NCBI RefSeq assembly: GCF_017875395.1
Contig: NZ_JAGGMO010000002.1
Span: forward strand, 1 to 64,000
Direction of reading: 5' to 3'
Length of the DNA stretch: 64,000 nucleotides
Origin: Methanococcus voltae
GTDB lineage: Archaea > AGJL01 > Methanococci > Methanococcales > Methanococcaceae
Shown: in pieces, positions 1 through 64,000 of the stretch
Layout of the letters: every line of letters begins with the position of its first letter
Numbering within the stretch: position 1 is the first letter of the stretch
Made by a program: the position numbers and the translations under genes
The notes under the pieces: model-generated
Told to the model about the DNA's origin: nothing
The model's database searches: none
Seen by the model: the letters and a program-made list of their open reading frames with translations, nothing else

Positions 1-144
1 AAAATAAAAATATTTTACTCTCTGCCGACCGCCCAAAGGCAGTTGGGCATAGAAATTTTAAAAGAAAAATTGGAACTTTTAAAAATGCAAAAAAAAGGGC
101 TTATGCAGAAGCTTTTAACGGGTCAAACCCGTGTTAAATATTAA
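1..144 (+). CDS. hsdS: Type I restriction specificity subunit, C-terminal end (partial)
   Basis: Frame 1 is open from the window edge to the TAA at 142-144. The encoded tail (KEKLELLKMQKKGLMQKLLTG, then QTRVKY) is the characteristic C-terminal end of HsdS, the DNA-recognition subunit of type I restriction-modification enzymes: the last coiled-coil stretch followed by the GLMQKLLTG motif. Only about 47 residues are in the window, so the recognition domains cannot be judged. A copy of the dispersed E-type palindromic core (24-48) lies inside this frame and adds residues PTAQRQLG just before the coiled coil, an in-frame insertion. The subunits HsdM and HsdR would have to lie upstream, outside the window. 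The gene could be a fragment. Confidence 0.6.
   Translation, partial: KIKIFYSLPTAQRQLGIEILKEKLELLKMQKKGLMQKLLTGQTRVKY
24..48. repeat. E-family palindromic core, copy inside hsdS
   Basis: A 25-nt copy of the core that ends in GGCAGTTGGGC. It occurs again at 172-196, and in inverted or variant form inside the E elements next to the CRISPR arrays. Here it has one base change in the left arm (GCCGACC instead of GCCGTCC) and stays in frame with hsdS. Confidence 0.6.
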
Positions 145-147
145 AAA

Positions 148-210
148 GCAAATCGATAGATTTGCCTTTACGCCGTCCGCCCAAAGGCAGTTGGGCAGAA
201 GCAGTTGGGC
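148..210. repeat. E-family palindromes between hsdS and cbiJ
   Basis: A hairpin GCAAATC-GATA-GATTTGC (148-165) is followed by a copy of the E core (172-196) and a partial repeat of its last 11 bases (200-210, GCAGTTGGGC). The hairpin directly after the hsdS stop could help end transcription. The block resembles the hairpin series in the CRISPR-associated E elements. Confidence 0.55.
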
Positions 211-230
211 AATAAAATACAGGCGATTTT

Positions 231-1094
231 ATGAAAAAAGGTTTAAAGTTTAATATATGGGTTCGGGGTGGCACAAGCGATGCTACAAAGATTGTGCAGG
301 ATTTAAAAGATAATTTAAAGAAAAATAATATATTAAAAATAATTGTGACTACTGCAACCGATTTTGGGGGAGAAATTGCAAAAATAAACGCCGATAAAGT
401 AATTTCCAAACCTATGCCTTATGAAGAACTTAAAAAAAAGTTAACAGAGGAAGAAATAAATTATTTTATAGATGCTACACATCCTTATGCGGTTAAAGCT
501 AGTAATACCAGTTTAAAAGTTTGTAAAGAATTAAATATTGAATATTTAAGGTACGAAAGACCCGGGAGTGCTTTAGAAGATTATGAAGATGATAATATAA
601 TTTTTGCAGAAGATTATGAAGATGCAATCCTTAAAGCTTTTGAAATTAATAAAAAAGAGTCTAATATCTTCTTTATGGCAGGCATAAAAAATCTAAAAAG
701 CGTAGTTGAACTTTCTGAAAATAAAGGATATGATAAACATAAAATAATAGCTAGAATGTTACCCGTTTCAGTTGGTGAAGCGTTAAAACTTTTACCACCT
801 AAAAATATAGTTGCTATGCAGGGTGTATTTTCAAAAGAATTGAACAAACATTTAATTTTGGATTATAACTGTGATGTAGTTATAACCAAAGATAGCGGAA
901 AATCTGGCGGATTTTATGAAAAAATGGAAGCTACAAAAGAGGCAGATGCTACGTTAATAGTTGTAAAAAGACCAGTTTCTAAAGATGTTAAAGATTCTAA
1001 AGAAAATACTAATTTAAATCAGGATTACGGGTTAAAATTTGATAAAATAGAAGATTTAGTAAATTATTTTTTAAATATTACTATTAAGCTTTAA
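231..1094 (+). CDS. cbiJ: Cobalt-precorrin-6A reductase CbiJ
   Basis: 287 aa cytoplasmic enzyme of the CbiJ/CobK family, which reduces the corrin precursor (cobalt-)precorrin-6A to 6B with NADPH in the anaerobic cobalamin pathway. Methanogens need corrinoids for methyl transfer. Visible family motifs: GGTSDA near residues 13-18 (dinucleotide-binding loop), IDATHPYA at 80-87, RPG in the middle, MQGVFS around 198 and TKDSGKSGG around 222. The length is slightly above the usual ~250 aa because of a longer C-terminal tail (residues ~250-287). The ATG at 231 is preceded by a weak AGGCGA ribosome site. The family's N-terminal strand normally begins 5-8 residues before GGTS, so the start fits. The gene converges with the ABC transporter operon across a T-rich spacer and is probably transcribed alone. 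Confidence 0.85.
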   Translation: MKKGLKFNIWVRGGTSDATKIVQDLKDNLKKNNILKIIVTTATDFGGEIAKINADKVISKPMPYEELKKKLTEEEINYFIDATHPYAVKASNTSLKVCKELNIEYLRYERPGSALEDYEDDNIIFAEDYEDAILKAFEINKKESNIFFMAGIKNLKSVVELSENKGYDKHKIIARMLPVSVGEALKLLPPKNIVAMQGVFSKELNKHLILDYNCDVVITKDSGKSGGFYEKMEATKEADATLIVVKRPVSKDVKDSKENTNLNQDYGLKFDKIEDLVNYFLNITIKL

Positions 1095-1137
1095 ATAATT
1101 AATTTTTTTAATTATTGACTTTTTAATTTTTAATTTT

Positions 1138-1911
1138 TTAATTTTTTGTAATTATAATATAGGGATTATCAAAGATATTCACAATTTCGGCATTTACTCC
1201 GTAAATTTCTTTTATGGATGATTTAGAGATTATTTCGTTTGGTTTACCGGCATATTTTATTTCACCATCTTTTAACATAATCACATTGTCAGAATATTCT
1301 ACCGCTAGATTTAAATCATGTATTGCTACGATAACGCCCATATTTTTTTCAGTAGATATTTTTTTAATAGTTGATAAAACTTCCACCTGGTGTTTTATAT
1401 CTAAATTACTCGTTGGCTCATCCAGAATTAATAATTCCGGCTCTTGTGCCAAAGCTCTTGCAATGAGTACTTTTTGACGTTCTCCCCCCGAAAGTTCATT
1501 GAATTTGGACATTGCCATTTTATTGTCAATACCCAATAGCTCCAACACCTCTGAAACAACCTTTAAATCATTTTCTTTAGGTGACCATTTTAAATGAGGT
1601 TTTCTGCCTAAAAGTACCACATCAAAGACTTTTGAAGGTGAAAAGCAATTCATATTTTGCGAAACGTATGCAACTCGCTTTGAAAATACTTTTGAAGGAA
1701 TATCATGTATATTTTGGTCATCTAAAAATATTGAAGATTTTTCAGGTAAATTATGGATTTTACAAATACATTTTAGCAAAGTACTTTTTCCTGCACCATT
1801 ACTGCCAATTAAAGATGTGATACCCGTACAATTTATTTTTAAAGATATATCTTTTAAAATTGGCTTTGATTTGTTATATCCATAAGATACATTATTAAGT
1901 GAAATCTCCAT
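1138..1911 (-). CDS. ABC transporter ATP-binding protein, FecE/BtuD type
   Basis: 257 aa ATPase that energises the importer formed with the next two upstream genes. Walker A GSNGAGKST at residues 36-44, Q-loop Q85, signature LSGGERQ at 140-146, Walker B with catalytic Glu in LLILDEP near 160-166, and the switch His in AIHDLN further on. This arrangement is typical of the ferric-siderophore/cobalamin/haem importer class. It is the last gene of the minus-strand set binding protein-permease-ATPase and is separated from the permease by a 168-bp AT-rich spacer. The substrate (iron chelate or corrinoid) cannot be told from this subunit. The nearby cbiJ gene is on the other strand, so its proximity is weak evidence only. 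Confidence 0.9.
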   Translation of the reverse strand: MEISLNNVSYGYNKSKPILKDISLKINCTGITSLIGSNGAGKSTLLKCICKIHNLPEKSSIFLDDQNIHDIPSKVFSKRVAYVSQNMNCFSPSKVFDVVLLGRKPHLKWSPKENDLKVVSEVLELLGIDNKMAMSKFNELSGGERQKVLIARALAQEPELLILDEPTSNLDIKHQVEVLSTIKKISTEKNMGVIVAIHDLNLAVEYSDNVIMLKDGEIKYAGKPNEIISKSSIKEIYGVNAEIVNIFDNPYIIITKN

Positions 1912-1964
1912 AATATCCCTTTGAAATTTAATTAAACATATATAATTCTTTATTTTTATTTTTT

Positions 1965-2042
1965 ATTTTTTATTACTTTTTTACTTTTTTACTTTTTTAC
2001 TTTTATTTTATTTTAGTTTATTTTAGTTTATTTTATTTAGCT
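1965..2042. repeat. T-rich short tandem repeats
   Basis: Runs of TTTTTTAC followed by TTTTAGTTTA units between the permease and the ATPase gene. On the minus strand this is an A-rich spacer. No gene is seen. It is simple-sequence expansion. Confidence 0.7.
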
Positions 2043-2079
2043 ATTTAATTATTTATCAAATTTAGTTTTTAGCCATTAA

Positions 2080-3144
2080 TTACCAATATTCTTCCGAATT
2101 TTTTATCATTAGTATTATAAATAGTGGTACACCCACGAATGATAATACAATACCCACAGGTATGATAACCGGTGAAAATATGGTTCTGCCAAATGTATCT
2201 GCCAAAAGTAACAATAAAGCACCAATTACGCATGAAAACGGTAAAACTTTTCTATAGTCTCCACCGATTAAATACCTTGTGATATGGGGCGCTACAAGAC
2301 AAACAAATCCAATAATTCCGGTAAAACACACTATGGCCGAAGTTAAGAAAGTAGATATTAAAAATACTATTTTTCGAGTATTTTTTGTATTGATACCCAT
2401 GGTTTTAGCCGTATCGTCACCTAGTATGGAAATAGATGTTATATCCCATGATTTCTTTAATAAAATCGGCGTACATATTGCAAATACTATTGCTATGAAC
2501 TGTATGTCGCCCCAAGCGATATTTGAAAGAGAACCAAACGTCCAATGCACCATTACCGCCAATTGTTGTTCATCTGCTGAAAAATGAAGCGTAGAGGTTA
2601 AAGCACTAAAAAAATAATTTAATGCGATACCCGAAAGGATTATAGAACTTACAGTCATTTGCTTTAAACTTGCAAGCTTAAAAACGACGGCTGCACAAGC
2701 TAAAGCGGCAATAAATGCAAATAAAACTATTATGTAGCCCCCTGCAAGATGAGATATTCCGAAATATATGGATAATGAAGCTCCAAAAGCTGCAGCTGCA
2801 GATATACCTATTGTAAAAGGGCTTACAAGGGGGTTTCTAGTAATTCCCTGCATTGAAGAACCCGCAATTGCAAAACCTGCCCCTGCAATCACGCCTAAAA
2901 TTATCCTCGGAAGTCTTAAATTCCATATCATTGAATTTGCAAATTCATCTACATTTGCTAAGGGCATAAATTTACTTAATATCGAATAGAAAACAGTTAT
3001 TGGTGAAATATCCGCCGAACCTACGGTTGCAGAGTACAATACGGTTAAAAAAAGTAAAAGTAAGCCTGCAATAAATATTGCAGACTCTTTTTTGTTATTT
3101 TCTTTGTAGTGCTCTAAAATACTATCATTTTCTGGAATTTTCAT
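2080..3144 (-). CDS. ABC transporter permease, FecCD/BtuC family
   Basis: 354 aa polytopic membrane protein of the FecCD family, which forms the channel of type II ABC importers for iron-siderophores, haem or vitamin B12. Family features seen: a long N-terminal hydrophobic helix, NLRLPRIILGVIAGAGFAIAGSS followed by QGITRNPLV (the very conserved motif in the first third), GIALNYFFSAL in the middle, and GFVCLVAPHI near residue 275, where the coupling helix contacts the ATPase. The length matches the usual 330-350 aa. The ATG at 3144 follows a short untranslated stretch, and the gene sits 167 bp downstream of the binding-protein gene on the same strand. Confidence 0.9.
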   Translation of the reverse strand: MKIPENDSILEHYKENNKKESAIFIAGLLLLFLTVLYSATVGSADISPITVFYSILSKFMPLANVDEFANSMIWNLRLPRIILGVIAGAGFAIAGSSMQGITRNPLVSPFTIGISAAAAFGASLSIYFGISHLAGGYIIVLFAFIAALACAAVVFKLASLKQMTVSSIILSGIALNYFFSALTSTLHFSADEQQLAVMVHWTFGSLSNIAWGDIQFIAIVFAICTPILLKKSWDITSISILGDDTAKTMGINTKNTRKIVFLISTFLTSAIVCFTGIIGFVCLVAPHITRYLIGGDYRKVLPFSCVIGALLLLLADTFGRTIFSPVIIPVGIVLSFVGVPLFIILMIKNSEEYW

Positions 3145-3257
3145 ATTTTCCCTTACTTGTTAAAATTAATTTAATAAGTATAGTAATACTAATTATATAT
3201 AATTATTACATTTAAATTAGTAATTTAGGGCATTATCATTCTTATATATCATATATT

Positions 3258-3318
3258 TTATTCTTATTTTTATTCTTATTTTTATTCTTATTTTTATTCT
3301 TATTTTTATTCTTATTCT
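3258..3318. repeat. 12-bp tandem repeat TTCTTATTTTTA
   Basis: About five head-to-tail copies of a 12-bp unit, reaching into the last codons of the binding-protein gene. Slippage-prone simple sequence between binding-protein and permease genes. Confidence 0.8.
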
Positions 3319-4442
3319 AATGCAGGGTAAATGTAATATCCTTGGTAATCAATATCAAGATAGTTTTCGAGATAGTCTGAATAGAATCCATTTGGATTTG
3401 TATCATTGAACATTTCTGGATATAATATCTTTGAAATGTACACTGGACCGATTTTTTTCTTAGAACCTGCACATACTTGTTGGCTTAATACATAAACTCT
3501 GCCGTTTTTAACTGCATTAGTTTGCTGAAGTTCTGGTCTGTTCATTACTTCGTCCCAAACTCTTTTTAATTCACTTTCGTCAGTGTAGTTATGTCCACCA
3601 CCGACATTTTTAATAATTACGTCAGGATTTCTTTTTGCTACTTCTTCAGGATCAGCTTCAAACGAAGGAGCTTCTACGTCAGGGAATAAGTAGTTACCAC
3701 CGGAACTTTCGATCATTCCAGGCATTCCACAACCATATCCTGCGCCACCGTATGATAAATAAGTAGGAATTCCTTCCATATATACAACGGGTCTGTCTTC
3801 TTTATTTATTTTATCGGTTCTCTCTTTTATGAGGGTCCATTTATCTTTAAAGAAATTTATGTAATCATTTGTTACGCTATCCTCGACAGCTAAAATTTTG
3901 CCGAGTGTTCTGATTTCGTCTTCCCAAACTTCCATTCTGTAGAGGTCTAAACCTAAAACCTTTATATTAAATGGTTCAACGGTTTTTCCCATCTCGTCTG
4001 GCAAAGGAGGCATGCTTGTAAATGTAATTACCACATCAGGTTGTAATTCTGCGATTTTTTCGTAATTAGGCTCTTTAATCTTACCTATTACGGTTCTATT
4101 TTGTAAACTTGCAGGATATCTGCCAATTTCAGAATATTTAATAACTCTTTCGGTTACGCCCACAATACTGTCAGCTTTACCGAGTGCGTATATTTCTTCT
4201 GTAGGGTTGATGTTCTCAATAACAACCCTCGTTACAGGTTTGTCAAAGGATACAGTCCTATTTGAAGAATCTACAACTATTATTTTGTTATTTGCACTAT
4301 TTTGGGAATCAACATTATTAGGAGGAGTTGCATTATTTTGCCCGTCGGCATGTGTAACACAACCGGACATTGCGACTACTAAAGCTAGAAATACAGATAA
4401 TAGTATTACTAATCTTTTACTTATTTTATTATTCTTAAAAAT
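3312..4442 (-). CDS. ABC transporter substrate-binding lipoprotein (FecB/BtuF-like), ATT start proposed
   Basis: Periplasmic-type binding protein for iron chelates or corrinoids (PeriBP domain from about residue 70). The family core RVVIENINPTEEIYALGKAD and later AELQPDVVITF are evident. The first ATG (4370) would begin inside the lipobox (MSGC) and leave no signal peptide. Reading upstream in frame gives a perfect lipoprotein signal: basic KNNKISKR, a hydrophobic core, then LVVAMSGC with the lipidated Cys. The only ribosome site, GGTGA at 4451-4447, is followed after 4 nt by ATT (4442-4440), the same spacing as in canonical genes of this window such as cas7. I infer initiation at ATT. A sequencing error or a point mutation of ATG is the alternative. 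First gene of the importer operon. Confidence 0.8.
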   Translation of the reverse strand: MFKNNKISKRLVILLSVFLALVVAMSGCVTHADGQNNATPPNNVDSQNSANNKIIVVDSSNRTVSFDKPVTRVVIENINPTEEIYALGKADSIVGVTERVIKYSEIGRYPASLQNRTVIGKIKEPNYEKIAELQPDVVITFTSMPPLPDEMGKTVEPFNIKVLGLDLYRMEVWEDEIRTLGKILAVEDSVTNDYINFFKDKWTLIKERTDKINKEDRPVVYMEGIPTYLSYGGAGYGCGMPGMIESSGGNYLFPDVEAPSFEADPEEVAKRNPDVIIKNVGGGHNYTDESELKRVWDEVMNRPELQQTNAVKNGRVYVLSQQVCAGSKKKIGPVYISKILYPEMFNDTNPNGFYSDYLENYLDIDYQGYYIYPALE

Positions 4443-4574
4443 ATTTTCACCTTCGATAATACTTTTATAAATTATGTAATACTATGTCATATAAATATTT
4501 AATTATTAACATACGACAAAAAATAAAAAGATAATTTTGGAAAAGAATAAAAAAATAGTAAAAAAAATTTAAAA

Positions 4575-4736
4575 TTACGTACTGTTGAAGGTATTATTTA
4601 AAGTATTGTTCAATAATTCAGGGAAATTATTTAATATGAACAAAAACAATGCAACTAAAATTATTAAAACGATTATCGCCATAATTCCAAAAACGCTCAT
4701 ATCTCCTTTCTTACCTTTTATAAATTTTAAAGACAT
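4575..4736 (-). CDS. Small single-span membrane protein, pilin-like N-terminus
   Basis: 53 aa, read from an ATG at 4736 preceded by a strong GAGGGGGTT ribosome site. The N-terminus is MSLKFIKGKKGDMSVFGIM, followed by one long hydrophobic helix (about residues 18-35) and an Asn/Thr-rich tail. The charge-then-Gly pattern KKGDMSVFG before the helix resembles archaeal class III (type IV pilin-like) signal peptides, but the Glu at +5 is missing. It could be a minor pilin, a processed membrane peptide or an unrelated small membrane protein. It stands alone between the importer operon and the CRISPR leader. Confidence 0.55.
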   Translation of the reverse strand: MSLKFIKGKKGDMSVFGIMAIIVLIILVALFLFILNNFPELLNNTLNNTFNST

Positions 4737-4957
4737 GATAACCCCCTCATAATTACTATGTCGCTTATTGAAGTATAATTGTATAATGATATATTTATTA
4801 ATTGAAATATATAATCTTTATTAATTTTTTTAATATATGCGATGAGGATATTGTTTATTTTCAAAATAAAAGTTGAAATTACCTGGGTAATACTTAGTAT
4901 GATTTTTACGTGACCTTTGTAATAACGCATTTCAAAATCCAAAATTATTAAGCTCAT
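4727..4957 (-). CDS. Leader-embedded small ORF (76 aa), divergent from array 1
   Basis: Reads away from array 1. The first 24 codons (MSLIILDFEMRYYK and on to KIILSIT) lie in the conserved CRISPR leader and recur beside arrays 2 and 3. Each starts at an ATG with a perfect AAAGGAGCTC ribosome site. After codon 24 the three copies diverge completely. Here it continues into a hydrophobic, Ile/Asn-rich stretch with no known domain and overlaps the next gene's start by 10 bp. It may be a translated leader peptide or a fortuitous ORF. I cannot assign a function. Confidence 0.25.
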   Translation of the reverse strand: MSLIILDFEMRYYKGHVKIILSITQVISTFILKINNILIAYIKKINKDYIFQLINISLYNYTSISDIVIMRGLSCL

Positions 4958-5281
4958 TTTGAGCTCCTTTTTTTAGGGTTGAAAAATTTATAGGTTAATG
5001 TTAGCTTTATCTAACCCATATAACTACTAATATAGTTGGTTCATTTTCTATCGTTTGATTATTGGTTATTAGTTACTTTTTAAACGTTAAAAGAGTTACT
5101 TTTTACTTATTCAACTAACCCCAAATTATATTTTTAAAATACAAATGGTAACTTTTATATAGGGTTCAAAACAAACTATATATTGTCAGATTGAATAAAT
5201 TTTGTGATACGGTTAACTAGAGCTTTATTTTATCATTAAGTCTTATTTTGTACTTATTGCCGAGTAATAATTTAGTTTGGT
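4887..5281 (+). promoter_or_regulatory. CRISPR leader, array 1
   Basis: About 395 bp that are nearly identical to the sequences upstream of arrays 2 and 3. Contains two direct copies of AGTTACTTTTTA, a box A-like TTTTATATA at 5153-5161 that probably drives pre-crRNA transcription towards the array, and a divergent mini-ORF at its far end. The conserved block abuts the first repeat at 5282, as expected for the spacer-acquisition end. Confidence 0.85.
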
Positions 5282-6182
5282 GTCGCAGTGGCAATTCCAT
5301 TAAAACAAGGATTGAAACCCCGTAGGTCCTATCCAGTAGGGTCTTGGTTGGGGAGTCGCAGTGGCAATTCCATTAAAACAAGGATTGAAACTATATTGAG
5401 TATCCCCCACAGTAGTTGTAGATGTAATGTCGCAGTGGCAATTCCATTAAAACAAGGATTGAAACTATTAAAATCAAATCTCATATTTGAAATGGGGGTA
5501 GGTCGCAGTGGCAATTCCATTAAAACAAGGATTGAAACAATTTGCAGTTATGTGGTATCCTTTTGCTAAGTTTTGGTCGCAGTGGCAATTCCATTAAAAC
5601 AAGGATTGAAACTCCTCGCTCCATCCTTGTACTAATACTGTTGCTATTGTCGCAGTGGCAATTCCATTAAAACAAGGATTGAAACGCAGCTGCTACACTT
5701 GTTGCCCATCAATTCCTACAGGCTGTCGCAGTGGCAATTCCATTAAAACAAGGATTGAAACAACAGTGAGGATTTGGCTTATTCCAGAATGTTAATTGAG
5801 TCGCAGTGGCAATTCCATTAAAACAAGGATTGAAAGCCCAACTGCCTTTAAATAAATCTTTCAGATTTATAGCTCGCCAACTACGTTGTCGATGGGCGGA
5901 CGGCTTCATGTCAAATCGGAGATTTGATATTTTTATTTTCTTATTAAATTCCCATCAAAGGATTTTTACGAGTAAAACGAGTAAAAAGGGTTTGGTATAA
6001 TCCATTAAAACAAGGATTGAAACTTATATATTGCCATATTATAGCCTCGATAGTTAATTTTAGACTCGTGTCGCAGTGGCAATTCCATTAAAACAAGGAT
6101 TGAAACTTTATTGCGTTGCTATCGTACGTTTTAAGCATTGAATTATGTCGCAGTGGCAATTCCATTAAAACAAGGATTGAAA
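5282..6182 (+). CRISPR. CRISPR array 1
   Basis: Eleven copies of a 37-nt repeat that begins GTCGCAGTGG and ends GGATTGAAAC. Starts: 5282, 5355, 5429, 5502, 5576, 5649, 5725, 5800, a 3'-partial at 6001-6023, 6070 and 6147. Spacers are 36-39 nt. The 3' eight bases ATTGAAAC fit the 5' handle of Cas6-processed type I-B/III crRNAs. Repeats 5800 and 6147 lose only their last C because an E element begins at that point. The leader is on the left, so the oldest spacers are on the right, where the E elements sit. Confidence 0.98.
5836..5996 (+). repeat. E element copy 1, inside array 1
   Basis: About 161 bp, non-coding, made of several small hairpins: TAAATC/GATTTA, TCAAATC-GGA-GATTTGA, and TTTTTAC...GTAAAAA near its end. 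It begins GCCCAACTGCC and ends AAAAAGGGTTTGG. It sits between nt 36 of one CRISPR repeat and a partial repeat that restarts at about nt 15, so 22-23 nt of repeat sequence appear on both sides, like a long target-site duplication. No transposase is encoded. Confidence 0.8.
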
Positions 6183-6343
6183 GCCCAACTGCCTTTAAAT
6201 AAATCTTTCAGATTTATAGCTCGCCAACTACGTTGTCGATGGACGGACGGCTTCATGTCAAATCGGAGATTTGATATTTTTATTTTCTTATTAAATTCCC
6301 ATCAAAGGATTTTTACGAGTAAAACGAGTAAAAAGGGTTTGGT
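6183..6343 (+). repeat. E element copy 2, at the end of array 1
   Basis: Nearly identical to copy 1 (one visible difference, GATGGACGG versus GATGGGCGG). It begins directly after nt 36 of the last repeat of array 1. No repeat follows. Instead a TGAAA junction leads straight into copy 3. Confidence 0.8.
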
Positions 6344-6348
6344 TGAAA

Positions 6349-6451
6349 GCCCAACTGCCTTTAAATAAATCTTTCAGATTTATAGCTCGCCAACTACGTT
6401 GTCGATGGACGGACGGCTTCATGTCAAATCGGAGATTTGATATTTTTATTA
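6349..6451 (+). repeat. E element copy 3, truncated, provirus boundary
   Basis: Tandem copy following copy 2 with TTGAAA at the junction. It matches the element through TTGATATTTTTATT and then stops. Provirus-type sequence begins at about 6452. It mirrors the E4-E5 pair at the other end of the provirus block. Confidence 0.75.
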
Positions 6452-6497
6452 CATTTCAAGTCCATCATCTTAAAAAACTAAAAATCAAAAATAATAA

Positions 6498-6830
6498 TTA
6501 ACAAAATTTTTCAAATTTAAATGGAATTTCAGAACTTAAACATAATACATAAAATGTCATAAGTTGGATTAAATACGTATATTCAACTTCATTTATTACT
6601 TTTAAAGAAAAGCAACTTTCATATAATTGATTCAATACTTTTTTATAGTTTAACTCTTCATTAGTTGTGGATTCGCCGATTAACTCATCTAAAGAATCTA
6701 TTAATTCTTTTTTACGGTTTTTAGAAATAACTTCATTTGGATATTCTACAAATGGAAGTAATTTATCAAATATCATATCGTTTAATTTATTTTCTTTCTC
6801 TTTTTCTTCTTTTTCTTCTGGAAATATCAT
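6498..6830 (-). CDS. Hypothetical protein, 110 aa, acidic start
   Basis: Not recognised. A Glu/Lys-rich N-terminus (MIFPEEKEEKEKENKLND) is followed by a predicted helical domain. No membrane span or catalytic motif is seen. The ATG at 6830 has an AGGTG ribosome site seven bases upstream. It is the last gene of a short minus-strand set with the membrane protein at 6940-7278, next to a provirus tail module that is transcribed the other way, so an accessory or regulatory viral role is possible. It is immediately inside the E3 boundary. Confidence 0.6.
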   Translation of the reverse strand: MIFPEEKEEKEKENKLNDMIFDKLLPFVEYPNEVISKNRKKELIDSLDELIGESTTNEELNYKKVLNQLYESCFSLKVINEVEYTYLIQLMTFYVLCLSSEIPFKFEKFC

Positions 6831-6872
6831 TGTAAAACACCTGATTTAATATTCATTTATATTTTAATTTTA

Positions 6873-6962
6873 TTAACCAATTAAAAAATCAAACAAGAAC
6901 TTAATAAATGGAATTAATGTAAGATTGAGCCCAAAATAGCTAAATACTATTTTTAAACCCAT
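6873..6962 (-). CDS. Possible 29-aa hydrophobic peptide overlapping the next gene
   Basis: MGLKIVFSYFGLNLTL and onward to a stop at 6873-6875. Almost wholly hydrophobic. It begins inside the last codons of the 112-aa membrane protein (6940-7278) in another frame, with GGAG just before its ATG, so translational coupling is possible. A holin-like or regulatory membrane peptide is conceivable. A frame-shifted extension of the 112-aa protein is the alternative. Confidence 0.3.
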   Translation of the reverse strand: MGLKIVFSYFGLNLTLIPFIKFLFDFLIG

Positions 6963-7278
6963 CTCCAACAGGTTCATAAATAGAATTTTCTTTATTTTTT
7001 GGTTCTTCGTATTCTGTTGATACTTTCGTATCATTGTTAACAAGAGGCGTAACCGTTTTGACTCGTTTGTAATTATCCAATTTACATTTTTTAATGTTAT
7101 AATTGAATATTTTTTCAAAATCTGGAAAATAATAGTTATGGAATACTGCTAAAATACACAGATAAACCCCCAATGTTATTAAACAAGCTTTATACTGTTG
7201 AAAACCTATTAAAGAAATTTCTAATAGGAATAAAGCTATTAGATACTGTTTAAAGTTTTTATCTAAATTTATGGTCAA
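6940..7278 (-). CDS. Hypothetical membrane protein, 112 aa
   Basis: Starts at TTG (7278) behind AAAGGTG with normal spacing. Two hydrophobic helices lie at about residues 10-25 and 28-45, after which comes a charged cytoplasmic tail (KIFNYNIKKCKLDNYKR onwards, with Thr/Glu-rich end). Family not recognised. It lies upstream of the 110-aa gene on the same strand and divergently from the viral tail operon that begins at 7563, so it may belong to the provirus, for example as a holin-like or superinfection-exclusion membrane protein. That role is speculative. Confidence 0.6.
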   Translation of the reverse strand: MTINLDKNFKQYLIALFLLEISLIGFQQYKACLITLGVYLCILAVFHNYYFPDFEKIFNYNIKKCKLDNYKRVKTVTPLVNNDTKVSTEYEEPKNKENSIYEPVGDGFKNSI

Positions 7279-7447
7279 AATAACACCTTTTTAAAATTTT
7301 ACAATTTTTTTATCCTTATTTTTACGATTACAGTATAAATTTAATTTCTAATTTAATTTTAATTTTAATTTTAATTTTTAATTCTTACCACCAGCGATAT
7401 AGAATCGCAATTTGATATATTTTGTTTTATAATGTGTTGAGCAGTTA

Positions 7448-7496
7448 GACTTTATAAAGTCCGGGATTGAATTCAAAAATTAGACTTTATAAAGTC
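7448..7496. promoter_or_regulatory. Pair of palindromic operators before the tail operon
   Basis: Two identical palindromes GACTTTATAAAGTC (7448-7461 and 7483-7496), each with TTA before and CC after, 35 bp apart and 65-115 bp upstream of the first tail-module gene. The TTTATAAA centres overlap possible TATA elements, so a dimeric repressor could block the promoter. The cognate regulator is not evident in the window. Confidence 0.55.
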
Positions 7497-7562
7497 CCAT
7501 TGTGCTTTTAATTTAGCAACATAGTTGCTGATGTAAATAGCTACACTACTAAAGGTGAAATA

Positions 7563-7820
7563 ATGGGACTATTTAGCAAAAAAGACGATAGCGAACAATT
7601 AATGCACACTCAAAGAGATTTAGTAAGATTCATTGCAAGAGATGAAGTAGAATCTCTTAAAAAAGATATAGAATTAGAATCTGTGAAAAAAGACATTAAA
7701 TACTTAGAAAGAGAACTTTTAGAGTTCAGAATGAACAAAATAGCAAAAGAAACTGTCGAAAAAGATAATTTCTATGAAGAAATTTCAGAACTTAAAAGAA
7801 AAGCACCTAAAACAATGTAA
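7563..7820 (+). CDS. Small coiled-coil viral protein, 85 aa
   Basis: Begins MGLFSKKDDSEQL and consists almost entirely of charged heptad-like helix (residues ~20-75), ending KRKAPKTM. A clear homologue lies at 26872-27132 on the other strand, at the corresponding place ahead of the tape-measure remnant. The ATG follows AAAGGTGAA. It heads the left tail module. Function unknown: its conserved placement between head and tail genes suggests a scaffold or assembly factor. The MGLFS start could also be an N-terminal membrane-association signal, but that is inference. Confidence 0.75.
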   Translation: MGLFSKKDDSEQLMHTQRDLVRFIARDEVESLKKDIELESVKKDIKYLERELLEFRMNKIAKETVEKDNFYEEISELKRKAPKTM

Positions 7821-8233
7821 AATGTAATGTAAATAAGTTTTTAGTTGTTTAGCACTTTTTTAAGTTTAAAATCAATTATGAGCTAAAATATTGTTAGTTT
7901 ACATGATTTAATACTCTTAATTACCAATTTGAATAATATCATAAATTTGTAAATAATAAGTCTACAAAATTTACTATTTATTTTAAAATAATCCATAACT
8001 AATAGGTAAATAACCTCTGAATGTCTTAACGTATGTAATTTCAATAAATTAGATATTACATACTTTAATTTTATTATTTAACTTTAAATTAATGTTAATT
8101 ATTAAATTAAAAAGTTAATAATATATAAATTACAAAATTAGCCATGTAAATCAAATAATTACATAAAAATTATAAAATAGAATTAAAAATACCAAATAAT
8201 GATAAATAGGCATAATTACAAAAGGTGAGTAAA
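7821..8233. other. Gene-free AT-rich interval
   Basis: About 410 bp between the small coiled-coil gene and the tail-tube gene. No ORF, RNA gene or clear hairpin was seen. The end carries the AAAGGTGA ribosome site of the next gene. It may hold a promoter for the tail genes or mark a deleted gene. Confidence 0.5.
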
Positions 8234-9076
8234 ATGGGATATGCACAACCACCAGGATTAGACATTAATCAGTTAAACAATTACAAATTAATGGGTAAAG
8301 GATTTTTAACAATTAATGATAAGGTTAAATCTGAAAGAATAGCTTATGTAGAAGTAGATTTATCTATGAAACAAAGTGTAATATCTACTGAAACTAACGA
8401 AGGTATTTTAAAGTCCGTAAGTGAAAATATAGATGCAGAAGGTAGTATAACTACAATTAAAGGTACTCACAGGTGTTTTATGGCACTTAACGGTGTAGTG
8501 CCACATACTAGTACTGACCAAGATGTGGTATCATACTCAGCTACAGGAGTGGCTAAAACATACTCTACATTTGGAGAAACTATTTCTGAACTGTCTGGAA
8601 AACAGTTAACAAGCCCTTCGATATTAAGGTTAGAACTTATTGGTTCTCAACCAATAACCCCTGATAAAATATTAATTAAAGGTTTAGACTACTTTGGAAA
8701 CCCCGTTGAAGAAGAATTGCACTATGAAGCCATAGAAATAGTTAAGGGTATCACTTTATTCTCAAAAATAACGGAAATAACATTCCCTGCTACTTTGAAA
8801 AATGTAACTGCGTCAATAAAGACACTTCCGAGTGTTAGATATGGGAAAATGACTAAAGTACCTAAATTTTCATTACAATTGGCATTATTTGATACATCAA
8901 ATAATTACGAATATTTGCAATCAGTTCAAATTAACAACATTATGATACTTGAAAAGCCTAATTTCAAAGCTAGCGGTAAGGAAGAAGCACTCCAAGAGCA
9001 AATTAAGTTTATTATTGGAAATGCAAACCATGACATTGTGTTGATTGAAAAATTACCTCCATTATTAGAGGAATAA
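8234..9076 (+). CDS. Probable major tail (tube) protein
   Basis: 280 aa from the ATG at 8234, chosen over the in-frame GTG at 8225 because that GTG lies inside the GGTGA ribosome site, which is correctly spaced for the ATG. The protein is predicted to be mostly beta-structured, with regions such as GKGFLTINDKVKSERIAYVEV and LRLELIGSQPITPDKILIKG and no signal peptide or membrane span. Assignment is by position: in siphovirus-type genomes the tube gene sits just before the frameshifted tail-chaperone pair and the tape measure, which is the order here. The sequence itself was not recognised as a named family, so a different structural protein remains possible. Confidence 0.55.
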   Translation: MGYAQPPGLDINQLNNYKLMGKGFLTINDKVKSERIAYVEVDLSMKQSVISTETNEGILKSVSENIDAEGSITTIKGTHRCFMALNGVVPHTSTDQDVVSYSATGVAKTYSTFGETISELSGKQLTSPSILRLELIGSQPITPDKILIKGLDYFGNPVEEELHYEAIEIVKGITLFSKITEITFPATLKNVTASIKTLPSVRYGKMTKVPKFSLQLALFDTSNNYEYLQSVQINNIMILEKPNFKASGKEEALQEQIKFIIGNANHDIVLIEKLPPLLEE

Positions 9077-9210
9077 TTTAAATAATCGCATAATTGGTAA
9101 TGTAAATTAAGCTAAAATAACTGAAAATTAATATTTTAAAAGTAATATTTTAAAATTTAATCATTTAATATTAAATATATTCATAAAATAACTGAAAATT
9201 ATGGGATAAA

Positions 9211-9603
9211 ATGGTTACAGTAGAAGAATATTTAAAAAATAGTTCAAAGGAAGTAAAATTACCTTCGGGAGTAGTTTTTAGAATTAAAACGATTAGCACA
9301 ATTGATGTAATTGAAGCTTTTGAAGACCCCGTAATATTTGCAAAAATGTTCAATGAATCTGAAAATGCAAAAAGTGGAAAAAATAAAGATAAAGATAAAG
9401 ATAAAGATGTCGGAATGACTAATGCTGAAAAAGGTAGTCTTTTATTTTCTAAAATCCCCCAATTGGTAGAAAATAACATTGTAGAGCCTGCAGGTATCAA
9501 ATGGCACCAATTAACCGGTGAAGACAAAGAATTTTTGGCAAATGAGATTGTTTTAAAGCAATTGAATGTTCCAGACGGTATCAGTAACTTTCGTGCGGAA
9601 TAA
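9211..9603 (+). CDS. Tail assembly chaperone, gpG-like
   Basis: 130 aa. The start VEEYLKNSSKEVKLPSGVVF with a strand-rich beginning is typical of tail assembly chaperones, which coat the tape-measure protein until the tube polymerises. It lies between the tube and tape-measure genes. A short tandem repeat (AAAGAT x4) encodes the KDKDKDKD linker. The ORF overlaps the next one by 38 bp in a different frame, which is the layout used for programmed frameshifting to make a longer gpGT product. The ATG at 9211 follows GGGATAAA. Confidence 0.7.
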   Translation: MVTVEEYLKNSSKEVKLPSGVVFRIKTISTIDVIEAFEDPVIFAKMFNESENAKSGKNKDKDKDKDVGMTNAEKGSLLFSKIPQLVENNIVEPAGIKWHQLTGEDKEFLANEIVLKQLNVPDGISNFRAE

Positions 9604-9829
9604 CAGTAGAAATATAGATTATATAGCAAAACGTTATGGGGTTCTTCCTTCTGATATTCTCGGTATTTCAAGGAATTCTACATTGTGTTATTCAATTAAT
9701 TATGCAGTATTAGTTAATTCCTTAAACGAAGAATATTCTGAAAAAAGTAAATCTAAAGGTAGTAGTGTTCAAAAGATTTCCAACGATGAACTTATTCAAT
9801 ATCAGAAAGAAATTTCAAATTACTTTTAA
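9566..9829 (+). CDS. Tail assembly chaperone, frameshift extension (gpT-like)
   Basis: Open in the frame one base ahead of the preceding ORF. Translation gives RNNSRNIDYIAKRYGVLPSDILGISRN and so on. The YGVLPSDILG stretch is typical of second chaperone domains. The only ATG (9566) lies deep in the preceding gene and has no ribosome site, so it is more likely made by a +1 (or -2) shift within about 9580-9600. A plausible join is around AACTTTCGTGCGG. The extension ends at 9829, 118 bp before the tape-measure start. Confidence 0.6.
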   Translation: MFQTVSVTFVRNNSRNIDYIAKRYGVLPSDILGISRNSTLCYSINYAVLVNSLNEEYSEKSKSKGSSVQKISNDELIQYQKEISNYF

Positions 9830-9947
9830 TCCATTTAGATTAATTATTATTCTATTATAAATTAAATTATGTTTAATTTATTGAGAATCCCCATAATTTT
9901 CTTAAATTATCGATTTAAGAAATAAATATAACCTACGGGTGAATACT

Positions 9948-11516
9948 ATGATGTCAATCATACGTGCAATTATGTCATTTTTCTCAAGTAAAAAAATGAA
10001 AGGTGCAATCGAATCTACGGGAGAAAGCTTAGTTAAAATTGGAAAGAAAACAGGCGATTCTTTTGAAAAAGCTGGACAAAAAATAGTTTCCAATAAAGAC
10101 AAGATTAAAGAACTTGGCGAAAAAACAGCGGAAGTAGGTTCGCATATGGAGACTATTGGTAAAGGTGTCAACAGTGCGGAAAATCTAATTGGTGGTTCCA
10201 ATAATAGTACACAATCTCAGGGTTCAAATCAAAGCTCAGGTCAGGGTTCAAATTCTTCTAACTCTTCAGGAATAGGTGGCATATTTGAAGCTATTGGGGC
10301 TAATATGGGTGATATTTCAAATATACTTATTGCAATTACATCAGTCATAGACTTATGCACCATATTACAACCAGTTTTAGCAGGGATTTTTACCACAATT
10401 GCAGGGGTCTCAATACAAGCTTGGTTACCTCCATTATTGGCAATTGCTGCAGTAGTTGGTACAATAACTATCGCAATAAGTGCTTTTAAAAAAGCATGGG
10501 AAGAAAATTATGGCGGAATTCAAGAAAAAGTTGAAAAACTTAAAGAAAGCTTTGGGGGAATAGCAGAAAGAATATCTGGAGTTATCAATAGAGTTATGGA
10601 GTATATAACTTCATTATATGATCAAATAATAAATTCTACTGTAGTACAAGATACTATTATAACGGTTATTGATTGCCTCCAAACGGGTGCGGACAATTTT
10701 ACTGAACTTTTCGATTTCATATGTGAAAAAGTGGATTCCATGGATTTTTCATGGATAGATTCATTAATTAGTCAAGTTTCAAACTTTTTAGCAAATGTAT
10801 TGACTGGAATACCACCTCTGCTACAATGGCTATGTGAAAATAGTAAAATATGGCTTGAAAAAATTAAAGAAGTCATAAATTGGCTTTTCAAAGCGTGGGA
10901 AGAAGACTTTGGCGGTATTAGAACTACTATCACAAACTTGGCTAAATCCTTAGCATGGTTTGTAACTCAAGCATTTAAAGCATTTGAATGGGTATTCAAA
11001 GGTGTAACATGGCTTTATAATAATTGGGATACAATATGGGCAAATATGCTGAAATCCATCGAGCCGATGGTAGATAATCTGATAAACTTTGCAAAATTCG
11101 TCATAAATTTATGGATTAATGTTTCTTCAAGTATAAAAGATGCTTGGAATGGTATTGTAGAGTTTGTTGAATCCAGCTTAAATAATATCGTAAATATGGC
11201 AAATTCTTTAATACGATGTATCAATGCAGCAGCACTTCCTGGAGTAGAACCTATAAAATTGTTAGAAGAAGTTGATTTTTCCGCGTATCAAATAGAATTA
11301 TCGGGTGCAGATGAACTTAAAAATGCAATAGCCGAGATAGAAAAGCTTAAAACTGAATTTTTCAAGCCTGCACACGAAGGTGAAGACAAAGATAAGGATA
11401 AAGAAAAAAATAATATAAATCTTACGATTAATAATCCTCAAATAAAATCATTATCTGAAATGCTTGAACAGGTGGAAGAATACACCGCAGCTTTAAACTC
11501 AGGTGATTTATTATGA
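9948..11516 (+). CDS. Tail tape-measure protein
   Basis: 522 aa from the ATG at 9948, with GGGTGA five bases upstream. An in-frame GTG at 9939 lies inside the ribosome site. Features of tape measures: a charged helical N-terminus (~15-75), a Ser/Asn/Gln/Gly-rich linker (~80-110), a strongly hydrophobic segment (~120-180), then repeating helical units with Trp (KAWEENYGGIQEK at ~185 and KAWEEDFGGIRTT at ~320 are an internal repeat). The length would define a fairly short tail (roughly 75-80 nm at 1.5 A per residue, from the general tape-measure rule). The C-terminal section is homologous to the truncated remnant at 26128-26670. Stop overlaps the next gene. Confidence 0.8.
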   Translation: MMSIIRAIMSFFSSKKMKGAIESTGESLVKIGKKTGDSFEKAGQKIVSNKDKIKELGEKTAEVGSHMETIGKGVNSAENLIGGSNNSTQSQGSNQSSGQGSNSSNSSGIGGIFEAIGANMGDISNILIAITSVIDLCTILQPVLAGIFTTIAGVSIQAWLPPLLAIAAVVGTITIAISAFKKAWEENYGGIQEKVEKLKESFGGIAERISGVINRVMEYITSLYDQIINSTVVQDTIITVIDCLQTGADNFTELFDFICEKVDSMDFSWIDSLISQVSNFLANVLTGIPPLLQWLCENSKIWLEKIKEVINWLFKAWEEDFGGIRTTITNLAKSLAWFVTQAFKAFEWVFKGVTWLYNNWDTIWANMLKSIEPMVDNLINFAKFVINLWINVSSSIKDAWNGIVEFVESSLNNIVNMANSLIRCINAAALPGVEPIKLLEEVDFSAYQIELSGADELKNAIAEIEKLKTEFFKPAHEGEDKDKDKEKNNINLTINNPQIKSLSEMLEQVEEYTAALNSGDLL

Positions 11517-12346
11517 TGAAAATAAAAGTCAAAACAGATAACCATGAGTTGTTAATGGGTGAAAAAGATTTTGAAGTAATATTTTTAGGATTACCGGGTA
11601 CTTCAGAAATTAAATCAAAGATTCATACTTTAAAATCTCCATTTATTGATGGAGAAATTTACGTAGATAACCAATTAAAACCTTTAAAATTTAAATTGAA
11701 AGGTATTATCACAAGTAATATCAAAGAAAACATTAATTTACTTAGAAAAGTATTCAATCCAAAGAAAAAAGGAACTTTAACCTACATTGAAGATAATGTA
11801 GAAAAATCAATCGAATTTATAGCAAATACAGTTCCAAAGTTTGAATACTCGACTTACGATTATCAAAAGTTTTTAGTTGAAATCTACTGCCCAGCTCCAA
11901 TATTAAAGTCAAAACTAATTAAAAAAGAAGTAACTTCCTCAACGGGTTTGTTTAAATTCCCATTTTCTACAACTAAAGCAGGTATACCAATGGGAACCCG
12001 TTTAAGTACCACAATCATTGAAAATAACGGAGATTTAGATGTTGATTACATTCTTGTAATTTCAGGACCGATGACTGCACCGATTGAGATTAAAAACAAT
12101 ACAACGAATGAAATCATAAAATTAAGAAAATCGTTAACGGTTCATGAAAAACTAATAATAGATACAAAAAATAAAAATATTGAGCTTTTAACTGAAACAT
12201 CAAAAGTAAGAGCTTTTAACTATTTAAATCCAGATTCAAGACTTTTTAAACTTCGAGTGGGTGGAAACGAAATAGAATATACGACTGCAAATGAAGCAGA
12301 AGTTGGTAATCTAGCTATTTCGTATAAGGAGAACTATATTTGGTAG
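11513..12346 (+). CDS. Distal tail protein (Dit-like)
   Basis: 277 aa. Located immediately after the tape measure, with its ATG overlapping the tape-measure stop and a GGTGA just upstream, which is the standard place of the distal tail hub protein. N-terminal motif VIFLGLPGTSEIKSKIHTL, followed by IDGEIYVDNQLKPLKFKLKGIITSNIKENINLLRKVFNPKKKGTL, resembles the first domain of Dit proteins that forms the hexameric ring. The C-terminal half is a galectin-like beta domain by analogy. A second copy at 25298-26131 is very similar over its whole length, so one of the two modules was duplicated or acquired from a related virus. Confidence 0.75.
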   Translation: MMKIKVKTDNHELLMGEKDFEVIFLGLPGTSEIKSKIHTLKSPFIDGEIYVDNQLKPLKFKLKGIITSNIKENINLLRKVFNPKKKGTLTYIEDNVEKSIEFIANTVPKFEYSTYDYQKFLVEIYCPAPILKSKLIKKEVTSSTGLFKFPFSTTKAGIPMGTRLSTTIIENNGDLDVDYILVISGPMTAPIEIKNNTTNEIIKLRKSLTVHEKLIIDTKNKNIELLTETSKVRAFNYLNPDSRLFKLRVGGNEIEYTTANEAEVGNLAISYKENYIW

Positions 12347-12543
12347 TTGATTAAAAGTGAGAAAGATTTTGTTTTAAAATAAATATCTTTTATTTTTTTA
12401 CAAAATAATATTTTGATAAAACACTCGACTTATTTAAAATTATTAAATCTTTATTATAATTCATTTATTCATTAATTCGTTATTTAACGACTAATTAACA
12501 ATTTAACAATTAAATTTATAAAATATTTCATTTAGGTGATAAA

Positions 12544-13575
12544 ATGGAATTTTCAATGCCGTTTGACAGCGTAGGTGCTGACGAAAGGCTTTATAGTGCG
12601 GAAGATTTTGCAGATTTTTTTAAAATGTTTGTCTCTAATGGAGTAAGTGGTCTTTACGATAATTTAAAAGTTTCTGCCAATGGTCAAAATATGAAAACTT
12701 CAGTTGGTGTAGGAACTGCAATGATTAACGGTAAGTATTATAAAAACACTGAACCGATTGAATTTTCACACATGGCTTTATCTCCCGGGCAAAATAGAAT
12801 CGATAGAATAGTTTTAAGACTCGATAACTCTGAATCGAATAGAAACATTAAATTAATGCTCTTAACAGGTGCAACTTCTGACAATCCTCAACCACCTATA
12901 TTGACGAGAGATGAAAATGTTTACGAACTCTCAATTGCACAGGTTAAAGTTACTGGCGGTAGGAATTACTTAACCCTGGAAGATATAATTGATGAAAGAG
13001 CAAACATAGACGTTTGTGGAGTTATACGCTCTTCAAATCAAGAAGAAACTGTTGAAAATTGGTTTATTGACCTACATTCTAAACTTGCATATTTACTTAA
13101 TACCTATGATAATTTTGTTGCAAACGCATCTAAAATAATATCAAAAACTTCTGGTGTAATAAATACTACTTACGATGAAAAGATATATTTTTTTATACCT
13201 GATTATGCCAGTGCAGTAGAAATAAGAATATTCGGTAGAAAACCAAGTTCCACTATTACAGAACATAATCATGGCGAACACCTACATAGTCATTATCGTT
13301 CAAATGCCAGTAAAGGTTGTGGTGGTTATATGGTATATACTAATAAGACACGAGTAGGTTCTGGAGTAACTACTCAAATACCTGCATTTCCAAATGGTTT
13401 AAACTTAAAAATAAATAATAATGCTGTAATTGGACCTTTTGGGGATGGGACAAGCGAAATGGATACTGGATGGATAACAATCACTAATAATGTTAACAAA
13501 AATAGTTCAAATTATTTAGAATTATTGGCTACAACGGCAGGTTGTGTAGCGGACATAGAAATAAGATATGTTTAA
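12544..13575 (+). CDS. Baseplate / receptor-binding protein
   Basis: 343 aa. The N-terminal ~170 residues match a widespread siphovirus baseplate (upper baseplate protein) pattern: MPFDSVGADERLYSAEDFADFF, GVGTAMINGKYYKNTEP, RIDRIVLRLD, YELSIAQVKV and IIDERAN. After a helical linker, the C-terminal part is a beta-rich domain containing a His cluster EHNHGEHLHSHYRS (~245-258), reminiscent of HxH metal-binding motifs in trimeric phage tail fibres. It would sit at the tail tip and contact the host surface. ATG at 12544 behind GGTGA with 4-nt spacing. Confidence 0.75.
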   Translation: MEFSMPFDSVGADERLYSAEDFADFFKMFVSNGVSGLYDNLKVSANGQNMKTSVGVGTAMINGKYYKNTEPIEFSHMALSPGQNRIDRIVLRLDNSESNRNIKLMLLTGATSDNPQPPILTRDENVYELSIAQVKVTGGRNYLTLEDIIDERANIDVCGVIRSSNQEETVENWFIDLHSKLAYLLNTYDNFVANASKIISKTSGVINTTYDEKIYFFIPDYASAVEIRIFGRKPSSTITEHNHGEHLHSHYRSNASKGCGGYMVYTNKTRVGSGVTTQIPAFPNGLNLKINNNAVIGPFGDGTSEMDTGWITITNNVNKNSSNYLELLATTAGCVADIEIRYV

Positions 13576-13637
13576 ATTAATTAACTATTTTTTATTTTTT
13601 ATGATAATTTAAATTAAATTTTAATTAAGGTGTTAAA

Positions 13638-16574
13638 ATGGTATATGATACTGGAAATTCAAATAATGAAACATCTGATAATTCATTTCCTACAACTAAT
13701 TTATTATCCTATTATAAATTTGATGAGACTTCAGGTACCATTGCTAAAGATGAAACTGGTTTAGATAATGGTACTTATATAAATACAACGTTTGTAGGAG
13801 GTATAAAAAATGGTGCAGTTAAAACAAGTTCTTCAGGGGGGTATGTAAAGACTACTCCAAAAGATATAAATCGATATTTTACGATTTCTTTATGGTATAA
13901 TCATAACGACCCTAATAAATATAGACAAATATATGGTGAAAAAACGTGGTGGAGTACGTCTTCTACAGATACATGGCGAAATAGAGTTTGTGTTTCGGTT
14001 CGTGATAATAATAAAGTACAATTTAAAATTAGAACAAAATGTATTTATAATGATTATGGGGATGTTTGGTATATTACAAACAATATAATCTCGGAGGGTT
14101 GGAATCATATTGTTTGTGTTAGGGATAATGAAATACTAAAAATTTATGTAAATGGTGTTGAACAAAATACAACGAGAGGGATTCATAAAGAATATAATCA
14201 AGAAAATTATGATTTGAGAGAACAACGAGATAATATGGCGGGTTTTGGTATTTCATGGGGTTCACATTATTCCATACAATATTATGATGCAATAATCGAT
14301 GAAGCCGCCATATGGAATTGTGCTTTAACTTCAAGTCAGATAACTGATTTATACAATAGCATATGCCCAGATAAAGAACCACCCCTAATTACTTTCGATA
14401 CAACTCTGATATCAATAAATCAAGACCAAGAGTTTAAAATTAGTGCAAATATTACCGATGCTTCAGGAATTAAAGAAGCTAAACTTAAAGTTACTAATCT
14501 AGATAATAATGGTATAACTGAATACATAATGGGTTATAATCCATCAACTACTCAGTATGAGGTTAGTTTATCATTACCTGCGAATATAAACAATTATAGT
14601 TGTAAGATATTTGCAGAAGATTTTTATGAAAATATCTCTGAATCAAGTTTAAAACAAATAACCATTAAAGATACTGAAGAACCCATAATAACAGTAAATC
14701 CCGATACTATATTAAATGTTGAACCATTAAATCCTATTTCAATAAGTGCGACAATCACAGATAACATACAAGTTTTAGAAGCAAAAATATATTTAGATGG
14801 TACTTATTATGATAATTATTCAAGTAAATTGGGAAATATTTATAATTTCAATTTAAATGGTTTAGAACCTGGAACTTATTCAGTTTTAATTAAAGCCAAA
14901 GATAGTTCAAATAACCTTGGAACGAGTGTTCCAATAACTTTAGTTGTAAGTGATAAAGAACCGCCAATAATTACAGATTTTATAGTGGATTCAAAGTTAG
15001 ATTTAACCTATAATGGTATGGATTACAATATTCCAATATCTGCAAGAGTAATTGATAGATATTCAGGCGTTAAAGATGTAAAATTACTTATTAATAATAA
15101 AGAAGTAACTTCACTTTCCGGTTCAGAATTATATTCTACAGTATTAACATTAAAAAATAAAGGTATTTATTCATTAAAACTTAAAGCTACAGATTTACAA
15201 GATAATATAAGTTATTCTAATGAAATAGTTGTAAATATAGTGGAATTGTTTAACGTTAGTACATTAAAAGAAAAATATACAACTGAAAACAGTATTAGAC
15301 TACCAAGTACTGTTAAAAGTTATTTTGGTATCAAATCAGTCAAAGCTTTTGTAAATAATAAATATTATAAAGATTTGGAATACATAAGTAACGAAACGTA
15401 CCAATTTGAATTAGAAATGGATAAATATCAAGATTATGAAGCTTATATTCAAATTGAAGACGTTAATGGAAACTTGGGCTTTTCTAAGCCTTTTGTAGTT
15501 CGCCGTACAATACCCGCTAAAGATTATAGAATCCCAATAATTAAAGTATTAAATGGTGATTTTGAAGTTGAGGAAATCCTTGAACCGATTTCTATCATCT
15601 GGGATAGGAGTTTCTATGAAGCAGGGACTTTTGAACTTCGTTTACCATTAAATAATAAAGCTTTGTCTTTAAAAATGGGCAAATATATTTTAATGAATGA
15701 TAAAATTGGTAGAATTACTTCAATAAATGATAAAGAAACTTTCTGCGACATTAAAGGAGAAACAGGTTTAGCAATCTTTAAAGATAGGATAATTGTTCCA
15801 TTATCGGGACAGACCCACGATTCTATAAATTCAAGTGCTGAAACAGTTTTAAAACATTATGTTACGAACTGTTTAAGAGGTTCTGGAGTTTATGAAAAAT
15901 TATCTGTATCTTTTAATAATTCAAGAGGTAAAACAATTGAATACCAAGCAAGATATGAAAATCTTTATGATACTTTGGTTAAAATTGCTCAATTATCGGG
16001 TTTAGGTCAACGAGTTTATTATAATGATAATAAACTATACTATGATATTGTAGAAAGTAAAGATAGAACTTATAATCAAGATATTAACCAAATTGTTGAA
16101 TTTTCAAATCGTTTTGCAAACATTACTGATGTAGAATATCAGGAAGAGCTTGCAGAATCTAAAAACTTCATATATATCGGTGGAAGCGGTGAAGGTCTTA
16201 ATAGAATTATAAAGACCTATGAAACTATAGGTGAAGAATTAAAAGAAGTCTTTTTAGATGCTAAAGACTTAAAAGAAGAAGAGTTACTTAATCGAGGAAT
16301 TCAAAAGCTTCAAGAATATCGAGAAAAAATAGTTTTAAAAGGTAAAGTTTTAAATCAACCATTTGAATATGGTTCAGATTGGGATTTAGGCGATGTAGTA
16401 TCGGTTTATTATGATAAAAGAGATTTATTATTTAACTTAAAAATTGTAAAAGTTCGAGAGGTCTTTGAAATAGATAAGACCTGCATCGAAGTAACTTTTG
16501 GAGATGAACCTATTAATATTTTTAGATTAATTAAAGGTAAGTTCTCCGAGTTAGATGCTGTAAAGCATATTTAA
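13638..16574 (+). CDS. LamG-Ig-Gp37-like tail adhesin/baseplate fusion
   Basis: 978 aa, the largest viral protein here. Order: concanavalin-like LamG domain (~20-240, starting TNLLSYYKFDETSG), then four Ig-like beta domains (~245-345, 346-430, 432-530, 531-625), the first three introduced by (D/K)xEPP/EEP motifs, then a C-terminal ~350-aa domain resembling the siphovirus ReqiPepy6 Gp37-like tail protein (SIIWDRSFYEAGTFELRLP, WDLGDVVSVYY near the end). LamG and Ig domains usually bind sugars or S-layer glycoproteins. The Gp37 domain attaches to the baseplate. Having the adhesin at the N-terminus of the Gp37 domain is unusual. Last gene of the left module, ATG with AAGGTG upstream. Confidence 0.75.
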   Translation: MVYDTGNSNNETSDNSFPTTNLLSYYKFDETSGTIAKDETGLDNGTYINTTFVGGIKNGAVKTSSSGGYVKTTPKDINRYFTISLWYNHNDPNKYRQIYGEKTWWSTSSTDTWRNRVCVSVRDNNKVQFKIRTKCIYNDYGDVWYITNNIISEGWNHIVCVRDNEILKIYVNGVEQNTTRGIHKEYNQENYDLREQRDNMAGFGISWGSHYSIQYYDAIIDEAAIWNCALTSSQITDLYNSICPDKEPPLITFDTTLISINQDQEFKISANITDASGIKEAKLKVTNLDNNGITEYIMGYNPSTTQYEVSLSLPANINNYSCKIFAEDFYENISESSLKQITIKDTEEPIITVNPDTILNVEPLNPISISATITDNIQVLEAKIYLDGTYYDNYSSKLGNIYNFNLNGLEPGTYSVLIKAKDSSNNLGTSVPITLVVSDKEPPIITDFIVDSKLDLTYNGMDYNIPISARVIDRYSGVKDVKLLINNKEVTSLSGSELYSTVLTLKNKGIYSLKLKATDLQDNISYSNEIVVNIVELFNVSTLKEKYTTENSIRLPSTVKSYFGIKSVKAFVNNKYYKDLEYISNETYQFELEMDKYQDYEAYIQIEDVNGNLGFSKPFVVRRTIPAKDYRIPIIKVLNGDFEVEEILEPISIIWDRSFYEAGTFELRLPLNNKALSLKMGKYILMNDKIGRITSINDKETFCDIKGETGLAIFKDRIIVPLSGQTHDSINSSAETVLKHYVTNCLRGSGVYEKLSVSFNNSRGKTIEYQARYENLYDTLVKIAQLSGLGQRVYYNDNKLYYDIVESKDRTYNQDINQIVEFSNRFANITDVEYQEELAESKNFIYIGGSGEGLNRIIKTYETIGEELKEVFLDAKDLKEEELLNRGIQKLQEYREKIVLKGKVLNQPFEYGSDWDLGDVVSVYYDKRDLLFNLKIVKVREVFEIDKTCIEVTFGDEPINIFRLIKGKFSELDAVKHI

Positions 16575-16602
16575 TTATTTATTATTTACTTTTTTTATTA
16601 TT

Positions 16603-16842
16603 TTATTTACGTTCAACTTTAATATTTCTATGTACGTCAATATAACCATCATGCGTAGTACTTAATTTATTAAATATATCAAGTAATATGTGGGATTCGC
16701 AACTCGAGCTGGTAAGTTTTAATACTTTGATACCAATTGCTATTTCCAATGTATCTTTACTTTTATTCATATGAAGTCCTATTATATCCCCATAATCCAT
16801 ATATTGATTATTATTTTCGTCATACGATATTATTCTAGGCAT
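16603..16842 (-). CDS. Hypothetical protein, 79 aa
   Basis: Not recognised. Starts MPRIISYDENNNQYMDYGD, with a strong GAGGGGG ribosome site before the ATG. Soluble, mixed composition, one Cys. It is transcribed towards the end of the tail operon, and its own upstream region has a box A-like ATATATA (16901-16907) and a TGTACGTACA palindrome (16913-16922), so it is probably a separately regulated small gene of the mobile region. Confidence 0.6.
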   Translation of the reverse strand: MPRIISYDENNNQYMDYGDIIGLHMNKSKDTLEIAIGIKVLKLTSSSCESHILLDIFNKLSTTHDGYIDVHRNIKVERK

Positions 16843-16912
16843 ATATTCCCCCTCATCTTTAGTTTTATCCTACGATAATATAATAATTAGAATTAAAACT
16901 ATATATACCCCC

Positions 16913-16922
16913 TGTACGTACA
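16913..16922. promoter_or_regulatory. TGTACGTACA palindrome
   Basis: Perfect 10-bp palindrome about 70 bp upstream of the 79-aa gene and just beyond an ATATATA box A candidate on the same (minus) strand. It is likely a repressor site. A related TGTAC-A-GTACA palindrome occurs at 55284-55294. Confidence 0.4.
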
Positions 16923-16973
16923 ACGTATTATTTGATAAAATATCCTCATGTGGGGGGCCAAGCCATGCCCCTA

Positions 16974-17026
16974 AGTCCCGTACACTAAATTACGGGACTA
17001 AGATATATCGAGGGACTTCGATATAT
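16974..17026. promoter_or_regulatory. Two adjacent inverted repeats
   Basis: AGTCCCGTA (16974-16982) pairs with TACGGGACT (16991-16999), an 8-nt loop. ATATATCGA (17003-17011) pairs with TCGATATAT (17018-17026), a 6-nt loop. Both stems are 9 bp and perfect. They lie in a gene-free stretch of ~860 bp together with repeated AATCCCGTGTA motifs. They may be recombination, replication or regulator sites, or hairpins in a small RNA. Confidence 0.5.
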
Positions 17027-17046
17027 TAACGATATGGGGTGAAATG

Positions 17047-17584
17047 TTTTTAATCCCGTGTAGTGTGAGTAAACTTTGCAAGTCCTTACTAAGCTATGCC
17101 TTTTATAGCCCTAACAGAGAGCAGTTTACTTAGTGTCTTTTTGAGATTTTCTTTAAAAACTCTTTAAATTAAAAAATAAGTTCAATAAGCCCGTAGATAG
17201 ATTTTAAAAAAATAAGCGTATAACGTACTTAAATAAAGCTATAAAACTATAAAATAACTACTTTTTTATAAATGATAACTTAAATAAAACAGATTTTAAA
17301 ACTAAGCTTAAATAAAACTTCAATAAAAGAATACGCGGAGACCGCGATTTGAACGCGGGTTGAGCAGAGCTCAACGGGATTAGCAGTCCGGAAAGTTGAC
17401 AGGAAACTTTTTTTCATTATTAAAGAATTTATAAAACTTTTTTGTAAAAAATGAATTATTATATCGATAATCCATAGAGTTAAGGCACTTTTTAGGCTAC
17501 GGGATTAAAATAGTTGATTATATGTAGTCCTTTGCGTTGTGTGTAAACTTTTTTTAAAAAATAATATTTTTTTAATCCCGTGTA
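17047..17584. repeat. Repeated TTTTAATCCCGTGTA motif around the tRNA fragment
   Basis: Copies at 17047-17062 (plus), 17498-17510 (minus, TACGGGATTAAAA) and 17567-17584 (plus). They surround the tRNA-Ser fragment. Short repeated sequences flanking a tRNA attachment site can be integrase arm-binding sites. Also present: AGTAAACT (about 17067) and AGTTTACT (about 17127), an inverted pair ~50 bp apart. No ORF was found between 16843 and 17717. Confidence 0.4.
17334..17390 (-). tRNA. 3' fragment of tRNA-Ser(GCT), likely attachment-site remnant
   Basis: On the minus strand the sequence reads GGACTGCTAATCCCG (anticodon loop CTGCTAA, anticodon GCT), then a long variable arm GTTGAGCTCTGCTCAAC, a T arm with TTCAAAT loop flanked by CCGCG/CGCGG, and the acceptor 3' strand TCTCCGC plus G. 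The 5' half (acceptor 5' strand, D arm and the first bases of the anticodon stem) is absent: the sequence departs from a tRNA at CCGGA, where CGGGA would be needed to pair with TCCCG. The fragment is therefore not a functional tRNA. It has the form of the duplicated 3' half left by an integrase using a tRNA gene. Confidence 0.8.
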
Positions 17585-17717
17585 CTTTCCTAATTAATAT
17601 ATTTATCCTACTTTTAAAATTTAATTAGATAACAATTTTATAATATAATATACAACAATAATATTATAATTCAAAGCTAAATTAATGTATTTTATACAAT
17701 AAAATATAATATATGGG

Positions 17718-19781
17718 ATGCTAAAGATTAAAAAGGTGGTTAAAATAACTGAATCATTTAAACCTAAAAAGTTAGAGCTAATAACTGACGATTTTAAAAA
17801 AATAAATATGAAAAAATTAGGTGATTTATTTCCAGAAATTTTAACAGAAATAGAAAGAGATGGAGAAATAATTAAAACAATTAACGTAGATAAATTAAAA
17901 GAATTAGTGGGCGATTGTGCATCTAATGATATAGAACAATATGAATTAATTTGGGCCGGCAAGCAAAAAGCTAAAAATATGGTGAACGAACAAATCACTA
18001 AAACTTTAAGACCTTGTATAGATGATTCTGTTGATTTTGAAAATTCTGAAAATTTATATATTGAGGGCGACAATTTAGACGTTTTAAAAGTACTTTTAAA
18101 TTCTTATGCGAGTTCAATTAAAATGATTTATATTGACCCACCATACAATACGGGTAAAGATTTTATTTATAAAGATAATTTTAAAATGAGTAATAAAGAA
18201 TATGAATCTACTGCAGGCATAATTGATGAAGAAGGAAACAAATTAGTAACTAATCAAAAAACAAACGGTTATTATCATAGTAAATGGTTAAATATGATGT
18301 ATCCACGTTTAGACCTTGCAAGAAAATTATTAAGAGATGACGGTGTTATTTTTATTTCTATTGATGATAACGAAGTTGATAATTTAAAGAAAATTTGTGA
18401 TGAAATTTTTGGAGAAGAGAATTTTGTTGGAAAAATTAGTCGTAAACAAAGTAGTGGTTCTAAAAACGATACTGGAACAGATCGATTAATTAAAAATGTT
18501 GATAAATTAATAATCTATTCAAAAGGGGACTTTGAATTTTATCCGGTATTGGAAAAAAATAATAAAAAATATACGCTGTATGATAACGAAGGATATTATT
18601 CATTAAGGGCTTTAGAAATGCAAGGTGGTGACGATAGTCTAGATTTAAGGCCAAATATGGGGTATTCAATATATCATAATCAAGAAAATAACGACTTAAT
18701 TATTAAATTTGATTATTCACTAACTGATGAAAAAATATATCAAAAACCAGATCAAGAATTGGTATCTAAAGGCTATGCGATATATAGACCTAGAACAAGA
18801 GGTTCTAAAGCAGGTATTTGGAGATGGGGTAGTGAGAAGTTTGTTAATGAATTTAATAATGGAAATATATTATTTAAGGAAAATAGGGTCTTTCAAAAAG
18901 AACGAAAGAAAGAATTTATAGAAAAATTCCCTGATTCTTTATGTTTAGAGTTTATTAATACACTAGGGACATCTGAATTAAAAAATCTATTCGATAATAA
19001 AAAAATATTTGATTTTCCAAAACCATCTTCATTTATTAAAAAATATATAATACATTCATGCAATAAAAACGACATAATTTTAGACTTTTTCTCAGGTTCG
19101 GCAACGACAGCACACGCTGTAATGCAATTAAATTCAGAAGATAACGGAAATAGAAAATTTATAATGGTTCAACTACCGGAAGAAACAGATCCTAAAAAAG
19201 AAGCTTATAAAGCAGGTTATAAAAATATTTGCGAAATCGGTAAAGAGAGAATAAGAAGAGCGGGAAACAAAATAAAAGAAGAATTAAAAGAAAAGAATTC
19301 TCAAACGAAAGATGGAAAGACAATTAATATTTCAGAATTAGACTTTGGATTTAAAGTTTTTAAATTGGATTCATCTAATATGAAAGATTTATATTACCCA
19401 TTAAACGAAGTAACTCAAACTAAACTAATGGATTATTCCGATTTATTGAAAGAAGATAGAACAGAAGAAGATTTATTATATCAATTAATGTTGGATAGAG
19501 GTATTCCAATATCTGCAAAAGTACAAATTAATATAATCAATGGTAAAAAAGTATTTAATATTGATAACGGCTATTTAATAGCTTGTTTTGATAACAGTGT
19601 TGATTTAGAACTAATTGAAGCCATATACAACGAACTACCCAAAACAAAAGGCAAACCAAAATTCGTATTTAGGGAATCTTCATTTATTGATGATTCAGAT
19701 ATGATTAATGTTATGGAATATCTAAAAACAAAAATATATAAAAAGACTAACGAATTGGATACAAATGTAAGGGTGATTTAA
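17718..19781 (+). CDS. mod: Type III restriction-modification methyltransferase (Mod)
   Basis: Up to 687 aa. Adenine-N6 DNA methyltransferase of the beta class: catalytic motif DPPYNTG at residues 140-146 precedes the SAM-binding motif DFFSGSATTAHA near 456, with the target-recognition region between them. Mod gives sequence recognition and methylation for the Mod-Res complex. Its stop overlaps the res start (TAATG), so the two are one transcription unit. Start uncertain: the ATG at 17718 lacks a ribosome site, whereas AAAGGTGG at about 17733 is followed by in-frame ATA (17742), which would remove only eight residues. Located just inside the element side of the tRNA-Ser fragment, so it is probably mobile cargo. 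Confidence 0.93.
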   Translation: MLKIKKVVKITESFKPKKLELITDDFKKINMKKLGDLFPEILTEIERDGEIIKTINVDKLKELVGDCASNDIEQYELIWAGKQKAKNMVNEQITKTLRPCIDDSVDFENSENLYIEGDNLDVLKVLLNSYASSIKMIYIDPPYNTGKDFIYKDNFKMSNKEYESTAGIIDEEGNKLVTNQKTNGYYHSKWLNMMYPRLDLARKLLRDDGVIFISIDDNEVDNLKKICDEIFGEENFVGKISRKQSSGSKNDTGTDRLIKNVDKLIIYSKGDFEFYPVLEKNNKKYTLYDNEGYYSLRALEMQGGDDSLDLRPNMGYSIYHNQENNDLIIKFDYSLTDEKIYQKPDQELVSKGYAIYRPRTRGSKAGIWRWGSEKFVNEFNNGNILFKENRVFQKERKKEFIEKFPDSLCLEFINTLGTSELKNLFDNKKIFDFPKPSSFIKKYIIHSCNKNDIILDFFSGSATTAHAVMQLNSEDNGNRKFIMVQLPEETDPKKEAYKAGYKNICEIGKERIRRAGNKIKEELKEKNSQTKDGKTINISELDFGFKVFKLDSSNMKDLYYPLNEVTQTKLMDYSDLLKEDRTEEDLLYQLMLDRGIPISAKVQINIINGKKVFNIDNGYLIACFDNSVDLELIEAIYNELPKTKGKPKFVFRESSFIDDSDMINVMEYLKTKIYKKTNELDTNVRVI

Positions 19782-22753
19782 TGAAGCACTTGCATTTTAA
19801 AAAACAAAAGTTTCAAGAAGATGCCGTTAATTCTGTTTGTGACGTTTTTATGGGGCAGATACCTCAAGATAAATGGTCTGAAAAAAATAGTAATATCACC
19901 TTATCAAATGATGATTTATTAAATAATATTACAAAAATTCAAAAAGATAACAATTTAGAATTATCTAAAACTATTGATAAAGATGATATTAATTTAACTA
20001 TTGAAATGGAAACAGGAACTGGAAAAACTTATACTTATATAAATACGATTTATGAATTAAACAAGAGATACGATTGGTCAAAATTTATAATCGTTGTACC
20101 GAGTATAGCAATTAGAGAAGGTGTTTTAAAATCTTTTGAAGATATGGAAGAACACTTTAAATCAATTTATGGTAAAAAAATTAATTACTTCATATATAAC
20201 TCAAAAAATCCCAGTAAAGTACGAAATTTTACAAAAAATAACGATTTAACAGTAATGATAATCAATAATCAAGCTTTTAATACAAAGGGATATAACAAAA
20301 TTCACCACAGAACAGAACAAGGTGAAGCATTAATTGAGAGTATAGGTAAAATTCGACCGATTGTTATACTAGATGAACCCCAAAGTATTGAAGGCAATGC
20401 AACTAAAGAAAATCTTAAAGAGTTTAACTCATTATTTACACTCCGTTATTCGGCTACACATAGGGAAACATACGATATGGTTTATAAGTTAGATGCGGTA
20501 GATGCCTTTGATATGAACTTAGTCAAAAAAATAGAGGTTACCGGAGTTACCATTGAAGGAAGTACTGGAACTCACGGATATTTACGTTTAGACGAGATTA
20601 TAAAAAGTAACAAAGACCCAGAAGCAAGAATAGAAATAGAAGTAAATACATCTAAAGGGATTAACAAAAAAGTTATTAGAATGAAAACTGGCGAAAATAT
20701 TTATAATAAATCCCAATTAGAACAATATAAAGGATATATAATTGATAAAATTGATGCAAAAAATGGTTATGTTGAATTTACAAATAATAAAAAAATAGAA
20801 CTGTATAAATTATACGGTGAGCCAAATATACAACATAAGCGAAGAGCCCAAATCCGTGAAACTATTCGTTCGCACCTTGAAAAAGAAATAACAAACTATA
20901 AACACGGTATAAAAACTATTTCATTATTTTTCATTGATAAAGTAGCTAAATATAGACAATATGATGAACAAGGCAATAATTTAGATGGTGAATATGTACA
21001 GATGTTTACTGAAGAATATACAAATTTATTAGAGGAATATCTTAAAAAGGAAATAGTTAAGAATAATCCTGATTTACTAAATTATTTAAAAAATATAACG
21101 CCAGAAGAAACACATTCGGGATACTTTTCAATCGATAAAAAAAATAAACAATTTAAAGATCCAAAAAAATCCGAACTATATGGAAAAGGTTCTGAAAAAT
21201 CTTGTAAAGATGTTGACGCTTTTGATTTGATAATGAAAGATAAAAAAAGATTATTAGATTTGAAAAATCCTGTTAGATTTATATTTTCACACTCGACACT
21301 TAAGGAAGGTTGGGATAATCCTAATGTATTTCAAATTTGTATATTGAGGGATTCAGATGCTACAATAACTAAAAAGAAGCAGGAAGTCGGTAGAGGGTTA
21401 AGACTCTGTGTAAATCAAAACGGGGAACGTATAGATTCAGAAACTGAAAATATTGATTCTTCAGATATAAATGTTTTAACAGTTATTGCAAATGAATCTT
21501 ATGAATCGTTTGCGGGAGCATTACAAAAAGAGTTCTGTGAAAACTTAAGAAGTAGACCGTTGCAAATAACATTTGAATTCTTAAAAAATAATTTAAAAAT
21601 AGATGGAAAATCTATCGAAGAAAAATTTGCTAAAAAAATTCATAAAAATCTTGGATTATATGATTATATAAATGATAATGCTGAATTAACTGAAGAATGT
21701 AAGGAACTTATAAAAAATAACAAATTAGAATTAATAGAACCACTTCACGAATACAAAGAACCTTTAACATTATTATTACAAAATATAATTAACAAACGAG
21801 ATAGTGCATTATTTATCCAAAATGGTAATAAACCTAGAAAAAGAGCTAGATTAAACATAAATAACATAAATAACCCTAATTTTAAAAAACTATGGGATTA
21901 TATAAATATTAAAAGTTATTACACTGTTGATTTCGATAGTGATAAACTTATAAAAAACTCAATTGAGAAAATTGATGAAGAATTAACTATGGATAATATA
22001 GTTATAAAAATTGAAAGGAGTAAAATTGAGAAAATTAATGAAGAAATCAACTCTAAAAATGTAAAACACGATAATGAAGTTGTAGAAAGTCAAGCTTCAA
22101 CTACCTCGAAATATGATTTAATTAATCAAATTGTAAATAAAACTAAATTAAAAAAAGTTACCATTATAAAAATATTAACAAATATTAAAGAAGAACAATT
22201 CAATAAATTTAAACAAAATCCTGAAGAATTTATTAGAAATGTATCTAATATAATTAATAAAGAAAAAGGTAGGTTAATTATTAAAAATATAAAATATCAT
22301 AAGACTAATGATAGGTTCCCATTAGAGATTTTTGAAGATAATGTTCGTATTCAAGATAATTACATTGAAAACCTTAAAAAATATATTTATGACATTTTAA
22401 AATATGATTCAAACGTTGAGAAAGATCTTGCAAATGAGTTGGATAACTTTAATAAATTGGAAGTATTTGCAAAATTACCAAAAGGAAAATATACTATAGA
22501 TACCCCCGTGGATAGTAAATTTAGTCCAGATTGGATAATGGTTTTTGATAATGAAGATTCCGAGATTAAAAACGCGTATTGTGTCTTTGAATCAAAAGGT
22601 ACTATTGATGATTCACATTTACGAGAAATAGAAAATATTAAGATTGAATGTGCTAAAAAACACTTTGAAGCCATTTCTGGAGATAATATATTATTTAAAG
22701 TTGTAAGCGATTTCAATAATATTAACAACCACATTAAGTCTCAAAAAATATAA
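19781..22753 (+). CDS. res: Type III restriction endonuclease subunit (Res)
   Basis: 990 aa. An SF2 helicase-like motor fused to a nuclease. Walker A ETGTGKT at residues 77-83, motif II as ILDEPQ near 205, motif VI region QEVGRGLRLCVNQNG near 535, and HSTLKEGWDNPNVFQ just before it, typical of Res. The C-terminal PD-(D/E)xK nuclease is visible as SPDWIMVF followed by YCVFESKG (~907-940). It cleaves DNA when two head-to-head unmethylated sites are met. The start ATG overlaps the mod stop. The gene appears intact, with full length and all motifs. Confidence 0.95.
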   Translation: MKHLHFKKQKFQEDAVNSVCDVFMGQIPQDKWSEKNSNITLSNDDLLNNITKIQKDNNLELSKTIDKDDINLTIEMETGTGKTYTYINTIYELNKRYDWSKFIIVVPSIAIREGVLKSFEDMEEHFKSIYGKKINYFIYNSKNPSKVRNFTKNNDLTVMIINNQAFNTKGYNKIHHRTEQGEALIESIGKIRPIVILDEPQSIEGNATKENLKEFNSLFTLRYSATHRETYDMVYKLDAVDAFDMNLVKKIEVTGVTIEGSTGTHGYLRLDEIIKSNKDPEARIEIEVNTSKGINKKVIRMKTGENIYNKSQLEQYKGYIIDKIDAKNGYVEFTNNKKIELYKLYGEPNIQHKRRAQIRETIRSHLEKEITNYKHGIKTISLFFIDKVAKYRQYDEQGNNLDGEYVQMFTEEYTNLLEEYLKKEIVKNNPDLLNYLKNITPEETHSGYFSIDKKNKQFKDPKKSELYGKGSEKSCKDVDAFDLIMKDKKRLLDLKNPVRFIFSHSTLKEGWDNPNVFQICILRDSDATITKKKQEVGRGLRLCVNQNGERIDSETENIDSSDINVLTVIANESYESFAGALQKEFCENLRSRPLQITFEFLKNNLKIDGKSIEEKFAKKIHKNLGLYDYINDNAELTEECKELIKNNKLELIEPLHEYKEPLTLLLQNIINKRDSALFIQNGNKPRKRARLNINNINNPNFKKLWDYINIKSYYTVDFDSDKLIKNSIEKIDEELTMDNIVIKIERSKIEKINEEINSKNVKHDNEVVESQASTTSKYDLINQIVNKTKLKKVTIIKILTNIKEEQFNKFKQNPEEFIRNVSNIINKEKGRLIIKNIKYHKTNDRFPLEIFEDNVRIQDNYIENLKKYIYDILKYDSNVEKDLANELDNFNKLEVFAKLPKGKYTIDTPVDSKFSPDWIMVFDNEDSEIKNAYCVFESKGTIDDSHLREIENIKIECAKKHFEAISGDNILFKVVSDFNNINNHIKSQKI

Positions 22754-22798
22754 TATAATTATTTATTATTTTTTTAAACTATTTTTTAATATTTAATT

Positions 22799-22878
22799 TA
22801 TTACCTAAAAATTTACTTAAAAAGGGTTATATATTTTTAAAAATAAAATTGTTATATTATAAGTTTAAGGTGTTTATT
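22799..22878 (+). promoter_or_regulatory. Conserved 5' region shared with the paralogue at 59918
   Basis: About 80 bp before the 4-TM protein gene are almost identical to 59838-59917: TTACCTAAAAATTTACTTAA, then a box A-like GGTTATATATTTTT, then an AT-rich leader and the AAGGTGTTTATT ribosome site. The similarity is much higher than between the coding N-termini, so promoter and untranslated leader are conserved as a unit. Confidence 0.7.
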
Positions 22879-24768
22879 TTGTTTGAAAATTTTATTATCG
22901 AATTAAAAGAAAAATATGTAAATATCAAAGAATCATTATATTATAAATTAAGGTATCCTAATGATTTAAATCGTAGGGTAAGGTACAATATAGTATTTAT
23001 TGTAATAGTTATATCATATATTATATTTTCTTTTAATCACGTTTGGATAAATAATAATTTAAAACAAGCAACTATTTTTTCACTAATATTTAATAATATA
23101 TTTACAATATTATCCATCTATTTAACAGTATTTGTAATAGCCATTGCATTAAAACCTAAGATAGATACAAATAATATTGGAGTAAGCTATGCAGTTAATT
23201 CTTTTCAAAATGGAACTATTGTTTTTACAATATTCTTTTTATTTTTTGTTTCATTAGGATTATACTTTCAAGGCACTAACCATTATTATATTATATTACT
23301 CATAACAATAATTTGTGATATACTGTTCGTATTACTTTTTATTGACCTTATAAAACCCATACTAGATATTAATGGTATTTCTTGGATTGCTTTAAACAAT
23401 TTACTTAATTATTTACCACCTAATAATTTTAAAATAATAAATACTTCGAAAGATTACAAAATAGTGAAAGAACATTTTGATAATATAATATCTACTCCTT
23501 TAAAAAGTTATGAATCAAATGCTGAAATGTTTGAAGAAGTAATAGATATATTACCAATTAGCAAAAATTTTAAAGTGAAACTTAAAGAAATTGAAAATTA
23601 CTTATTAGAACTAGATTTTAAATTAATCGATTGTAAAGTTAGTACGAATATTATTTCAATACATATATCCACATCCCAAATACTTAAGGAGTATCAAAAA
23701 CAGAATTTAAAGAAAAAATTGCAATCTTGTATTATATATAGTACAGATACAAAAAAATTTAATGAATCAAAATATAATAAATATTTGGATGATTATACTT
23801 CGATATTATACAATATTTCCTCCAAATACGAATTTAAACAAGTATACGATATGATAATAGACTTGTTAGAACATATCATCCAAAAAGGAACACCCGATAA
23901 AGATTATTCTGACATTTTAAAGATATTTCGAGAATATGTACTGGATTTAAAAATAGATGACCCAGTAATCTCATACTTTATTTCAAACGATAAAGACTTA
24001 CCAAAATCTAAAAATCCAAAAGTAATTAACGAAATAATCGATTTACGCGATAGTCTATTAAAGGTTAATAAATACCTTTTTTACGGGACGCAATATCGCC
24101 CTAATTTAGGTTATTATATTTATTATACTGAAATTAAAACAGTTTTAAATTGCGAAGGTACACCTAAAGAAAAAGAACAGTTGCTTCACAAACTATATGC
24201 AAAATATTATTATTTATTAACACAGATTGTTATAAATAATAATACATTATCGGAAATGGATAAAATAAATATATTATATGAAGAATTACACTTAGTAAAT
24301 TATGATTATGTTTTGACGACACGTTTTGATGAATATGATTTTATATGCAATATTAATAATATACCTTACCATAATAATGTTTTATACCTTAATCTTGCTT
24401 ATTATATACTTTATAATATGGAAGAATATAATCCCGGATGGATTGAATTAATTTTAAAAATGTACAATGAATATAATATGAATGATAGAAATGGAATGAA
24501 TATAATCCCAAATTACAGTTTTTTATATCCTTATAGGCCAGTGTTATTTTATATATTATATTGGTATGGATATAAAGATGTTAAAGATATTTTGGAATAT
24601 TCGGAATTTCAAGAAACTAAAGAAAATAATTTACTCTTAAGGGCTTTAAATGAGTTAACTTATGAGAATGTGGAAATTTATGGGGTCAATGCAGTATATT
24701 TTGAAAAATTTAAAAAAGATATTAGTATACTGGCTGAAGAATATTATAAAAATGACAATTTAGTTTAA
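22879..24768 (+). CDS. 4-TM membrane protein with large cytoplasmic domain (paralogue A)
   Basis: 629 aa from TTG 22879, the codon correctly spaced after AAGGTG. The in-frame TTG at 22849 lies before the ribosome site. Four hydrophobic segments lie in the first ~165 residues, followed by ~460 residues of charged, Ile/Tyr/Asn-rich helical sequence. No catalytic motif or named domain recognised. Its paralogue at 59918-61810 shares layout and the C-terminal pattern (YRP(V/I)LFYILYW, YSEF.E.KE.N, ELTY, EEYYKN). Located right after the type III RM genes. Its cytoplasmic domain may sense something and the TM part act as effector, as in membrane-acting defence proteins, but this is inference. Confidence 0.7.
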   Translation: MFENFIIELKEKYVNIKESLYYKLRYPNDLNRRVRYNIVFIVIVISYIIFSFNHVWINNNLKQATIFSLIFNNIFTILSIYLTVFVIAIALKPKIDTNNIGVSYAVNSFQNGTIVFTIFFLFFVSLGLYFQGTNHYYIILLITIICDILFVLLFIDLIKPILDINGISWIALNNLLNYLPPNNFKIINTSKDYKIVKEHFDNIISTPLKSYESNAEMFEEVIDILPISKNFKVKLKEIENYLLELDFKLIDCKVSTNIISIHISTSQILKEYQKQNLKKKLQSCIIYSTDTKKFNESKYNKYLDDYTSILYNISSKYEFKQVYDMIIDLLEHIIQKGTPDKDYSDILKIFREYVLDLKIDDPVISYFISNDKDLPKSKNPKVINEIIDLRDSLLKVNKYLFYGTQYRPNLGYYIYYTEIKTVLNCEGTPKEKEQLLHKLYAKYYYLLTQIVINNNTLSEMDKINILYEELHLVNYDYVLTTRFDEYDFICNINNIPYHNNVLYLNLAYYILYNMEEYNPGWIELILKMYNEYNMNDRNGMNIIPNYSFLYPYRPVLFYILYWYGYKDVKDILEYSEFQETKENNLLLRALNELTYENVEIYGVNAVYFEKFKKDISILAEEYYKNDNLV

Positions 24769-24783
24769 TATAAATATAGTAAT

Positions 24784-25062
24784 TTATGCCCCATAATTTG
24801 GTGACCATTTATATCCATATCGTAGCCCTATAATAAACCCTATCCCATTTAAGGTAACGTAACTTCCCACAATACGATTCGTAAAAATGTTAATAATTTT
24901 TAACATGGGCGGTAATGAAGATATTTGAAAACCCAAAAATAAAACAAGTAATGTTCCCAAAAAACCTATGTCCTCAACAAAATTATATAAATCATATGCA
25001 AAATATCCAACTAACATATCAATTCCAAAAAATATCACTGGCGGCCCATAAATTGAATTCAT
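24784..25062 (-). CDS. Hypothetical membrane protein, 92 aa
   Basis: Starts MNSIYGPPVIFFGIDML behind GGTGA with 4-nt spacing. Two or three hydrophobic stretches (residues ~8-25, ~34-52, ~70-80). Family not recognised. It ends 15 bp from the stop of the converging 4-TM protein gene and is downstream of the distal-tail gene of the right viral module on the same strand, so it may be a viral or accessory membrane protein such as a holin-like factor. Evidence for that is only positional. Confidence 0.6.
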   Translation of the reverse strand: MNSIYGPPVIFFGIDMLVGYFAYDLYNFVEDIGFLGTLLVLFLGFQISSLPPMLKIINIFTNRIVGSYVTLNGIGFIIGLRYGYKWSPNYGA

Positions 25063-25143
25063 GTTATCACCATTAAATAAATTATATATAATAATTTTAA
25101 TATAAAACTATATATAATATATTGATAAAAAAAGGGTGAAATT

Positions 25144-25245
25144 ATGGGAAAAACAATATATGAGGTTTTAGGGGTAGCTGTAGTTTTATTTGCATTTTAT
25201 CATATAATAGTAGCATTGCATAATGCAGGTTTAATACTGAATTAA
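25144..25245 (+). CDS. 33-aa single-span membrane peptide
   Basis: Reads MGKTIYEVLGVAVVLFAFYH and ends GLILN. One hydrophobic helix with a few His residues. A strong GGGTGA ribosome site precedes the ATG. A similar-looking 30-aa peptide (61846-61938) follows the paralogous 4-TM protein on the right of the window, so such peptides may belong with that gene family. No known function. Confidence 0.5.
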   Translation: MGKTIYEVLGVAVVLFAFYHIIVALHNAGLILN

Positions 25246-25297
25246 ACTATAAAATTAAAAAATAATATATAAAAAGAAGAATTAAAAATAAAATAAA

Positions 25298-26131
25298 TTA
25301 CCAAATATAATTCTCTTCATACGAAATAGATAGATTACCGACCTCCGATTCGTTTGCAGTATTATATTCTATTTCATTTCCACCCACTCGAAGTTTAAAG
25401 AGTCTTGAATCTGGATTTAAATAGTTAAAAGCTCTTAGCTTTGACGTTTCAGTTAACAGTTCAATATTTTTATTTTTTGTATCGATTATAAGTTTTTCGT
25501 GAATCGTTAACGATTTTTTTATATTTATAATTTCATTCGTTGTATTGTTTTTAATCTCAATCGGTGCAGTCATCGGTCCTGAAATTACAAGTATGTAGTC
25601 AACGTCTATATCACCGTTATTTTTAACGATTGTAGAACTTAAACGGGTTCCCATTGGTACACCGTCACTGGTTGTAGAAAATGGGAATTTAAACAAACCC
25701 GTTGAAGAAGTTACTTCTTTTTTAATTAGTTTTGACTTTAATATTGGATTTGGACAATAGATTTCAACTGAAAACTTTTGATAGTCATAAGTTGAGTATT
25801 CAAACATTGGAACTGCATTTGCTATAAATTCGATTGATTTTTCGCTTTCTTCTTCAATATACGTTAAAGTTCCTTTTTTCTTTGGATTGAATACCTTTCT
25901 AAGTAAATCAATGTTTTCTTTGACATTACTTGTTATAAGTCCATTAATTGTAAATATTAAAGAGTTCAAATGGCTATCGAGGTAAATTTCACCTTCAACG
26001 AATGGGGATTGTAAGGTATTAACCATTGATTTAGTTTCAGAGGTTCCCGGTAATCCTAAAAATATGATGTCCCCAGATTCTTTTAAAATTAATTCATCTT
26101 TTGAATCGTTACATTTTACTTTTATAATCAT
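25298..26131 (-). CDS. Distal tail protein (Dit-like), second copy
   Basis: 277 aa, same length as the protein at 11513-12346 and highly similar throughout (IFLGLPGTSE, KENIDLLRKVFNPKKKGTL, SRLFKLRVGGNEIEY, NYIW end). Differences are concentrated in the first ~60 residues. It follows a truncated tape-measure remnant and overlaps its stop by 4 bp, keeping the standard gene order on the minus strand. The baseplate genes that should follow are missing. The gene seems intact but belongs to an incomplete module. Confidence 0.8.
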   Translation of the reverse strand: MIIKVKCNDSKDELILKESGDIIFLGLPGTSETKSMVNTLQSPFVEGEIYLDSHLNSLIFTINGLITSNVKENIDLLRKVFNPKKKGTLTYIEEESEKSIEFIANAVPMFEYSTYDYQKFSVEIYCPNPILKSKLIKKEVTSSTGLFKFPFSTTSDGVPMGTRLSSTIVKNNGDIDVDYILVISGPMTAPIEIKNNTTNEIINIKKSLTIHEKLIIDTKNKNIELLTETSKLRAFNYLNPDSRLFKLRVGGNEIEYNTANESEVGNLSISYEENYIW

Positions 26132-26670
26132 AACAATTCACCATTATATTTTTTACTTAATAGGTCTAATTGCAATCTTGATTCATAAAGTGATTTTACG
26201 CTTGGATTATTGATTGTATTGGTAATTGTCACTTGTTTAGAGTTATTTGAATTATCGATATTTTGATTATTATTATGATTTATTTGATTACTATTTGGGA
26301 ATTTGGGATTTTCAAACGAAATATTTGCAGTTGCAAGGTTTATATGCCCCATGGTTGAAAGAGTTGAACCACCGAACTTACTTGCGAGCTTGTTATAATG
26401 TTGAATAACTGAATTTATATTAATTATAATTTCATTCAAGGAATATTGTAATTTATTTATAAGTTCATTGTAAGAGTTTTTGATTGCATTTAATAAAATA
26501 TCCCATATATTCAATATTTCTTTTGCAAAATCAATATATTTTATAAGTAAATTTTTCATTCCATTTTCTAAATTTTCATATATTTTCGTAATATTTTGAT
26601 TTATTTCTAAAATTTGTTCCTTTATTGATGAAATATTATTCTTATTTTGATTATTTTTTAATTTATTATT
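26128..26670 (-). pseudogene. Truncated tape-measure remnant
   Basis: The frame is open from about 26670 to the stop at 26128 with no start codon before an internal ATG at 26559. Translation gives helical sequence that ends with TITNTINNPSVKSLYESR and KYNGELL, aligned with the end of the complete tape measure (NLTINNPQIKSLSEML and SGDLL). Only the C-terminal third survives. The hydrophobic and repeat regions are deleted, and unrelated AT-rich sequence precedes it. A functional tail length determinant cannot be produced from this copy. Confidence 0.75.
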
Positions 26671-26871
26671 TTATAGACATGAGGGTTAAATGAAATAAAA
26701 TGTAATTAAAAATTAAAATATTACATTTTGATTTTGAGAGGTCTTAAATTATTTAATATTGAAATGTGACTTTTTTAAAATTCAAGGAATCGATAATTTT
26801 ATTTTACTAATTTAACCAATAATTCGAACTGTCCTTTTAATTTAAGGTGTTCTTCAAATAGTTTATTGTAA

Positions 26872-27132
26872 TTAGATTGTAGGTTTTGGAGATTTTCTTT
26901 TTAAGTCGGCAATCTCCTCATACATATTGTCTTTTTCAACTGCATCCTGTGCGATTTTGTGCATCTTTAATTCTGCCAATTCTTTTTGAACTGCTTTCAT
27001 TTCGATGTCTTTCTTTGCATCTTCGATATCTTTTTTGATGTCTTCAGCTTCTTCTTTTGCAATTCCTCTAACCACATCTCTTGCAGTTGGAACGAGTGAA
27101 GAATTATCTTCTTTACTTGAAAAGAGTCCCAT
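26872..27132 (-). CDS. Small coiled-coil viral protein, 86 aa (second copy)
   Basis: MGLFSSKEDNSSLVPTARD then a charged helix and the KRKSPKPTI end. Homologous to the 85-aa protein at 7563-7820. ATG behind GAGGTGAG. Directly downstream, in the +1 frame, codons for LQSNYNKLFEEHLKLKGQ and onward stay open to a stop at 26799-26801 and look coding, so a longer coiled coil may once have existed (one A less in the AAAAA run would join the frames). The left copy does not show this extension. Confidence 0.7.
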   Translation of the reverse strand: MGLFSSKEDNSSLVPTARDVVRGIAKEEAEDIKKDIEDAKKDIEMKAVQKELAELKMHKIAQDAVEKDNMYEEIADLKRKSPKPTI

Positions 27133-27206
27133 AAGCTCACCTCTTTAATTCAAATTTTAAAATATATTCACTATCAAAAAATAGTGACAGTTTGCAACGT
27201 GCGTTC

Positions 27207-27222
27207 AGTATTTATAAATACT
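27207..27222. promoter_or_regulatory. 16-bp perfect palindrome AGTATTTATAAATACT
   Basis: Located 75 bp upstream of the 86-aa gene, the counterpart of the operator pair before the left-hand homologue, again centred on TTTATAAA. A likely repressor site overlapping a TATA element. Confidence 0.5.
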
Positions 27223-27315
27223 ACGTTTTGAAAGTTTTACAAAGATTTATAAAATAGTACTTGGTCAAATTTAGGGATTGAATTATTGAGAAATATTATG
27301 ATAAAATAAAAATAA

Positions 27316-27768
27316 TTAAATAGAATTTTCAATAATTTTTGAAAATCTTTTTTTGATTTTTTCTTCTTTTTCCTTTACAGCAGGGTAAAAGAAAGGACGT
27401 TCTACTTTTCCGCTTTTGGTAGTTCTTCCAAACTCCAAATATTTTGCATATTCTGCAGAGCAAGTTATTTCACATATCATATCATCATAAGATGCGTGAA
27501 TGGAGTCTTGCAATTTTGTTTTATTCTCATTTGGAGATATTAAACCTCTATGCGGTACTTTACCTAATTTATGCAATCTTTTATAATATTTTTCAGATAT
27601 TTTTTTATGACCTTTTAAATTCTTTTTTTCATAATAATTTCTTATATTTTCATTTATTCCATTTTCAACTTCGGTTCCAGATTCAACAATTGCTTGATTG
27701 ATTTCCTTTTCAATGTTCTTATTAATCCTATCAAAATTTGGCATCTTTGAAATATTGATTTTAAACAT
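27316..27768 (-). CDS. HK97 gp10-like head-tail joining protein
   Basis: 150 aa. Ends with the hallmark pattern of the gp10/minor tail component family: CSAEYAKYLEFGRTTKSGKVERPFFYPAV near residues 103-132, where a chain places its EFG and the RPFF(Y/R)PA motif. An N-terminal helix (ISKMPNFDRINKNIEKEINQ) is also usual. Members form the neck-tail connection in long-tailed viruses. It follows the head morphogenesis gene in the right-hand module and looks intact. Confidence 0.75.
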   Translation of the reverse strand: MFKINISKMPNFDRINKNIEKEINQAIVESGTEVENGINENIRNYYEKKNLKGHKKISEKYYKRLHKLGKVPHRGLISPNENKTKLQDSIHASYDDMICEITCSAEYAKYLEFGRTTKSGKVERPFFYPAVKEKEEKIKKRFSKIIENSI

Positions 27769-27786
27769 TTTATCACTATTTTGTTT

Positions 27787-28128
27787 TTAATTCTTCTTTT
27801 CTTTCCAAATTACATCAAAAGTACAATTGCATCGAGGGTGTGCAGGGAGTACTCGTTTAATATCGTCCATTGTATAATCATAGCCTTTGCTTGCTAAATC
27901 TTTACACTTTTGGCAAGTGGTTTTATCATAACGTGGCAAAACTCTTGCAATTGCTACCTTATCGATTTCATTTTCAAGTTGTTTATAATAATCTGCCTTT
28001 GCCCATAAATCTGCTCTTCTTAATTCAGTTCTAACAGTCATATCGGCTTGATTCTTTGAAATTTCCAAACATTCTTTTACTTTTTTAGCGGTGTTGGTCT
28101 TGTTCCCTTTGCCGTGGAACTCATCAAT
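27787..28128 (-). pseudogene. Head morphogenesis domain (SPP1 gp7 / Mu gpF type), separated from portal by frameshift
   Basis: From a TTG at 28068 the ORF encodes 93 aa with TVRTELRRADLWAKADYY, then CQKCKDLASKGYDY and LPAHPRCNC, the C-terminal signature of SPP1 gp7/Mu gpF minor head proteins. The frame is open further upstream (DEFHGKGNKTNTAKKVKECLE) to the portal stop at 28124-28126, where it overlaps in another frame. The portal ORF ends with helical gp7-like sequence, so the two halves look like one portal-gp7 fusion broken by a one-base indel near 28120-28130. It could also be a separately translated C-terminal fragment. Confidence 0.65.
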
Positions 28129-29869
28129 TAATATATTTTAATCGGTTCTTTTGGTCATCGCTTAATTTACCACACTGGTCAAAAGCATAGTTTTTAACAA
28201 ATTCAATTGCATTTTTATTTTCTTTAATCGGCAAGGCATTTGCTTTTAAGTGATTTTCAATGTTTTCAAATACTAATTTTTTAAAGTTTATTTTATTGAA
28301 TGACTTTTCTAAAATTTCTTTTAATTTTCCATATTCATTTATTGAAATAGTTTCAATGTTATTTGACGTTTTTAAGGTCTTTTCGTATACTTCTATTGTA
28401 GCTTTTTCTATTTCCGTATTAATTGAATTTAAAAGTTCATTGCCCCAGGGTGATAGTTCATCTACTTCATTTAATTCATTAGTTAATTTATTATTTAATT
28501 TATTTAATTGATTATTTTTAGCATACTGTTCACTTTTAGTATTTTTATTTTTATTTTCATTATTCGATTTATTAATTTCTTTTTCTTTTAATTCTAATTC
28601 CAAACCGTAAATATTTGCAAAATTTGAAATAGTTTCTTCACTTGCCCCAATTTCTTTAAGTTCTTTGATGCAATTAATAATTTTTTCGTGAGTTTCTGAA
28701 AGTTCCTTTTTTTCTTCACTATCATCGATTATAAAATGAAATTTAGAAATATTTTTATTGCCATTATTAATGTTATTATCCTTATTATTGCTATTTTCAA
28801 ACTCCAAATCGATTAATTTATTTATTAATTTTTCAATTCTTATTTTGTATTTTCTTAAAAACTCTTTTCTTTGCTTTCTTAAATCTGTTCTTTTATAGTC
28901 TGCACTTCCCGATTTTGTAAAGGCCTCATTGTAGTAAAAAGAACTACAAATGATTTCATCGCACTTATCGAGTATTGTTTTTAAATAACCCGTATCTATT
29001 TTAAACGGGATTGCTGTGGTTTTAACATAACCAGGTACTGCCATACCACCCTTAGTTTTTATGTTGCTGATTCCTTTCGCATAATTCTCAATTATATTTT
29101 TATATTCCTCTTTATTATCTTCTGTTGGCAAACCAACAGGTTCACCGTTCATAACTTCACCGACACTAACACAAACTGGTGGAGAAACTGCCCTTTCATC
29201 GATTAATTTTCCCAAGTTAAATAATAAATCGAATTTCTTTTCAATTGCATTGTAGCAATCTCCCATCATCAATGATTGAGCTTTAAAAACAATTATATTT
29301 TTAATATCTTGCCAATGAATTTCATAACCTGATTTTTCCTTAAGTTCCTTCATCTCTAAAATCTTATTTTTTTCATCTTCATCATTTGAATTTTCGCAAA
29401 AAACTATTAAATTATTTTTATAATCTTTTTGGAATTCGTGTATAATTATTTCTTCGTTATTGAATGGATTCTCAATTGTATATGTTGAAAATGGGTCCAA
29501 TCTGTGAAATTTATTTTTTATATTTAATTGATTAATTGTTTTATTAGTTTTATAAATTTGATAGTATCCCGTTCCATAAAGAAAGGCATCTTCGAGTAAT
29601 TTGGGAATTATCCCTTTATCCCTGCTATTGTAAAATAAATTTGATTCCTCAATCCATTCCTCAATCTTTTCTTTACTTTTGCATTCATCAATTGAATAAT
29701 TTCCCAAAAGGTCATTTATTAAAGCATTAAAACTTAAATTTGCGGTGGAATCACATTCTAAATATTTCCTATAATTTTTCTTATCGTCATTCATATTAAA
29801 AATTTGTAAATTATTATCTATCGTCGTTGATGTGCTGGCACCAACTTCACTACTTCCAAAATAATCCAA
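28124..29869 (-). CDS. Portal protein (with fused head-protein start)
   Basis: 581 aa. The portal forms the 12-fold vertex ring through which DNA is packaged. Typical pattern of SPP1/HK97-like portals: an N-terminal region with FHRLDPFSTYTIENPF, a central region with VSPPVCVSVGEVMNGEPVG, then CDEIICSSFYYNEAFTKSGSADYK (stem and crown transition), followed by a charged helical part. Asn/Lys-rich low-complexity stretches (NNKDNNINNGNKN, NKSNNENKNKN) are inserted. The last ~130 residues resemble the start of a gp7-type protein, continued in another frame by the next entry. It lies downstream of the terminase gene, as usual. Confidence 0.75.
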   Translation of the reverse strand: MDYFGSSEVGASTSTTIDNNLQIFNMNDDKKNYRKYLECDSTANLSFNALINDLLGNYSIDECKSKEKIEEWIEESNLFYNSRDKGIIPKLLEDAFLYGTGYYQIYKTNKTINQLNIKNKFHRLDPFSTYTIENPFNNEEIIIHEFQKDYKNNLIVFCENSNDEDEKNKILEMKELKEKSGYEIHWQDIKNIIVFKAQSLMMGDCYNAIEKKFDLLFNLGKLIDERAVSPPVCVSVGEVMNGEPVGLPTEDNKEEYKNIIENYAKGISNIKTKGGMAVPGYVKTTAIPFKIDTGYLKTILDKCDEIICSSFYYNEAFTKSGSADYKRTDLRKQRKEFLRKYKIRIEKLINKLIDLEFENSNNKDNNINNGNKNISKFHFIIDDSEEKKELSETHEKIINCIKELKEIGASEETISNFANIYGLELELKEKEINKSNNENKNKNTKSEQYAKNNQLNKLNNKLTNELNEVDELSPWGNELLNSINTEIEKATIEVYEKTLKTSNNIETISINEYGKLKEILEKSFNKINFKKLVFENIENHLKANALPIKENKNAIEFVKNYAFDQCGKLSDDQKNRLKYIN

Positions 29870-29973
29870 TATTATTTTTAATATTTTTACACCTGAAAAT
29901 TATTTAATTATTTATAATTTATTTCGTAATTGAGAAATATTTTATTATTAATTTTTAAATTATTATTAATTTA

Positions 29974-30705
29974 TTATGCCAAATAGCAATCAAATTTAAT
30001 TTTTGGTTTCCTTAAAATTTTATTCATTCCATAAACTGCAAGCCCTACACTCCAAAAGCTATCACCGTGTCCTTCAGCTGTTTCAATTGCTGTTAAATCA
30101 CTATTGACTTGCAAAAGTTGATTTATTTGTCTTTGATCGTTAATTAGTTCCATTTGTGGTAAATTTACAGCAGTTTCAAGCTGTGTGGCTATGCTTTTTC
30201 TATTTTTAGGCGTTAATATTACAGGTTGCCAATTACCTTCAAGCTCTCCTTTTTCTGCAAAACCATCAAGCTCGCCACGTGTAGCGTCGTAAAATATTGC
30301 ATCGGTGAAATCCATAATATAGTCATTTATCCAGGTTATTTGTTTATAATAATCTGTTTTATCGAACCATTTTGATAAGATTTGTTTATAACTTGTGCCG
30401 TTATCCGTTGAAAATACTGCTAAATGGGAGGGGTGTCTTTTCTTTCCAATATCAAAGCCTGCAACGATTGTACAATTATTATCAATATTATCAATATCAA
30501 TATTATTTTTAATATTTTTATTATTGATATTATTGATATTATTTTTATTTTCAAAATTATTTTTTAAATTATTATTAATTATTTTCAGAAGTGCTTCACG
30601 ACTGAAAAAACTGTCTGCAGAATGAACTGGAGTACACATTCTTTCTTTTGCAAATGATATCGGGTTTGTTCTTCGCTCACGGTCTAATTGTTCATAAGTG
30701 TACAT
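29974..30705 (-). pseudogene. Large terminase, C-terminal nuclease half (frame-shifted)
   Basis: The frame continues from NDKDKTVLWPEMYTYEQLDRER (open from about 30740) to the stop at 29974. It holds the RNase H-like terminase nuclease: VAGFDIGKKRHPSHLAVF (first catalytic Asp), IFYDATRGELDGF (second acidic residue), and EGHGDSFWSVGLAVYG (third Asp), all in the family order. A 30-residue Asn/Ile-rich insertion (NNINNKNIKNN) precedes the first motif. As an independent ORF it would start at ATG 30705, with no ribosome site seen. With the next entry it forms one broken gene. Confidence 0.8.
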
Positions 30706-31436
30706 TTCTGGCCAAAGTACTGTTTTATCTTTATCATTAAAATTGCAGGAAACTTATGCCAATTGACGTTTTCTTTAAAATCTTCGTCAAAGTCCCTAAG
30801 TTTAAAGAATAAATCCACATCGCTCTGGGGAGTTCCAACGAGATGCAAATAACCGTTTGGATTTGGCAAGTACTTCACATCTTCATAATAAATTTTTGTA
30901 ATTTTGTCAATAATCGTTGTATTTAATTCATTTGCAGGGTCTGAAAGAATATCGTCACAAATTACACCCGTGCCGTGCCACCCTCTTTTAAAAGACAGTA
31001 TTCCAGACGGTTCCATTCTAAAATTATTTTTCGAGTCCCAACTGTAATCGATGATAGTTTCCGCATCGGTCATATTTTTAATATTTTGAAAATATCTATT
31101 TTTTTCAATTAATTTTTTAATATTTTTTAAATGGTGTTTTGCCATAGTTTCAGAGTATGAAATATATTTCCAATCTTCTCCAAACTCCCTTGCTCGGAAA
31201 ATTCTCCACATTACGTATGCGTAAATATGGTAACTCTTTAAATGACCACGTGGTGCCATCATCGCAGTTTTTTTATTATTTTGCAGAATATTGCCCCAAT
31301 TGTAAATATGAGTCGGTTCTACAAAATCCCTATCAAAAGACTCTGGAAATATATATTTCATAAATTCATTTAACCGATATAATGACCTTATGACTTTTTC
31401 ACTCTCTTCGAAACCCTTTTTATTCACTTCGTTCAT
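30684..31436 (-). pseudogene. Large terminase, N-terminal ATPase half (frame-shifted)
   Basis: 250 aa from ATG 31436. It carries the packaging ATPase: Walker A variant MAPRGHLKS near residue 58-66, Walker B GVICDD near 158-163, and the coupling motif region LVGTPQSDVDLF. The normal protein continues NDKDKTVLWPE, but a one-base shift in AATTTTAATGAT (about 30735-30745) diverts this ORF to LMIKIKQYFG and an early stop. The two halves overlap by 22 bp. The gene starts only ~8 bp from the E4 repeat, so its promoter has been lost or replaced. Confidence 0.82.
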
Positions 31437-31443
31437 AAAACAT

Positions 31444-31555
31444 ACCCTTTTTACTCGTTTTACTCGTAAAAATCCTTTGATGGGAATTTAATAATAAAAT
31501 AAAAATATCAAATCTCCGATTTGACATGAAGCCGTCCGCCCTAAGGCAGTTGGGC
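31444..31555 (-). repeat. E element copy 4 (minus strand)
   Basis: Inverted copy at the right edge of the provirus block, directly beyond the terminase start. It lacks the last bases of the element and has an internally shorter variant (GCCGTCCGCCC-TAAGGCAGTTGGGC) compared with E1. TTTCA joins it to copy 5. Confidence 0.75.
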
Positions 31556-31560
31556 TTTCA

Positions 31561-31677
31561 ACCAAACCCTTTTTACTCGTTTTACTCGTAAAAATCCTTT
31601 GATGGGAATTTAATAAGAAAATAAAAACATCAAATCTCCGATTTGACATGGAGCCGTCCGCCCTAAGGCAGTTGGGC
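31561..31677 (-). repeat. E element copy 5, adjoining array 2
   Basis: Same short E variant as copy 4, from CCAAACCC to GGGC at 31674-31677. On the minus strand it begins exactly after nt 36 (...GATTGAAA) of the leader-distal repeat of array 2, as E1, E2 and E6 do in the other arrays. Confidence 0.8.
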
Positions 31678-33438
31678 TTTCAATCCTTGTTTTAATGGAA
31701 TTGCCACTGCGACCAACCCATAATATAAAATTACCTTTTGCAGTAATATGTTTCAATCCTTGTTTTAATGGAATTGCCACTGCGACTTTAATTGTTGCAG
31801 TAATATAGCTTTTTTAATTGTAGAGGTTTCAATCCTTGTTTTAATGGAATTGCCACTGCGACACTGCAATTTTTAGGCTTTTTATTAATTTTTGATGCTG
31901 TTTCAATCCTTGTTTTAATGGAATTGCCACTGCGACACCTCCATTGGTAGATATTCATATTTCATAATATCTCCTGGTTTCAATCCTTGTTTTAATGGAA
32001 TTGCCACTGCGACTTTGGACATTTGGAAAAAGATTTAATTGACAATACGGAATACTAGTTTCAATCCTTGTTTTAATGGAATTGCCACTGCGACCAATGA
32101 TAATGAAATATCCAATTCCTGAGATTGGTTTCAATCCTTGTTTTAATGGAATTGCCACTGCGACCCTATAATCACTTTAGATTTGCTATGAATACAATTA
32201 TATACTAGTTTCAATCCTTGTTTTAATGGAATTGCCACTGCGACTTTTAATACAAACAATTAATAGAGTTAGAGAAAATAAGTTTCAATCCTTGTTTTAA
32301 TGGAATTGCCACTGCGACTTGAAAATTAAATTATCAATTATTTATTTTTTGGAGGGTTTCAATCCTTGTTTTAATGGAATTGCCACTGCGACATAGTAGT
32401 GGTTAGCAATTGAACTTGTTCGGTAGTTTGTTTCAATCCTTGTTTTAATGGAATTGCCACTGCGACTTGACTATAAGGGGCATTAATGCAGGAGGTGTGA
32501 GAGTTTCAATCCTTGTTTTAATGGAATTGCCACTGCGACCAATCAGCAAATAAGGGAACTAATAACACAATGGAGAGTTTCAATCCTTGTTTTAATGGAA
32601 TTGCCACTGCGACTCTCATCTAATCTATGATCCCATAATTTACAGTTTTTGTTTCAATCCTTGTTTTAATGGAATTGCCACTGCGACAGCAGGAGCGGAC
32701 ACATTCGCATAATTTGGAGGTTTTGTTTCAATCCTTGTTTTAATGGAATTGCCACTGCGACTAAGGAAATGATATCGGGGGCAATTGTTGGAGCGGGGGC
32801 GAGTTTCAATCCTTGTTTTAATGGAATTGCCACTGCGACATCCAGCAACAGCGGACAAATCAAGATTATATTATGCTGAGGACGGTTTCAATCCTTGTTT
32901 TAATGGAATTGCCACTGCGACTCAAACCACAAGCTATGCCCTTACGTGGAATTAATAGCGTTTCAATCCTTGTTTTAATGGAATTGCCACTGCGACAGCG
33001 GACAGGGCAAGATTCGAACTTGCGACCAATTGGTGTTTCAATCCTTGTTTTAATGGAATTGCCACTGCGACACTTAAATTAACTCTTAAATTTGTTGCAA
33101 ACTAATGTTTCAATCCTTGTTTTAATGGAATTGCCACTGCGACTATATCCAATTGTTAGATACTGACCGGCCTAACTTATGTTTCAATCCTTGTTTTAAT
33201 GGAATTGCCACTGCGACGGGTAGCATTAACATCTAATTGCCCCACCATCCCGTGTTTCAATCCTTGTTTTAATGGAATTGCCACTGCGACATGTCATCAT
33301 TGGAGAATATCCATACCCCACACCCATATGTTTCAATCCTTGTTTTAATGGAATTGCCACTGCGACAATACTAAAAGCATTGTTTGAATCATGTAATAGA
33401 CGTTTCAATCCTTGTTTTAATGGAATTGCCACTGCGAC
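31677..33438 (-). CRISPR. CRISPR array 2
   Basis: 24 copies of the same 37-nt repeat, on the minus strand (plus-strand form starts GTTTCAATCC). Plus-strand starts run from 31677, 31750, 31826 through 33330 and 33402. Spacers are 33-45 nt, mostly 36-38. The leader is on the right (33439 onward), next to cas4. The oldest repeat (31677-31713) has its terminal C replaced by G where E5 begins. One spacer (32997-33034) derives from a tRNA-like sequence. Confidence 0.98.
32997..33034. other. Spacer matching the 3' part of a tRNA gene
   Basis: Reverse complement shows GCAAG-TTCGAAT-CTTGC, a perfect T arm with the universal TTCGA, then a 7-nt acceptor strand CCTGTCC, discriminator G and two further bases. 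The protein translation contains DSNLRP, a classic false-translation signature of tRNA genes. It is not the tRNA-Ser fragment seen at 17334-17390. Confidence 0.75.
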
Positions 33439-33834
33439 ACCAAACTAAATTATTACTCGGCAATAAGTACAAAATAAGACTTAATGATAAAATAAAGCTC
33501 TAGTTAACCGTATCACAAAATTTATTCAATCTGACAATATATAGTTTGTTTTGAACCCTATATAAAAGTTACCATTTGTATTTTAAAAATATAATTCGGG
33601 GTTAGTTGAATAAGTAAAAAGTAACTCTTTTAACGTTTAAAAAGTAACTAATAACCAATAATCAAACGATAGAAAATGAACCAACTATATTAGTAGTTAT
33701 ATAGATTAGATAAAGCTCACATTAACCTATAAATTTTTCAACCCTAAAAAAAGGAGCTCAAAATGAGCTTAATAATTTTGGATTTTGAAATGCGTTATTA
33801 CAAAGGTCACGTAAAAATCATACTAAGTATTACT
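33439..33834 (-). promoter_or_regulatory. CRISPR leader, array 2
   Basis: The ~395-bp leader, inverted. TATATAAAA at 33559-33567 (plus-strand form) is the likely pre-crRNA box A. The mini-ORF of the leader (ATG at 33763, plus strand) runs into the antisense of the cas4 3' end and stops near 33881. The leader ends 4 bp from the cas4 stop codon, so the adaptation operon and array 2 are transcribed one after the other on the same strand. Confidence 0.85.
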
Positions 33835-33838
33835 ATTA

Positions 33839-34456
33839 TTACCTTGGACATATGTTTTTATAACAACAATCTAAGCATCTAAGCTCGTATTTGGTAGCTT
33901 CGGGATATATGCCTTTTAAAACTTCCAAGTATGAATTAATATTTTCTAAAGTCTCATTTCTTAGTTTTTCAGTTATTTTTATTTCTTTTAACACATTTTT
34001 ATCTTTGCAATATATAATATAACCATAATTCACAGGTTTTTCATATAAATCTTCAATCATTAGTGAGTACATGGTACTTTGAATTTTATGTGTTTTATAA
34101 GTTTTAGAATTATAATTTGAAAATTTATAATCCAAAGGAGCTAATGTATCATTATCTAGTGTTAAAATTTCGTCAATAATCCCCCTAATTTTATATTTTT
34201 CGGAAATTAAATTTACATTTATTTTTTTTGAAACCATTGGAATTTTTTTACGAATATAGTTTATATTTTGAGATTCCCTTATTTTATGAATTTCTCTACC
34301 CTTCAATACGTTATAACGCTTTTCTTCATATTGGGAAATGCCCAAAACTTTCATAAAGTAGGTAAATCTCCTACAATATATAAATTCTATCATATCGGAG
34401 GGTGTAACAAAATATGAATATTCATTAAATTCAGAAGAATTTTGAATTAACTTCAT
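33839..34456 (-). CDS. cas4: CRISPR-associated exonuclease Cas4
   Basis: 205 aa from the ATG at 34456 (MKLIQNSSEFNEY). An in-frame ATG at 34507 lies deeper in cas2 without a ribosome site. RecB-type nuclease: IYCRRF holds the first Cys of the iron-sulfur cluster, IRGIIDEI and LDYKFS carry the acidic and Lys residues of the active site, QSTMYSLMIE is the Q motif, and the C-terminal CLDCCYKNICPR gives the remaining Cys ligands. Cas4 trims prespacers and checks their PAM during acquisition. It overlaps cas2 by 26 bp and is the last gene of cas1-cas2-cas4. Confidence 0.9.
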   Translation of the reverse strand: MKLIQNSSEFNEYSYFVTPSDMIEFIYCRRFTYFMKVLGISQYEEKRYNVLKGREIHKIRESQNINYIRKKIPMVSKKINVNLISEKYKIRGIIDEILTLDNDTLAPLDYKFSNYNSKTYKTHKIQSTMYSLMIEDLYEKPVNYGYIIYCKDKNVLKEIKITEKLRNETLENINSYLEVLKGIYPEATKYELRCLDCCYKNICPR

Positions 34457-34721
34457 CCAAAACCAGCTCCTCATCAAATGTTTGACCCAATAAATATGAT
34501 TTATCAATGAATTCTTTGCTGGTTGGTAAAAAATACACGGAATCGGTTTCAGAATCTATAATATCTTTTGTTATTAATTTAAGCTCTTCAAATCTATTTT
34601 TCGTGACCTCTCCTAAAAATACACTTTTCTGAACTCGATATAATCCAAAATTTAAGCAACTTTTGGCTATTCTAGTTCTTACTTTATCCTCTTGTATATC
34701 GTAGATAACCCATAGTATCAC
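34431..34721 (-). CDS. cas2: CRISPR integration protein Cas2
   Basis: 96 aa with the Cas2 ferredoxin-like start MILWVIYDIQEDKVRTRIAK, in which the YDI Asp is the conserved residue, and then CLNFGLYRVQKSVFLGEV, the second family motif. It dimerises and bridges two Cas1 dimers in the integrase complex. Located 50 bp downstream of cas1 on the same strand, with its 3' end overlapping cas4. Confidence 0.95.
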   Translation of the reverse strand: MILWVIYDIQEDKVRTRIAKSCLNFGLYRVQKSVFLGEVTKNRFEELKLITKDIIDSETDSVYFLPTSKEFIDKSYLLGQTFDEELVLDEVNSKFF

Positions 34722-34771
34722 ATTAGCACCCCCGTATTGTTGATATATTACTTAAATATATTTAAATATAC

Positions 34772-35875
<1,104 letters not shown>

Positions 35876-36083
35876 AGAATCACCGCAATTATAACGTCTT
35901 AGACTGGAATATTGTTGAGATATATGAGATATAAGTGAAACAGTATTATTCTAAATTTATAGTATTTTTTTTAAATAATATATAATTACCTTATCAAATT
36001 ATTTAGCAACTTATATATTTTATAAAATTCATATTATATGGTGATTAATTTCATTAAATTACTAAAAAAATAAGGGATATATT
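35876..36083. promoter_or_regulatory. Divergent cas1 / cas8b promoter region
   Basis: 208 bp between divergent operons. A box A-like TTATATATT at 36011-36019 lies ~70 bp before the cas8b start, and GGGATATATT supplies the ribosome site of cas8b. Towards cas1 the AT-rich region near 35940-35990 has several TATA-like possibilities. No other gene here. Confidence 0.5.
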
Positions 36084-37835
36084 ATGTTAGAACATATTAC
36101 AAAAATTGGTAAATATTCCGAGGAATCAAATGAATTAATTGATTTATGGCAAAAAGATGAAAAAGACTTTGATGGGATTATTGAAGTCAATATAACGGAT
36201 AGAAAATTGGATAGCGTATTTGCTAAACAATTTAGTAAAGATGTTTGGCGAAATATGTTATTTTACCAAGAGGCTAGACTACACGTTGGTGCATTGGTAA
36301 AAATTGAAAAATTCAAAAATGATGCTAAACTCATTGAAAAATTCAAAAACAAAGTTGAACAATCAATTAATTTTTTAGATTTAACTTTTAACGATGAAAA
36401 AATAGATGAATTGATGAAAGAAATTATATCCCAAATTGAAGATTCATCTAAAAATTATGTCGTTAGTTTTAAGGTTGATGGCAAATATCCATTTGAAATA
36501 GATTCATTAAAAGATAAATTTAATTTAAAAATTGAAACAACAGGATTAAATAAATCTAAAGTTAAAAAAAAGTGTCATATATGTGGCAATACTGCTATTG
36601 CATACAATACTGCAGTATACAAATGTTATACAAATGACAAATGTATTTTTTCAAATACTGAAGATGGAGAGTCTTTTCACATCTGCAGGGATTGTGTAAT
36701 CGATATTTTGAAAGGAAGAAAATTCATTGATAAAAACTTAAAGGGCTATTGGATGGGCAATGAAGTAATGTTCTTACCTCAAAATGCGAATGAAGATGTA
36801 ATTGAGGCATTTGAAGAATTTGTAACCTATGAAGAGGATGACATTGAACGAAAAAACCCTCAAAAACTAATTAATTCAATTAAAGATAATGAAAATGAGA
36901 TATTTACAAGTTTTGGTAATTTAAAAACGCCTTTGGATATTATATTTTTTGACGATCCAAAAGCAAGTTCTGAATGGAAAATCAGATATTCGATAAATGG
37001 GGTTTTACCTTCAAGATTTAGTCTTGTATCCAAATTAGAGCAAAAATACTCGAACAAAACAGGATATCCTCTTAATCTATGGATGGTCATAAATTATCTT
37101 ATCCCACGAGATGATAAAAAAAAGTATTCGTCAAATGAAGCAAAATCGATATTAAATGCAGTTTTCCACGGTACAAAATACAGTCGAAATTTATTTTTTG
37201 CAAAAGTTATGCAAAAATACAAGGCAGATTATGGAAAATATTTAAAAAAAGAAATTAAATATCCTCCAAATATTGCAGATATTCATAGGATTTATAATTT
37301 TATGGTAGATTGTGGATGTTTGTTTCAGGGTTGGAACTTTGCTTATGAAATATCAGATAGACCATTCAATAAAGAAAATAATGAGGCTAATACCATGGCA
37401 TATGAAAGCATTGTAAAATATGAAAGTATTAACGAATTATTTGATAAAAATAAAGATTATTTTGATACGGATGATAAAAAGGCATGGTTTTTATTGGGAA
37501 ATATTTACGATTCAATCGTCTACCACTCAAAAAAATATCATGATAAGGATAAATCATATTTAGAGTCAAATTTTTATTATGGTAATAAATTTGATGAAAA
37601 ATTTTTCCAAAAAATGCTAAATCAATGTACTGATTTAATGTTAAAATATGGAATAAATAGTAAAAGGGAATTAAAAAACAAAATAACAAATGCAAAAGAT
37701 TTAATGAGTAATGGGACTAAAAATAATACTTTATCCCCTGATGAAGCGAAATATATATTCTTTTGGGGATTACAACAGTATTTTGAGTATTTAAAGAACG
37801 AAGAAAAGGAAAAGCAAGATATTAAGAACGAATAA
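36084..37835 (+). CDS. cas8b: Type I-B Cascade large subunit Cas8b (Csh1)
   Basis: 583 aa. Large subunit of the type I-B interference complex, responsible for PAM recognition and target opening. Csh1/TM1802-type features: a zinc-finger-like block KKKCHICGNTAIAYN with further Cys in KCYTNDKCIF and FHICRDC (residues ~163-207), and a helical C-terminal domain (small-subunit-like) ending DEAKYIFFWGLQQYFEYL. First gene of cas8b-cas7-cas5-cas3-cas6, a complete I-B operon. The remaining length agrees with Csh1 proteins (500-600 aa). Confidence 0.9.
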   Translation: MLEHITKIGKYSEESNELIDLWQKDEKDFDGIIEVNITDRKLDSVFAKQFSKDVWRNMLFYQEARLHVGALVKIEKFKNDAKLIEKFKNKVEQSINFLDLTFNDEKIDELMKEIISQIEDSSKNYVVSFKVDGKYPFEIDSLKDKFNLKIETTGLNKSKVKKKCHICGNTAIAYNTAVYKCYTNDKCIFSNTEDGESFHICRDCVIDILKGRKFIDKNLKGYWMGNEVMFLPQNANEDVIEAFEEFVTYEEDDIERKNPQKLINSIKDNENEIFTSFGNLKTPLDIIFFDDPKASSEWKIRYSINGVLPSRFSLVSKLEQKYSNKTGYPLNLWMVINYLIPRDDKKKYSSNEAKSILNAVFHGTKYSRNLFFAKVMQKYKADYGKYLKKEIKYPPNIADIHRIYNFMVDCGCLFQGWNFAYEISDRPFNKENNEANTMAYESIVKYESINELFDKNKDYFDTDDKKAWFLLGNIYDSIVYHSKKYHDKDKSYLESNFYYGNKFDEKFFQKMLNQCTDLMLKYGINSKRELKNKITNAKDLMSNGTKNNTLSPDEAKYIFFWGLQQYFEYLKNEEKEKQDIKNE

Positions 37836-37973
37836 TCAATAATCAATAATCAATTTATCTAATAGTTCAATTATTTAGTAATTTAATAGTTTAATAGTTT
37901 AATAATTTAATAATTTAATAATCTACCATATCTTAGATTGAAAAATAATTCAAAAATTCAAAATGGTGATATT

Positions 37974-38846
37974 ATGGCAAATACAAGAGAATATTTATTG
38001 ATATGGGATAGTACAATGGCAAATCCCAATGGAGATATGTTATCAGAAAATAAACCAAGAATTGACGAAAGTACTGGTCAATTGGAAGTCTCAGACGTAA
38101 GGATTAAAAGATATATAAGAGATGAGTGGATTAGGGAAGGAAAAGACGTATTAGTACAAACTTTAAAAGATGATAAGGGTAAAATTTTATCTTGTCAAGA
38201 TATGGTAAAAAATATCCAAGCCAAAGAAAATTTAGACGATGATACATTATTAGAACACGTTTTAAACAACTATATCGATGTTAAATTGTTTGGTGCAGTT
38301 ATTACAAAACCTAAACGGGATATTATGGGTCCTTTACAGGTAATGTGGAGTAAGTCACTACATGAAGCAGAAGTTAAATTTATGCAAGGTAATGCAGCTT
38401 ATGCAAGTGGCAAAGATAAGGAACAAGCTTCAATATGGTCAAAATACATAAGTCCTTACGCTTTATTCAAAACCTATGCGGTATATAATGAAAATGTTGC
38501 AAAAATACAAGGAATAGAGGTCAAAGAGGAAGATTTAGAAGTATTTAAAAAAGCTTTGATAAATGGTCTAAAAAATTATAGAAGTACATCTAAAAACCAA
38601 ATGCCACGAGTTTTAATTGAAATAATTTACAACGATAATTCTATTGATGGAGAATTAGATTACGTTAAAACGGAATATGATTGTTTAGATACTGAATTAA
38701 GAGATATTTCGCAAATTAAAATAGATTTAAGTGAATTAAAAGAATACTGCGAAAATAAAAAAGACAGTATATCTGCCATAAACATTTACAAGCACGGAAA
38801 AGTTAATTTAATTAACGAACCTACGGAAAATGTTAATATAATTTAA
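37974..38846 (+). CDS. cas7: Type I-B Cascade backbone Cas7 (Csh2)
   Basis: 290 aa from the ATG at 37974, perfectly placed after GGTGATATT. An in-frame TTG at 37938 is not. RAMP-like backbone subunit that coats the crRNA: MANTREYLLIWDSTMANPNGDM at the start, LEVSDVRIKRYIRDEW, KLFGAVITKPKRDIMGPLQV and SPYALFKTYAVYN are Csh2 family landmarks. Preceded by a 138-bp spacer made of AATAATTTAATAGTT-like simple repeats. Confidence 0.93.
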   Translation: MANTREYLLIWDSTMANPNGDMLSENKPRIDESTGQLEVSDVRIKRYIRDEWIREGKDVLVQTLKDDKGKILSCQDMVKNIQAKENLDDDTLLEHVLNNYIDVKLFGAVITKPKRDIMGPLQVMWSKSLHEAEVKFMQGNAAYASGKDKEQASIWSKYISPYALFKTYAVYNENVAKIQGIEVKEEDLEVFKKALINGLKNYRSTSKNQMPRVLIEIIYNDNSIDGELDYVKTEYDCLDTELRDISQIKIDLSELKEYCENKKDSISAINIYKHGKVNLINEPTENVNII

Positions 38847-39049
38847 TATTGGATAATTCTTGAATTAAATTTTTGGATTATTGAACGTATGAAATTATGT
38901 AATTAATTATTAGTAATCTTAAATAATCCTATTAATTGTAAATAATCCTAGTAATTTTAGTAATCCTTATTAATTTTTAATTTATTTCTAATTAGTTTTT
39001 TGTAAATTAATAAATAATGAACTTAATTAAAACTATTTCAAGTGATAAT

Positions 39050-39760
39050 ATGGATAAAAATGTATTAGTTTTCAATGTTCAAAGTAACTACGGACGTTTC
39101 AGAAAACCTTATACTACCACATCCGCACTAACTTATTTATGTATCCACCCAGTAGCGCTTAAAGGACTTATCGGTGCCATTTTAGGGATTAAAAAAGAAG
39201 ATTTAATATATAAGACGTCAAATTTAACTCTGGGTATCGAAGTAGTATCCCCCGTCAGTAAAGATTTACAATCTTTAAAATTACTGTCTTTAAAATCTGG
39301 TATGTTCCATTTTCCTGCCAATGTTGAATTTCTAAGAAATCCCAATTATAATATATATGTAAAATGGGATTCAGAAAATTATAATGTGTTAAAAGACAAG
39401 TTAACGTCAGGAAAGGTTTTTTTTACCCCTTATTTGGGCGTAAGTGAAAATGTTGCTAAAATAAGTTATGTTGGAGAGTTTGAAGAATTAAAGGACTTGA
39501 ATAATACAAATATAAAACATATCGATTCGATATTTCCAATAGATGAATTCAGTAATGCTATTGATTTGAACGAGTTGAATGATTCTAGTAAAAAATATTA
39601 TTTTGATACAATACCTATCAAAAATAATGAAAAAAGAGAATATACGGAATATAAGAGAGTTTTAATCTCTAGCGATGTAGTAAATATCAATATTAATAAC
39701 TCAAATAATGTTAGTAATTTATCTAAAATCGGTGAGAAATATGTCTATTTCTTTAAATAA
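39050..39760 (+). CDS. cas5: Type I-B Cascade subunit Cas5
   Basis: 236 aa from the ATG at 39050, behind GTGAT with 4-nt spacing. An earlier ATG at 39017 has no ribosome site. Cas5 caps the 5' handle of the crRNA. MDKNVLVFNVQSNYGRFRKPYT is the Cas5b N-terminal RAMP strand and motif, and ALKGLIGAILGI the usual following helix. Its 3' end overlaps cas3 by 20 bp, implying coupled translation. 200 bp of AT-rich spacer separate it from cas7. Confidence 0.9.
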   Translation: MDKNVLVFNVQSNYGRFRKPYTTTSALTYLCIHPVALKGLIGAILGIKKEDLIYKTSNLTLGIEVVSPVSKDLQSLKLLSLKSGMFHFPANVEFLRNPNYNIYVKWDSENYNVLKDKLTSGKVFFTPYLGVSENVAKISYVGEFEELKDLNNTNIKHIDSIFPIDEFSNAIDLNELNDSSKKYYFDTIPIKNNEKREYTEYKRVLISSDVVNININNSNNVSNLSKIGEKYVYFFK

Positions 39761-42401
39761 CGAAGAAAATAATGCCATAACATACAACATTAACTCTCAC
39801 CCTTCTAAATTATTAAAAAACCATTTGGAAGGTGTTTTACAAATTTGTGATTTTTTTATGAATAATTATTATGGAGTCTATTTTCAAAAAGATGAGGAAT
39901 ATTCTATTTTAAAGAAAATAACGTATATCATAGCACTTTGTCATGACTTTGGAAAATGTACACCATATTTTCAAGATTATATAAAAAACATTGATAATAA
40001 AAACCCTAACTTAAAAAATTCTAAATATAAAAATCATAGCCTAATTTCAGCTTATTTTGCATATTATACTGTTTTAAAGTATTTGGAATCTATAAATCAA
40101 TTAGATAGTGAAAAATTCAGAAATTTCCCTTATTTTTCTTATTTAATTGTAAAAAGACATCATGGAAACATCAAAAATGGAAAAGAAGAACGAATATTGG
40201 TGGATGATGATTTAGTACTCAAACAAAAGAATAGCATTATTCACAAAAATAACGAATATAACGAATATAACGAATATATTGAAGAAATAAATTTGCTTTA
40301 TAATACTTTATTTCAAAAATATGATATTTTTGATATTAATATTGATATTTTAGACTTTTTTGAAAATTTAATGGTCCCAGGTACTAAAAGTATTAATCAC
40401 CTTGTCAAAAAAAGCTATAAATTATGCAAAAAATCTATTGATAACACCATAGATTTTGCAAATTCTGAAGATATGGAAAAACTACAATATATGTACTCTA
40501 TATTACTTACCGCCGATAAAATGGATGCAGGGAATATAAAATTACAAAAAAACTCCCCGATGTATTCAAAAGACTTAATTGAAAAGTATATTCAAGAGCT
40601 AAATCCAAAAGGTAATGATAAAAATAACGAAAATAACGAAAATAACATAAACAATATACGAAATGATATATTTAATGATTTAAAAAATAGCTTAAATAAT
40701 ATAAATTTAAAAGAAAATCACATATTATCTTTAAATTTACCTACAGGAACTGGAAAAACTTTATTATCGTATTATACGGCTTTTCACATTGCAAATGAAT
40801 TAAATAAAGAAAATATATTTCCAAAAGTAATCTATTCATTACCATTTACTACGGTAATTGACCAAAACTATGAAGTATTGGAAAAGTTACTTCTTAATGA
40901 AAACAATACAAAAATACCCAATAATGGACTTATAAAATATCACTCTTTGGCAGAAATTCCAAATAATTTAGAAAATGAATTGAACGAAGAGTTGAATGAA
41001 GAATTATATGCCAATAACGAAAACGAAGATAAGAAATATTGGGATTATAATGTAAAATTCGTTTATGATAATTGGCAGGCAAATATTATCGTTACCACAT
41101 TTGTACAATTATTTAATACATTTTTTAAAATGGGATTAAATAAAATTAATCATCGGTATTATACTCTTAGAAATTCGATAATCATTCTCGATGAAATTCA
41201 AGCAATAAATCCAAGTTATTATAAAATAATTAATAAATATCTGGACATATTATGTAAAAAATATGGTATTTATATAATATTGGCTACTGCTACTATGACG
41301 CCCCTATTTGAGGAATCAACCGAATTAGTGGGCTCTAAAAAATATTTTAATAAATTAAATCGGATTATATTATACAACAAATCGGAAGAAGAAATAAATG
41401 TTGAAGATTTTAAAGAATTAGTTTTAAATGACATTATACATAGTAAAGATTCAAAGGATAAATTTTTGATAGTTATGAATACGGTAAAGTCCGCGCGTCA
41501 GGTTTATGACTTTATGTCAGAGAAGTTATCGGATAAAAATAATAATTACGAGGGTGAAGTAATTTATTTATCAACGGAAGTTGCACCTAAAAAAAGAATG
41601 GGGATAATAAGTAAAATTAAAGGTAAGGGCGATGATAGGGGTTATAAAGATAATGAATATAATGATAATGGATACATTAAAGACAAAAATAAAAAATACG
41701 TTGTAGTATCCACCCAATTAGTAGAAGCGGGTGTTGACATTGATATGGATGTAATATATAGAGATTTTGCACCAATCGATAGTATAACGCAGACTTCCGG
41801 TCGTGCAAACCGAAATGGAGCAAATAACGAAAAAGGTATCGTTTATATTTATAAAGTAACAAACGAAAAAAATAAGTGTTATTCCAAATTTATATATCCC
41901 AACTGGAGTATTCAGTTAACCGAAGGTATTTTAAATAATCAGGAAAATATATCGATTTCAGAAAGTGAATTCCAAAATATAAATGAGATTTACCAACACG
42001 AATTGCACGGAACTCGAATAAGCTACTTAGATTCGGATAAAATGGAAGAATATCTAAAAGAATTAAATATTGAAAGTTTTAGAAACAGTTTTAATTTAAT
42101 AGATAATAATTATAGAATTTATGATATTTATCTAAATTATGACGATGAATTTAACAAAACAACTAATGAAATTAAAACAGAATTATCCAAATCTAAAAAA
42201 AATAATATAAAAATAAAAAATCTATTTAGAAAATTGAATAAATATAAAATATCGGTTTCAAAAGATACTTATTATAATATAAGGAGTAATTTGGAAGAAT
42301 TTCCCGAATTAGGAATCGAGATAGTACCTAATATATATTGTAAAGATGGTTATTTAGATTATGATAATTTAAAAGATAGTTCCGACATACAATTTTTTTA
42401 A
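39741..42401 (+). CDS. cas3: Type I-B nuclease-helicase Cas3
   Basis: 886 aa from the ATG at 39741, chosen because GGTGA ends five bases before it. It unwinds and degrades DNA recruited by Cascade. HD nuclease domain at the N-terminus (HPSKLLKNHLEGV and ALCHDFGKCTPYF, residues ~16-85), helicase Walker A LPTGTGKTLLS near 333-342, motif II ILDEIQAINP near 484, and motifs V-VI STQLVEAGVDIDMDV and QTSGRANRNG near 655-690. Several Asn/Glu-rich insertions (NNENNENNINNI, ENELNEELNEELY) are present. All catalytic motifs are intact. Confidence 0.95.
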   Translation: MSISLNNEENNAITYNINSHPSKLLKNHLEGVLQICDFFMNNYYGVYFQKDEEYSILKKITYIIALCHDFGKCTPYFQDYIKNIDNKNPNLKNSKYKNHSLISAYFAYYTVLKYLESINQLDSEKFRNFPYFSYLIVKRHHGNIKNGKEERILVDDDLVLKQKNSIIHKNNEYNEYNEYIEEINLLYNTLFQKYDIFDINIDILDFFENLMVPGTKSINHLVKKSYKLCKKSIDNTIDFANSEDMEKLQYMYSILLTADKMDAGNIKLQKNSPMYSKDLIEKYIQELNPKGNDKNNENNENNINNIRNDIFNDLKNSLNNINLKENHILSLNLPTGTGKTLLSYYTAFHIANELNKENIFPKVIYSLPFTTVIDQNYEVLEKLLLNENNTKIPNNGLIKYHSLAEIPNNLENELNEELNEELYANNENEDKKYWDYNVKFVYDNWQANIIVTTFVQLFNTFFKMGLNKINHRYYTLRNSIIILDEIQAINPSYYKIINKYLDILCKKYGIYIILATATMTPLFEESTELVGSKKYFNKLNRIILYNKSEEEINVEDFKELVLNDIIHSKDSKDKFLIVMNTVKSARQVYDFMSEKLSDKNNNYEGEVIYLSTEVAPKKRMGIISKIKGKGDDRGYKDNEYNDNGYIKDKNKKYVVVSTQLVEAGVDIDMDVIYRDFAPIDSITQTSGRANRNGANNEKGIVYIYKVTNEKNKCYSKFIYPNWSIQLTEGILNNQENISISESEFQNINEIYQHELHGTRISYLDSDKMEEYLKELNIESFRNSFNLIDNNYRIYDIYLNYDDEFNKTTNEIKTELSKSKKNNIKIKNLFRKLNKYKISVSKDTYYNIRSNLEEFPELGIEIVPNIYCKDGYLDYDNLKDSSDIQFF

Positions 42402-42445
42402 AATTGAATATAACTAAATATGTAAAATATTAAAAGGGGTATACT

Positions 42446-43117
42446 ATGGACTTACAATACTTAATGATAAAATATATTGATTTACACTTAAAAATGAGGG
42501 ATGGGACGAAACTAAGAGGTTATTTCGCCAATAAATATAAAGATTTAGAAGTATTCCACAACCATGATAATAATAACAATAATGAAAATAAGAAATTTCA
42601 TTTTAGGTATCCCACGGTTCAGTTTAAAGTAATTGATGGTAATCCATTAATTGTAGCAATAAATGAAGGTGCAAACGCACTAAAAGATGTAGTACTTTAT
42701 GAAGATACTATAAAAATAGATGATAAAAATTATTCGGTTCAAAGGGCTGAATTATCATCCAAAAGTGTAAATTTCGGAATATCTAACGAAATACACACAT
42801 ATGAGTTTAAAACGCCATGGATGTCTTTAAATCAAAATAACTATCCTGATTATTTGGCTTTAGATGATATTGATAAAGAAGAAAAGCTTAAATCTGTATT
42901 AATTGGTAATATACTTTCGATGTCCAAAAGTATAGATTATAAAGTTGAAGAAAAGATTAAAGTAAGTGCCGATTTAAAGCCTATAGATTTAAACTTTAAA
43001 GATATAAAAATGAAAGGTTTTAAAGGAACTTTTAAAACTAACTTTGATATTCCTGACTACTTAGGACTTGGTAAATCCGTTTCAAGAGGCTTAGGAACTA
43101 TTATAAAAGTTAAATAA
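42446..43117 (+). CDS. cas6: CRISPR RNA endoribonuclease Cas6
   Basis: 223 aa. Cuts the repeat RNA to give the ATTGAAAC (AUUGAAAC) 5' handle. C-terminal signature FKGTFKTNFDIPDYLGLGKSVSRGLGTI is the Gly-rich loop of Cas6. His residues suitable for catalysis occur at FHNHD and KFHFRYPTVQF in the N-terminal third, where an Asn-rich insert (HDNNNNNENKK) also lies. Last gene of the I-B operon. As the only Cas6 in the window and with one repeat type in all arrays, it probably also supplies crRNA to the Cmr complex. Confidence 0.88.
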   Translation: MDLQYLMIKYIDLHLKMRDGTKLRGYFANKYKDLEVFHNHDNNNNNENKKFHFRYPTVQFKVIDGNPLIVAINEGANALKDVVLYEDTIKIDDKNYSVQRAELSSKSVNFGISNEIHTYEFKTPWMSLNQNNYPDYLALDDIDKEEKLKSVLIGNILSMSKSIDYKVEEKIKVSADLKPIDLNFKDIKMKGFKGTFKTNFDIPDYLGLGKSVSRGLGTIIKVK

Positions 43118-43190
43118 GTAAATAAATCATTATTTAACTTTTATTATTATTTATTATTTATTATTACATATTTTAATCGTTAGTTGGATA

Positions 43191-43595
43191 TTATTCAAAC
43201 AAATAAACCATTTCTACATCTTTAAATTCAATAGTAATAGTTTTTTGTCTAAATTCTTTTTTTATAAGCTCTGCAAAATAAATAACTGCTTTTTTATAGT
43301 TTTCTAAATTAACAAATTTTGGGTTTGCACTACCTATTATTGTAAATGTATCCTCACCACCTATAGGACAACCCCATTCGGTATTATAAATACATTTAGT
43401 GGATTGTAATACACCTGATGGATAAACGTCTGTCTCTTCCATAGTTTTTAGCAATAACTTTTGTAAAACTGTTCCTATTTCTTTTGAAGGATTATTTTTA
43501 ATTACGTTTTCATTTTCATGAAAATAACCTTCATTTATTCCAAAAGTTATTGCATATTGGATAGTTTTAAATGTTTCTTGTGTAATTTTAATCAC
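43191..43595 (-). CDS. Candidate SAM-AMP/SAM lyase-like protein of the cmr operon
   Basis: Up to 134 aa (131 if translation starts at the ATT 43586, which is spaced five bases after GGTGA; the GTG at 43595 lies in the ribosome site). Last gene after cmr6, 11 bp away. Small alpha/beta protein with CIYNTEWGCPIGGEDTFTII in the middle and FRQKTITIEF near the end. Tyr70 and Glu81 are 11 residues apart, as I recall for catalytic Tyr58/Glu69 of the phage SAM lyase Svi3-3, and Q117 sits in a similar strand. SAM-AMP lyases occur with CorA-type III-B loci. The identification rests on spacing, size and context, not on a search. Confidence 0.45.
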   Translation of the reverse strand: MIKITQETFKTIQYAITFGINEGYFHENENVIKNNPSKEIGTVLQKLLLKTMEETDVYPSGVLQSTKCIYNTEWGCPIGGEDTFTIIGSANPKFVNLENYKKAVIYFAELIKKEFRQKTITIEFKDVEMVYLFE

Positions 43596-43606
43596 CTATT
43601 CTAAAT

Positions 43607-44815
43607 TCATTCTAAATTTCCATAACCCACTTTTGTTTTTGCACCAATGCCTCTATTCAATAATATCTTGTTAAATAACTCTTTTTTATTTTCGGAAGAT
43701 ATTGTTATTGATTCATTTCCTTTTAGTTCTATTTCTGAATCGTTTAATAAAAAATTAAATTTAATTTTATTATTTGAGCCTATTTTTAAGAATTTTAATG
43801 GTATCGGTTCTTTAAAAACTTCTTTGTGTGGCGTTATATAATCCTCTTCAAATAATTTGTTATTATCATTATTACTATTATCTTCAGAATATATTTCAGC
43901 ATCTAAAAATATATCTCGATTATATATTGGCACATGTTCCGTATCTGAATTTATGCCTTCAAATATGGAATCCCTTAATTTAATAGTAAATTCTACTTTT
44001 TCATTATTATTTAATTTTTTTATTTTCAGTAATTCTTTTGATTTATTGTCAAGAATTTCATACAATAATTCCAAAAGATATTTATATTTATTATTATCTT
44101 GCTTTGGTATAAGTTCGCTGTTCTTCGATATGGGTTTACCTTTAAAATCCTTCAAACTGATTCTTGGAAATGCACTCCTTAATGTACCTTTTACAGAAGC
44201 GCCTGGGACTATTGGTAAACCTGTGGTATAATCAAAGAAAAAACCCAATTTATACTCTCCTTCAGTAATACTCGTTTCGTGCATATATCCTGAACCGATA
44301 AGTAAACCAGGATATAATATGTCCAATTTAATTTCTTTAAACTTTCTATTTTTCAATTTTTTAATATCTTTTTCATTGGTTAAATTATTAGTAGATTTGT
44401 TATTTTTATAGCTATTATTCATATCATCTGTGATAGTAAGTTTTTTAATGTTTTCTTGTCTAAGATTGGCGTCTGAATACCTCTTTAATGTAGCTACTAC
44501 TTTTTTAATAGACTTATTTTTAGTATCAAGTTCTTTTTTGTATTCACTACCCCTAATAAAATTAAGTAATTTTTCATAATATTCCCTATAATATAAATAT
44601 CCTAAATTTCCATTTGACACATTATCAACTTTTTCAGCTTTTACTATTTTTTTATCGACATCCTTTTTTGAATTTGATTTTTGAGAATTTTTAAAATTAT
44701 TTGTTCTATCTTTAACATTATTTTTATTATTATTTTTATTATTAGCAGTTTTGCCCTTTTGACAAACAATTGAATTTAATTCTGCGAATGAATTTACCTT
44801 GATTCCTCTAACCAT
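43607..44815 (-). CDS. cmr6: Cmr complex subunit Cmr6
   Basis: 402 aa. A RAMP subunit near the 3' end of the crRNA. Core RAMP signature LLIGSGYMHETSITEGEYKLGFFFDYTTG, then LPIVPGASVKGTLRSAF, and the Gly-rich end RGIGAKTKVGYGNLE, which is the terminal Cmr6 motif. The first ~130 residues are an Asn/Lys-rich, helical extension not common in the family. Start ATG 44815 behind GGGTGAAGT. Lies between cmr5 and the lyase-like gene. Confidence 0.9.
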   Translation of the reverse strand: MVRGIKVNSFAELNSIVCQKGKTANNKNNNKNNVKDRTNNFKNSQKSNSKKDVDKKIVKAEKVDNVSNGNLGYLYYREYYEKLLNFIRGSEYKKELDTKNKSIKKVVATLKRYSDANLRQENIKKLTITDDMNNSYKNNKSTNNLTNEKDIKKLKNRKFKEIKLDILYPGLLIGSGYMHETSITEGEYKLGFFFDYTTGLPIVPGASVKGTLRSAFPRISLKDFKGKPISKNSELIPKQDNNKYKYLLELLYEILDNKSKELLKIKKLNNNEKVEFTIKLRDSIFEGINSDTEHVPIYNRDIFLDAEIYSEDNSNNDNNKLFEEDYITPHKEVFKEPIPLKFLKIGSNNKIKFNFLLNDSEIELKGNESITISSENKKELFNKILLNRGIGAKTKVGYGNLE

Positions 44816-44829
44816 ACTTCACCCACATA

Positions 44830-45228
44830 TTATTTCTCTCCAATTTTAAATGTCCTTAAAGCTAATTTTAAAGCAATTATTGCATCCATTATTTCTTCTT
44901 TTGCTTCTTTTTCATTATTACAGGCGTATTCTAATAAATCTTTATTATACTCATCTTCTTTTTTTCCGATGACCTCTAAAATTAAATCATTTACTATTTT
45001 TTTCTCATCTTTACCTTGATAAAACACGACTGCAGGTATTAAACCGCTTTGTATGATTGCAGGACCATAAGATGCTAAATATCCGTTTACTTCCTTTCTA
45101 ATTACTTTTAGGGTATTGTCATTATCCCCTTTTATTTCAACCCATAACCCTTTGTCTCCAACTTTATTGCATTTTTTGATAATATTTAAAGCTTCAGGAA
45201 TATAACTTTCAACTTGTTTTTTACTCAT
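44830..45228 (-). CDS. cmr5: Cmr complex small subunit Cmr5
   Basis: 132 aa, alpha-helical. Forms the inner minor filament along Cmr4. SYIPEALNIIKKC, then YLASYGPAIIQSGLIPAVVFY is the familiar Cmr5 pattern, and a helical C-terminus with ALKLALRTF follows. ATG overlaps the cmr4 stop by 8 bp. Normal length for the family. Confidence 0.9.
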   Translation of the reverse strand: MSKKQVESYIPEALNIIKKCNKVGDKGLWVEIKGDNDNTLKVIRKEVNGYLASYGPAIIQSGLIPAVVFYQGKDEKKIVNDLILEVIGKKEDEYNKDLLEYACNNEKEAKEEIMDAIIALKLALRTFKIGEK

Positions 45229-46078
45229 TATTTCCCTCTTTGCTTTTTATAATGCCAATATCGCAGAATCCATAACCTATTGTGGCATTCCCGCCGATTT
45301 GAACTAATTTTTCTTTAATGGCCTCATTAAATGTATTACTTAAACCATCTTCTTCACAGTTTGTCATAAAGTAAAATATTGATTTCCTCGGTACCACTTC
45401 TTCATACCATAAATTTTTACTTTCTCCGTTTTCAAGTTGATTTCTTGCGATTACAGGTAAATTTAAGTTACTAAATTCTTCGTTACTACATATTATTATT
45501 TTTTCATCATTTAAATTTAAGTAGTTACATAAATTGGTAATCTCTTCACTTTTAAATAAATTGGTAATATCTTCATATTTTGATATTTCTTCAAATTTTT
45601 CATTTTCTTTTGGTTCAAAATTACATTTATTTTCTAACTTTTTTTCTTTTAATTGTTTTAAACCTTCTTTTTCATCTTCTTTAATCCCTGAAATCTCTAA
45701 ATACTCAAAAAAATCACTTAAAGCTTGTGGACAAGTAACTAACGCATAAGGTCGTTTATTGCTCCTAACCGGTCTAAATAATATTTTAGCATCAAAAAAT
45801 GCCATTTTGCCTTTACCATTTTGAGTATTGTCTTGAGAAGGTGAGTTACTATCTTTACCAAATATTTTAGGTACATTATTCTTATCGCTTTCATTATCTT
45901 TAGCATTACATTCAAAGAACGCTCTTAAAGCTCCTTTTAAACTCGAAGAGTTTATTATTGGATAATTAGTAACACAATCCCTTTGAACCATATTATCAAC
46001 TACGCCATATGTAACGTCGCCACTACCTACGTGAAGATTTGTAACTGCTTTTATAAAATAAACATTTTTTGAACTCAT
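45221..46078 (-). CDS. cmr4: Cmr complex backbone nuclease Cmr4
   Basis: 285 aa. Backbone RAMP that cuts target RNA at 6-nt steps. N-terminal FIKAVTNLHVGSGDVTYGVVDNMVQRD, with Asp28 in VVDNMVQRD in the position of the catalytic Asp of characterised Cmr4 proteins, then PIINSSSLKGALRAFFE and, towards the end, QIGGNATIGYGFC. RNase activity is therefore expected to be retained. Start overlaps the cmr3 stop (ATGA). Confidence 0.93.
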   Translation of the reverse strand: MSSKNVYFIKAVTNLHVGSGDVTYGVVDNMVQRDCVTNYPIINSSSLKGALRAFFECNAKDNESDKNNVPKIFGKDSNSPSQDNTQNGKGKMAFFDAKILFRPVRSNKRPYALVTCPQALSDFFEYLEISGIKEDEKEGLKQLKEKKLENKCNFEPKENEKFEEISKYEDITNLFKSEEITNLCNYLNLNDEKIIICSNEEFSNLNLPVIARNQLENGESKNLWYEEVVPRKSIFYFMTNCEEDGLSNTFNEAIKEKLVQIGGNATIGYGFCDIGIIKSKEGNNE

Positions 46079-47280
46079 TTTTTATCCCCCTCTACCATAT
46101 ATTGATTGTATCCAATTTTTTTAAGAATTTCATATTTTTCATCATTTAGTATTTTTACAATTTCTAATTTTTTATTTTCTTTAAAATGAATGACACTTCC
46201 TTTTGTTAAGAATTTATACTGATTATCAAGTTTATCTTTATGATTAAAATTCTCTAAATCAATTGTAGCGAAATTCTTTAATTCTGCATGTATTAATAAC
46301 GAATTTTTTCTAATTTCATTATAGTCATTATTTGTAAGATACATATCTGACATTAAAGTTATTGTATTCTCTTCAAATTTTAAATTGCCAAATAATTTAA
46401 TTTCAGAATTAATTTTCTGAATGTCTAATTTAAATGATGAGTTTTCTGCACCCATATTTACAATATTTGTATATTTTTCAGCTAGTTTTTCCAAATCTTT
46501 ATTATCTTTAAGCGATAATACAAAGAAAAAGCCCCATTCTTCGTCTAATTTAAATCCATTTTTATCTTTACGTTTTAATTTATAACTTGTTTGTTTGTAG
46601 AATCCATCTTCATTATCAGTGTTATTTTTAGAAATATTAATTCCGATATTTGTATTTTCAATAAATATATCTTTATATTTTACGAAATTTTTAGATTCAT
46701 TGATATTTTTTGTTTCCACAGTGAATTTTTCATTATTTTCGCTAAATTCCAAAAATTGAAATAATATATCCGTTTTATAATCTTTAGGGTTATAGATAGT
46801 GTGATATGTATCAATTTTTTCTTTTTCTTCTTTCTGTAAATAATGTCTCTCTTCAAATTTTAAAGGCAATGCAGTTTTATTTGAGTTTTTTTGATAATTA
46901 AAAGGTATTTGCGTATAAATTTCTAATTTATTTTTATTTTCTTCATCTTTTTTATATAATAAAACCGGCGATATTGAGTTAATATGGCCAATATCTGTGT
47001 TATTGGATTCTTTTAAATCACTTAAATCTAATTTAAAATTCCCAATTGTATCAGCTATTTTTATATTTTCCTCATGATACTTGTTAAAATTAGACCTATA
47101 TTTTCCAGTGATTTTTAACAATTCTTTCCTTATCATTCCTAAAACGGTAGTTTGTTGTGGGAACTTTTCCGAATTTACAAGGTAATTTTTTAAAGAATCT
47201 TCTTTACCCTCTCCAAAAGTTTCTTTTCCCCCAAAGAAATAACTGTCAATCGGTTTTAATGTAACGAGATAGTCGGTCAT
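46075..47280 (-). CDS. cmr3: Cmr complex subunit Cmr3
   Basis: 401 aa. Cas5-group RAMP that holds the 5' handle and contacts Cas10. N-terminal YLVTLKPIDSYFFGGKETFGEGKE and PQQTTVLGMIRKELL are standard Cmr3 motifs. The central region is Asn/Lys-rich, as in neighbouring proteins. ATG directly follows the cas10 stop with GGGGGGTGA upstream. Confidence 0.9.
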   Translation of the reverse strand: MTDYLVTLKPIDSYFFGGKETFGEGKEDSLKNYLVNSEKFPQQTTVLGMIRKELLKITGKYRSNFNKYHEENIKIADTIGNFKLDLSDLKESNNTDIGHINSISPVLLYKKDEENKNKLEIYTQIPFNYQKNSNKTALPLKFEERHYLQKEEKEKIDTYHTIYNPKDYKTDILFQFLEFSENNEKFTVETKNINESKNFVKYKDIFIENTNIGINISKNNTDNEDGFYKQTSYKLKRKDKNGFKLDEEWGFFFVLSLKDNKDLEKLAEKYTNIVNMGAENSSFKLDIQKINSEIKLFGNLKFEENTITLMSDMYLTNNDYNEIRKNSLLIHAELKNFATIDLENFNHKDKLDNQYKFLTKGSVIHFKENKKLEIVKILNDEKYEILKKIGYNQYMVEGDKK

Positions 47281-49038
47281 TTATTCACCCCCCTCATTTA
47301 AGAAGCTTAATAATCTTAGGATTCTTTCAAAAGTCTGAATTGCAGTATTATTATTCGTATTATCATCTTTTGAATTATCGTAAGGATACTCGTAGTAGCA
47401 AGCTTTTAATAAATTTTTAATATTATCGATTTGTTGTTCATTTGCTTTATGAATATCTTTTTTAAAGTTATTTTTAAAGTAATTGTCAATAGAGGTGTTA
47501 AATTCTTCAAAGTCTTTATTTCCATTATTTATATGTAAATCATATAAAGAATTTAAAAGAACTTCATCTTCAGCAATTTTTATTTTAAAGGATTGTAATA
47601 TTTTTCCATTTTCATTAATTTCGTTATTATTTTTTAGAATTATGTCATTCATTAGCTTGGCAAATAAATCATACAAACTTTTATTATTTTTATTCAGAGT
47701 AATTTGAATTTCCTGCCCGCTATGTTTCAAAATTCTTAAAGCAATTGCATTTTTTTCATATTCCTTTTTATCAGCTTCTGAAGTAAGTAGCTCTTTATTT
47801 TTTTTAGCAACATAATTTAGTAAATCATTTGATTTGTTCAAAGCTTCATATAATGGGTATTTGTAATAATTAATAGTTAGTCCATACGATAATGAAGGCT
47901 TTATTTCTTTTCCATCTATTTTTATAGTTTTTCCAATTTCTTTATTAAATTTTTCATCAATATTTTCTATAAGTCCAAATACAGTTTTGAACTTATCTTT
48001 TTCATTTTCAGTTTCATTTTCGTGAATTAAAGGTACAAATGCTAAAATATCGTCGCCACCAATATATATTGGTAAACCGCCATATTCTTTAATAATATTA
48101 ACTACTTCTTTTGAAAAATTAAACAATTGTTTTGAAAATATATTATATTTCTCCAAGTTGTTATTTTCAGCGTTATCATCAGTTTCTCTTAAGAAATTTT
48201 TTAATATTTTACCGACAGAATCTCCATCTGCTCGTATAATGGCGTAATATTTATAGTGCTTTTTGAAATTTTCTTTATTTTCTGCACATTTTTTATAAAT
48301 TTCATTATATTTTCCATTATTTACTGAGTCATTAAGGTTATCAATTTTAATATCATTTGATTCAATAAAATTACCTAAAGCAATTTCTGGAAGTGATTTT
48401 ATCATTTCTTTATCGGCACTTGTTTCAAAACAATCTATCGATAAAAAACTATTTTTTATAGTTTTATTTTCAAAAAATTTAAACAATGGATTTTTGATAT
48501 TACAGGGATTGTGACTTTGATAATTTGGTTCTAATTCTAAACTATCTAAATAGTTTGATATTGTATTCATTGCTTCTTTTTTAGAGCTAAATTCTCCAAT
48601 AAACCCGTAAATTTGGAAATAATCTATTAAATTTTCTTTAAACTCTTTTAGTTTAGATATATCATATGTTTCGCTTTCTTTATCATCTAATGGCTTTATG
48701 TAGGTCTCATCTATAATTTTAGTAGCTAAATCATTTAGCACTTCTTTTTTAATTTTTTCAAAATATGATAATATCTTTTCTTTATCAAAATCATTAGAAA
48801 CTTTTACAATACATCTATCGGGGAATAATCCTGCACCGTATTTTTCAGTTTCGAATTCATTTTCAACATAGGGAGTCAATATTTCAAAGTTATTCTCTTT
48901 TAGCTTTAGTATCATCTGTTTCATAATGTATGAAAATATATAACTTCCACCCCAGGCGTGACCTGTCTTTTTAGCAGAAGCTATTGTCTGTACAATCGGA
49001 CCGATTGTAAATCCTAAATAATTGTTAGTTTCTGTCAT
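47281..49038 (-). CDS. cmr2: Cas10 (Cmr2), HD-less, with active cyclase motif
   Basis: 585 aa, much shorter than the usual ~850. It begins TETNNYLGFTIGPIVQTIASAKKTGHAWGGSYIFS, the stretch that normally follows the HD nuclease domain, so the DNase domain is absent. The first Palm has AIIRADGDSVGK (Asp271) and the second Palm has IYIGGDDILAF with GGDD at 327-330, so nucleotide-second-messenger synthesis should be possible. A Cas10 of this build, next to CorA, is the arrangement known for SAM-AMP (rather than cyclic oligoadenylate) production in Bacteroides fragilis. GGGGTGA precedes the ATG and its start overlaps the cmr1 stop. Confidence 0.93.
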   Translation of the reverse strand: MTETNNYLGFTIGPIVQTIASAKKTGHAWGGSYIFSYIMKQMILKLKENNFEILTPYVENEFETEKYGAGLFPDRCIVKVSNDFDKEKILSYFEKIKKEVLNDLATKIIDETYIKPLDDKESETYDISKLKEFKENLIDYFQIYGFIGEFSSKKEAMNTISNYLDSLELEPNYQSHNPCNIKNPLFKFFENKTIKNSFLSIDCFETSADKEMIKSLPEIALGNFIESNDIKIDNLNDSVNNGKYNEIYKKCAENKENFKKHYKYYAIIRADGDSVGKILKNFLRETDDNAENNNLEKYNIFSKQLFNFSKEVVNIIKEYGGLPIYIGGDDILAFVPLIHENETENEKDKFKTVFGLIENIDEKFNKEIGKTIKIDGKEIKPSLSYGLTINYYKYPLYEALNKSNDLLNYVAKKNKELLTSEADKKEYEKNAIALRILKHSGQEIQITLNKNNKSLYDLFAKLMNDIILKNNNEINENGKILQSFKIKIAEDEVLLNSLYDLHINNGNKDFEEFNTSIDNYFKNNFKKDIHKANEQQIDNIKNLLKACYYEYPYDNSKDDNTNNNTAIQTFERILRLLSFLNEGGE

Positions 49039-50554
49039 TATTCACCCCTATTGGCGTATAACCTAATTTTGGCATATTTTTATCTAAAAAATCTTTAATA
49101 TCAAAATCTGATGGAACATTTAGAATTTTCGAAGTATCTATTCGTACGTTTTTTGATTTATTTTCTGGATAGTATTGAATTTTGCCCCTTCGATTTCTTA
49201 CGTAATTGTTATTATGCTTTTTAGCCATTCTTTTTATAATTTGAATACTTAATTCAGTTTCTAAATTTTCGATAGATATTTTGTTTATATCATCCTCTTT
49301 AATGTCATAATCGCAGCTTTCTTTCGCAATTATATATATTGAATACTTATCTTTTTCCCTTATTATTTTATATGTAAGAGGGGATTTATAACGTGTTATA
49401 TCGCTATTTTTTGTAGGTTTTAGTAATGCTTTAAGGATATACTGAAAATTTTCTTCAGTATTATTTACTATAAAGTTATAGGTATCTCCATAACCCAACA
49501 ATGCTCTAACATTTTTGTACTTAAAATTAGGGTTAGTAGATTGATTAGTTGTGTCAGTCTCTTTTTTTAATATGTTGTATAAGTTATTTGCATTATCATA
49601 ATATAGTTCAAAGTCTTTGAAAAATTCTTTTAGTAGTTCCTGGTCTTCTCTCTTAGGTATATTTTGCAATAGTTTTTCTAAAGTTCCTTCTTTTTTTAGA
49701 TAATTCTTTATAAATCGCTTTTCCCAGTATGTTTTTTTAGTAGAATCATTAAAATGTTTCATAATTAATGAATTTTGATATTGGTTTGTTAAATTTCTTT
49801 GTCTAATGTAGTAGTTAGAATTGTCTTGTTTTGTTAATCCTGATTTTAAGTTTTTATAACCGTAAGCGATAATTTCAAAAGCTTTTTTTAAATCACTTTC
49901 TTCTGAATTTTCATAAACTGCAACTATTTTAGACCTATTATTTTCATTTAATTCAAATTTTTTTTCTTTTTCAAGTAATTTTTTATATAATTCTTTAAAA
50001 TTATTTTCAGTGTCCTTGTCATTAATTCTTTCAACAGTGAATGAACCAAAACCTTTATTTTGTCTTGTTCCAAAATTTGTTATTGCGAAAAAACTTTCAA
50101 TATTTTCTTTAATTTTCGTTAATAATTCAGTATTGAAGCTAAATATTTTTAATTCGACTTTCCCATACATTTTAAACTTATATTTGTTTTTATCCTTGGT
50201 ATTTCCAAAGAATAATTTATTAAATGGGTTACTATTAATATCAAAATTATCATTTTCTCCCGAAACTTTTATCGTAACCCGATAATCAAAGGCATTATCT
50301 TTAATTTTCTCTAAATACTCTTTTTTTTCGTTATCGTTATTACTTTCTCCTTTTTCCTTATCATATCCCATTAAAAATGTTTTATAATCTTCAACCCCCT
50401 TGTCAAAAGCATGTTTTTTTAAGAATTTATCCAACTTAGGTTTTAGTTCCGTTCCCCTAAGAGTTGCCCCACTTTGCCCGTGTTGGAAATGAATCATAGG
50501 TGTATGCTGCTTTAATGTAATAGTTAACTCGTTCGACGTCATAAATTTACCCAT
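49025..50554 (-). CDS. cmr1: Cmr1-position RAMP protein
   Basis: 509 aa from the ATG at 50554 (MGKFMTSNELTITLK), which is seven bases after GGTGG. The track-length form with TTG 50569 would begin before the ribosome site. RAMP fold: KQHTPMIHFQHGQSGATLRGTELKPKLDKFL at the start is a divergent version of the Cmr1 TPLxxG...LRxxxLKG pattern, and ITNFGTRQNKGFGSFTVE (~165-182) is the Gly-rich RAMP loop. First gene of the cmr set in the same place as cmr1, binding the crRNA 3' region. Less similar to standard Cmr1 than the other subunits are to their families. Confidence 0.75.
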   Translation of the reverse strand: MGKFMTSNELTITLKQHTPMIHFQHGQSGATLRGTELKPKLDKFLKKHAFDKGVEDYKTFLMGYDKEKGESNNDNEKKEYLEKIKDNAFDYRVTIKVSGENDNFDINSNPFNKLFFGNTKDKNKYKFKMYGKVELKIFSFNTELLTKIKENIESFFAITNFGTRQNKGFGSFTVERINDKDTENNFKELYKKLLEKEKKFELNENNRSKIVAVYENSEESDLKKAFEIIAYGYKNLKSGLTKQDNSNYYIRQRNLTNQYQNSLIMKHFNDSTKKTYWEKRFIKNYLKKEGTLEKLLQNIPKREDQELLKEFFKDFELYYDNANNLYNILKKETDTTNQSTNPNFKYKNVRALLGYGDTYNFIVNNTEENFQYILKALLKPTKNSDITRYKSPLTYKIIREKDKYSIYIIAKESCDYDIKEDDINKISIENLETELSIQIIKRMAKKHNNNYVRNRRGKIQYYPENKSKNVRIDTSKILNVPSDFDIKDFLDKNMPKLGYTPIGVNNDRN

Positions 50555-50739
50555 TGCGTAACCACCCAATTAGCATTTAATTATTTAATACTTATTAATT
50601 AGTTTAGAAAATATATAAAAATACCTATTTAATCCCGAAAAAATTGATAATATTTAAAATAAATAATTGATAAATATAAGGATAATTTAAAAATAGAACA
50701 TTAAAATTAGAAATTGAAAGTAAATGAGTATGTTAATTT

Positions 50740-52851
50740 TTAATTTTCATTAAATAATTTTCGAATTTTTTTACAGATACTTTTTTTATTAACGTTTTTG
50801 AAAGTTGACTTTAATGAGTTTATGATTGATTTTATACTTGGTATATTAAAAAGTACGAGGGAAATTATCAAAATTAATATAATATATATTATTTCCACAA
50901 TTAAATATAATATGGGGTTATCACCGACATATAATTCTACATAATTTAAAAAGTTAAAATATATCCCAGTAATTCCTGTTATTATTAATATCCCAATTGA
51001 AAGTACCGTATATTTTTTTAATTTTTTAAGTGATATTTGGCAATAGTGGTGGATAAACCATAGTATACTTAATATCACCAATGGCAAAATTATGAAATTA
51101 AATATCCACGTTAGGAATTCTGTATTATATAGCATCGTAAAGAAAATATTTGTGTAATCCATATTAAATAGTGCATTTGAGGCGCCTGAAGTAGTCGTAT
51201 CCGATACGGCACTGCCTGTAAACATTGTTAAATTCATTCCAAAGAAACCCGTAAAGAATGAAGGTATAACAAATAACGCCCCCAATATAGCTAAAAGGTT
51301 TATCTTTTCAGATGTTTTATTGGACTCTATCAGCGTAACATATTGATGTAATTCATTTAATTCATTATCCAAATCCTTAAGATTTTGCTTTATATTCATA
51401 CTATCCTGCATAATGTCATACATTTCAATGCCTTGCTCTTGTGCAGATACTTCATTAAAATACATGCAATTTATAAAGTTTATATATTGTCCATATAAAG
51501 AACGAACATTATTCATATAATTGCTGAGTCCTTTACCTTCCAATCCTTTTCCATTTATGTTATTTTTTGAATTTTGAGAAATATCCTCTGAAAATTTCAA
51601 TATCGAAGCTCTTTGGGCTAAACAAAGTTGAACCATTTCAAAATACATGGTTTTAAAGTGGTCTACTAAAAATTTATTATCGTTACAATATTCTGTTGTT
51701 AACAATGCGAAAGAATACCTTGTAATTCCATATAACGTACCGTAGTTAGACCATCGGTTATATGTGTGTTTTTTATTTAGCTCTGTAAGTAATTTTTCGT
51801 TTTGACAAGTGCAAGATTCACCCGAATCTATAAACATAAACCTATGCCAATATTCGTCACTTTCATAATTATAATCGGTATGTGTATTATATTCGTGATT
51901 ATAGTTATTATTAAAGTTATTATTATAATTCAATAAGTTTTTATTTTCTGAGTTTTTAGCATTTTTGGAATTTCCCAAATATCTTATTTTATCATTATTT
52001 CCATACCAACACATGGCAAACATACGGTCATCGATAATTGGTTCAATACAAATTGTTTCAGGATTACAGTTTCCGATAAGCTTAAAACTACTACTCAATA
52101 TATCCATAATTGGTTGGGCTAATTTTATAGGATTTTTTTGAATATTATTATTCTTATTATTTGATTCGATTATATCCTTGCACTCTTCAAAATTTTCATA
52201 AGATGATGGTTTAATTACCCAATTAGTTAAACTTATACTATCTGCTAAAAATTTATTTTTAGGAGTTTTAATACCATCTTCACCCAAAAATTGAGGATAT
52301 ATTCTCCTACCGTAGTCATTAATATTAATAATGTCTTCTTTATCTTTATATTCGTTATTTGTTAAATGAATCGACAGTATTCCAACGCCTGTATTGTATA
52401 TATTTAAATAAATTTTGTCGATATCTAATTTATAGCAGTTATTTAAAGTTTTTATCTTATAATGTACTTTATTTTCTTTTTTAAAATTGGGATTTTTATA
52501 TCGTATTACAGGATATTCTTTTTCAAAATATTTTTCCAATAATTTTTCTTCATTTTTATCATTATTTCCATTTTCTTCGCTTAAATCTTCGACACCTTTT
52601 CCAAAAATTGCTTTTCTAACATTATTATAAAAATAAACAAATTCGTTATATTTTAAAGGTTCATCAACTTTATAATCATCAAATTCCCAATTACTATCGT
52701 TTTTTAATATTTTTGTTAATTTATGAATATCTAATTTTTTATCGTAATCTCCATAACTTTTCCCATTTTTATCCGTTAAATTCCATTTAAATGGCAACAT
52801 AAAAATATGTTTACTTTTAGGTTTTAGGTTATGTTTTCCATCAGTATTCAT
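50740..52851 (-). CDS. CorA-like membrane effector of the type III-B locus
   Basis: 703 aa. A large soluble N-terminal part (~1-500) is followed by long helices (FNELHQY region) and four hydrophobic segments at about 518-537, 578-601, 614-634 and 645-667. The first ends in FFGMNL, the GMN pore motif of CorA-family channels. Two extra C-terminal spans go beyond the normal two. A CorA homologue next to an HD-less Cas10 is the known effector of SAM-AMP signalling, in which ligand binding is thought to open the membrane channel. The ATG follows GGAGTGA, and the gene lies 186 bp upstream of cmr1, on the same strand. GMNL replaces the strict GMN-(E) context of Mg transporters. Confidence 0.85.
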   Translation of the reverse strand: MNTDGKHNLKPKSKHIFMLPFKWNLTDKNGKSYGDYDKKLDIHKLTKILKNDSNWEFDDYKVDEPLKYNEFVYFYNNVRKAIFGKGVEDLSEENGNNDKNEEKLLEKYFEKEYPVIRYKNPNFKKENKVHYKIKTLNNCYKLDIDKIYLNIYNTGVGILSIHLTNNEYKDKEDIININDYGRRIYPQFLGEDGIKTPKNKFLADSISLTNWVIKPSSYENFEECKDIIESNNKNNNIQKNPIKLAQPIMDILSSSFKLIGNCNPETICIEPIIDDRMFAMCWYGNNDKIRYLGNSKNAKNSENKNLLNYNNNFNNNYNHEYNTHTDYNYESDEYWHRFMFIDSGESCTCQNEKLLTELNKKHTYNRWSNYGTLYGITRYSFALLTTEYCNDNKFLVDHFKTMYFEMVQLCLAQRASILKFSEDISQNSKNNINGKGLEGKGLSNYMNNVRSLYGQYINFINCMYFNEVSAQEQGIEMYDIMQDSMNIKQNLKDLDNELNELHQYVTLIESNKTSEKINLLAILGALFVIPSFFTGFFGMNLTMFTGSAVSDTTTSGASNALFNMDYTNIFFTMLYNTEFLTWIFNFIILPLVILSILWFIHHYCQISLKKLKKYTVLSIGILIITGITGIYFNFLNYVELYVGDNPILYLIVEIIYIILILIISLVLFNIPSIKSIINSLKSTFKNVNKKSICKKIRKLFNEN

Positions 52852-52995
52852 AGGCTCACTCCAAATAGATAACTTTCTAATAACTTAATAAAATTGACAT
52901 ATAATAGTTATAATATTTATTTAACAAGATATAAAAATAATCCCCTAAAATTAGCAAATTTGATATATATTTAGTTCACCATTATCCATCAATTT

Positions 52996-53391
52996 AGTAA
53001 TACTTAGTATGATTTTTACGTGATCTTTGTAATAACGCATTTCAAAATCCAAAATTATTAAGCTCATTTTGAGCTCCTTTTTTTAGGGTTGAAAAATTTA
53101 TAGGTTTATGTGAGCTTTATCTAATCTATATCACTACTAATATAGTTGGTTCATTTTCTATCGTTTGATTATTGGTTATTAGTTACTTTTTAAACGTTAA
53201 AAGAGTTACTTTTTACTTATTCAACTAACCCCGAATTATATTTTTAAAATACAAATGGTAACTTTTATATAGGGTTCAAAACAAACTATATATTGTCAGA
53301 TTGAATAAATTTTGTGATACGGTTAACTAGAGCTTTATTTTATCATTAAGTCTTATTTTGTACTTATTGCCGAGTAATAATTTAGTTTGGT
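52996..53391 (+). promoter_or_regulatory. CRISPR leader, array 3
   Basis: Third copy of the leader, nearly identical to those of arrays 1 and 2. Box A-like TTTTATATA at 53263-53271. The divergent mini-ORF (ATG at 53068, minus strand) again has the AAAGGAGCTC ribosome site and shares the first 24 codons, with one change (Gly15 to Asp). Confidence 0.85.
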
Positions 53392-54977
53392 GTCGCAGTG
53401 GCAATTCCATTAAAACAAGGATTGAAACAAAAAACAGTTCAAAATATATATAATAATAAATAAGGTCGCAGTGGCAATTCCATTAAAACAAGGATTGAAA
53501 CAAGATGCTGATGTTAATATATTATTATTACTATCTACGTCGCAGTGGCAATTCCATTAAAACAAGGATTGAAACATGCAGAATTGTAATTTTTGCAGTG
53601 CTGGAAATATACTTTTGTCGCAGTGGCAATTCCATTAAAACAAGGATTGAAACTACCAATATGTTATTGTATATTGACTTATATCTTGTAATGTCGCAGT
53701 GGCAATTCCATTAAAACAAGGATTGAAACAAGAAACATCGCCTGACGAACGTAGGGCACTTACTGGTCGCAGTGGCAATTCCATTAAAACAAGGATTGAA
53801 ACTTCCATACTGAACATGAAGCTTCATCTATTTGCATCGTCGCAGTGGCAATTCCATTAAAACAAGGATTGAAACCTGCTGGTTTTGTGCAATTTGGAGT
53901 TGATTCTAAGTCTTCGTCGCAGTGGCAATTCCATTAAAACAAGGATTGAAACTTAACCTTGCTTTTGCTTTGCTCTTTGATAGCTATTTGTCGCAGTGGC
54001 AATTCCATTAAAACAAGGATTGAAACCGATTTCTTTCGGAAATTCAACAATAATTTTATTATGTCGCAGTGGCAATTCCATTAAAACAAGGATTGAAACT
54101 TAAATCTGGGGCTGGTTGCGGTGCTGGTGGTTTTGCACGTCGCAGTGGCAATTCCATTAAAACAAGGATTGAAACAAACGTACAATACGGTATTTATGGA
54201 CATGTCATGTCGCAGTGGCAATTCCATTAAAACAAGGATTGAAACTATATTATATGCGTATCACCATTAGATAATAACTCATCAGTCGCAGTGGCAATTC
54301 CATTAAAACAAGGATTGAAACTCTAGTCCTTTAAGCCAATTTACCCCTTGTATTACAGAGTCGCAGTGGCAATTCCATTAAAACAAGGATTGAAACCGGT
54401 CTAATGAAACTGATGTTGCAGTAGAAACAGTCGCAGTGGCAATTCCATTAAAACAAGGATTGAAACTCCCTTTTGACTAATTAGTCATCCGACATTATTG
54501 TGTCGCAGTGGCAATTCCATTAAAACAAGGATTGAAACGTATTGTTCACTATAGTACTTACAAATCTGAGAAGTCGCAGTGGCAATTCCATTAAAACAAG
54601 GATTGAAACCCATATTTTTGCCATAATTTTCCTTGCATTGTAAAGTCTGAGTCGCAGTGGCAATTCCATTAAAACAAGGATTGAAACATATAGAAAGATT
54701 AGTTACCAAAGTAACTGAAAACTATGTCGCAGTGGCAATTCCATTAAAACAAGGATTGAAAGCCCAACTGCCTCTGGGCGATTGGCATTTACTCAAATCG
54801 AAGATTTGATATTTTTATTTCTTATTAAATTCCCATCAAAGGATTTTTACGAGTAAAACGAGTAAAAAGGGTTTGGGATATTCCATTAAAACAAGGATTG
54901 AAAGTCATGAATATAATTATTAATTTTTTCAATTTCATTTGTCACAGTGGCAATTCCATTAAAACAAGGATTGAAAC
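53392..54977 (+). CRISPR. CRISPR array 3
   Basis: Same 37-nt repeat as arrays 1 and 2. Nineteen repeats start at 53392, 53465, 53539, 53617 and so on to 54651 and 54726. The last of these is followed by E6, then by a 3'-partial repeat (54880-54903), a 37-nt spacer and a variant terminal repeat (54941-54977, GTCACAGTGG). Leader on the left. Spacers 33-41 nt. Confidence 0.98.
54762..54878 (+). repeat. E element copy 6, inside array 3
   Basis: A shorter E variant (~117 bp) starting GCCCAACTGCCTCTGGG. It keeps the TCAAATC...GATTTGA hairpin and the TTTTTACGAG...GTAAAAAGGGTTTGG end. As with E1, the left CRISPR repeat ends at nt 36 and a partial repeat restarting near nt 13-14 follows on the right, so ~23 nt are duplicated. 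Confidence 0.8.
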
Positions 54978-55345
54978 TGGGAAATATGACCCATAGTTCC
55001 ATAGATGATAACGGATATCAATTAAAATCACCGTAAAAACTTGGAAAATAGCTATTTTTAGTAATAATTTATTTAACGGTTGAATTCCTTATTTTTTGAA
55101 ATAAACGTCAATTCGTGCTTATTTTTTTAGACCTTATTTGATGATATAGAGAATAATTTAAACTTATTTTGTATGAAATAATCATTTATTGTTGATATTC
55201 ATTTTATGCTTCTTTTGAGTTGTGCGTGCTTTTTTTGAGATTTAAACCGAAAGTTTTAGATATTAGTCCTGCGCATATTATATTGTACAGTACACTATAC
55301 GGTACATTAATATCAAACATAATAAAATAATGTGGGGTTGAGTAA
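54978..55345. other. Gene-free interval after array 3 with an operator-like palindrome
   Basis: About 370 bp without an ORF. It contains a TGTAC-A-GTACA palindrome (55284-55294) and a nearby GGTACATTAATA, likely a regulatory site for the following small genes. Otherwise nothing recognisable. Confidence 0.5.
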
Positions 55346-55588
55346 ATGGCATACATCGGTTATGTAGAAATTAAATTTAGAAACAAAGATAAAAAGACCG
55401 GAAAATATGAAGAATGGGAAAATATAGCACCATTGCGGATATATGTAAATTTCGAAGATTATGAAGACTTAAAAATAAAAGCGTTAAGATTAGCAACAGA
55501 ACAAGCGAAAAAATACGAACAAGTAAGATATGAGATAGATGGAACCGGCCAAGGTCATTATATTAAATCCGGCTTAGTAGTGGCTTAA
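55346..55588 (+). CDS. Hypothetical protein, 80 aa
   Basis: Starts MAYIGYVEIKFRNKDKKTGK after GGGGTTGAG. Predicted to be beta-rich at the start and helical in the middle (DLKIKALRLATEQAKKYEQ), ending GHYIKSGLVVA. Family not recognised. First of three small plus-strand genes of similar style that probably belong to a mobile element, each with good ribosome sites. Confidence 0.6.
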   Translation: MAYIGYVEIKFRNKDKKTGKYEEWENIAPLRIYVNFEDYEDLKIKALRLATEQAKKYEQVRYEIDGTGQGHYIKSGLVVA

Positions 55589-55708
55589 TAGCGTTAATAA
55601 GTTTTAATAATCGATTTAAAGTTTAAATTTAGTTATTTATTAATTTATCAATTTAAGTTTTAATATTTTATCATTATTTAATCAATCTTTTAGTTTGGAG
55701 TTGGTGAG

Positions 55709-56047
55709 ATGCAAAAAACCGAAGTAGTATTTTTAAAATTAGAAATTGTATGTAATGTTAAAGACCAATGGATGGTTAGAATAACATTACCGCAGATTAA
55801 CAAGAAGTATGTTTATAACGATGACACGGAAAAATGCACAATAATGGATACTAAAACCGGCAGAATGGAAATAAAAAATTATAAATGGGACACGATAAGA
55901 AATTTAGAAGAAAAGACCTTAAAAAGTGAAAATTACGACCTTGCAAAAGCTATGATGGATTATCTAAAAGATAAGACGTATAACAAGGTAGAGCCTAATG
56001 TTTTTGAATCTACATTTGAAAAAACAATTGTATTAACGATTTATTAA
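55709..56047 (+). CDS. Hypothetical protein, 112 aa
   Basis: MQKTEVVFLKLEIVCNVKDQ begins the protein; the GGAGTTGGTGAG ribosome site is strong. Soluble, alpha/beta, with a helical C-terminal half (LAKAMMDYLKDKT). No family recognised. Second of the three small genes, 120 bp after the first. Confidence 0.6.
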   Translation: MQKTEVVFLKLEIVCNVKDQWMVRITLPQINKKYVYNDDTEKCTIMDTKTGRMEIKNYKWDTIRNLEEKTLKSENYDLAKAMMDYLKDKTYNKVEPNVFESTFEKTIVLTIY

Positions 56048-56135
56048 TTTAATATTTAATTAATTTTAATAGATTTTTAGTTATTTATTAATTAATTTAA
56101 CAAATAAATTAAATTATAGGTTGGTTGGTGAATAT

Positions 56136-56816
56136 ATGGAAGCAGTCACAGAATATAAAACGGTTAACGTACAAAATTTAGAGAATGACCTTAAAAAGAT
56201 TGAAAAAGATTACAATATATGTATGTTCCACGTTAAGCACGATTTAACAAGAAGATTAAAAGAACACATTTATTCTGAACTTTTAAAGGATAATTATAAA
56301 ATTAAAGTCGATACAGAAACCGAAAGAAGTTTAATGAATATGAATTCTTATGAAGAAATGGAAAAAATATTTACTAAAAAGTATCCAAATCCTAAGGAAC
56401 TTAAAATAAGTCAGCTAATGAGAAGTTTAAGCTATTCAAATATTATATGGGACTTAAGAAGAAAAAAAGAACGTAATGAAATGAGCAACACCGATATAAA
56501 AAACTTTATTGTAGATGTGAATAAAAAAGGGATACTTTTAAGCGGTGGACGTATAGAAAACGATACCTATTATATGATTTGGGAACTTGACAAGCTAACC
56601 GAGTTATTAAACTTAGAATTTGGTTATATCATAGAGCATGAGCGATTATTTAACAAATCCATTGAAGAACTTAAAGAAGCAATTTCAGAAGCTTATAAAG
56701 AAGTCGGAAAAATAAAAATATTTAAAAACGGTAAGATAATTTTAAAACCGAAAGATAAAAGAGTTAAAGACCGATTAAACGATTTATACGCTGAAACGGT
56801 TTTAAAGATTTTATAA
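56136..56816 (+). CDS. Hypothetical protein, 226 aa
   Basis: From the ATG at 56136, exactly 4 nt after GGTGA. An in-frame TTG at 56121 is not well placed. Helical, charged, with a possible winged-helix-like stretch (NTDIKNFIVDVNKKGILLSGGRI) in the middle and a beta-rich end (KIKIFKNGKIILKPK). Not recognised. Third of three co-oriented genes. Could be a replication or regulation protein of an integrated element, but no motif proves this. Confidence 0.6.
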   Translation: MEAVTEYKTVNVQNLENDLKKIEKDYNICMFHVKHDLTRRLKEHIYSELLKDNYKIKVDTETERSLMNMNSYEEMEKIFTKKYPNPKELKISQLMRSLSYSNIIWDLRRKKERNEMSNTDIKNFIVDVNKKGILLSGGRIENDTYYMIWELDKLTELLNLEFGYIIEHERLFNKSIEELKEAISEAYKEVGKIKIFKNGKIILKPKDKRVKDRLNDLYAETVLKIL

Positions 56817-56847
56817 TTATATAATGAGGTATTATATAATATACAAT

Positions 56848-57056
56848 ATACGATGTAATTATAAAGATATAACAATATAACGATATTATGACCATTAAAA
56901 AGAAAAACAAGAGCAAACGAGGGATTTAACCCCCTCGGCTTTTGGCTCGCCACAAACCCCAACCACGTCCCAAGCCAATATAAAATGTTATTAAATACGC
57001 CAACCAACACAAACCCCAACCACCACCCTTTATATATTTTGTATGATACATCGTAT
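56848..57056. promoter_or_regulatory. Inverted ATACGATGTA / TACATCGTAT sites and GC-rich hairpin
   Basis: ATACGATGTA at 56848-56857 and its exact complement TACATCGTAT at 57047-57056 flank a gene-free interval ahead of the AbrB-like gene. Between them, CGAGGG (56918-56923) pairs with CCCTCG (56932-56937), a stable hairpin in AT-rich DNA that may end transcription of the 226-aa gene. The paired sites look like an autoregulatory operator. Confidence 0.45.
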
Positions 57057-57083
57057 ATTACGTTATAATAATTTGGTGATAAT

Positions 57084-57239
57084 TTGATTAAAAAGATTTA
57101 TAAAAATGGAAACGCATTCGCAGTAACTTTAAGTAAATCGGACGTAGAATTTATTTTAAAAGATTTAGAAGATAGAGAAGTTAATGTCACTCACGAAATA
57201 TTTGAAGGAGAAAAAGCTATTGTTATAAGGAAAAATTAA
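57084..57239 (+). CDS. AbrB/SpoVT-like DNA-binding protein, 51 aa
   Basis: TTG start at 57084 after GGTGA with 4-nt spacing. The sequence MIKKIYKNGNAFAVTLSKSD has the MxxKIxxxGNSxAVTIPK pattern of swapped-hairpin (AbrB/MazE-type) DNA-binding domains, followed by a short helix and strand (HEIFEGEKAIVIRKN). It would bind palindromic DNA as a dimer, possibly the TACATCGTAT site 28 bp upstream, so it may repress itself. It is not followed by an obvious toxin gene, hence more likely a regulator than a MazE-type antitoxin. Confidence 0.6.
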   Translation: MIKKIYKNGNAFAVTLSKSDVEFILKDLEDREVNVTHEIFEGEKAIVIRKN

Positions 57240-57404
57240 TTTATTTTAATACTATTTTTTTAATTATTTTTTAGAATCACTCTTTTTCTATAGGATATGT
57301 TATTTTTAATATTAGTTTATTACTTAAAAATTGTATAATAAACGATAAATATGAAAAAATATATATTAATAAACCATTAATTGAGAATACAATAGGGTGA
57401 GAAT

Positions 57405-58157
57405 GTGGAAAGTAATAATACATATGGATATGACGTGGAAAAAAGCGCACAAAATATGGATAATATATTAAGTAATATTGACTATGATTTTCAACAATGC
57501 AATGAAATACCAAAAGAGTCTGATTTAACGTATAATAATGGATTTTACGTCGATGTTGGTTCAATATTTGTAGATATCAGAGGTTCTTCAAAATTAACTG
57601 AATCACATAAGTGCCCTACTCTTTCTAAACTATATCGTGCATATATTTCAGAAGTAGTTTCTTTAATGAATAGCTATAAAAGTTGTAAACAAATTAACAT
57701 TGTAGGAGACTGTGTTTCAGGAATTTTTAAAGGTACTAGTCCAAAAAATACTTGTGAAGATATATTCCACTTATCCGGACAAATAAACTCTTTAATAAAT
57801 ATATTCAATTACAAATTATTTAAAAAAAATATTTGTGAGATTAAAGTTGGAATTGGTTTAGATTATGGTTCTACTTTAATGATAAAGGCAGGCCGTAAAG
57901 GGACTGGAGTAAACGATATAGTTTGGATGGGCGACGTAGTAAATATATCTTCTAAATTATGTGACAATGCATATAAAGAAGATAAACCTCGAGTATTAAT
58001 GACAAAAAAAGTTTATGAAACCCTACCTTGGAACGAGTGGCCAAGCTGTGGAAAACCACACTTGTATAAAATTAAAAGTTTAGAAAATAAAGAAATTTAT
58101 GGAAGAGATTATTTTAATACCTGGATGAACGAGTATTTAGAAAATATTAAAGAATAG
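57405..58157 (+). CDS. Class III nucleotide cyclase, Pycsar-like (cyclase A)
   Basis: 250 aa from GTG 57405 (GGTGA 4 nt upstream). Single soluble cyclase domain: first metal Asp in FVDIRGSSKL (Asp57), second in IVGDCVSGIF (Asp102), and transition-state Asn in DVVNISSKL (Asn180) with Lys184 where most adenylate cyclases have Arg. It converges with the membrane protein gene at 58162 and stops 4 bp from it. Standing beside a PycTM-like protein, it is likely to make a signalling cyclic mononucleotide (cUMP or cCMP) on infection. The nucleotide cannot be read from sequence alone. Confidence 0.75.
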   Translation: MESNNTYGYDVEKSAQNMDNILSNIDYDFQQCNEIPKESDLTYNNGFYVDVGSIFVDIRGSSKLTESHKCPTLSKLYRAYISEVVSLMNSYKSCKQINIVGDCVSGIFKGTSPKNTCEDIFHLSGQINSLINIFNYKLFKKNICEIKVGIGLDYGSTLMIKAGRKGTGVNDIVWMGDVVNISSKLCDNAYKEDKPRVLMTKKVYETLPWNEWPSCGKPHLYKIKSLENKEIYGRDYFNTWMNEYLENIKE

Positions 58158-58161
58158 ATAA

Positions 58162-58719
58162 TCATTTATTTAAATAATTTTTAAACCATAAAATTACGAA
58201 TAGTAAGAAAATTAAAAGTAAAATACCAATATTAAAGTAAAAATAAGTTAAAAATGCAAATAATAGCATGATACTACATATAATACAGAAAATACTGTAA
58301 TTAAATTTTTTATACTTTTCCCCAGCTATTTTTGAATTTATAACTATCTGTTGAGCAAGTTCTTTTTCATATTCAGAAGGTTCTTGATTTTCGTTATATT
58401 TTTTAAATATGGCATTTAAGTAAGTTTCAGAATTGTACTTGCAGATATGGTCATAAAATAGTAAATTATCTGTTTCAGAAATATTTTCTGACTTAGCAAT
58501 AAATGAACATAACGAAATAAATAAGCTTATAAGTAACATTAATACAACAAAGCCGAAAACATACTTAAATAAAGGGTTTTCTGAAAACGTTTCAGGGGTT
58601 AATCGCAATAATCCAAAAATTGCAACACCGTCAAATGCAACAATTGCAGCATTTTTAGCTTCTGCAAAAGAAAGCCACCTGTTAACGTTTTCAAAAATCT
58701 TTTCAAGTTTTTGTTCCAT
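58162..58719 (-). CDS. Pycsar effector-like transmembrane protein (PycTM)
   Basis: 185 aa from the ATG at 58719 (GAGGT upstream; the longer TTG form has none). The N-terminal motif FENVNRWLSFAEAKNAAIVAFDG, followed by hydrophobic segments at about 33-48 and 52-75 and two more near 142-185, agrees with the PycTM/PF18967 Pycsar effector layout. In Pycsar, a cyclic pyrimidine nucleotide triggers membrane damage and abortive infection. It lies 78 bp downstream of cyclase B on the same strand and end-to-end with cyclase A. Identification is by pattern and context, without a search. Confidence 0.65.
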   Translation of the reverse strand: MEQKLEKIFENVNRWLSFAEAKNAAIVAFDGVAIFGLLRLTPETFSENPLFKYVFGFVVLMLLISLFISLCSFIAKSENISETDNLLFYDHICKYNSETYLNAIFKKYNENQEPSEYEKELAQQIVINSKIAGEKYKKFNYSIFCIICSIMLLFAFLTYFYFNIGILLLIFLLFVILWFKNYLNK

Positions 58720-58797
58720 AATTAACCTCAATATCTTATAAAATTATATGTTACCTGATTAATACGATAAATTATATTAAATACAAAGATTTAAGAT

Positions 58798-59757
58798 TTA
58801 TTTATAAAGCTCCACCCTACGTTTAATAAGATTTAATTTATAATCATTAAGTTCATCAGATTTTTTTGACAATTTATACTCCAAATTTTTAATATCTTTT
58901 TTTAGAGAATATATTTCATCATTTTTTTTATTTAATTCAATTAATAAGTCGTAATCATTCTCTTTTTTACGACTTTTTGTATTTTTTACAGGATATTCAA
59001 ACTTATCACATAATTCATCGCAATAGTCCAAATATTGATTTTTAGTAATATATCCAGTGTAGTATTTACCGTTTTTATATCTTTTTTCTTCTTTAAAATC
59101 ATATTCAGATTTGATAGTTTCATTTAATTTAGAATATGCTTTTTCTCCAATAAATATTTCACCTTGTTTTGCTAAATCTGCGTATTTGCTGGCATAATTT
59201 GTTACATTGCCAATCCAAACGTCGCCCCATTCTCGAGTTTTACCTTTAGATTTCATTCCAACTTTTGTTATTAATGCTGGACCGTAACCTATTCCAATTC
59301 CATAAGTTAAAAATTTTTTGGAGTTTTTGGATAGCTTAGGATTTAAAGAATAATCTAAAACTGTATTCATAGATTTTGCAGCATTTAATGCTTTTTCAAC
59401 CGCAGAAATGGGATTTTCGTCAGACTCTTTATCATCTAAAAATACGCCCATTATTCGGTCTCCTAAAAATTGTCGAGTATTTCCACCACAACATCTAACA
59501 CATTTTACCGCCATTTTCATAAAACTACGATATATTTTAACTGCTTTCTTAGTTCCAACTTCGTTTACTAAACCCGTTGAATCCCTTATATCAATAAATA
59601 ATATTGCACATTTTATATTATAGGGAGTATTTGAATCATTCAAAGTATCCAAATTAGGAAAGGTAGTTTCAACAATTATTTTTTCTACAGGTTCATTTAT
59701 TATTTCATCAAATTTTTCGTTTAAGTTATTAAAGTCTGTTTTAGTAAGGATATTCAT
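58798..59757 (-). CDS. Class III nucleotide cyclase, Pycsar-like (cyclase B)
   Basis: 319 aa from the ATG at 59757, 4 nt after GGTGG. An upstream in-frame ATG (59784) has no ribosome site. Cyclase domain: LFIDIRDSTGLVNEVG holds the first metal Asp, FLGDRIMGVF the second, GNVTNYASKYAD the transition-state Asn with Lys in the usual Arg place. The C-terminal ~60 residues (NDEIYSLKKDIKNLEYKLSKK onward) form a coiled coil that may mediate dimer or partner contact. Upstream of the PycTM-like gene on the same strand. Why one locus needs two different cyclases is unclear: two nucleotides, a heterodimer, or one sensor and one synthase are possible. Confidence 0.75.
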   Translation of the reverse strand: MNILTKTDFNNLNEKFDEIINEPVEKIIVETTFPNLDTLNDSNTPYNIKCAILFIDIRDSTGLVNEVGTKKAVKIYRSFMKMAVKCVRCCGGNTRQFLGDRIMGVFLDDKESDENPISAVEKALNAAKSMNTVLDYSLNPKLSKNSKKFLTYGIGIGYGPALITKVGMKSKGKTREWGDVWIGNVTNYASKYADLAKQGEIFIGEKAYSKLNETIKSEYDFKEEKRYKNGKYYTGYITKNQYLDYCDELCDKFEYPVKNTKSRKKENDYDLLIELNKKNDEIYSLKKDIKNLEYKLSKKSDELNDYKLNLIKRRVELYK

Positions 59758-59837
59758 TTTTCCACCTGTAACATATTTTAGCATATAATATTTTTTTTAA
59801 AATTAGTTTAATATATTATATTTAATAATATTAATTT

Positions 59838-59917
59838 ATTACCTAAAAATTTACTTAAAAAGGGTTATATATTTTTAAAAATAAAATTGTTATATTATAG
59901 TTTTTAAGGTGTTTATT
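59838..59917 (+). promoter_or_regulatory. Conserved 5' region shared with the paralogue at 22879
   Basis: Near-identical to 22799-22878, with small changes just before AAGGTGTTTATT. Contains the box A-like GGTTATATATTTTT. The divergent cyclase B gene starts 80 bp upstream, so this is also the intergenic promoter region between the two genes. Confidence 0.7.
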
Positions 59918-61810
59918 TTGAGGAATATTATTAAAAAAATAATTATGATTTATAAAATTTCTAAATATATGGATATTGAAGAACTTTTAGAACATTATGA
60001 TCATATTGGTTCCCCCTATAAAATACCAATCATAATAATAGCTATTATTGGTTTAATCCTATTTTTATTATCTCTTTTTTTTATGTCAGAAAATAGTATA
60101 AACATATTAAAGGGATCTGGACTAGTTACTTTGATATTCGATAATTTTTATACAATTTTAACAATATATTTTGCAGTTATTGCAATAATTTTAACTATAA
60201 AACCACCACTTGGTTCAAATAGGAATATCTTAATAAATATGTTTGGGTCCATATATAATATTATATTAATTGTATACATTATCATAGCACTCATATTTCA
60301 GATTATTTCTTGTTTAGATAATAATTACGGCTGTGTTCTTTCTAATATGTTAATTTATGACATTATTTTTATAATATTTTTCATAGTTTTTATAATATAT
60401 TCCACCAGTAACAAAATTTTAATTCGAAAGTGTATAAAAAATCTTTCCAGAACCCTACCTCAAAAACATATCACCTTAATGGATGTATCAAAAGAAAAAT
60501 ATAACTATCAGAATGGTGCATTCAGTACTGACATATGTTCAAAAATAGAAGCGGAAGAAAAAGATATTTGCGAATTGGAGTTTAAAACGCTTTTGGGGTA
60601 TTACAATGTTAACTTTAATTCGATTGAAAAATTATTACATGAGTATAATATACAATTAGCTCATCTTTATATTCAAAAAAATAATATAAATTTAAAATAT
60701 ATAACTTCTGAAACGCTTAATGAAGAAAAAAAGGAAAAATTTATATTTGAAATTAAAGAACTCATAATGGATAAAACTAATGAAATAACGGTTTTAAAAC
60801 AACCTTATCAAGCTGAATTACATAATTACCAATCTTTATTACATGGCATAACTAAAAAAAATGACTTAGAAATATTATGTGAATATATTGTGGAAATAGT
60901 TGAAAAGGTAGATAATCCAGATAAGGACTATAATATATTAATCGATGAATTTAAAGAATATATGGTAAGATTAGGAGATAATAATGAATGTCAAGATTAT
61001 TTTTTAAATGGATTAAACTATCATATAATTCCTTATAATTATAGAAATATTGAAAAAATTATGGAATTAAGATACAAAGTGCTTATATCTATAATAAAAA
61101 ACAAAACAAATACTCCAGGATATTATGAATTATTAGGTTATACTAGTATAATTGTATACCTTGGTACAGTATATAATCATTTAATAGAGGATAAAGAAGA
61201 ATGTAAATATATTAAATATTTAATCGATCAAATATTAGAACAATATATTAAATATTTAGATGAACTAATTAAACTAAATAATTTAAATGATCGATACAAA
61301 CAAAATTTGGTATTAGATGAAATTCTATATTTTAAAGAAGGAAAATATAATTTCATAGAAGATACAACATATAATGAATTCCATACAAAATATGAGTTAG
61401 ATATTAAATCAAATAATATAATTAACACATTATTTTACCTAATATTAAAAAACATTTATTTAAATTATATTGATAAATCATGGATTAATACTATAGTTAT
61501 ATTGTGTAAAGAATATGGTACAGATGATAAAAATAGGGATAATATATCTCAGGAGTATGAATTAATGTATAAGTATAGACCAATTTTATTTTACATATTA
61601 TATTGGCAGGAAAATAAAGAACTAAAAGAAATTTTAGACTATTCAGAATTTAACGAAAAGAAAGAAGATAATTTATTCTTAAAAGACCTAACTGAATTAA
61701 CTTATAGGGATATTGAAGTTTATGGAACTCATAGATTACATTTTGAAAAATTTAAAAGAGATGCCCTTAAAATAACTGAAGAATATTATAAAAATAATGA
61801 AATGAAATAA
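59918..61810 (+). CDS. 4-TM membrane protein with large cytoplasmic domain (paralogue B)
   Basis: 630 aa from TTG 59918, the codon spaced after AAGGTG. The in-frame GTG at 59909 is within the ribosome site. Four hydrophobic segments in about residues 35-165 (PIIIIAIIGLILFLLS, VTLIFDNFYTILTIYF, SIYNIILIVYIIIALIF and IYDIIFIIFFIVFII) precede a ~450-residue charged cytoplasmic part. It ends YSEFNEKKEDNLFLKDLTEL and EEYYKNNEMK, like paralogue A. No known domain. The neighbouring cyclases and PycTM-like gene suggest a place in defence signalling, but the gene is on the opposite strand and could be independent. Confidence 0.7.
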   Translation: MRNIIKKIIMIYKISKYMDIEELLEHYDHIGSPYKIPIIIIAIIGLILFLLSLFFMSENSINILKGSGLVTLIFDNFYTILTIYFAVIAIILTIKPPLGSNRNILINMFGSIYNIILIVYIIIALIFQIISCLDNNYGCVLSNMLIYDIIFIIFFIVFIIYSTSNKILIRKCIKNLSRTLPQKHITLMDVSKEKYNYQNGAFSTDICSKIEAEEKDICELEFKTLLGYYNVNFNSIEKLLHEYNIQLAHLYIQKNNINLKYITSETLNEEKKEKFIFEIKELIMDKTNEITVLKQPYQAELHNYQSLLHGITKKNDLEILCEYIVEIVEKVDNPDKDYNILIDEFKEYMVRLGDNNECQDYFLNGLNYHIIPYNYRNIEKIMELRYKVLISIIKNKTNTPGYYELLGYTSIIVYLGTVYNHLIEDKEECKYIKYLIDQILEQYIKYLDELIKLNNLNDRYKQNLVLDEILYFKEGKYNFIEDTTYNEFHTKYELDIKSNNIINTLFYLILKNIYLNYIDKSWINTIVILCKEYGTDDKNRDNISQEYELMYKYRPILFYILYWQENKELKEILDYSEFNEKKEDNLFLKDLTELTYRDIEVYGTHRLHFEKFKRDALKITEEYYKNNEMK

Positions 61811-61845
61811 ATTAATAAATTTATTATTAATGTTGAGGTGGGAAT

Positions 61846-61938
61846 TTGACAGATAAAGTTATTGGGTTAATTAAAACCATATTGGTAACGTTGATAGGTA
61901 TTTATGTAATTTGGCACGTTTATATTACTTTATTTTAA
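61846..61938 (+). CDS. 30-aa single-span membrane peptide
   Basis: TTG start behind GAGGTGGG. Reads MTDKVIGLIKTILVTLIGIY and ends HVYITLF. It is 35 bp after paralogue B, the same strand and likely the same transcript. Comparable in size and pattern to the 33-aa peptide at 25144-25245, which lies downstream of paralogue A (though after another gene). Confidence 0.4.
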   Translation: MTDKVIGLIKTILVTLIGIYVIWHVYITLF

Positions 61939-62016
61939 AAATATGTGCCCATAATTTTTTAAAAATATTTTCAAATAACTATTAATTAAAAAAATAAAAA
62001 ATAAAAGAAAATTTAA

Positions 62017-62118
62017 TTATTTATTGGGTGTTGATCTTTTATGTCTTTTTACTTTTGTACCATCTTTTTTACGATATGATTTGACTGATACTATTTTTTT
62101 GTTTGATTCAGGTTTTTA
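62017..62118 (-). pseudogene. C-terminal remnant of a small basic protein
   Basis: One minus-strand frame reads NKKIVSVKSYRKKDGTKVKR and ends KRSTPNK before a TAA. This resembles short basic tails found at the end of many archaeal proteins of mobile elements. There is no ATG, GTG or TTG with a ribosome site. An upstream stop lies about 34 codons before the end. It is probably a fragment. Confidence 0.3.
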
Positions 62119-62285
62119 TGCTATCAACTCCAATATTGATAGGCAATAGATTAATATTGCCCCAATATAACTTTTAGTTTAAACTTATTTATGCCCGATA
62201 TATCGGATAAAATTGGTTAAGTATATATTATAAGAAATGTCTAAATTTTTAATAATATTTAGGAATGTGTTAATAGGGGTGGATT

Positions 62286-64000
62286 ATGGAAGAAAAGCTA
62301 AACGATAAACATACATTAACAAAAAATGAAAAAAAATATCAAGAGTTATTGAAGGAATCATGTGTAGCAATTATAAATTCTAGCTTTGATGAAGCTTTAA
62401 ATGGAATAGACGAGGCAATTAATATTTTCGATAATCGCTATGAAGCTTATTATCAAAAGGGATTATTATATTATAAATATAGTAATTTTAAAGAAGCTGA
62501 AGAATATATCGAAAAAGCTAACTCATTAGGTTGTGATGATTTAGAATATTATTCCCTTAAATCATATATATATTATAGTTCTAAAGATTACACTAATGCA
62601 CTTAACTATGTGAACAAATATTTGAATAGTTCAGAAGATCTAGAAAGTCCTGAAACTATACCCCTATATTGTATAAAAAGTCTAATTTATAGTGAATTAA
62701 AACAATATGAAGAAGCAATAATGTATATTAAACAAGCTGAAGTAGCATTTCTCAGATTTGAAAAAGAAGGTCCCGAGCAGAGTAAACAAAAAAATGATGT
62801 TATGAATATGCCTTTTATATCTTACTTAAAAGCTGTAATATATAATATATGGGGAGATATTTACTTAAAGAAAAGTAAGTTTAAGAATGCTTTAGCAAAA
62901 TACAACGAATCAATAGACCCAAAGTACGAAAATAGTAGTGCTTATTTGAGTATAGGTAATACTTATTATATTAGAGCATCTAAAAAAAATGATAAAAAAT
63001 TATTTAATAAAGCTTTATCCAATTACCGTAAAGCACTAGACTTAAAAAAATCCATGGATCATGCCCAAAATTATTCTGCAATATGTGCAGGGTTAGGTAA
63101 CGTTAATATGGAACTTGGAAATACTAAAGAAGCCTCCAAAAATTATCGGCTTGCATCTGAAAGCTATACTTTACCATATACTAGCGATCAACAAACAAAT
63201 ATGTTGTTGGAAATAACTGAATATTATATAAATAACTTAAAATGTAGCGAAGAAATTAGTAATTTAATTATTGAACACTCCTTAAAGTTAGCATATGCGA
63301 CAATGAAATTTAAAAATAAAAAACTTGTTAATTTTAAAGACGTTAAAAAATTTGTACACTACACCACACCACCTACAATTGAGAACCTAATCCCAAACGA
63401 GGGAATAAGCAAAGGACATAATGTAATAAATTCATATTTTAGACTTTATAATGCAATGTATATGAATGATCCTGAGGAAGGTATTCTTTTAATTGATGCG
63501 TTAAAACAAAAATATAAAAAATTATTTAATAGTGAAAATGACGGTTATAATCCTCAGGCAACTTTTATAGGTAGTTTCTTAAAAGAAGAAGATGAATTAT
63601 TTTTGTGGAGGACTTATGGAAAAGATGAAAATGAAAAGGAAGCCCGAGGATTGAATTTAGTATTTAATCAGGATTATTTTGACCAAGATAATACTTCATA
63701 TTTGGAATCTTCAAAAATAATTTGCGATTTAATAGGCAAAAACAATGTTGATAGAGAAGACAATGTTGAAAAATCTGAATTGTGCAGTATAATATTTAAT
63801 TCACAACATATAAAATATAATTTATACCATGTTACATATGTTATAGATAAAGATCTTAAAAAATATATAAATCCCAGGAATAATAAGAATAATAAAACCA
63901 CCAAAGATAAAAAACTTGAAGATTTAGCCGATTATTTAAAAAATATACAAGGACCATTATCAGAATTAAAAGAATTGTGTTTCCCAGATAATAGAATAAC
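62286..64000 (+). CDS. TPR and DUF2971-like protein (partial)
   Basis: Starts at ATG 62286 after GGGGTGG and runs to the window end without a stop (571 codons). The first ~330 residues are tetratricopeptide repeats (AYYQKGLLYYKYSNFKEAEEY, ALNYVNKYLN, LYCIKSLIYSELKQYEEAIMY, ALSNYRKALDLKKSM, GLGNVNMELGNTKEAS). The second part has FVHYTTPPTIENLIPNEG, then FRLYNAMYMNDPEEG and ATFIGSFLKEEDELFLWRTYG, the spaced pattern of DUF2971 proteins, which are often found in defence islands and are thought to be toxin-like or nucleotide-related effectors. TPR-sensor plus effector is a common defence layout. Function inferred only. Confidence 0.7.
   Translation, partial: MEEKLNDKHTLTKNEKKYQELLKESCVAIINSSFDEALNGIDEAINIFDNRYEAYYQKGLLYYKYSNFKEAEEYIEKANSLGCDDLEYYSLKSYIYYSSKDYTNALNYVNKYLNSSEDLESPETIPLYCIKSLIYSELKQYEEAIMYIKQAEVAFLRFEKEGPEQSKQKNDVMNMPFISYLKAVIYNIWGDIYLKKSKFKNALAKYNESIDPKYENSSAYLSIGNTYYIRASKKNDKKLFNKALSNYRKALDLKKSMDHAQNYSAICAGLGNVNMELGNTKEASKNYRLASESYTLPYTSDQQTNMLLEITEYYINNLKCSEEISNLIIEHSLKLAYATMKFKNKKLVNFKDVKKFVHYTTPPTIENLIPNEGISKGHNVINSYFRLYNAMYMNDPEEGILLIDALKQKYKKLFNSENDGYNPQATFIGSFLKEEDELFLWRTYGKDENEKEARGLNLVFNQDYFDQDNTSYLESSKIICDLIGKNNVDREDNVEKSELCSIIFNSQHIKYNLYHVTYVIDKDLKKYINPRNNKNNKTTKDKKLEDLADYLKNIQGPLSELKELCFPDNRI

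What the first reader, a model, noticed from the sequence alone, without database searches (positions are those of the whole stretch)
43191..52851. Type III-B locus with the gene set of SAM-AMP signalling in an archaeon
Seen: Cas10 is 585 aa, begins after the HD domain, keeps GGDD (residues 327-330), and a 703-aa CorA-like membrane protein lies directly upstream of cmr1 on the same strand. No Csm6, Csx1 or Can1-type CARF protein is in the window. Known: in Bacteroides fragilis an HD-less Cas10 in a Cmr complex joins ATP and SAM into SAM-AMP, which acts on CorA. Inferred: this Methanococcus system uses SAM-AMP rather than cyclic oligoadenylate. If confirmed, it is a non-canonical second messenger in archaea.
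Basis: partly seen in the sequence, partly recalled or inferred. Interest (0 to 1): 0.85.

Follow-up and report, generated by a model that had tools for sequence, protein, structure and literature searches.

The report
Archaeal SAM-AMP CRISPR operon with lyase

Summary
In detail: an HD-less type III-B operon (cmr1, cas10, cmr3-6) with a CRISPR-type CorA gene upstream. In a profile alignment, Cas10 D74, E168 and D329/D330 fall on D70, E151 and D328/D329 of PDB 9lq5_B, whose numbering is that of B. fragilis Cas10. D is kept in 19 of 19 rows of this Cas10 clade; four Cmr2 proteins outside it, three beside CARF proteins, have N and K. One of these is a second III-B system in a sister species. Three CARF queries found nothing in this genome. 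SAM-AMP signalling is thus well supported by sequence; no product was measured. It is not a new idea: Chi et al. 2023 (PMC10600005) list Methanococcus vannielii and M. voltae in the SAM-AMP CorA-1 cluster. Added here: the lyase in the archaeal operon (PADLOC 'Mvol_0529-fam', described as 'DNA binding'), its presence in all three such Methanococcus loci found, one genome with both NrN and lyase, and a sister genome with both messenger types.

The parts
43191..43595 (-). SAM-AMP lyase homologue (134 aa), last gene of the operon; PADLOC family Mvol_0529-fam
   Evidence: phmmer to PDB 9gad/9gab 'SAM-AMP Lyase' E 4.6e-25; PADLOC PDLC01067 E 2.5e-53; Y58 S60 W74 C76 E81 N91 F94 Q117 T119 T121 Y131 match the 11 ligand-site residues named in PMC12255297
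43607..44815 (-). cmr6
   Evidence: TIGR01898 E 5.4e-25
44830..45228 (-). cmr5
   Evidence: TIGR01881 E 7.8e-4, below the cut-off; position in the operon
45221..46078 (-). cmr4
   Evidence: TIGR02580 E 2.4e-54
46075..47280 (-). cmr3
   Evidence: Pfam Cas_Cmr3 E 7.6e-18
47281..49038 (-). cas10/cmr2, HD-less, 585 aa; D74 and E168 (SAM-site acidic residues), GGDD 327-330; predicted SAM-AMP synthase
   Evidence: PDB 9lq5_B E 7.2e-45; residue mapping; tree; AlphaFold model best hits 9lq5-9lq8
49025..50569 (-). cmr1 (514 aa with a TTG start)
   Evidence: position between corA and cas10; no Pfam or NCBIfam hit; similar ORF, by eye, before cas10 in G018 and G020
50740..52851 (-). CRISPR-associated CorA-like membrane effector, 703 aa
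   Evidence: PADLOC CorA E 1.1e-158; Pfam CorA 470-544; relatives over most of its length beside bacterial SAM-AMP-type Cas10s
53392..54977 (+). CRISPR array next to the III-B operon: 19 copies in a row to 54762, a lone copy at 54941-54977; same 37-nt repeat, on the other strand, in the 24-copy array at 31677-33438
42446..43117 (+). Cas6 of the neighbouring I-B system; probable crRNA processor for both systems (inferred)
   Evidence: PADLOC Cas6 E 1.2e-88; no cas6 among the III-B operon genes

Best explanation
It is a type III-B CRISPR system of the SAM-AMP kind (CorA-1 cluster), lyase variant. crRNAs from the shared arrays, probably cut by the I-B Cas6 (inferred), guide the Cmr complex to foreign RNA. 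[quoted passage not shown] fragilis). SAM-AMP binds the CorA-like protein, which opens and breaks the membrane gradient (inferred from B. fragilis). The lyase encoded at the end of the operon splits SAM-AMP into MTA-AMP and homoserine lactone and so sets the level of the signal (inferred from the C. botulinum enzyme). Shown here: gene content, homology, conserved residues, co-occurrence, phylogeny. Not shown: any reaction product.
For: Lyase homology and complete ligand site. Cas10 D74 aligns with D70 of 9lq5_B pairwise and by profile, E168 with E151 by profile; that chain also has D328/D329 as printed for B. fragilis. D in 19 of 19 rows and E in 18 of 19 (Q in L049) of the SAM-AMP-type clade, against N and K in 4 of 4 Cmr2 outside it, three of them beside CARF proteins. 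The tree separates these two sets, 100/100. Cas10 of this type, CorA and lyase occur in the same 3 of 36 Methanococci genomes. No CARF effector in the genome with three queries, one Cas10 in the genome. The sister genome's second III-B system has N/K and a CARF-PDDEXK effector.
Against: No biochemistry. The plain pairwise alignment sets E168 against residue 158 of 9lq5_B, not E151; the equivalence rests on the 11-row profile. The 12 bacterial Cas10 loci were fetched with patterns drawn from Methanococcus Cas10, so they are biased to this clade, and D/E could partly reflect shared descent. Two rows of the D clade show no CorA (L017, a 4-kb contig; L023, whose genome gave no CorA match). The tree tool warned of long branches, L080 among them. 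E151 matters less than D70 in the published mutants. The CorA model is poor (pLDDT 66) and matched no solved fold at E <= 0.001.
Confidence: 0.9

Rival explanations
1. The Cas10 makes cyclic oligoadenylates (for example cA6, as was proposed for Actinomyces CorA systems), and CorA responds to these.
For: PMC11229360 (passages read) proposes cA6 for one divergent CorA clade that lacks SAM-AMP-degrading enzymes. The GGDD palm is intact.
Against: The D/E acceptor residues are those of the SAM-AMP clade; a SAM-AMP lyase is in the operon; no CARF effector was found with three queries.
Confidence: 0.05
2. The 134-aa protein is a SAM lyase against restriction-modification or a DNA-binding protein (as PADLOC labels its family), unrelated to SAM-AMP; CorA signalling is then switched off in another way.
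For: The PADLOC description reads 'DNA binding C-ter.'; it shares the catalytic Glu and Gln with phage SAM lyase (paper).
Against: The W, C and Thr (W64, C66, T112 of the C. botulinum enzyme) that the paper says SAM lyase lacks are all kept; it is inside the cmr operon in the window and G020 and on the cmr strand upstream of cmr1 in G018, and in no other of 36 genomes.
Confidence: 0.05
3. The locus is a decayed or silent remnant.
For: Patchy: 3 of 7 Methanococcus genomes. No match of two arrays in the phage collection.
Against: The ORFs are open; gene order is kept in the sister species, where Cas10, CorA and lyase are 72, 77 and 86% identical with catalytic residues kept.
Confidence: 0.05

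Closest known systems
Bacteroides fragilis type III-B SAM-AMP system (Cmr, CorA, NrN), Chi et al. 2023
   Same: HD-less Cas10 with GGDD, D70 and E151 equivalents; CorA effector
   Different: Lyase instead of NrN; lyase at the far end of the cmr operon; shares the CRISPR repeat and probably Cas6 with a I-B system
Clostridium botulinum CorA system with SAM-AMP lyase (PMC12255297; PDB 9gad, 9gab)
   Same: Lyase of the same family with all named ligand-site residues; CorA; III-B
   Different: There the lyase gene is next to corA; here it follows cmr6, with all six cmr genes between it and corA, in an archaeon
Methanococcus vannielii and M. voltae loci listed in Chi et al. 2023
   Different: Their text gives NrN for M. 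vannielii; a lyase is not mentioned for it in the passages and section read. G018, whose contig length is that of M. vannielii as I recall it, has both
CARF-type III-B system in sister genome G020 (L088)
   Same: HD-less Cmr2 of 585 aa in the same genus
   Different: N/K in place of D/E and a CARF4-PDDEXK effector; G020's only CorA and lyase matches lie at its other III-B locus

Membership tests
SAM-AMP type III-B (CorA-1 cluster) | Cas10 with intact GGDD and acidic acceptor residues equal to D70 and E151 of B. fragilis | tested here: met
   D74, E168, D329, D330 by profile alignment; pairwise alignment confirms D74 but not E168
SAM-AMP type III-B (CorA-1 cluster) | Cas10 groups with CorA-linked Cas10s | tested here: met
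   100/100 branch in a 23-row tree; the tool warns of long branches
SAM-AMP type III-B (CorA-1 cluster) | CRISPR-type CorA gene in the locus | tested here: met
SAM-AMP type III-B (CorA-1 cluster) | SAM-AMP-degrading enzyme (NrN, DEDD or lyase) in the locus | tested here: met
   Lyase; the NrN of G018 has no match in this genome
SAM-AMP type III-B (CorA-1 cluster) | Makes SAM-AMP on target RNA binding; CorA binds it | not testable with these tools
   needs biochemistry
SAM-AMP lyase (PII-like) | Catalytic Glu and Gln (E71, Q108) and W64, C66, T112 of the SAM-AMP type | tested here: met
   E81, Q117, W74, C76, T121
[quoted passage not shown]
   needs biochemistry
Cyclic-oligoadenylate type III-B | CARF or other cOA effector in the locus or genome | tested here: not met
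   TIGR01897, PF09651 and CARF4-PDDEXK searches negative in this genome. PF09651 rang in none of the 14 control genomes and over its cut-off in none of 36, so that one is a weak test; other effector families were not searched genome-wide
Cyclic-oligoadenylate type III-B | Asn at the acceptor position (N300 of P. furiosus) | tested here: not met
   Asp in the window; Asn in L052, L053, L054, L080

The most novel reading that the evidence does not exclude
Methanococcus species use a lyase as the standard SAM-AMP eraser. One (G018) has a second, chemically different eraser (NrN) in the same locus, and another (G020) keeps two III-B systems with different messengers, SAM-AMP/CorA/lyase and cOA/CARF nuclease, 22 kb apart in one cell. 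That would give archaea two parallel, insulated nucleotide alarm circuits, and a natural test of why SAM-AMP must be degraded for immunity.
Probability: 0.45. Interest if true: 0.55.

Novelty: new member of a known kind. Interest (0 to 1): 0.4.

Why it matters
In the parts of the SAM-AMP papers read here the SAM-AMP proteins tested come from bacteria, plus one phage enzyme; no archaeal protein is described as tested. A complete archaeal operon with synthase, effector and eraser makes the euryarchaeal prediction directly testable, and Methanococcus species can be grown and, as I recall, genetically modified. The coexistence of NrN and lyase in one locus, and of two messenger types in one genome, bears on the open puzzle (stated in PMC12255297) of why SAM-AMP must be degraded for immunity to work. 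The PADLOC label of the lyase family could be corrected.

Tried and rejected
Virus-encoded relatives of the lyase: none found in viral contigs (3 and 47 stretches matched patterns, none confirmed) or among the phage records. These were narrow, close-relative searches and do not speak against the published phage lyase.

Spacer targets: no match of the two large arrays in the phage collection. The self-match check was faulty (its mask hid 5282-54977 of the window); one search repeated it with 49 spacers against the rest of the window and L013, L014, L088 and L089, and found two 15-base matches and one of 18 bases (spacer at 32319, to 50656-50673 between corA and cmr1). The 18-base match covers about half of an A+T-rich spacer; I take it for chance but did not test that.

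CorA fold: model of low confidence. Foldseek's best hits were CorA transporters at E 7.6e-3 (query TM 0.13 in the first row), none at E <= 0.001; by sequence the window protein alone had no PDB hit at E <= 1, and the family profile hit CorA transporters mainly over positions 408-500 of 517.

Other Methanococci Cas10s (L055-L074, L078, L079; 22 rows) are longer (721-835 aa in the fetched pieces), and their N-terminal columns do not align reliably with this family. They were left out of the D/E counts. L051 lacks the N-terminal columns and was dropped from the residue count and the tree; L081 was also not used.

The cited 2019 survey of type III accessory genes (PMC6546367) is not held, and no held paper contains 'Mvol_0529', so whether that family was ever equated with the lyase in print is open beyond those searches. 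Held papers containing both 'SAM-AMP' and 'Methanococcus': one, Chi et al. 2023. Supplementary files and figures of the papers were not seen.
Full report
WHAT IS THERE. The operon on the minus strand reads corA (50740-52851), cmr1, cas10, cmr3, cmr4, cmr5, cmr6 and a 134-aa gene (43191-43595) that starts 11 bp after cmr6. Cas10 is HD-less, with GGDD at 327-330. Convergent with it lies a I-B system: Cas8b, Cas7, Cas5, Cas3 and Cas6 on the plus strand, Cas1 and Cas4 on the minus strand. Arrays with one and the same repeat lie at 31677-33438 (24 copies) and 53392-54762 (19 copies), with further copies at 5282-5836 (8), 6070-6183 (2) and 54941. The III-B operon has no cas6 of its own, so the I-B Cas6 probably serves both (inference).

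THE MISSED GENE. The 134-aa protein matches the chains named SAM-AMP lyase in PDB 9gad (E 4.6e-25) and 9gab. The crystal paper, PMC12255297 (Results section read), names Y48, S50, W64, C66, E71, N81, F84, Q108, T110, T112 and Y122 at the ligand site. 9gab has Q where 9gad has E, which I take for the paper's E71Q variant and use to anchor the numbering; carried through the alignment, these are Y58, S60, W74, C76, E81, N91, F94, Q117, T119, T121 and Y131 in the window. All 11 are kept here and in both Methanococcus relatives. W64, C66 and T112 are, by that paper, not conserved in SAM lyase, so the protein is of the SAM-AMP type rather than the SAM type. PADLOC knows the family as 'Mvol_0529-fam', 'DNA binding C-ter.' (E 2.5e-53); the name looks like a M. 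voltae locus tag (recalled).

THE RESIDUE TEST. Chi et al. 2023 (PMC10600005, passages and main section read) report that D70 and E151 of B. fragilis Cas10 stand where the cOA-making P. furiosus Cas10 has N300 and R436, that E151R had a limited effect, that D70N was significantly compromised, and that the double mutant made no detectable SAM-AMP. The best PDB match of the window Cas10 is 9lq5_B (E 7.2e-45, residues 6-574). Counting its residues gives D70, E151, D328 and D329, exactly the B. fragilis numbers, so I take it to be that protein (inference; the tool gave no organism). Through the family profile these align with window D74, E168, D329 and D330. The plain pairwise alignment agrees for D74 but sets E168 against residue 158; I trust the profile, because there the motif YLDxLELQ falls on YLNIIENQ without a gap. 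In a wider alignment D is kept in 19 of 19 rows of the SAM-AMP-type clade and E in 18 of 19 (Q in L049), while L052, L053 and L054 have N and K, and so does the second Cas10 of G020 (L080). Of these four, L053 and L054 carry a CARF protein (PF09651), the second locus of G020 carries a CARF4-PDDEXK protein (E 5.7e-124), and L052 is cut by its contig end. A 23-row tree puts the four apart from the 19 with 100/100 support, the window among the 19; the tool warns that L080 and some others are long branches. Caveats: the bacterial loci were fetched with patterns from Methanococcus Cas10, two of the 19 rows show no CorA (L017, L023), and the 22 other Methanococci Cas10s could not be aligned in this part and are not counted.

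STRUCTURE. The AlphaFold model of Cas10 (pLDDT 80, pTM 0.85) matches 9lq5 to 9lq8 best (query TM 0.70-0.76), ahead of P. furiosus Cmr2 and others. CorA was modelled poorly (pLDDT 66); its best structure hits are CorA transporters, but none at E <= 0.001.

CO-OCCURRENCE. In 36 Methanococci genomes this type of Cas10, CorA and lyase each occur in 3, and in the same 3: G000 (own), G020 and G018, while the Cas10 palm family PF22335 occurs in 23 of 36. G020 has the same gene order. In G018 the lyase lies upstream of cmr1 on the cmr strand, and corA with an NrN-type DHH gene lies on the other strand (DHH_CorA E 3.4e-133; no match to this NrN in the other 6 genus genomes, own included). G018's single contig of 1,720,048 bp is the length I recall for M. 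vannielii, for which Chi et al. report NrN. So one locus appears to hold both erasers. Of the 12 bacterial loci, 10 have CorA in the fetched DNA, cut short in L016; one, Clostridium sp. DSM 8431, has a lyase; three (L024, L025, L027) have an NrN-type match, fused to CorA in L024 and L027. A search of 395 Bacteroidia genomes gave 8 with a match; of the 8 stretches fetched from these, 4 have CorA: two with NrN (L047, L048) and two with a DEDD-type nuclease beside it (L049, below Pfam's cut-off, and L050). No CARF effector was found in this genome with TIGR01897, PF09651 or the G020 CARF nuclease; TIGR01897 rang in 11 of 36 genomes and in M. jannaschii as control, PF09651 passed its cut-off in none of 36 and rang in no control.

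HOW IT WORKS. The most likely chain: target RNA binding, SAM-AMP synthesis by Cas10, CorA opening, loss of the membrane gradient, and lyase clearance to MTA-AMP and homoserine lactone. Gene content, homology, residues, phylogeny and co-occurrence are shown here; each reaction is inferred from the bacterial proteins.

WHAT IS NEW. The central claim was already predicted in print: Chi et al. list M. vannielii (Fig. 1b legend) and M. voltae WP_209731901 (Extended Data Fig. 6 legend) in the SAM-AMP cluster and name euryarchaea. The library search for SAM-AMP papers (29 listed) showed no archaeal biochemistry in titles or abstract starts; most of those papers were not opened. New here, as far as searched: the lyase in the archaeal operon, the double eraser in G018, and the coexistence of both messenger types in G020, whose two Cas10 genes are about 22 kb apart.

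Noticed in passing
57405-59784: Pycsar-type genes beside the CRISPR region: a PycTM effector (58162-58731, Pfam PycTM E 9.4e-8), a PycC cyclase (58798-59784, PADLOC E 9.3e-38) and a second PycC-like cyclase (57405-58157, PADLOC E 7.4e-78), in an archaeon.
   Followed up: partly
L088:6410-14182: Sister genome G020 carries a second HD-less III-B system with N/K acceptor residues and a CARF4-PDDEXK effector, about 22 kb from its SAM-AMP system.
   Followed up: partly
L013:7691-8050 and L013:16184-16936: One Methanococcus locus (G018) carries both a SAM-AMP lyase homologue and an NrN-type DHH phosphodiesterase.
   Followed up: partly
L023:4765-16466: A Bacteroidetes III-B operon with a D/E-type Cas10 has no CorA (no match in its genome). 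A SMODS nucleotidyltransferase gene is wedged between cmr6 and the next ORF (cas6-like by eye), and an S_4TM effector and two EAD11-pentapeptide genes lie upstream of cmr1: possibly a CBASS-CRISPR hybrid or another SAM-AMP effector.
   Followed up: partly
L016:6534-8720: In Halonatronum saccharophilum the CorA gene next to a SAM-AMP-type cas10 is cut short (204-aa ORF); the ORFs just upstream look by eye like a transposase. The genome holds further CorA matches on another contig.
   Followed up: no
8225-31436: A stretch that by eye looks like a provirus (portal- and terminase-like ORFs; two tail-protein-like ORFs of 277 aa that resemble each other at 11513 and 25298), interrupted by the restriction-modification genes and ending at the CRISPR array at 31677. 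Not tested with phage family searches.
   Followed up: no
22849-24768 and 59909-61810: Two large ORFs (639 and 633 aa), membrane proteins by eye and alike by eye, lie on either side of the CRISPR genes; no PADLOC hit for either, no Pfam hit for the second.
   Followed up: partly
5282-6183: Further copies of the same CRISPR repeat: 8 at 5282-5836 and 2 at 6070-6183.
   Followed up: no
50656-50673: An 18-base exact match, between corA and cmr1, to part of the spacer that begins at 32319; the spacer is A+T-rich and the match may be chance.
   Followed up: no
17718-22753: A type III restriction-modification pair (MTase_III E 4.1e-200, REase_III E 3.4e-250).
   Followed up: no

What the first reader, a model, noticed from the sequence alone, without database searches (positions are those of the whole stretch)
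43191..43595. Small last gene of the cmr operon may be a SAM-AMP lyase
The 134-aa protein is co-transcribed after cmr6. Tyr70 and Glu81 are 11 residues apart in CIYNTEWGCPIGGEDTF and a Gln lies in a strand near the end, the spacing I recall for catalytic Tyr58/Glu69 (and Q104/E105) in the phage SAM lyase Svi3-3. A lyase that removes SAM-AMP would be the off-switch of this pathway. The residue numbers come from memory and the match is modest.
Basis: partly seen in the sequence, partly recalled or inferred. Interest (0 to 1): 0.8.

Follow-up and report, generated by a model that had tools for sequence, protein, structure and literature searches.

The report
SAM-AMP lyase in archaeal Cmr operon
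[quoted passage not shown] It belongs to a family already studied biochemically in Clostridium botulinum, so the guess was right but the gene is a new archaeal member of a known kind.

Summary
The 134-aa product of 43191-43595 (minus strand) matches the crystallised C. botulinum SAM-AMP lyase (9GAD/9GAB) by plain sequence search: E=4.6e-25, about 38% identity over the full length. All eleven residues reported to line the SAM-AMP pocket are kept, including E71 and Q108 (here E81, Q117), plus the T-loop tyrosine Y70. AlphaFold2 gives the PII-like fold; best Foldseek matches are 9GAD/9GAB (TM 0.83), then phage SAM lyase (TM 0.56-0.60). The operon also holds a CRISPR-type CorA and a Cas10 that keeps both acidic residues tied to SAM-AMP synthesis and GGDD. 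In 36 Methanococci genomes, lyase and CRISPR CorA occur in the same three only. So: new archaeal member of a known family; activity not assayed.

Two side results are fresher. (1) A related locus (G018) carries an intact lyase and an NrN-type phosphodiesterase together, an exception to the published rule that one replaces the other. (2) Three clostridial homologues outside CRISPR loci keep the catalytic residues but lose AMP-contacting ones. "Off-switch" is too simple: in E. coli the lyase is required for immunity (PMC12255297).

The parts
43191..43595 (-). SAM-AMP lyase gene, 134 aa, GTG start; Y58, S60, Y70, W74, C76, E81, N91, F94, Q117, T119, T121, Y131 form the predicted pocket
   Evidence: phmmer vs PDB 9GAD E=4.6e-25; PADLOC Mvol_0529-fam E=2.5e-53; AF2+Foldseek; residue table
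43607..44815 (-). cmr6
   Evidence: NCBIfam TIGR01898 E=5.4e-25
44830..45228 (-). cmr5
   Evidence: PADLOC Cmr5 E=8.2e-25
45221..46078 (-). cmr4
   Evidence: TIGR02580 E=2.4e-54
46075..47280 (-). cmr3
   Evidence: PADLOC Cmr3 E=2.5e-24; TIGR01888 E=1.5e-17, below its curated cut-off
47281..49038 (-). cas10/cmr2; palm GGDD at D329-D330; D74 and E168 correspond to B. fragilis Cas10 D70 and E151
   Evidence: TIGR02577 E=1.8e-37; 9LQ5 E=7.2e-45; alignment
49025..50569 (-). cmr1
   Evidence: PADLOC Cmr1 E=4.1e-67
50740..52851 (-). CRISPR-type CorA membrane effector, 703 aa, with YGRR and DDRMF motifs
   Evidence: PADLOC CorA E=1.1e-158; motifs; Pfam CorA
42446..43117 (+). cas6, convergent with the lyase gene; last gene of the neighbouring type I-B-like operon and probable shared crRNA processing enzyme (inferred)
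   Evidence: PADLOC Cas6 E=1.2e-88
31677..33438 (.). CRISPR array, repeat GTTTCAATCCTTGTTTTAATGGAATTGCCACTGCGAC, about 24 copies
53392..54980 (.). second CRISPR array, same repeat in the opposite orientation, about 20 copies

Best explanation
The gene encodes a SAM-AMP lyase, the dedicated degrader of the signal of this CorA-linked type III-B system. Proposed working: Cmr/crRNA binds invader RNA; Cas10 (which keeps the D70, E151 and GGDD equivalents) joins ATP and SAM into SAM-AMP; SAM-AMP binds the pentameric CorA and disturbs the membrane; the lyase, a PII-like trimer with the pocket between subunits, holds SAM-AMP by its AMP adenine (W74, F94), bridging phosphate (T119, Y131) and MTA adenine (S60, T121). 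E81, with Q117, positions the methionine end, so that its carboxylate attacks and releases homoserine lactone and MTA-AMP. Shown here by sequence and modelling: homology, fold, pocket residues, operon context. Known from relatives only: chemistry, trimer, need for degradation. Inferred: that this protein is active and works this way in this archaeon.
For: phmmer to 9GAD/9GAB/9LQD, E about 1e-25, residues 9-131. PADLOC Mvol_0529 family, E=2.5e-53. AF2 pLDDT 87.6, pTM 0.82; Foldseek top hits 9GAD/9GAB, E 8e-14, TM 0.83. A model from the single sequence, with no alignment, also finds them first. All pocket residues named in PMC12255297 are identical. Operon with CRISPR CorA and a SAM-AMP-type Cas10. 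Lyase and CRISPR CorA occur in exactly the same 3 of 36 Methanococci genomes. Six clostridial loci have the lyase directly beside corA in a cmr operon. Lyase and Cas10 trees both separate archaea from clostridia. dN/dS about 0.12.
Against: No biochemical test. Trimer not modelled (no multimer tool). Identity to the assayed enzyme is only about 38%. In this operon the lyase sits at the far end from corA, unlike in clostridia. The loop at residues 21-35 is poorly modelled.
Confidence: 0.94

Rival explanations
1. A general SAM lyase like phage Svi3-3 or T3 SAMase that drains free SAM, not SAM-AMP.
For: Same fold and catalytic Glu/Gln; Foldseek to 6ZM9/6ZNB, TM 0.56-0.60.
Against: Nearest relatives are SAM-AMP lyases; residues that touch the AMP half (W74, F94, T119, Y131), which Svi3-3 lacks structurally, are all present; encoded with the SAM-AMP effector CorA.
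Confidence: 0.03
2. A catalytically dead PII-like sensor or sponge that binds SAM-AMP and buffers CorA.
For: PII-like fold is a common ligand sensor; the C. botulinum enzyme binds its product MTA-AMP.
Against: E81 and Q117, whose mutation cripples the relative, are intact; the published E71Q mutant does not support immunity.
Confidence: 0.02
3. A DNA-binding protein or regulator, as the PADLOC note 'DNA binding C-ter.' says.
For: Description line of the PADLOC model.
Against: Predicted fold is ferredoxin-like/PII, best match an enzyme; no DNA-binding family in Pfam.
Confidence: 0.01

Closest known systems
C. botulinum SAM-AMP lyase (PDB 9GAD, 9GAB; also 9LQD-9LQH deposited as 'SAM lyase'; PMC12255297, PMC10600005)
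   Same: Full-length homology, same predicted fold, every reported pocket residue, same partners (CorA, Cmr1-6, Cas10, Cas6)
   Different: Archaeal; about 38% identity; a longer N-terminus (about 7 residues) and a longer loop after strand 1; gene at the 3' end of the operon rather than beside corA
Phage SAM lyases Svi3-3 and T3 SAMase (6ZM9, 6ZNB; PMC7877911)
   Same: PII-like fold, catalytic Glu in the T-loop, B-loop Gln, Tyr-11-Glu spacing
   Different: About 15% identity to Svi3-3; Svi3-3 lacks the AMP-binding residues; Glu105 replaced by Lys118; they act on free SAM
NrN (DHH) and DEDD phosphodiesterases of CorA-linked type III-B systems
   Same: Same role: degrade SAM-AMP in a CorA operon
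   Different: Unrelated fold and chemistry (NrN gives SAM + AMP); no NrN homologue found in this genome, but one present with the lyase in G018
AcrIIIB4, phage SAM-AMP lyase (PMC12255297)
   Same: SAM-AMP lyase activity, PII-like domain
   Different: Phage-borne with an extra N-terminal domain; no phage, plasmid or IMG/VR relative of the window protein found here

Membership tests
SAM-AMP lyase | Homology to the assayed C. botulinum enzyme | tested here: met
   E=4.6e-25 over residues 9-131
SAM-AMP lyase | PII-like ferredoxin fold (b-a-b-b-a-b) | tested here: met
   E5-19 H36-55 E62-68 E81-89 H97-114 E121-133; TM 0.83 to 9GAD
SAM-AMP lyase | Catalytic Glu (E71) and B-loop Gln (Q108) | tested here: met
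   E81 and Q117, invariant in 12 rows
SAM-AMP lyase | AMP-contacting residues W64, F84, T110, Y122 | tested here: met
   W74, F94, T119, Y131; lost in part in three non-CRISPR homologues
SAM-AMP lyase | Linked to CRISPR CorA and SAM-AMP-type Cas10 | tested here: met
SAM-AMP lyase | Trimer with pocket between subunits | not testable with these tools
   No multimer prediction offered
[quoted passage not shown]
   Needs assay
Phage SAM lyase (Svi3-3/T3) | Closest similarity to phage SAM lyases | tested here: not met
   6ZM9/6ZNB rank far below 9GAD, about 15% identity; no sequence hit in PDB search

The most novel reading that the evidence does not exclude
In Methanococcus, SAM-AMP degraders are not simple substitutes: one locus (G018) runs an intact lyase and an intact NrN phosphodiesterase together, so the two may do different jobs (for example one tuned to CorA gating, the other to resetting the system), while outside CRISPR the same fold, having lost AMP contacts, has moved to a different SAM-type substrate.
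Probability: 0.25. Interest if true: 0.55.

Novelty: new member of a known kind. Interest (0 to 1): 0.36.

Why it matters
It supports a complete SAM-AMP pathway (synthase, effector, lyase) in an archaeon, where no SAM-AMP lyase has been assayed in the papers I could read. It points to Methanococcus as a group in which to ask the open question of why SAM-AMP must be degraded for immunity: related species have a lyase alone or a lyase with NrN. It also shows that the PADLOC label 'Mvol_0529-fam, DNA binding C-ter.' should be replaced.

Tried and rejected
Pfam and NCBIfam give no hit for the lyase; PHROGs only a chance-level one. IMG/VR, INPHARED phages and PLSDB gave no relative (phage hits had E about 9), so a viral origin or anti-CRISPR role of this very subfamily is not supported here. 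The profile search of PDB with alignment A2 is not counted, because A2 holds the C. botulinum sequence. An NrN hidden elsewhere in this genome was looked for and not found; DEDD enzymes were not searched for want of a reference. Shah 2019 and Shmakov 2018 are not held, so how far the archaeal genes were already listed there is unknown. The genome-contig scan used narrow peptide patterns and returned only three clostridia, so the family's full spread is not measured.

Full report
What is there. The ORF at 43191-43595 on the minus strand encodes 134 aa, starting with GTG directly after an in-frame TAG and 11 bp after the cmr6 stop. It is the last gene of corA - cmr1 - cas10 - cmr3 - cmr4 - cmr5 - cmr6 - lyase, all on the minus strand. 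All gaps are short (14 bp or less, or overlaps) except 170 bp between corA and cmr1. The gene meets, tail to tail, the cas6 of a neighbouring type I-B-like operon (cas8, cas7, cas5, cas3, cas6, with cas1, cas2 and cas4 divergent; all but cas6 named by inspection), and two CRISPR arrays with the same 37-nt repeat flank the region. Kinship searches place the window in a class with 36 held genomes, seven of them in its genus.

Identity. A plain phmmer search of the PDB finds the C. botulinum SAM-AMP lyase, 9GAD, at E=4.6e-25, 9LQD (deposited as 'SAM lyase') at 6.2e-25 and the 9GAB mutant at 1.2e-24, over residues 9-131 with one three-residue gap and one single-residue gap. PADLOC's Mvol_0529 family matches at 2.5e-53. 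Using an alignment of 12 homologues taken from loci, AlphaFold2 gives mean pLDDT 87.6 and pTM 0.82 with the order b-a-b-b-a-b. Foldseek puts 9GAD/9GAB first (E 7.8e-14, TM 0.83), then the phage SAM lyases 6ZM9/6ZNB (E about 1e-4, TM 0.56-0.60), with PII-like proteins further down. A fold from the single sequence, with pLDDT 74, gives the same leading matches, so the result does not depend on the alignment.

Active site. PMC12255297 names Y48, S50, W64, C66, E71, N81, F84, Q108, T110, T112 and Y122 as the MTA-AMP pocket of the C. botulinum enzyme, with E71 and Q108 important for catalysis. The PDB chain numbering is shifted by 7. The window protein has Y58, S60, W74, C76, E81, N91, F94, Q117, T119, T121 and Y131 at these places, all identical, plus Y70 at the T-loop position that I equate with Svi3-3 Tyr58 because it is also 11 before the Glu.

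A specificity test. Twelve homologues were compared. The nine encoded in a cmr locus with CorA keep all twelve positions. Three clostridial homologues with no cas gene nearby (L022 in G038, L034 in G563, L035 in G586) keep Y48, S50, Y60, C66, E71, Q108 and T112 but change F84 and T110 in every case, W64 and N81 in two, and Y122 in one. G563 and G586 have no CRISPR-type CorA anywhere. The residues that touch the AMP half thus go with the CRISPR setting, and the window gene sits on the CRISPR side. Three orphans are few, and part of the difference could be drift.

Pathway context. The Cas10 matches B. fragilis-type Cas10 of 9LQ5-9LQ8 (E=7.2e-45; its D70 and E151 fall where PMC10600005 places them in B. 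fragilis Cas10). The window protein has D74 and E168 at these positions, which PMC10600005 ties to SAM-AMP synthesis, and GGDD at 327-330. I saw no HD nuclease hit for it. The CorA matches PADLOC's CRISPR CorA at 1.1e-158. It has YGRR and DDRMF motifs, present in all eight CorA proteins compared, which I take to be the R152-R153 and D219-D220 pairs of B. fragilis CorA; that last equation is inference. Among 36 genomes of the class, the lyase and the CRISPR CorA (over 500 bits) are in the same three only; if independent the chance would be 1 in 7140, though shared descent is not corrected for. Against the G020 orthologue the lyase shows dN/dS about 0.12, among the more constrained genes of the operon. 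Lyase and Cas10 trees both put the archaeal rows together against the clostridia, so the gene seems to have travelled with its system.

What is new. In G018 (L012) the lyase (7691-8050, plus) lies 5' of cmr1-cas10-cmr3-6, and at the other end corA (14252-16159, minus) is next to a DHH gene (16184-16936, minus) that PADLOC calls DHH_CorA, E=3.4e-133. It keeps a DHH motif, and the lyase keeps all pocket residues. The literature describes the lyase as replacing NrN (PMC10600005, PMC12255297) and names M. vannielii as an NrN species. The G018 contig length, 1,720,048, is from memory that of M. vannielii SB. If so, its lyase goes unmentioned in the main-text passages I read; figures and supplements were not available, so it may have been drawn there. 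The window genome itself has no NrN by this query.

Off-switch or not. In reconstituted E. coli, CorA immunity needs NrN or the lyase, and E71Q abolishes it. So the enzyme is better described as a required turnover partner of CorA than as a plain off-switch; the reason is unknown (PMC12255297).

Verdict. The identification is very likely right (0.94), the kind is known, and the archaeal member is new only in a modest sense. The co-occurrence in G018 and the orphan group deserve follow-up.

Noticed in passing
L012 (G018:C1:108000-127500), 7691-8050 + and 16184-16936 -: One type III-B locus carries both an intact SAM-AMP lyase and a CorA-linked DHH phosphodiesterase (NrN), contrary to the published replacement pattern.
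   Followed up: partly
L022:9500-9880, L034:9413-9790, L035:9253-9636: Orphan clostridial homologues away from any cas gene keep the catalytic Glu/Gln but lose AMP-contact residues; the one in L022 starts 1 bp after a 5'-3' exonuclease gene. Substrate unknown.
   Followed up: partly
L015:10417-12137: corA of Clostridium senegalense is split into two ORFs (96 aa and 475 aa) beside an intact lyase; the effector may be broken there.
   Followed up: no
PADLOC PDLC01067: Model described as 'DNA binding C-ter.' covers the SAM-AMP lyase family; the description looks wrong.
   Followed up: yes
window 57405-58157 + and 58798-59784 -: Two Guanylate_cyc-domain (class III nucleotide cyclase) proteins on opposite strands beyond the second CRISPR array, with a small membrane protein between them (58162-58731); could be another nucleotide-signal defence set.
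   Followed up: no
window 8225-16574 and 25298-31436: Tail-like and terminase-like phage genes in two blocks with near-duplicate 277-aa proteins (11513-12346 and 25298-26131), around a type III restriction-modification-like pair (17718-22753): a probable provirus or its remnants, named by inspection only.
   Followed up: no
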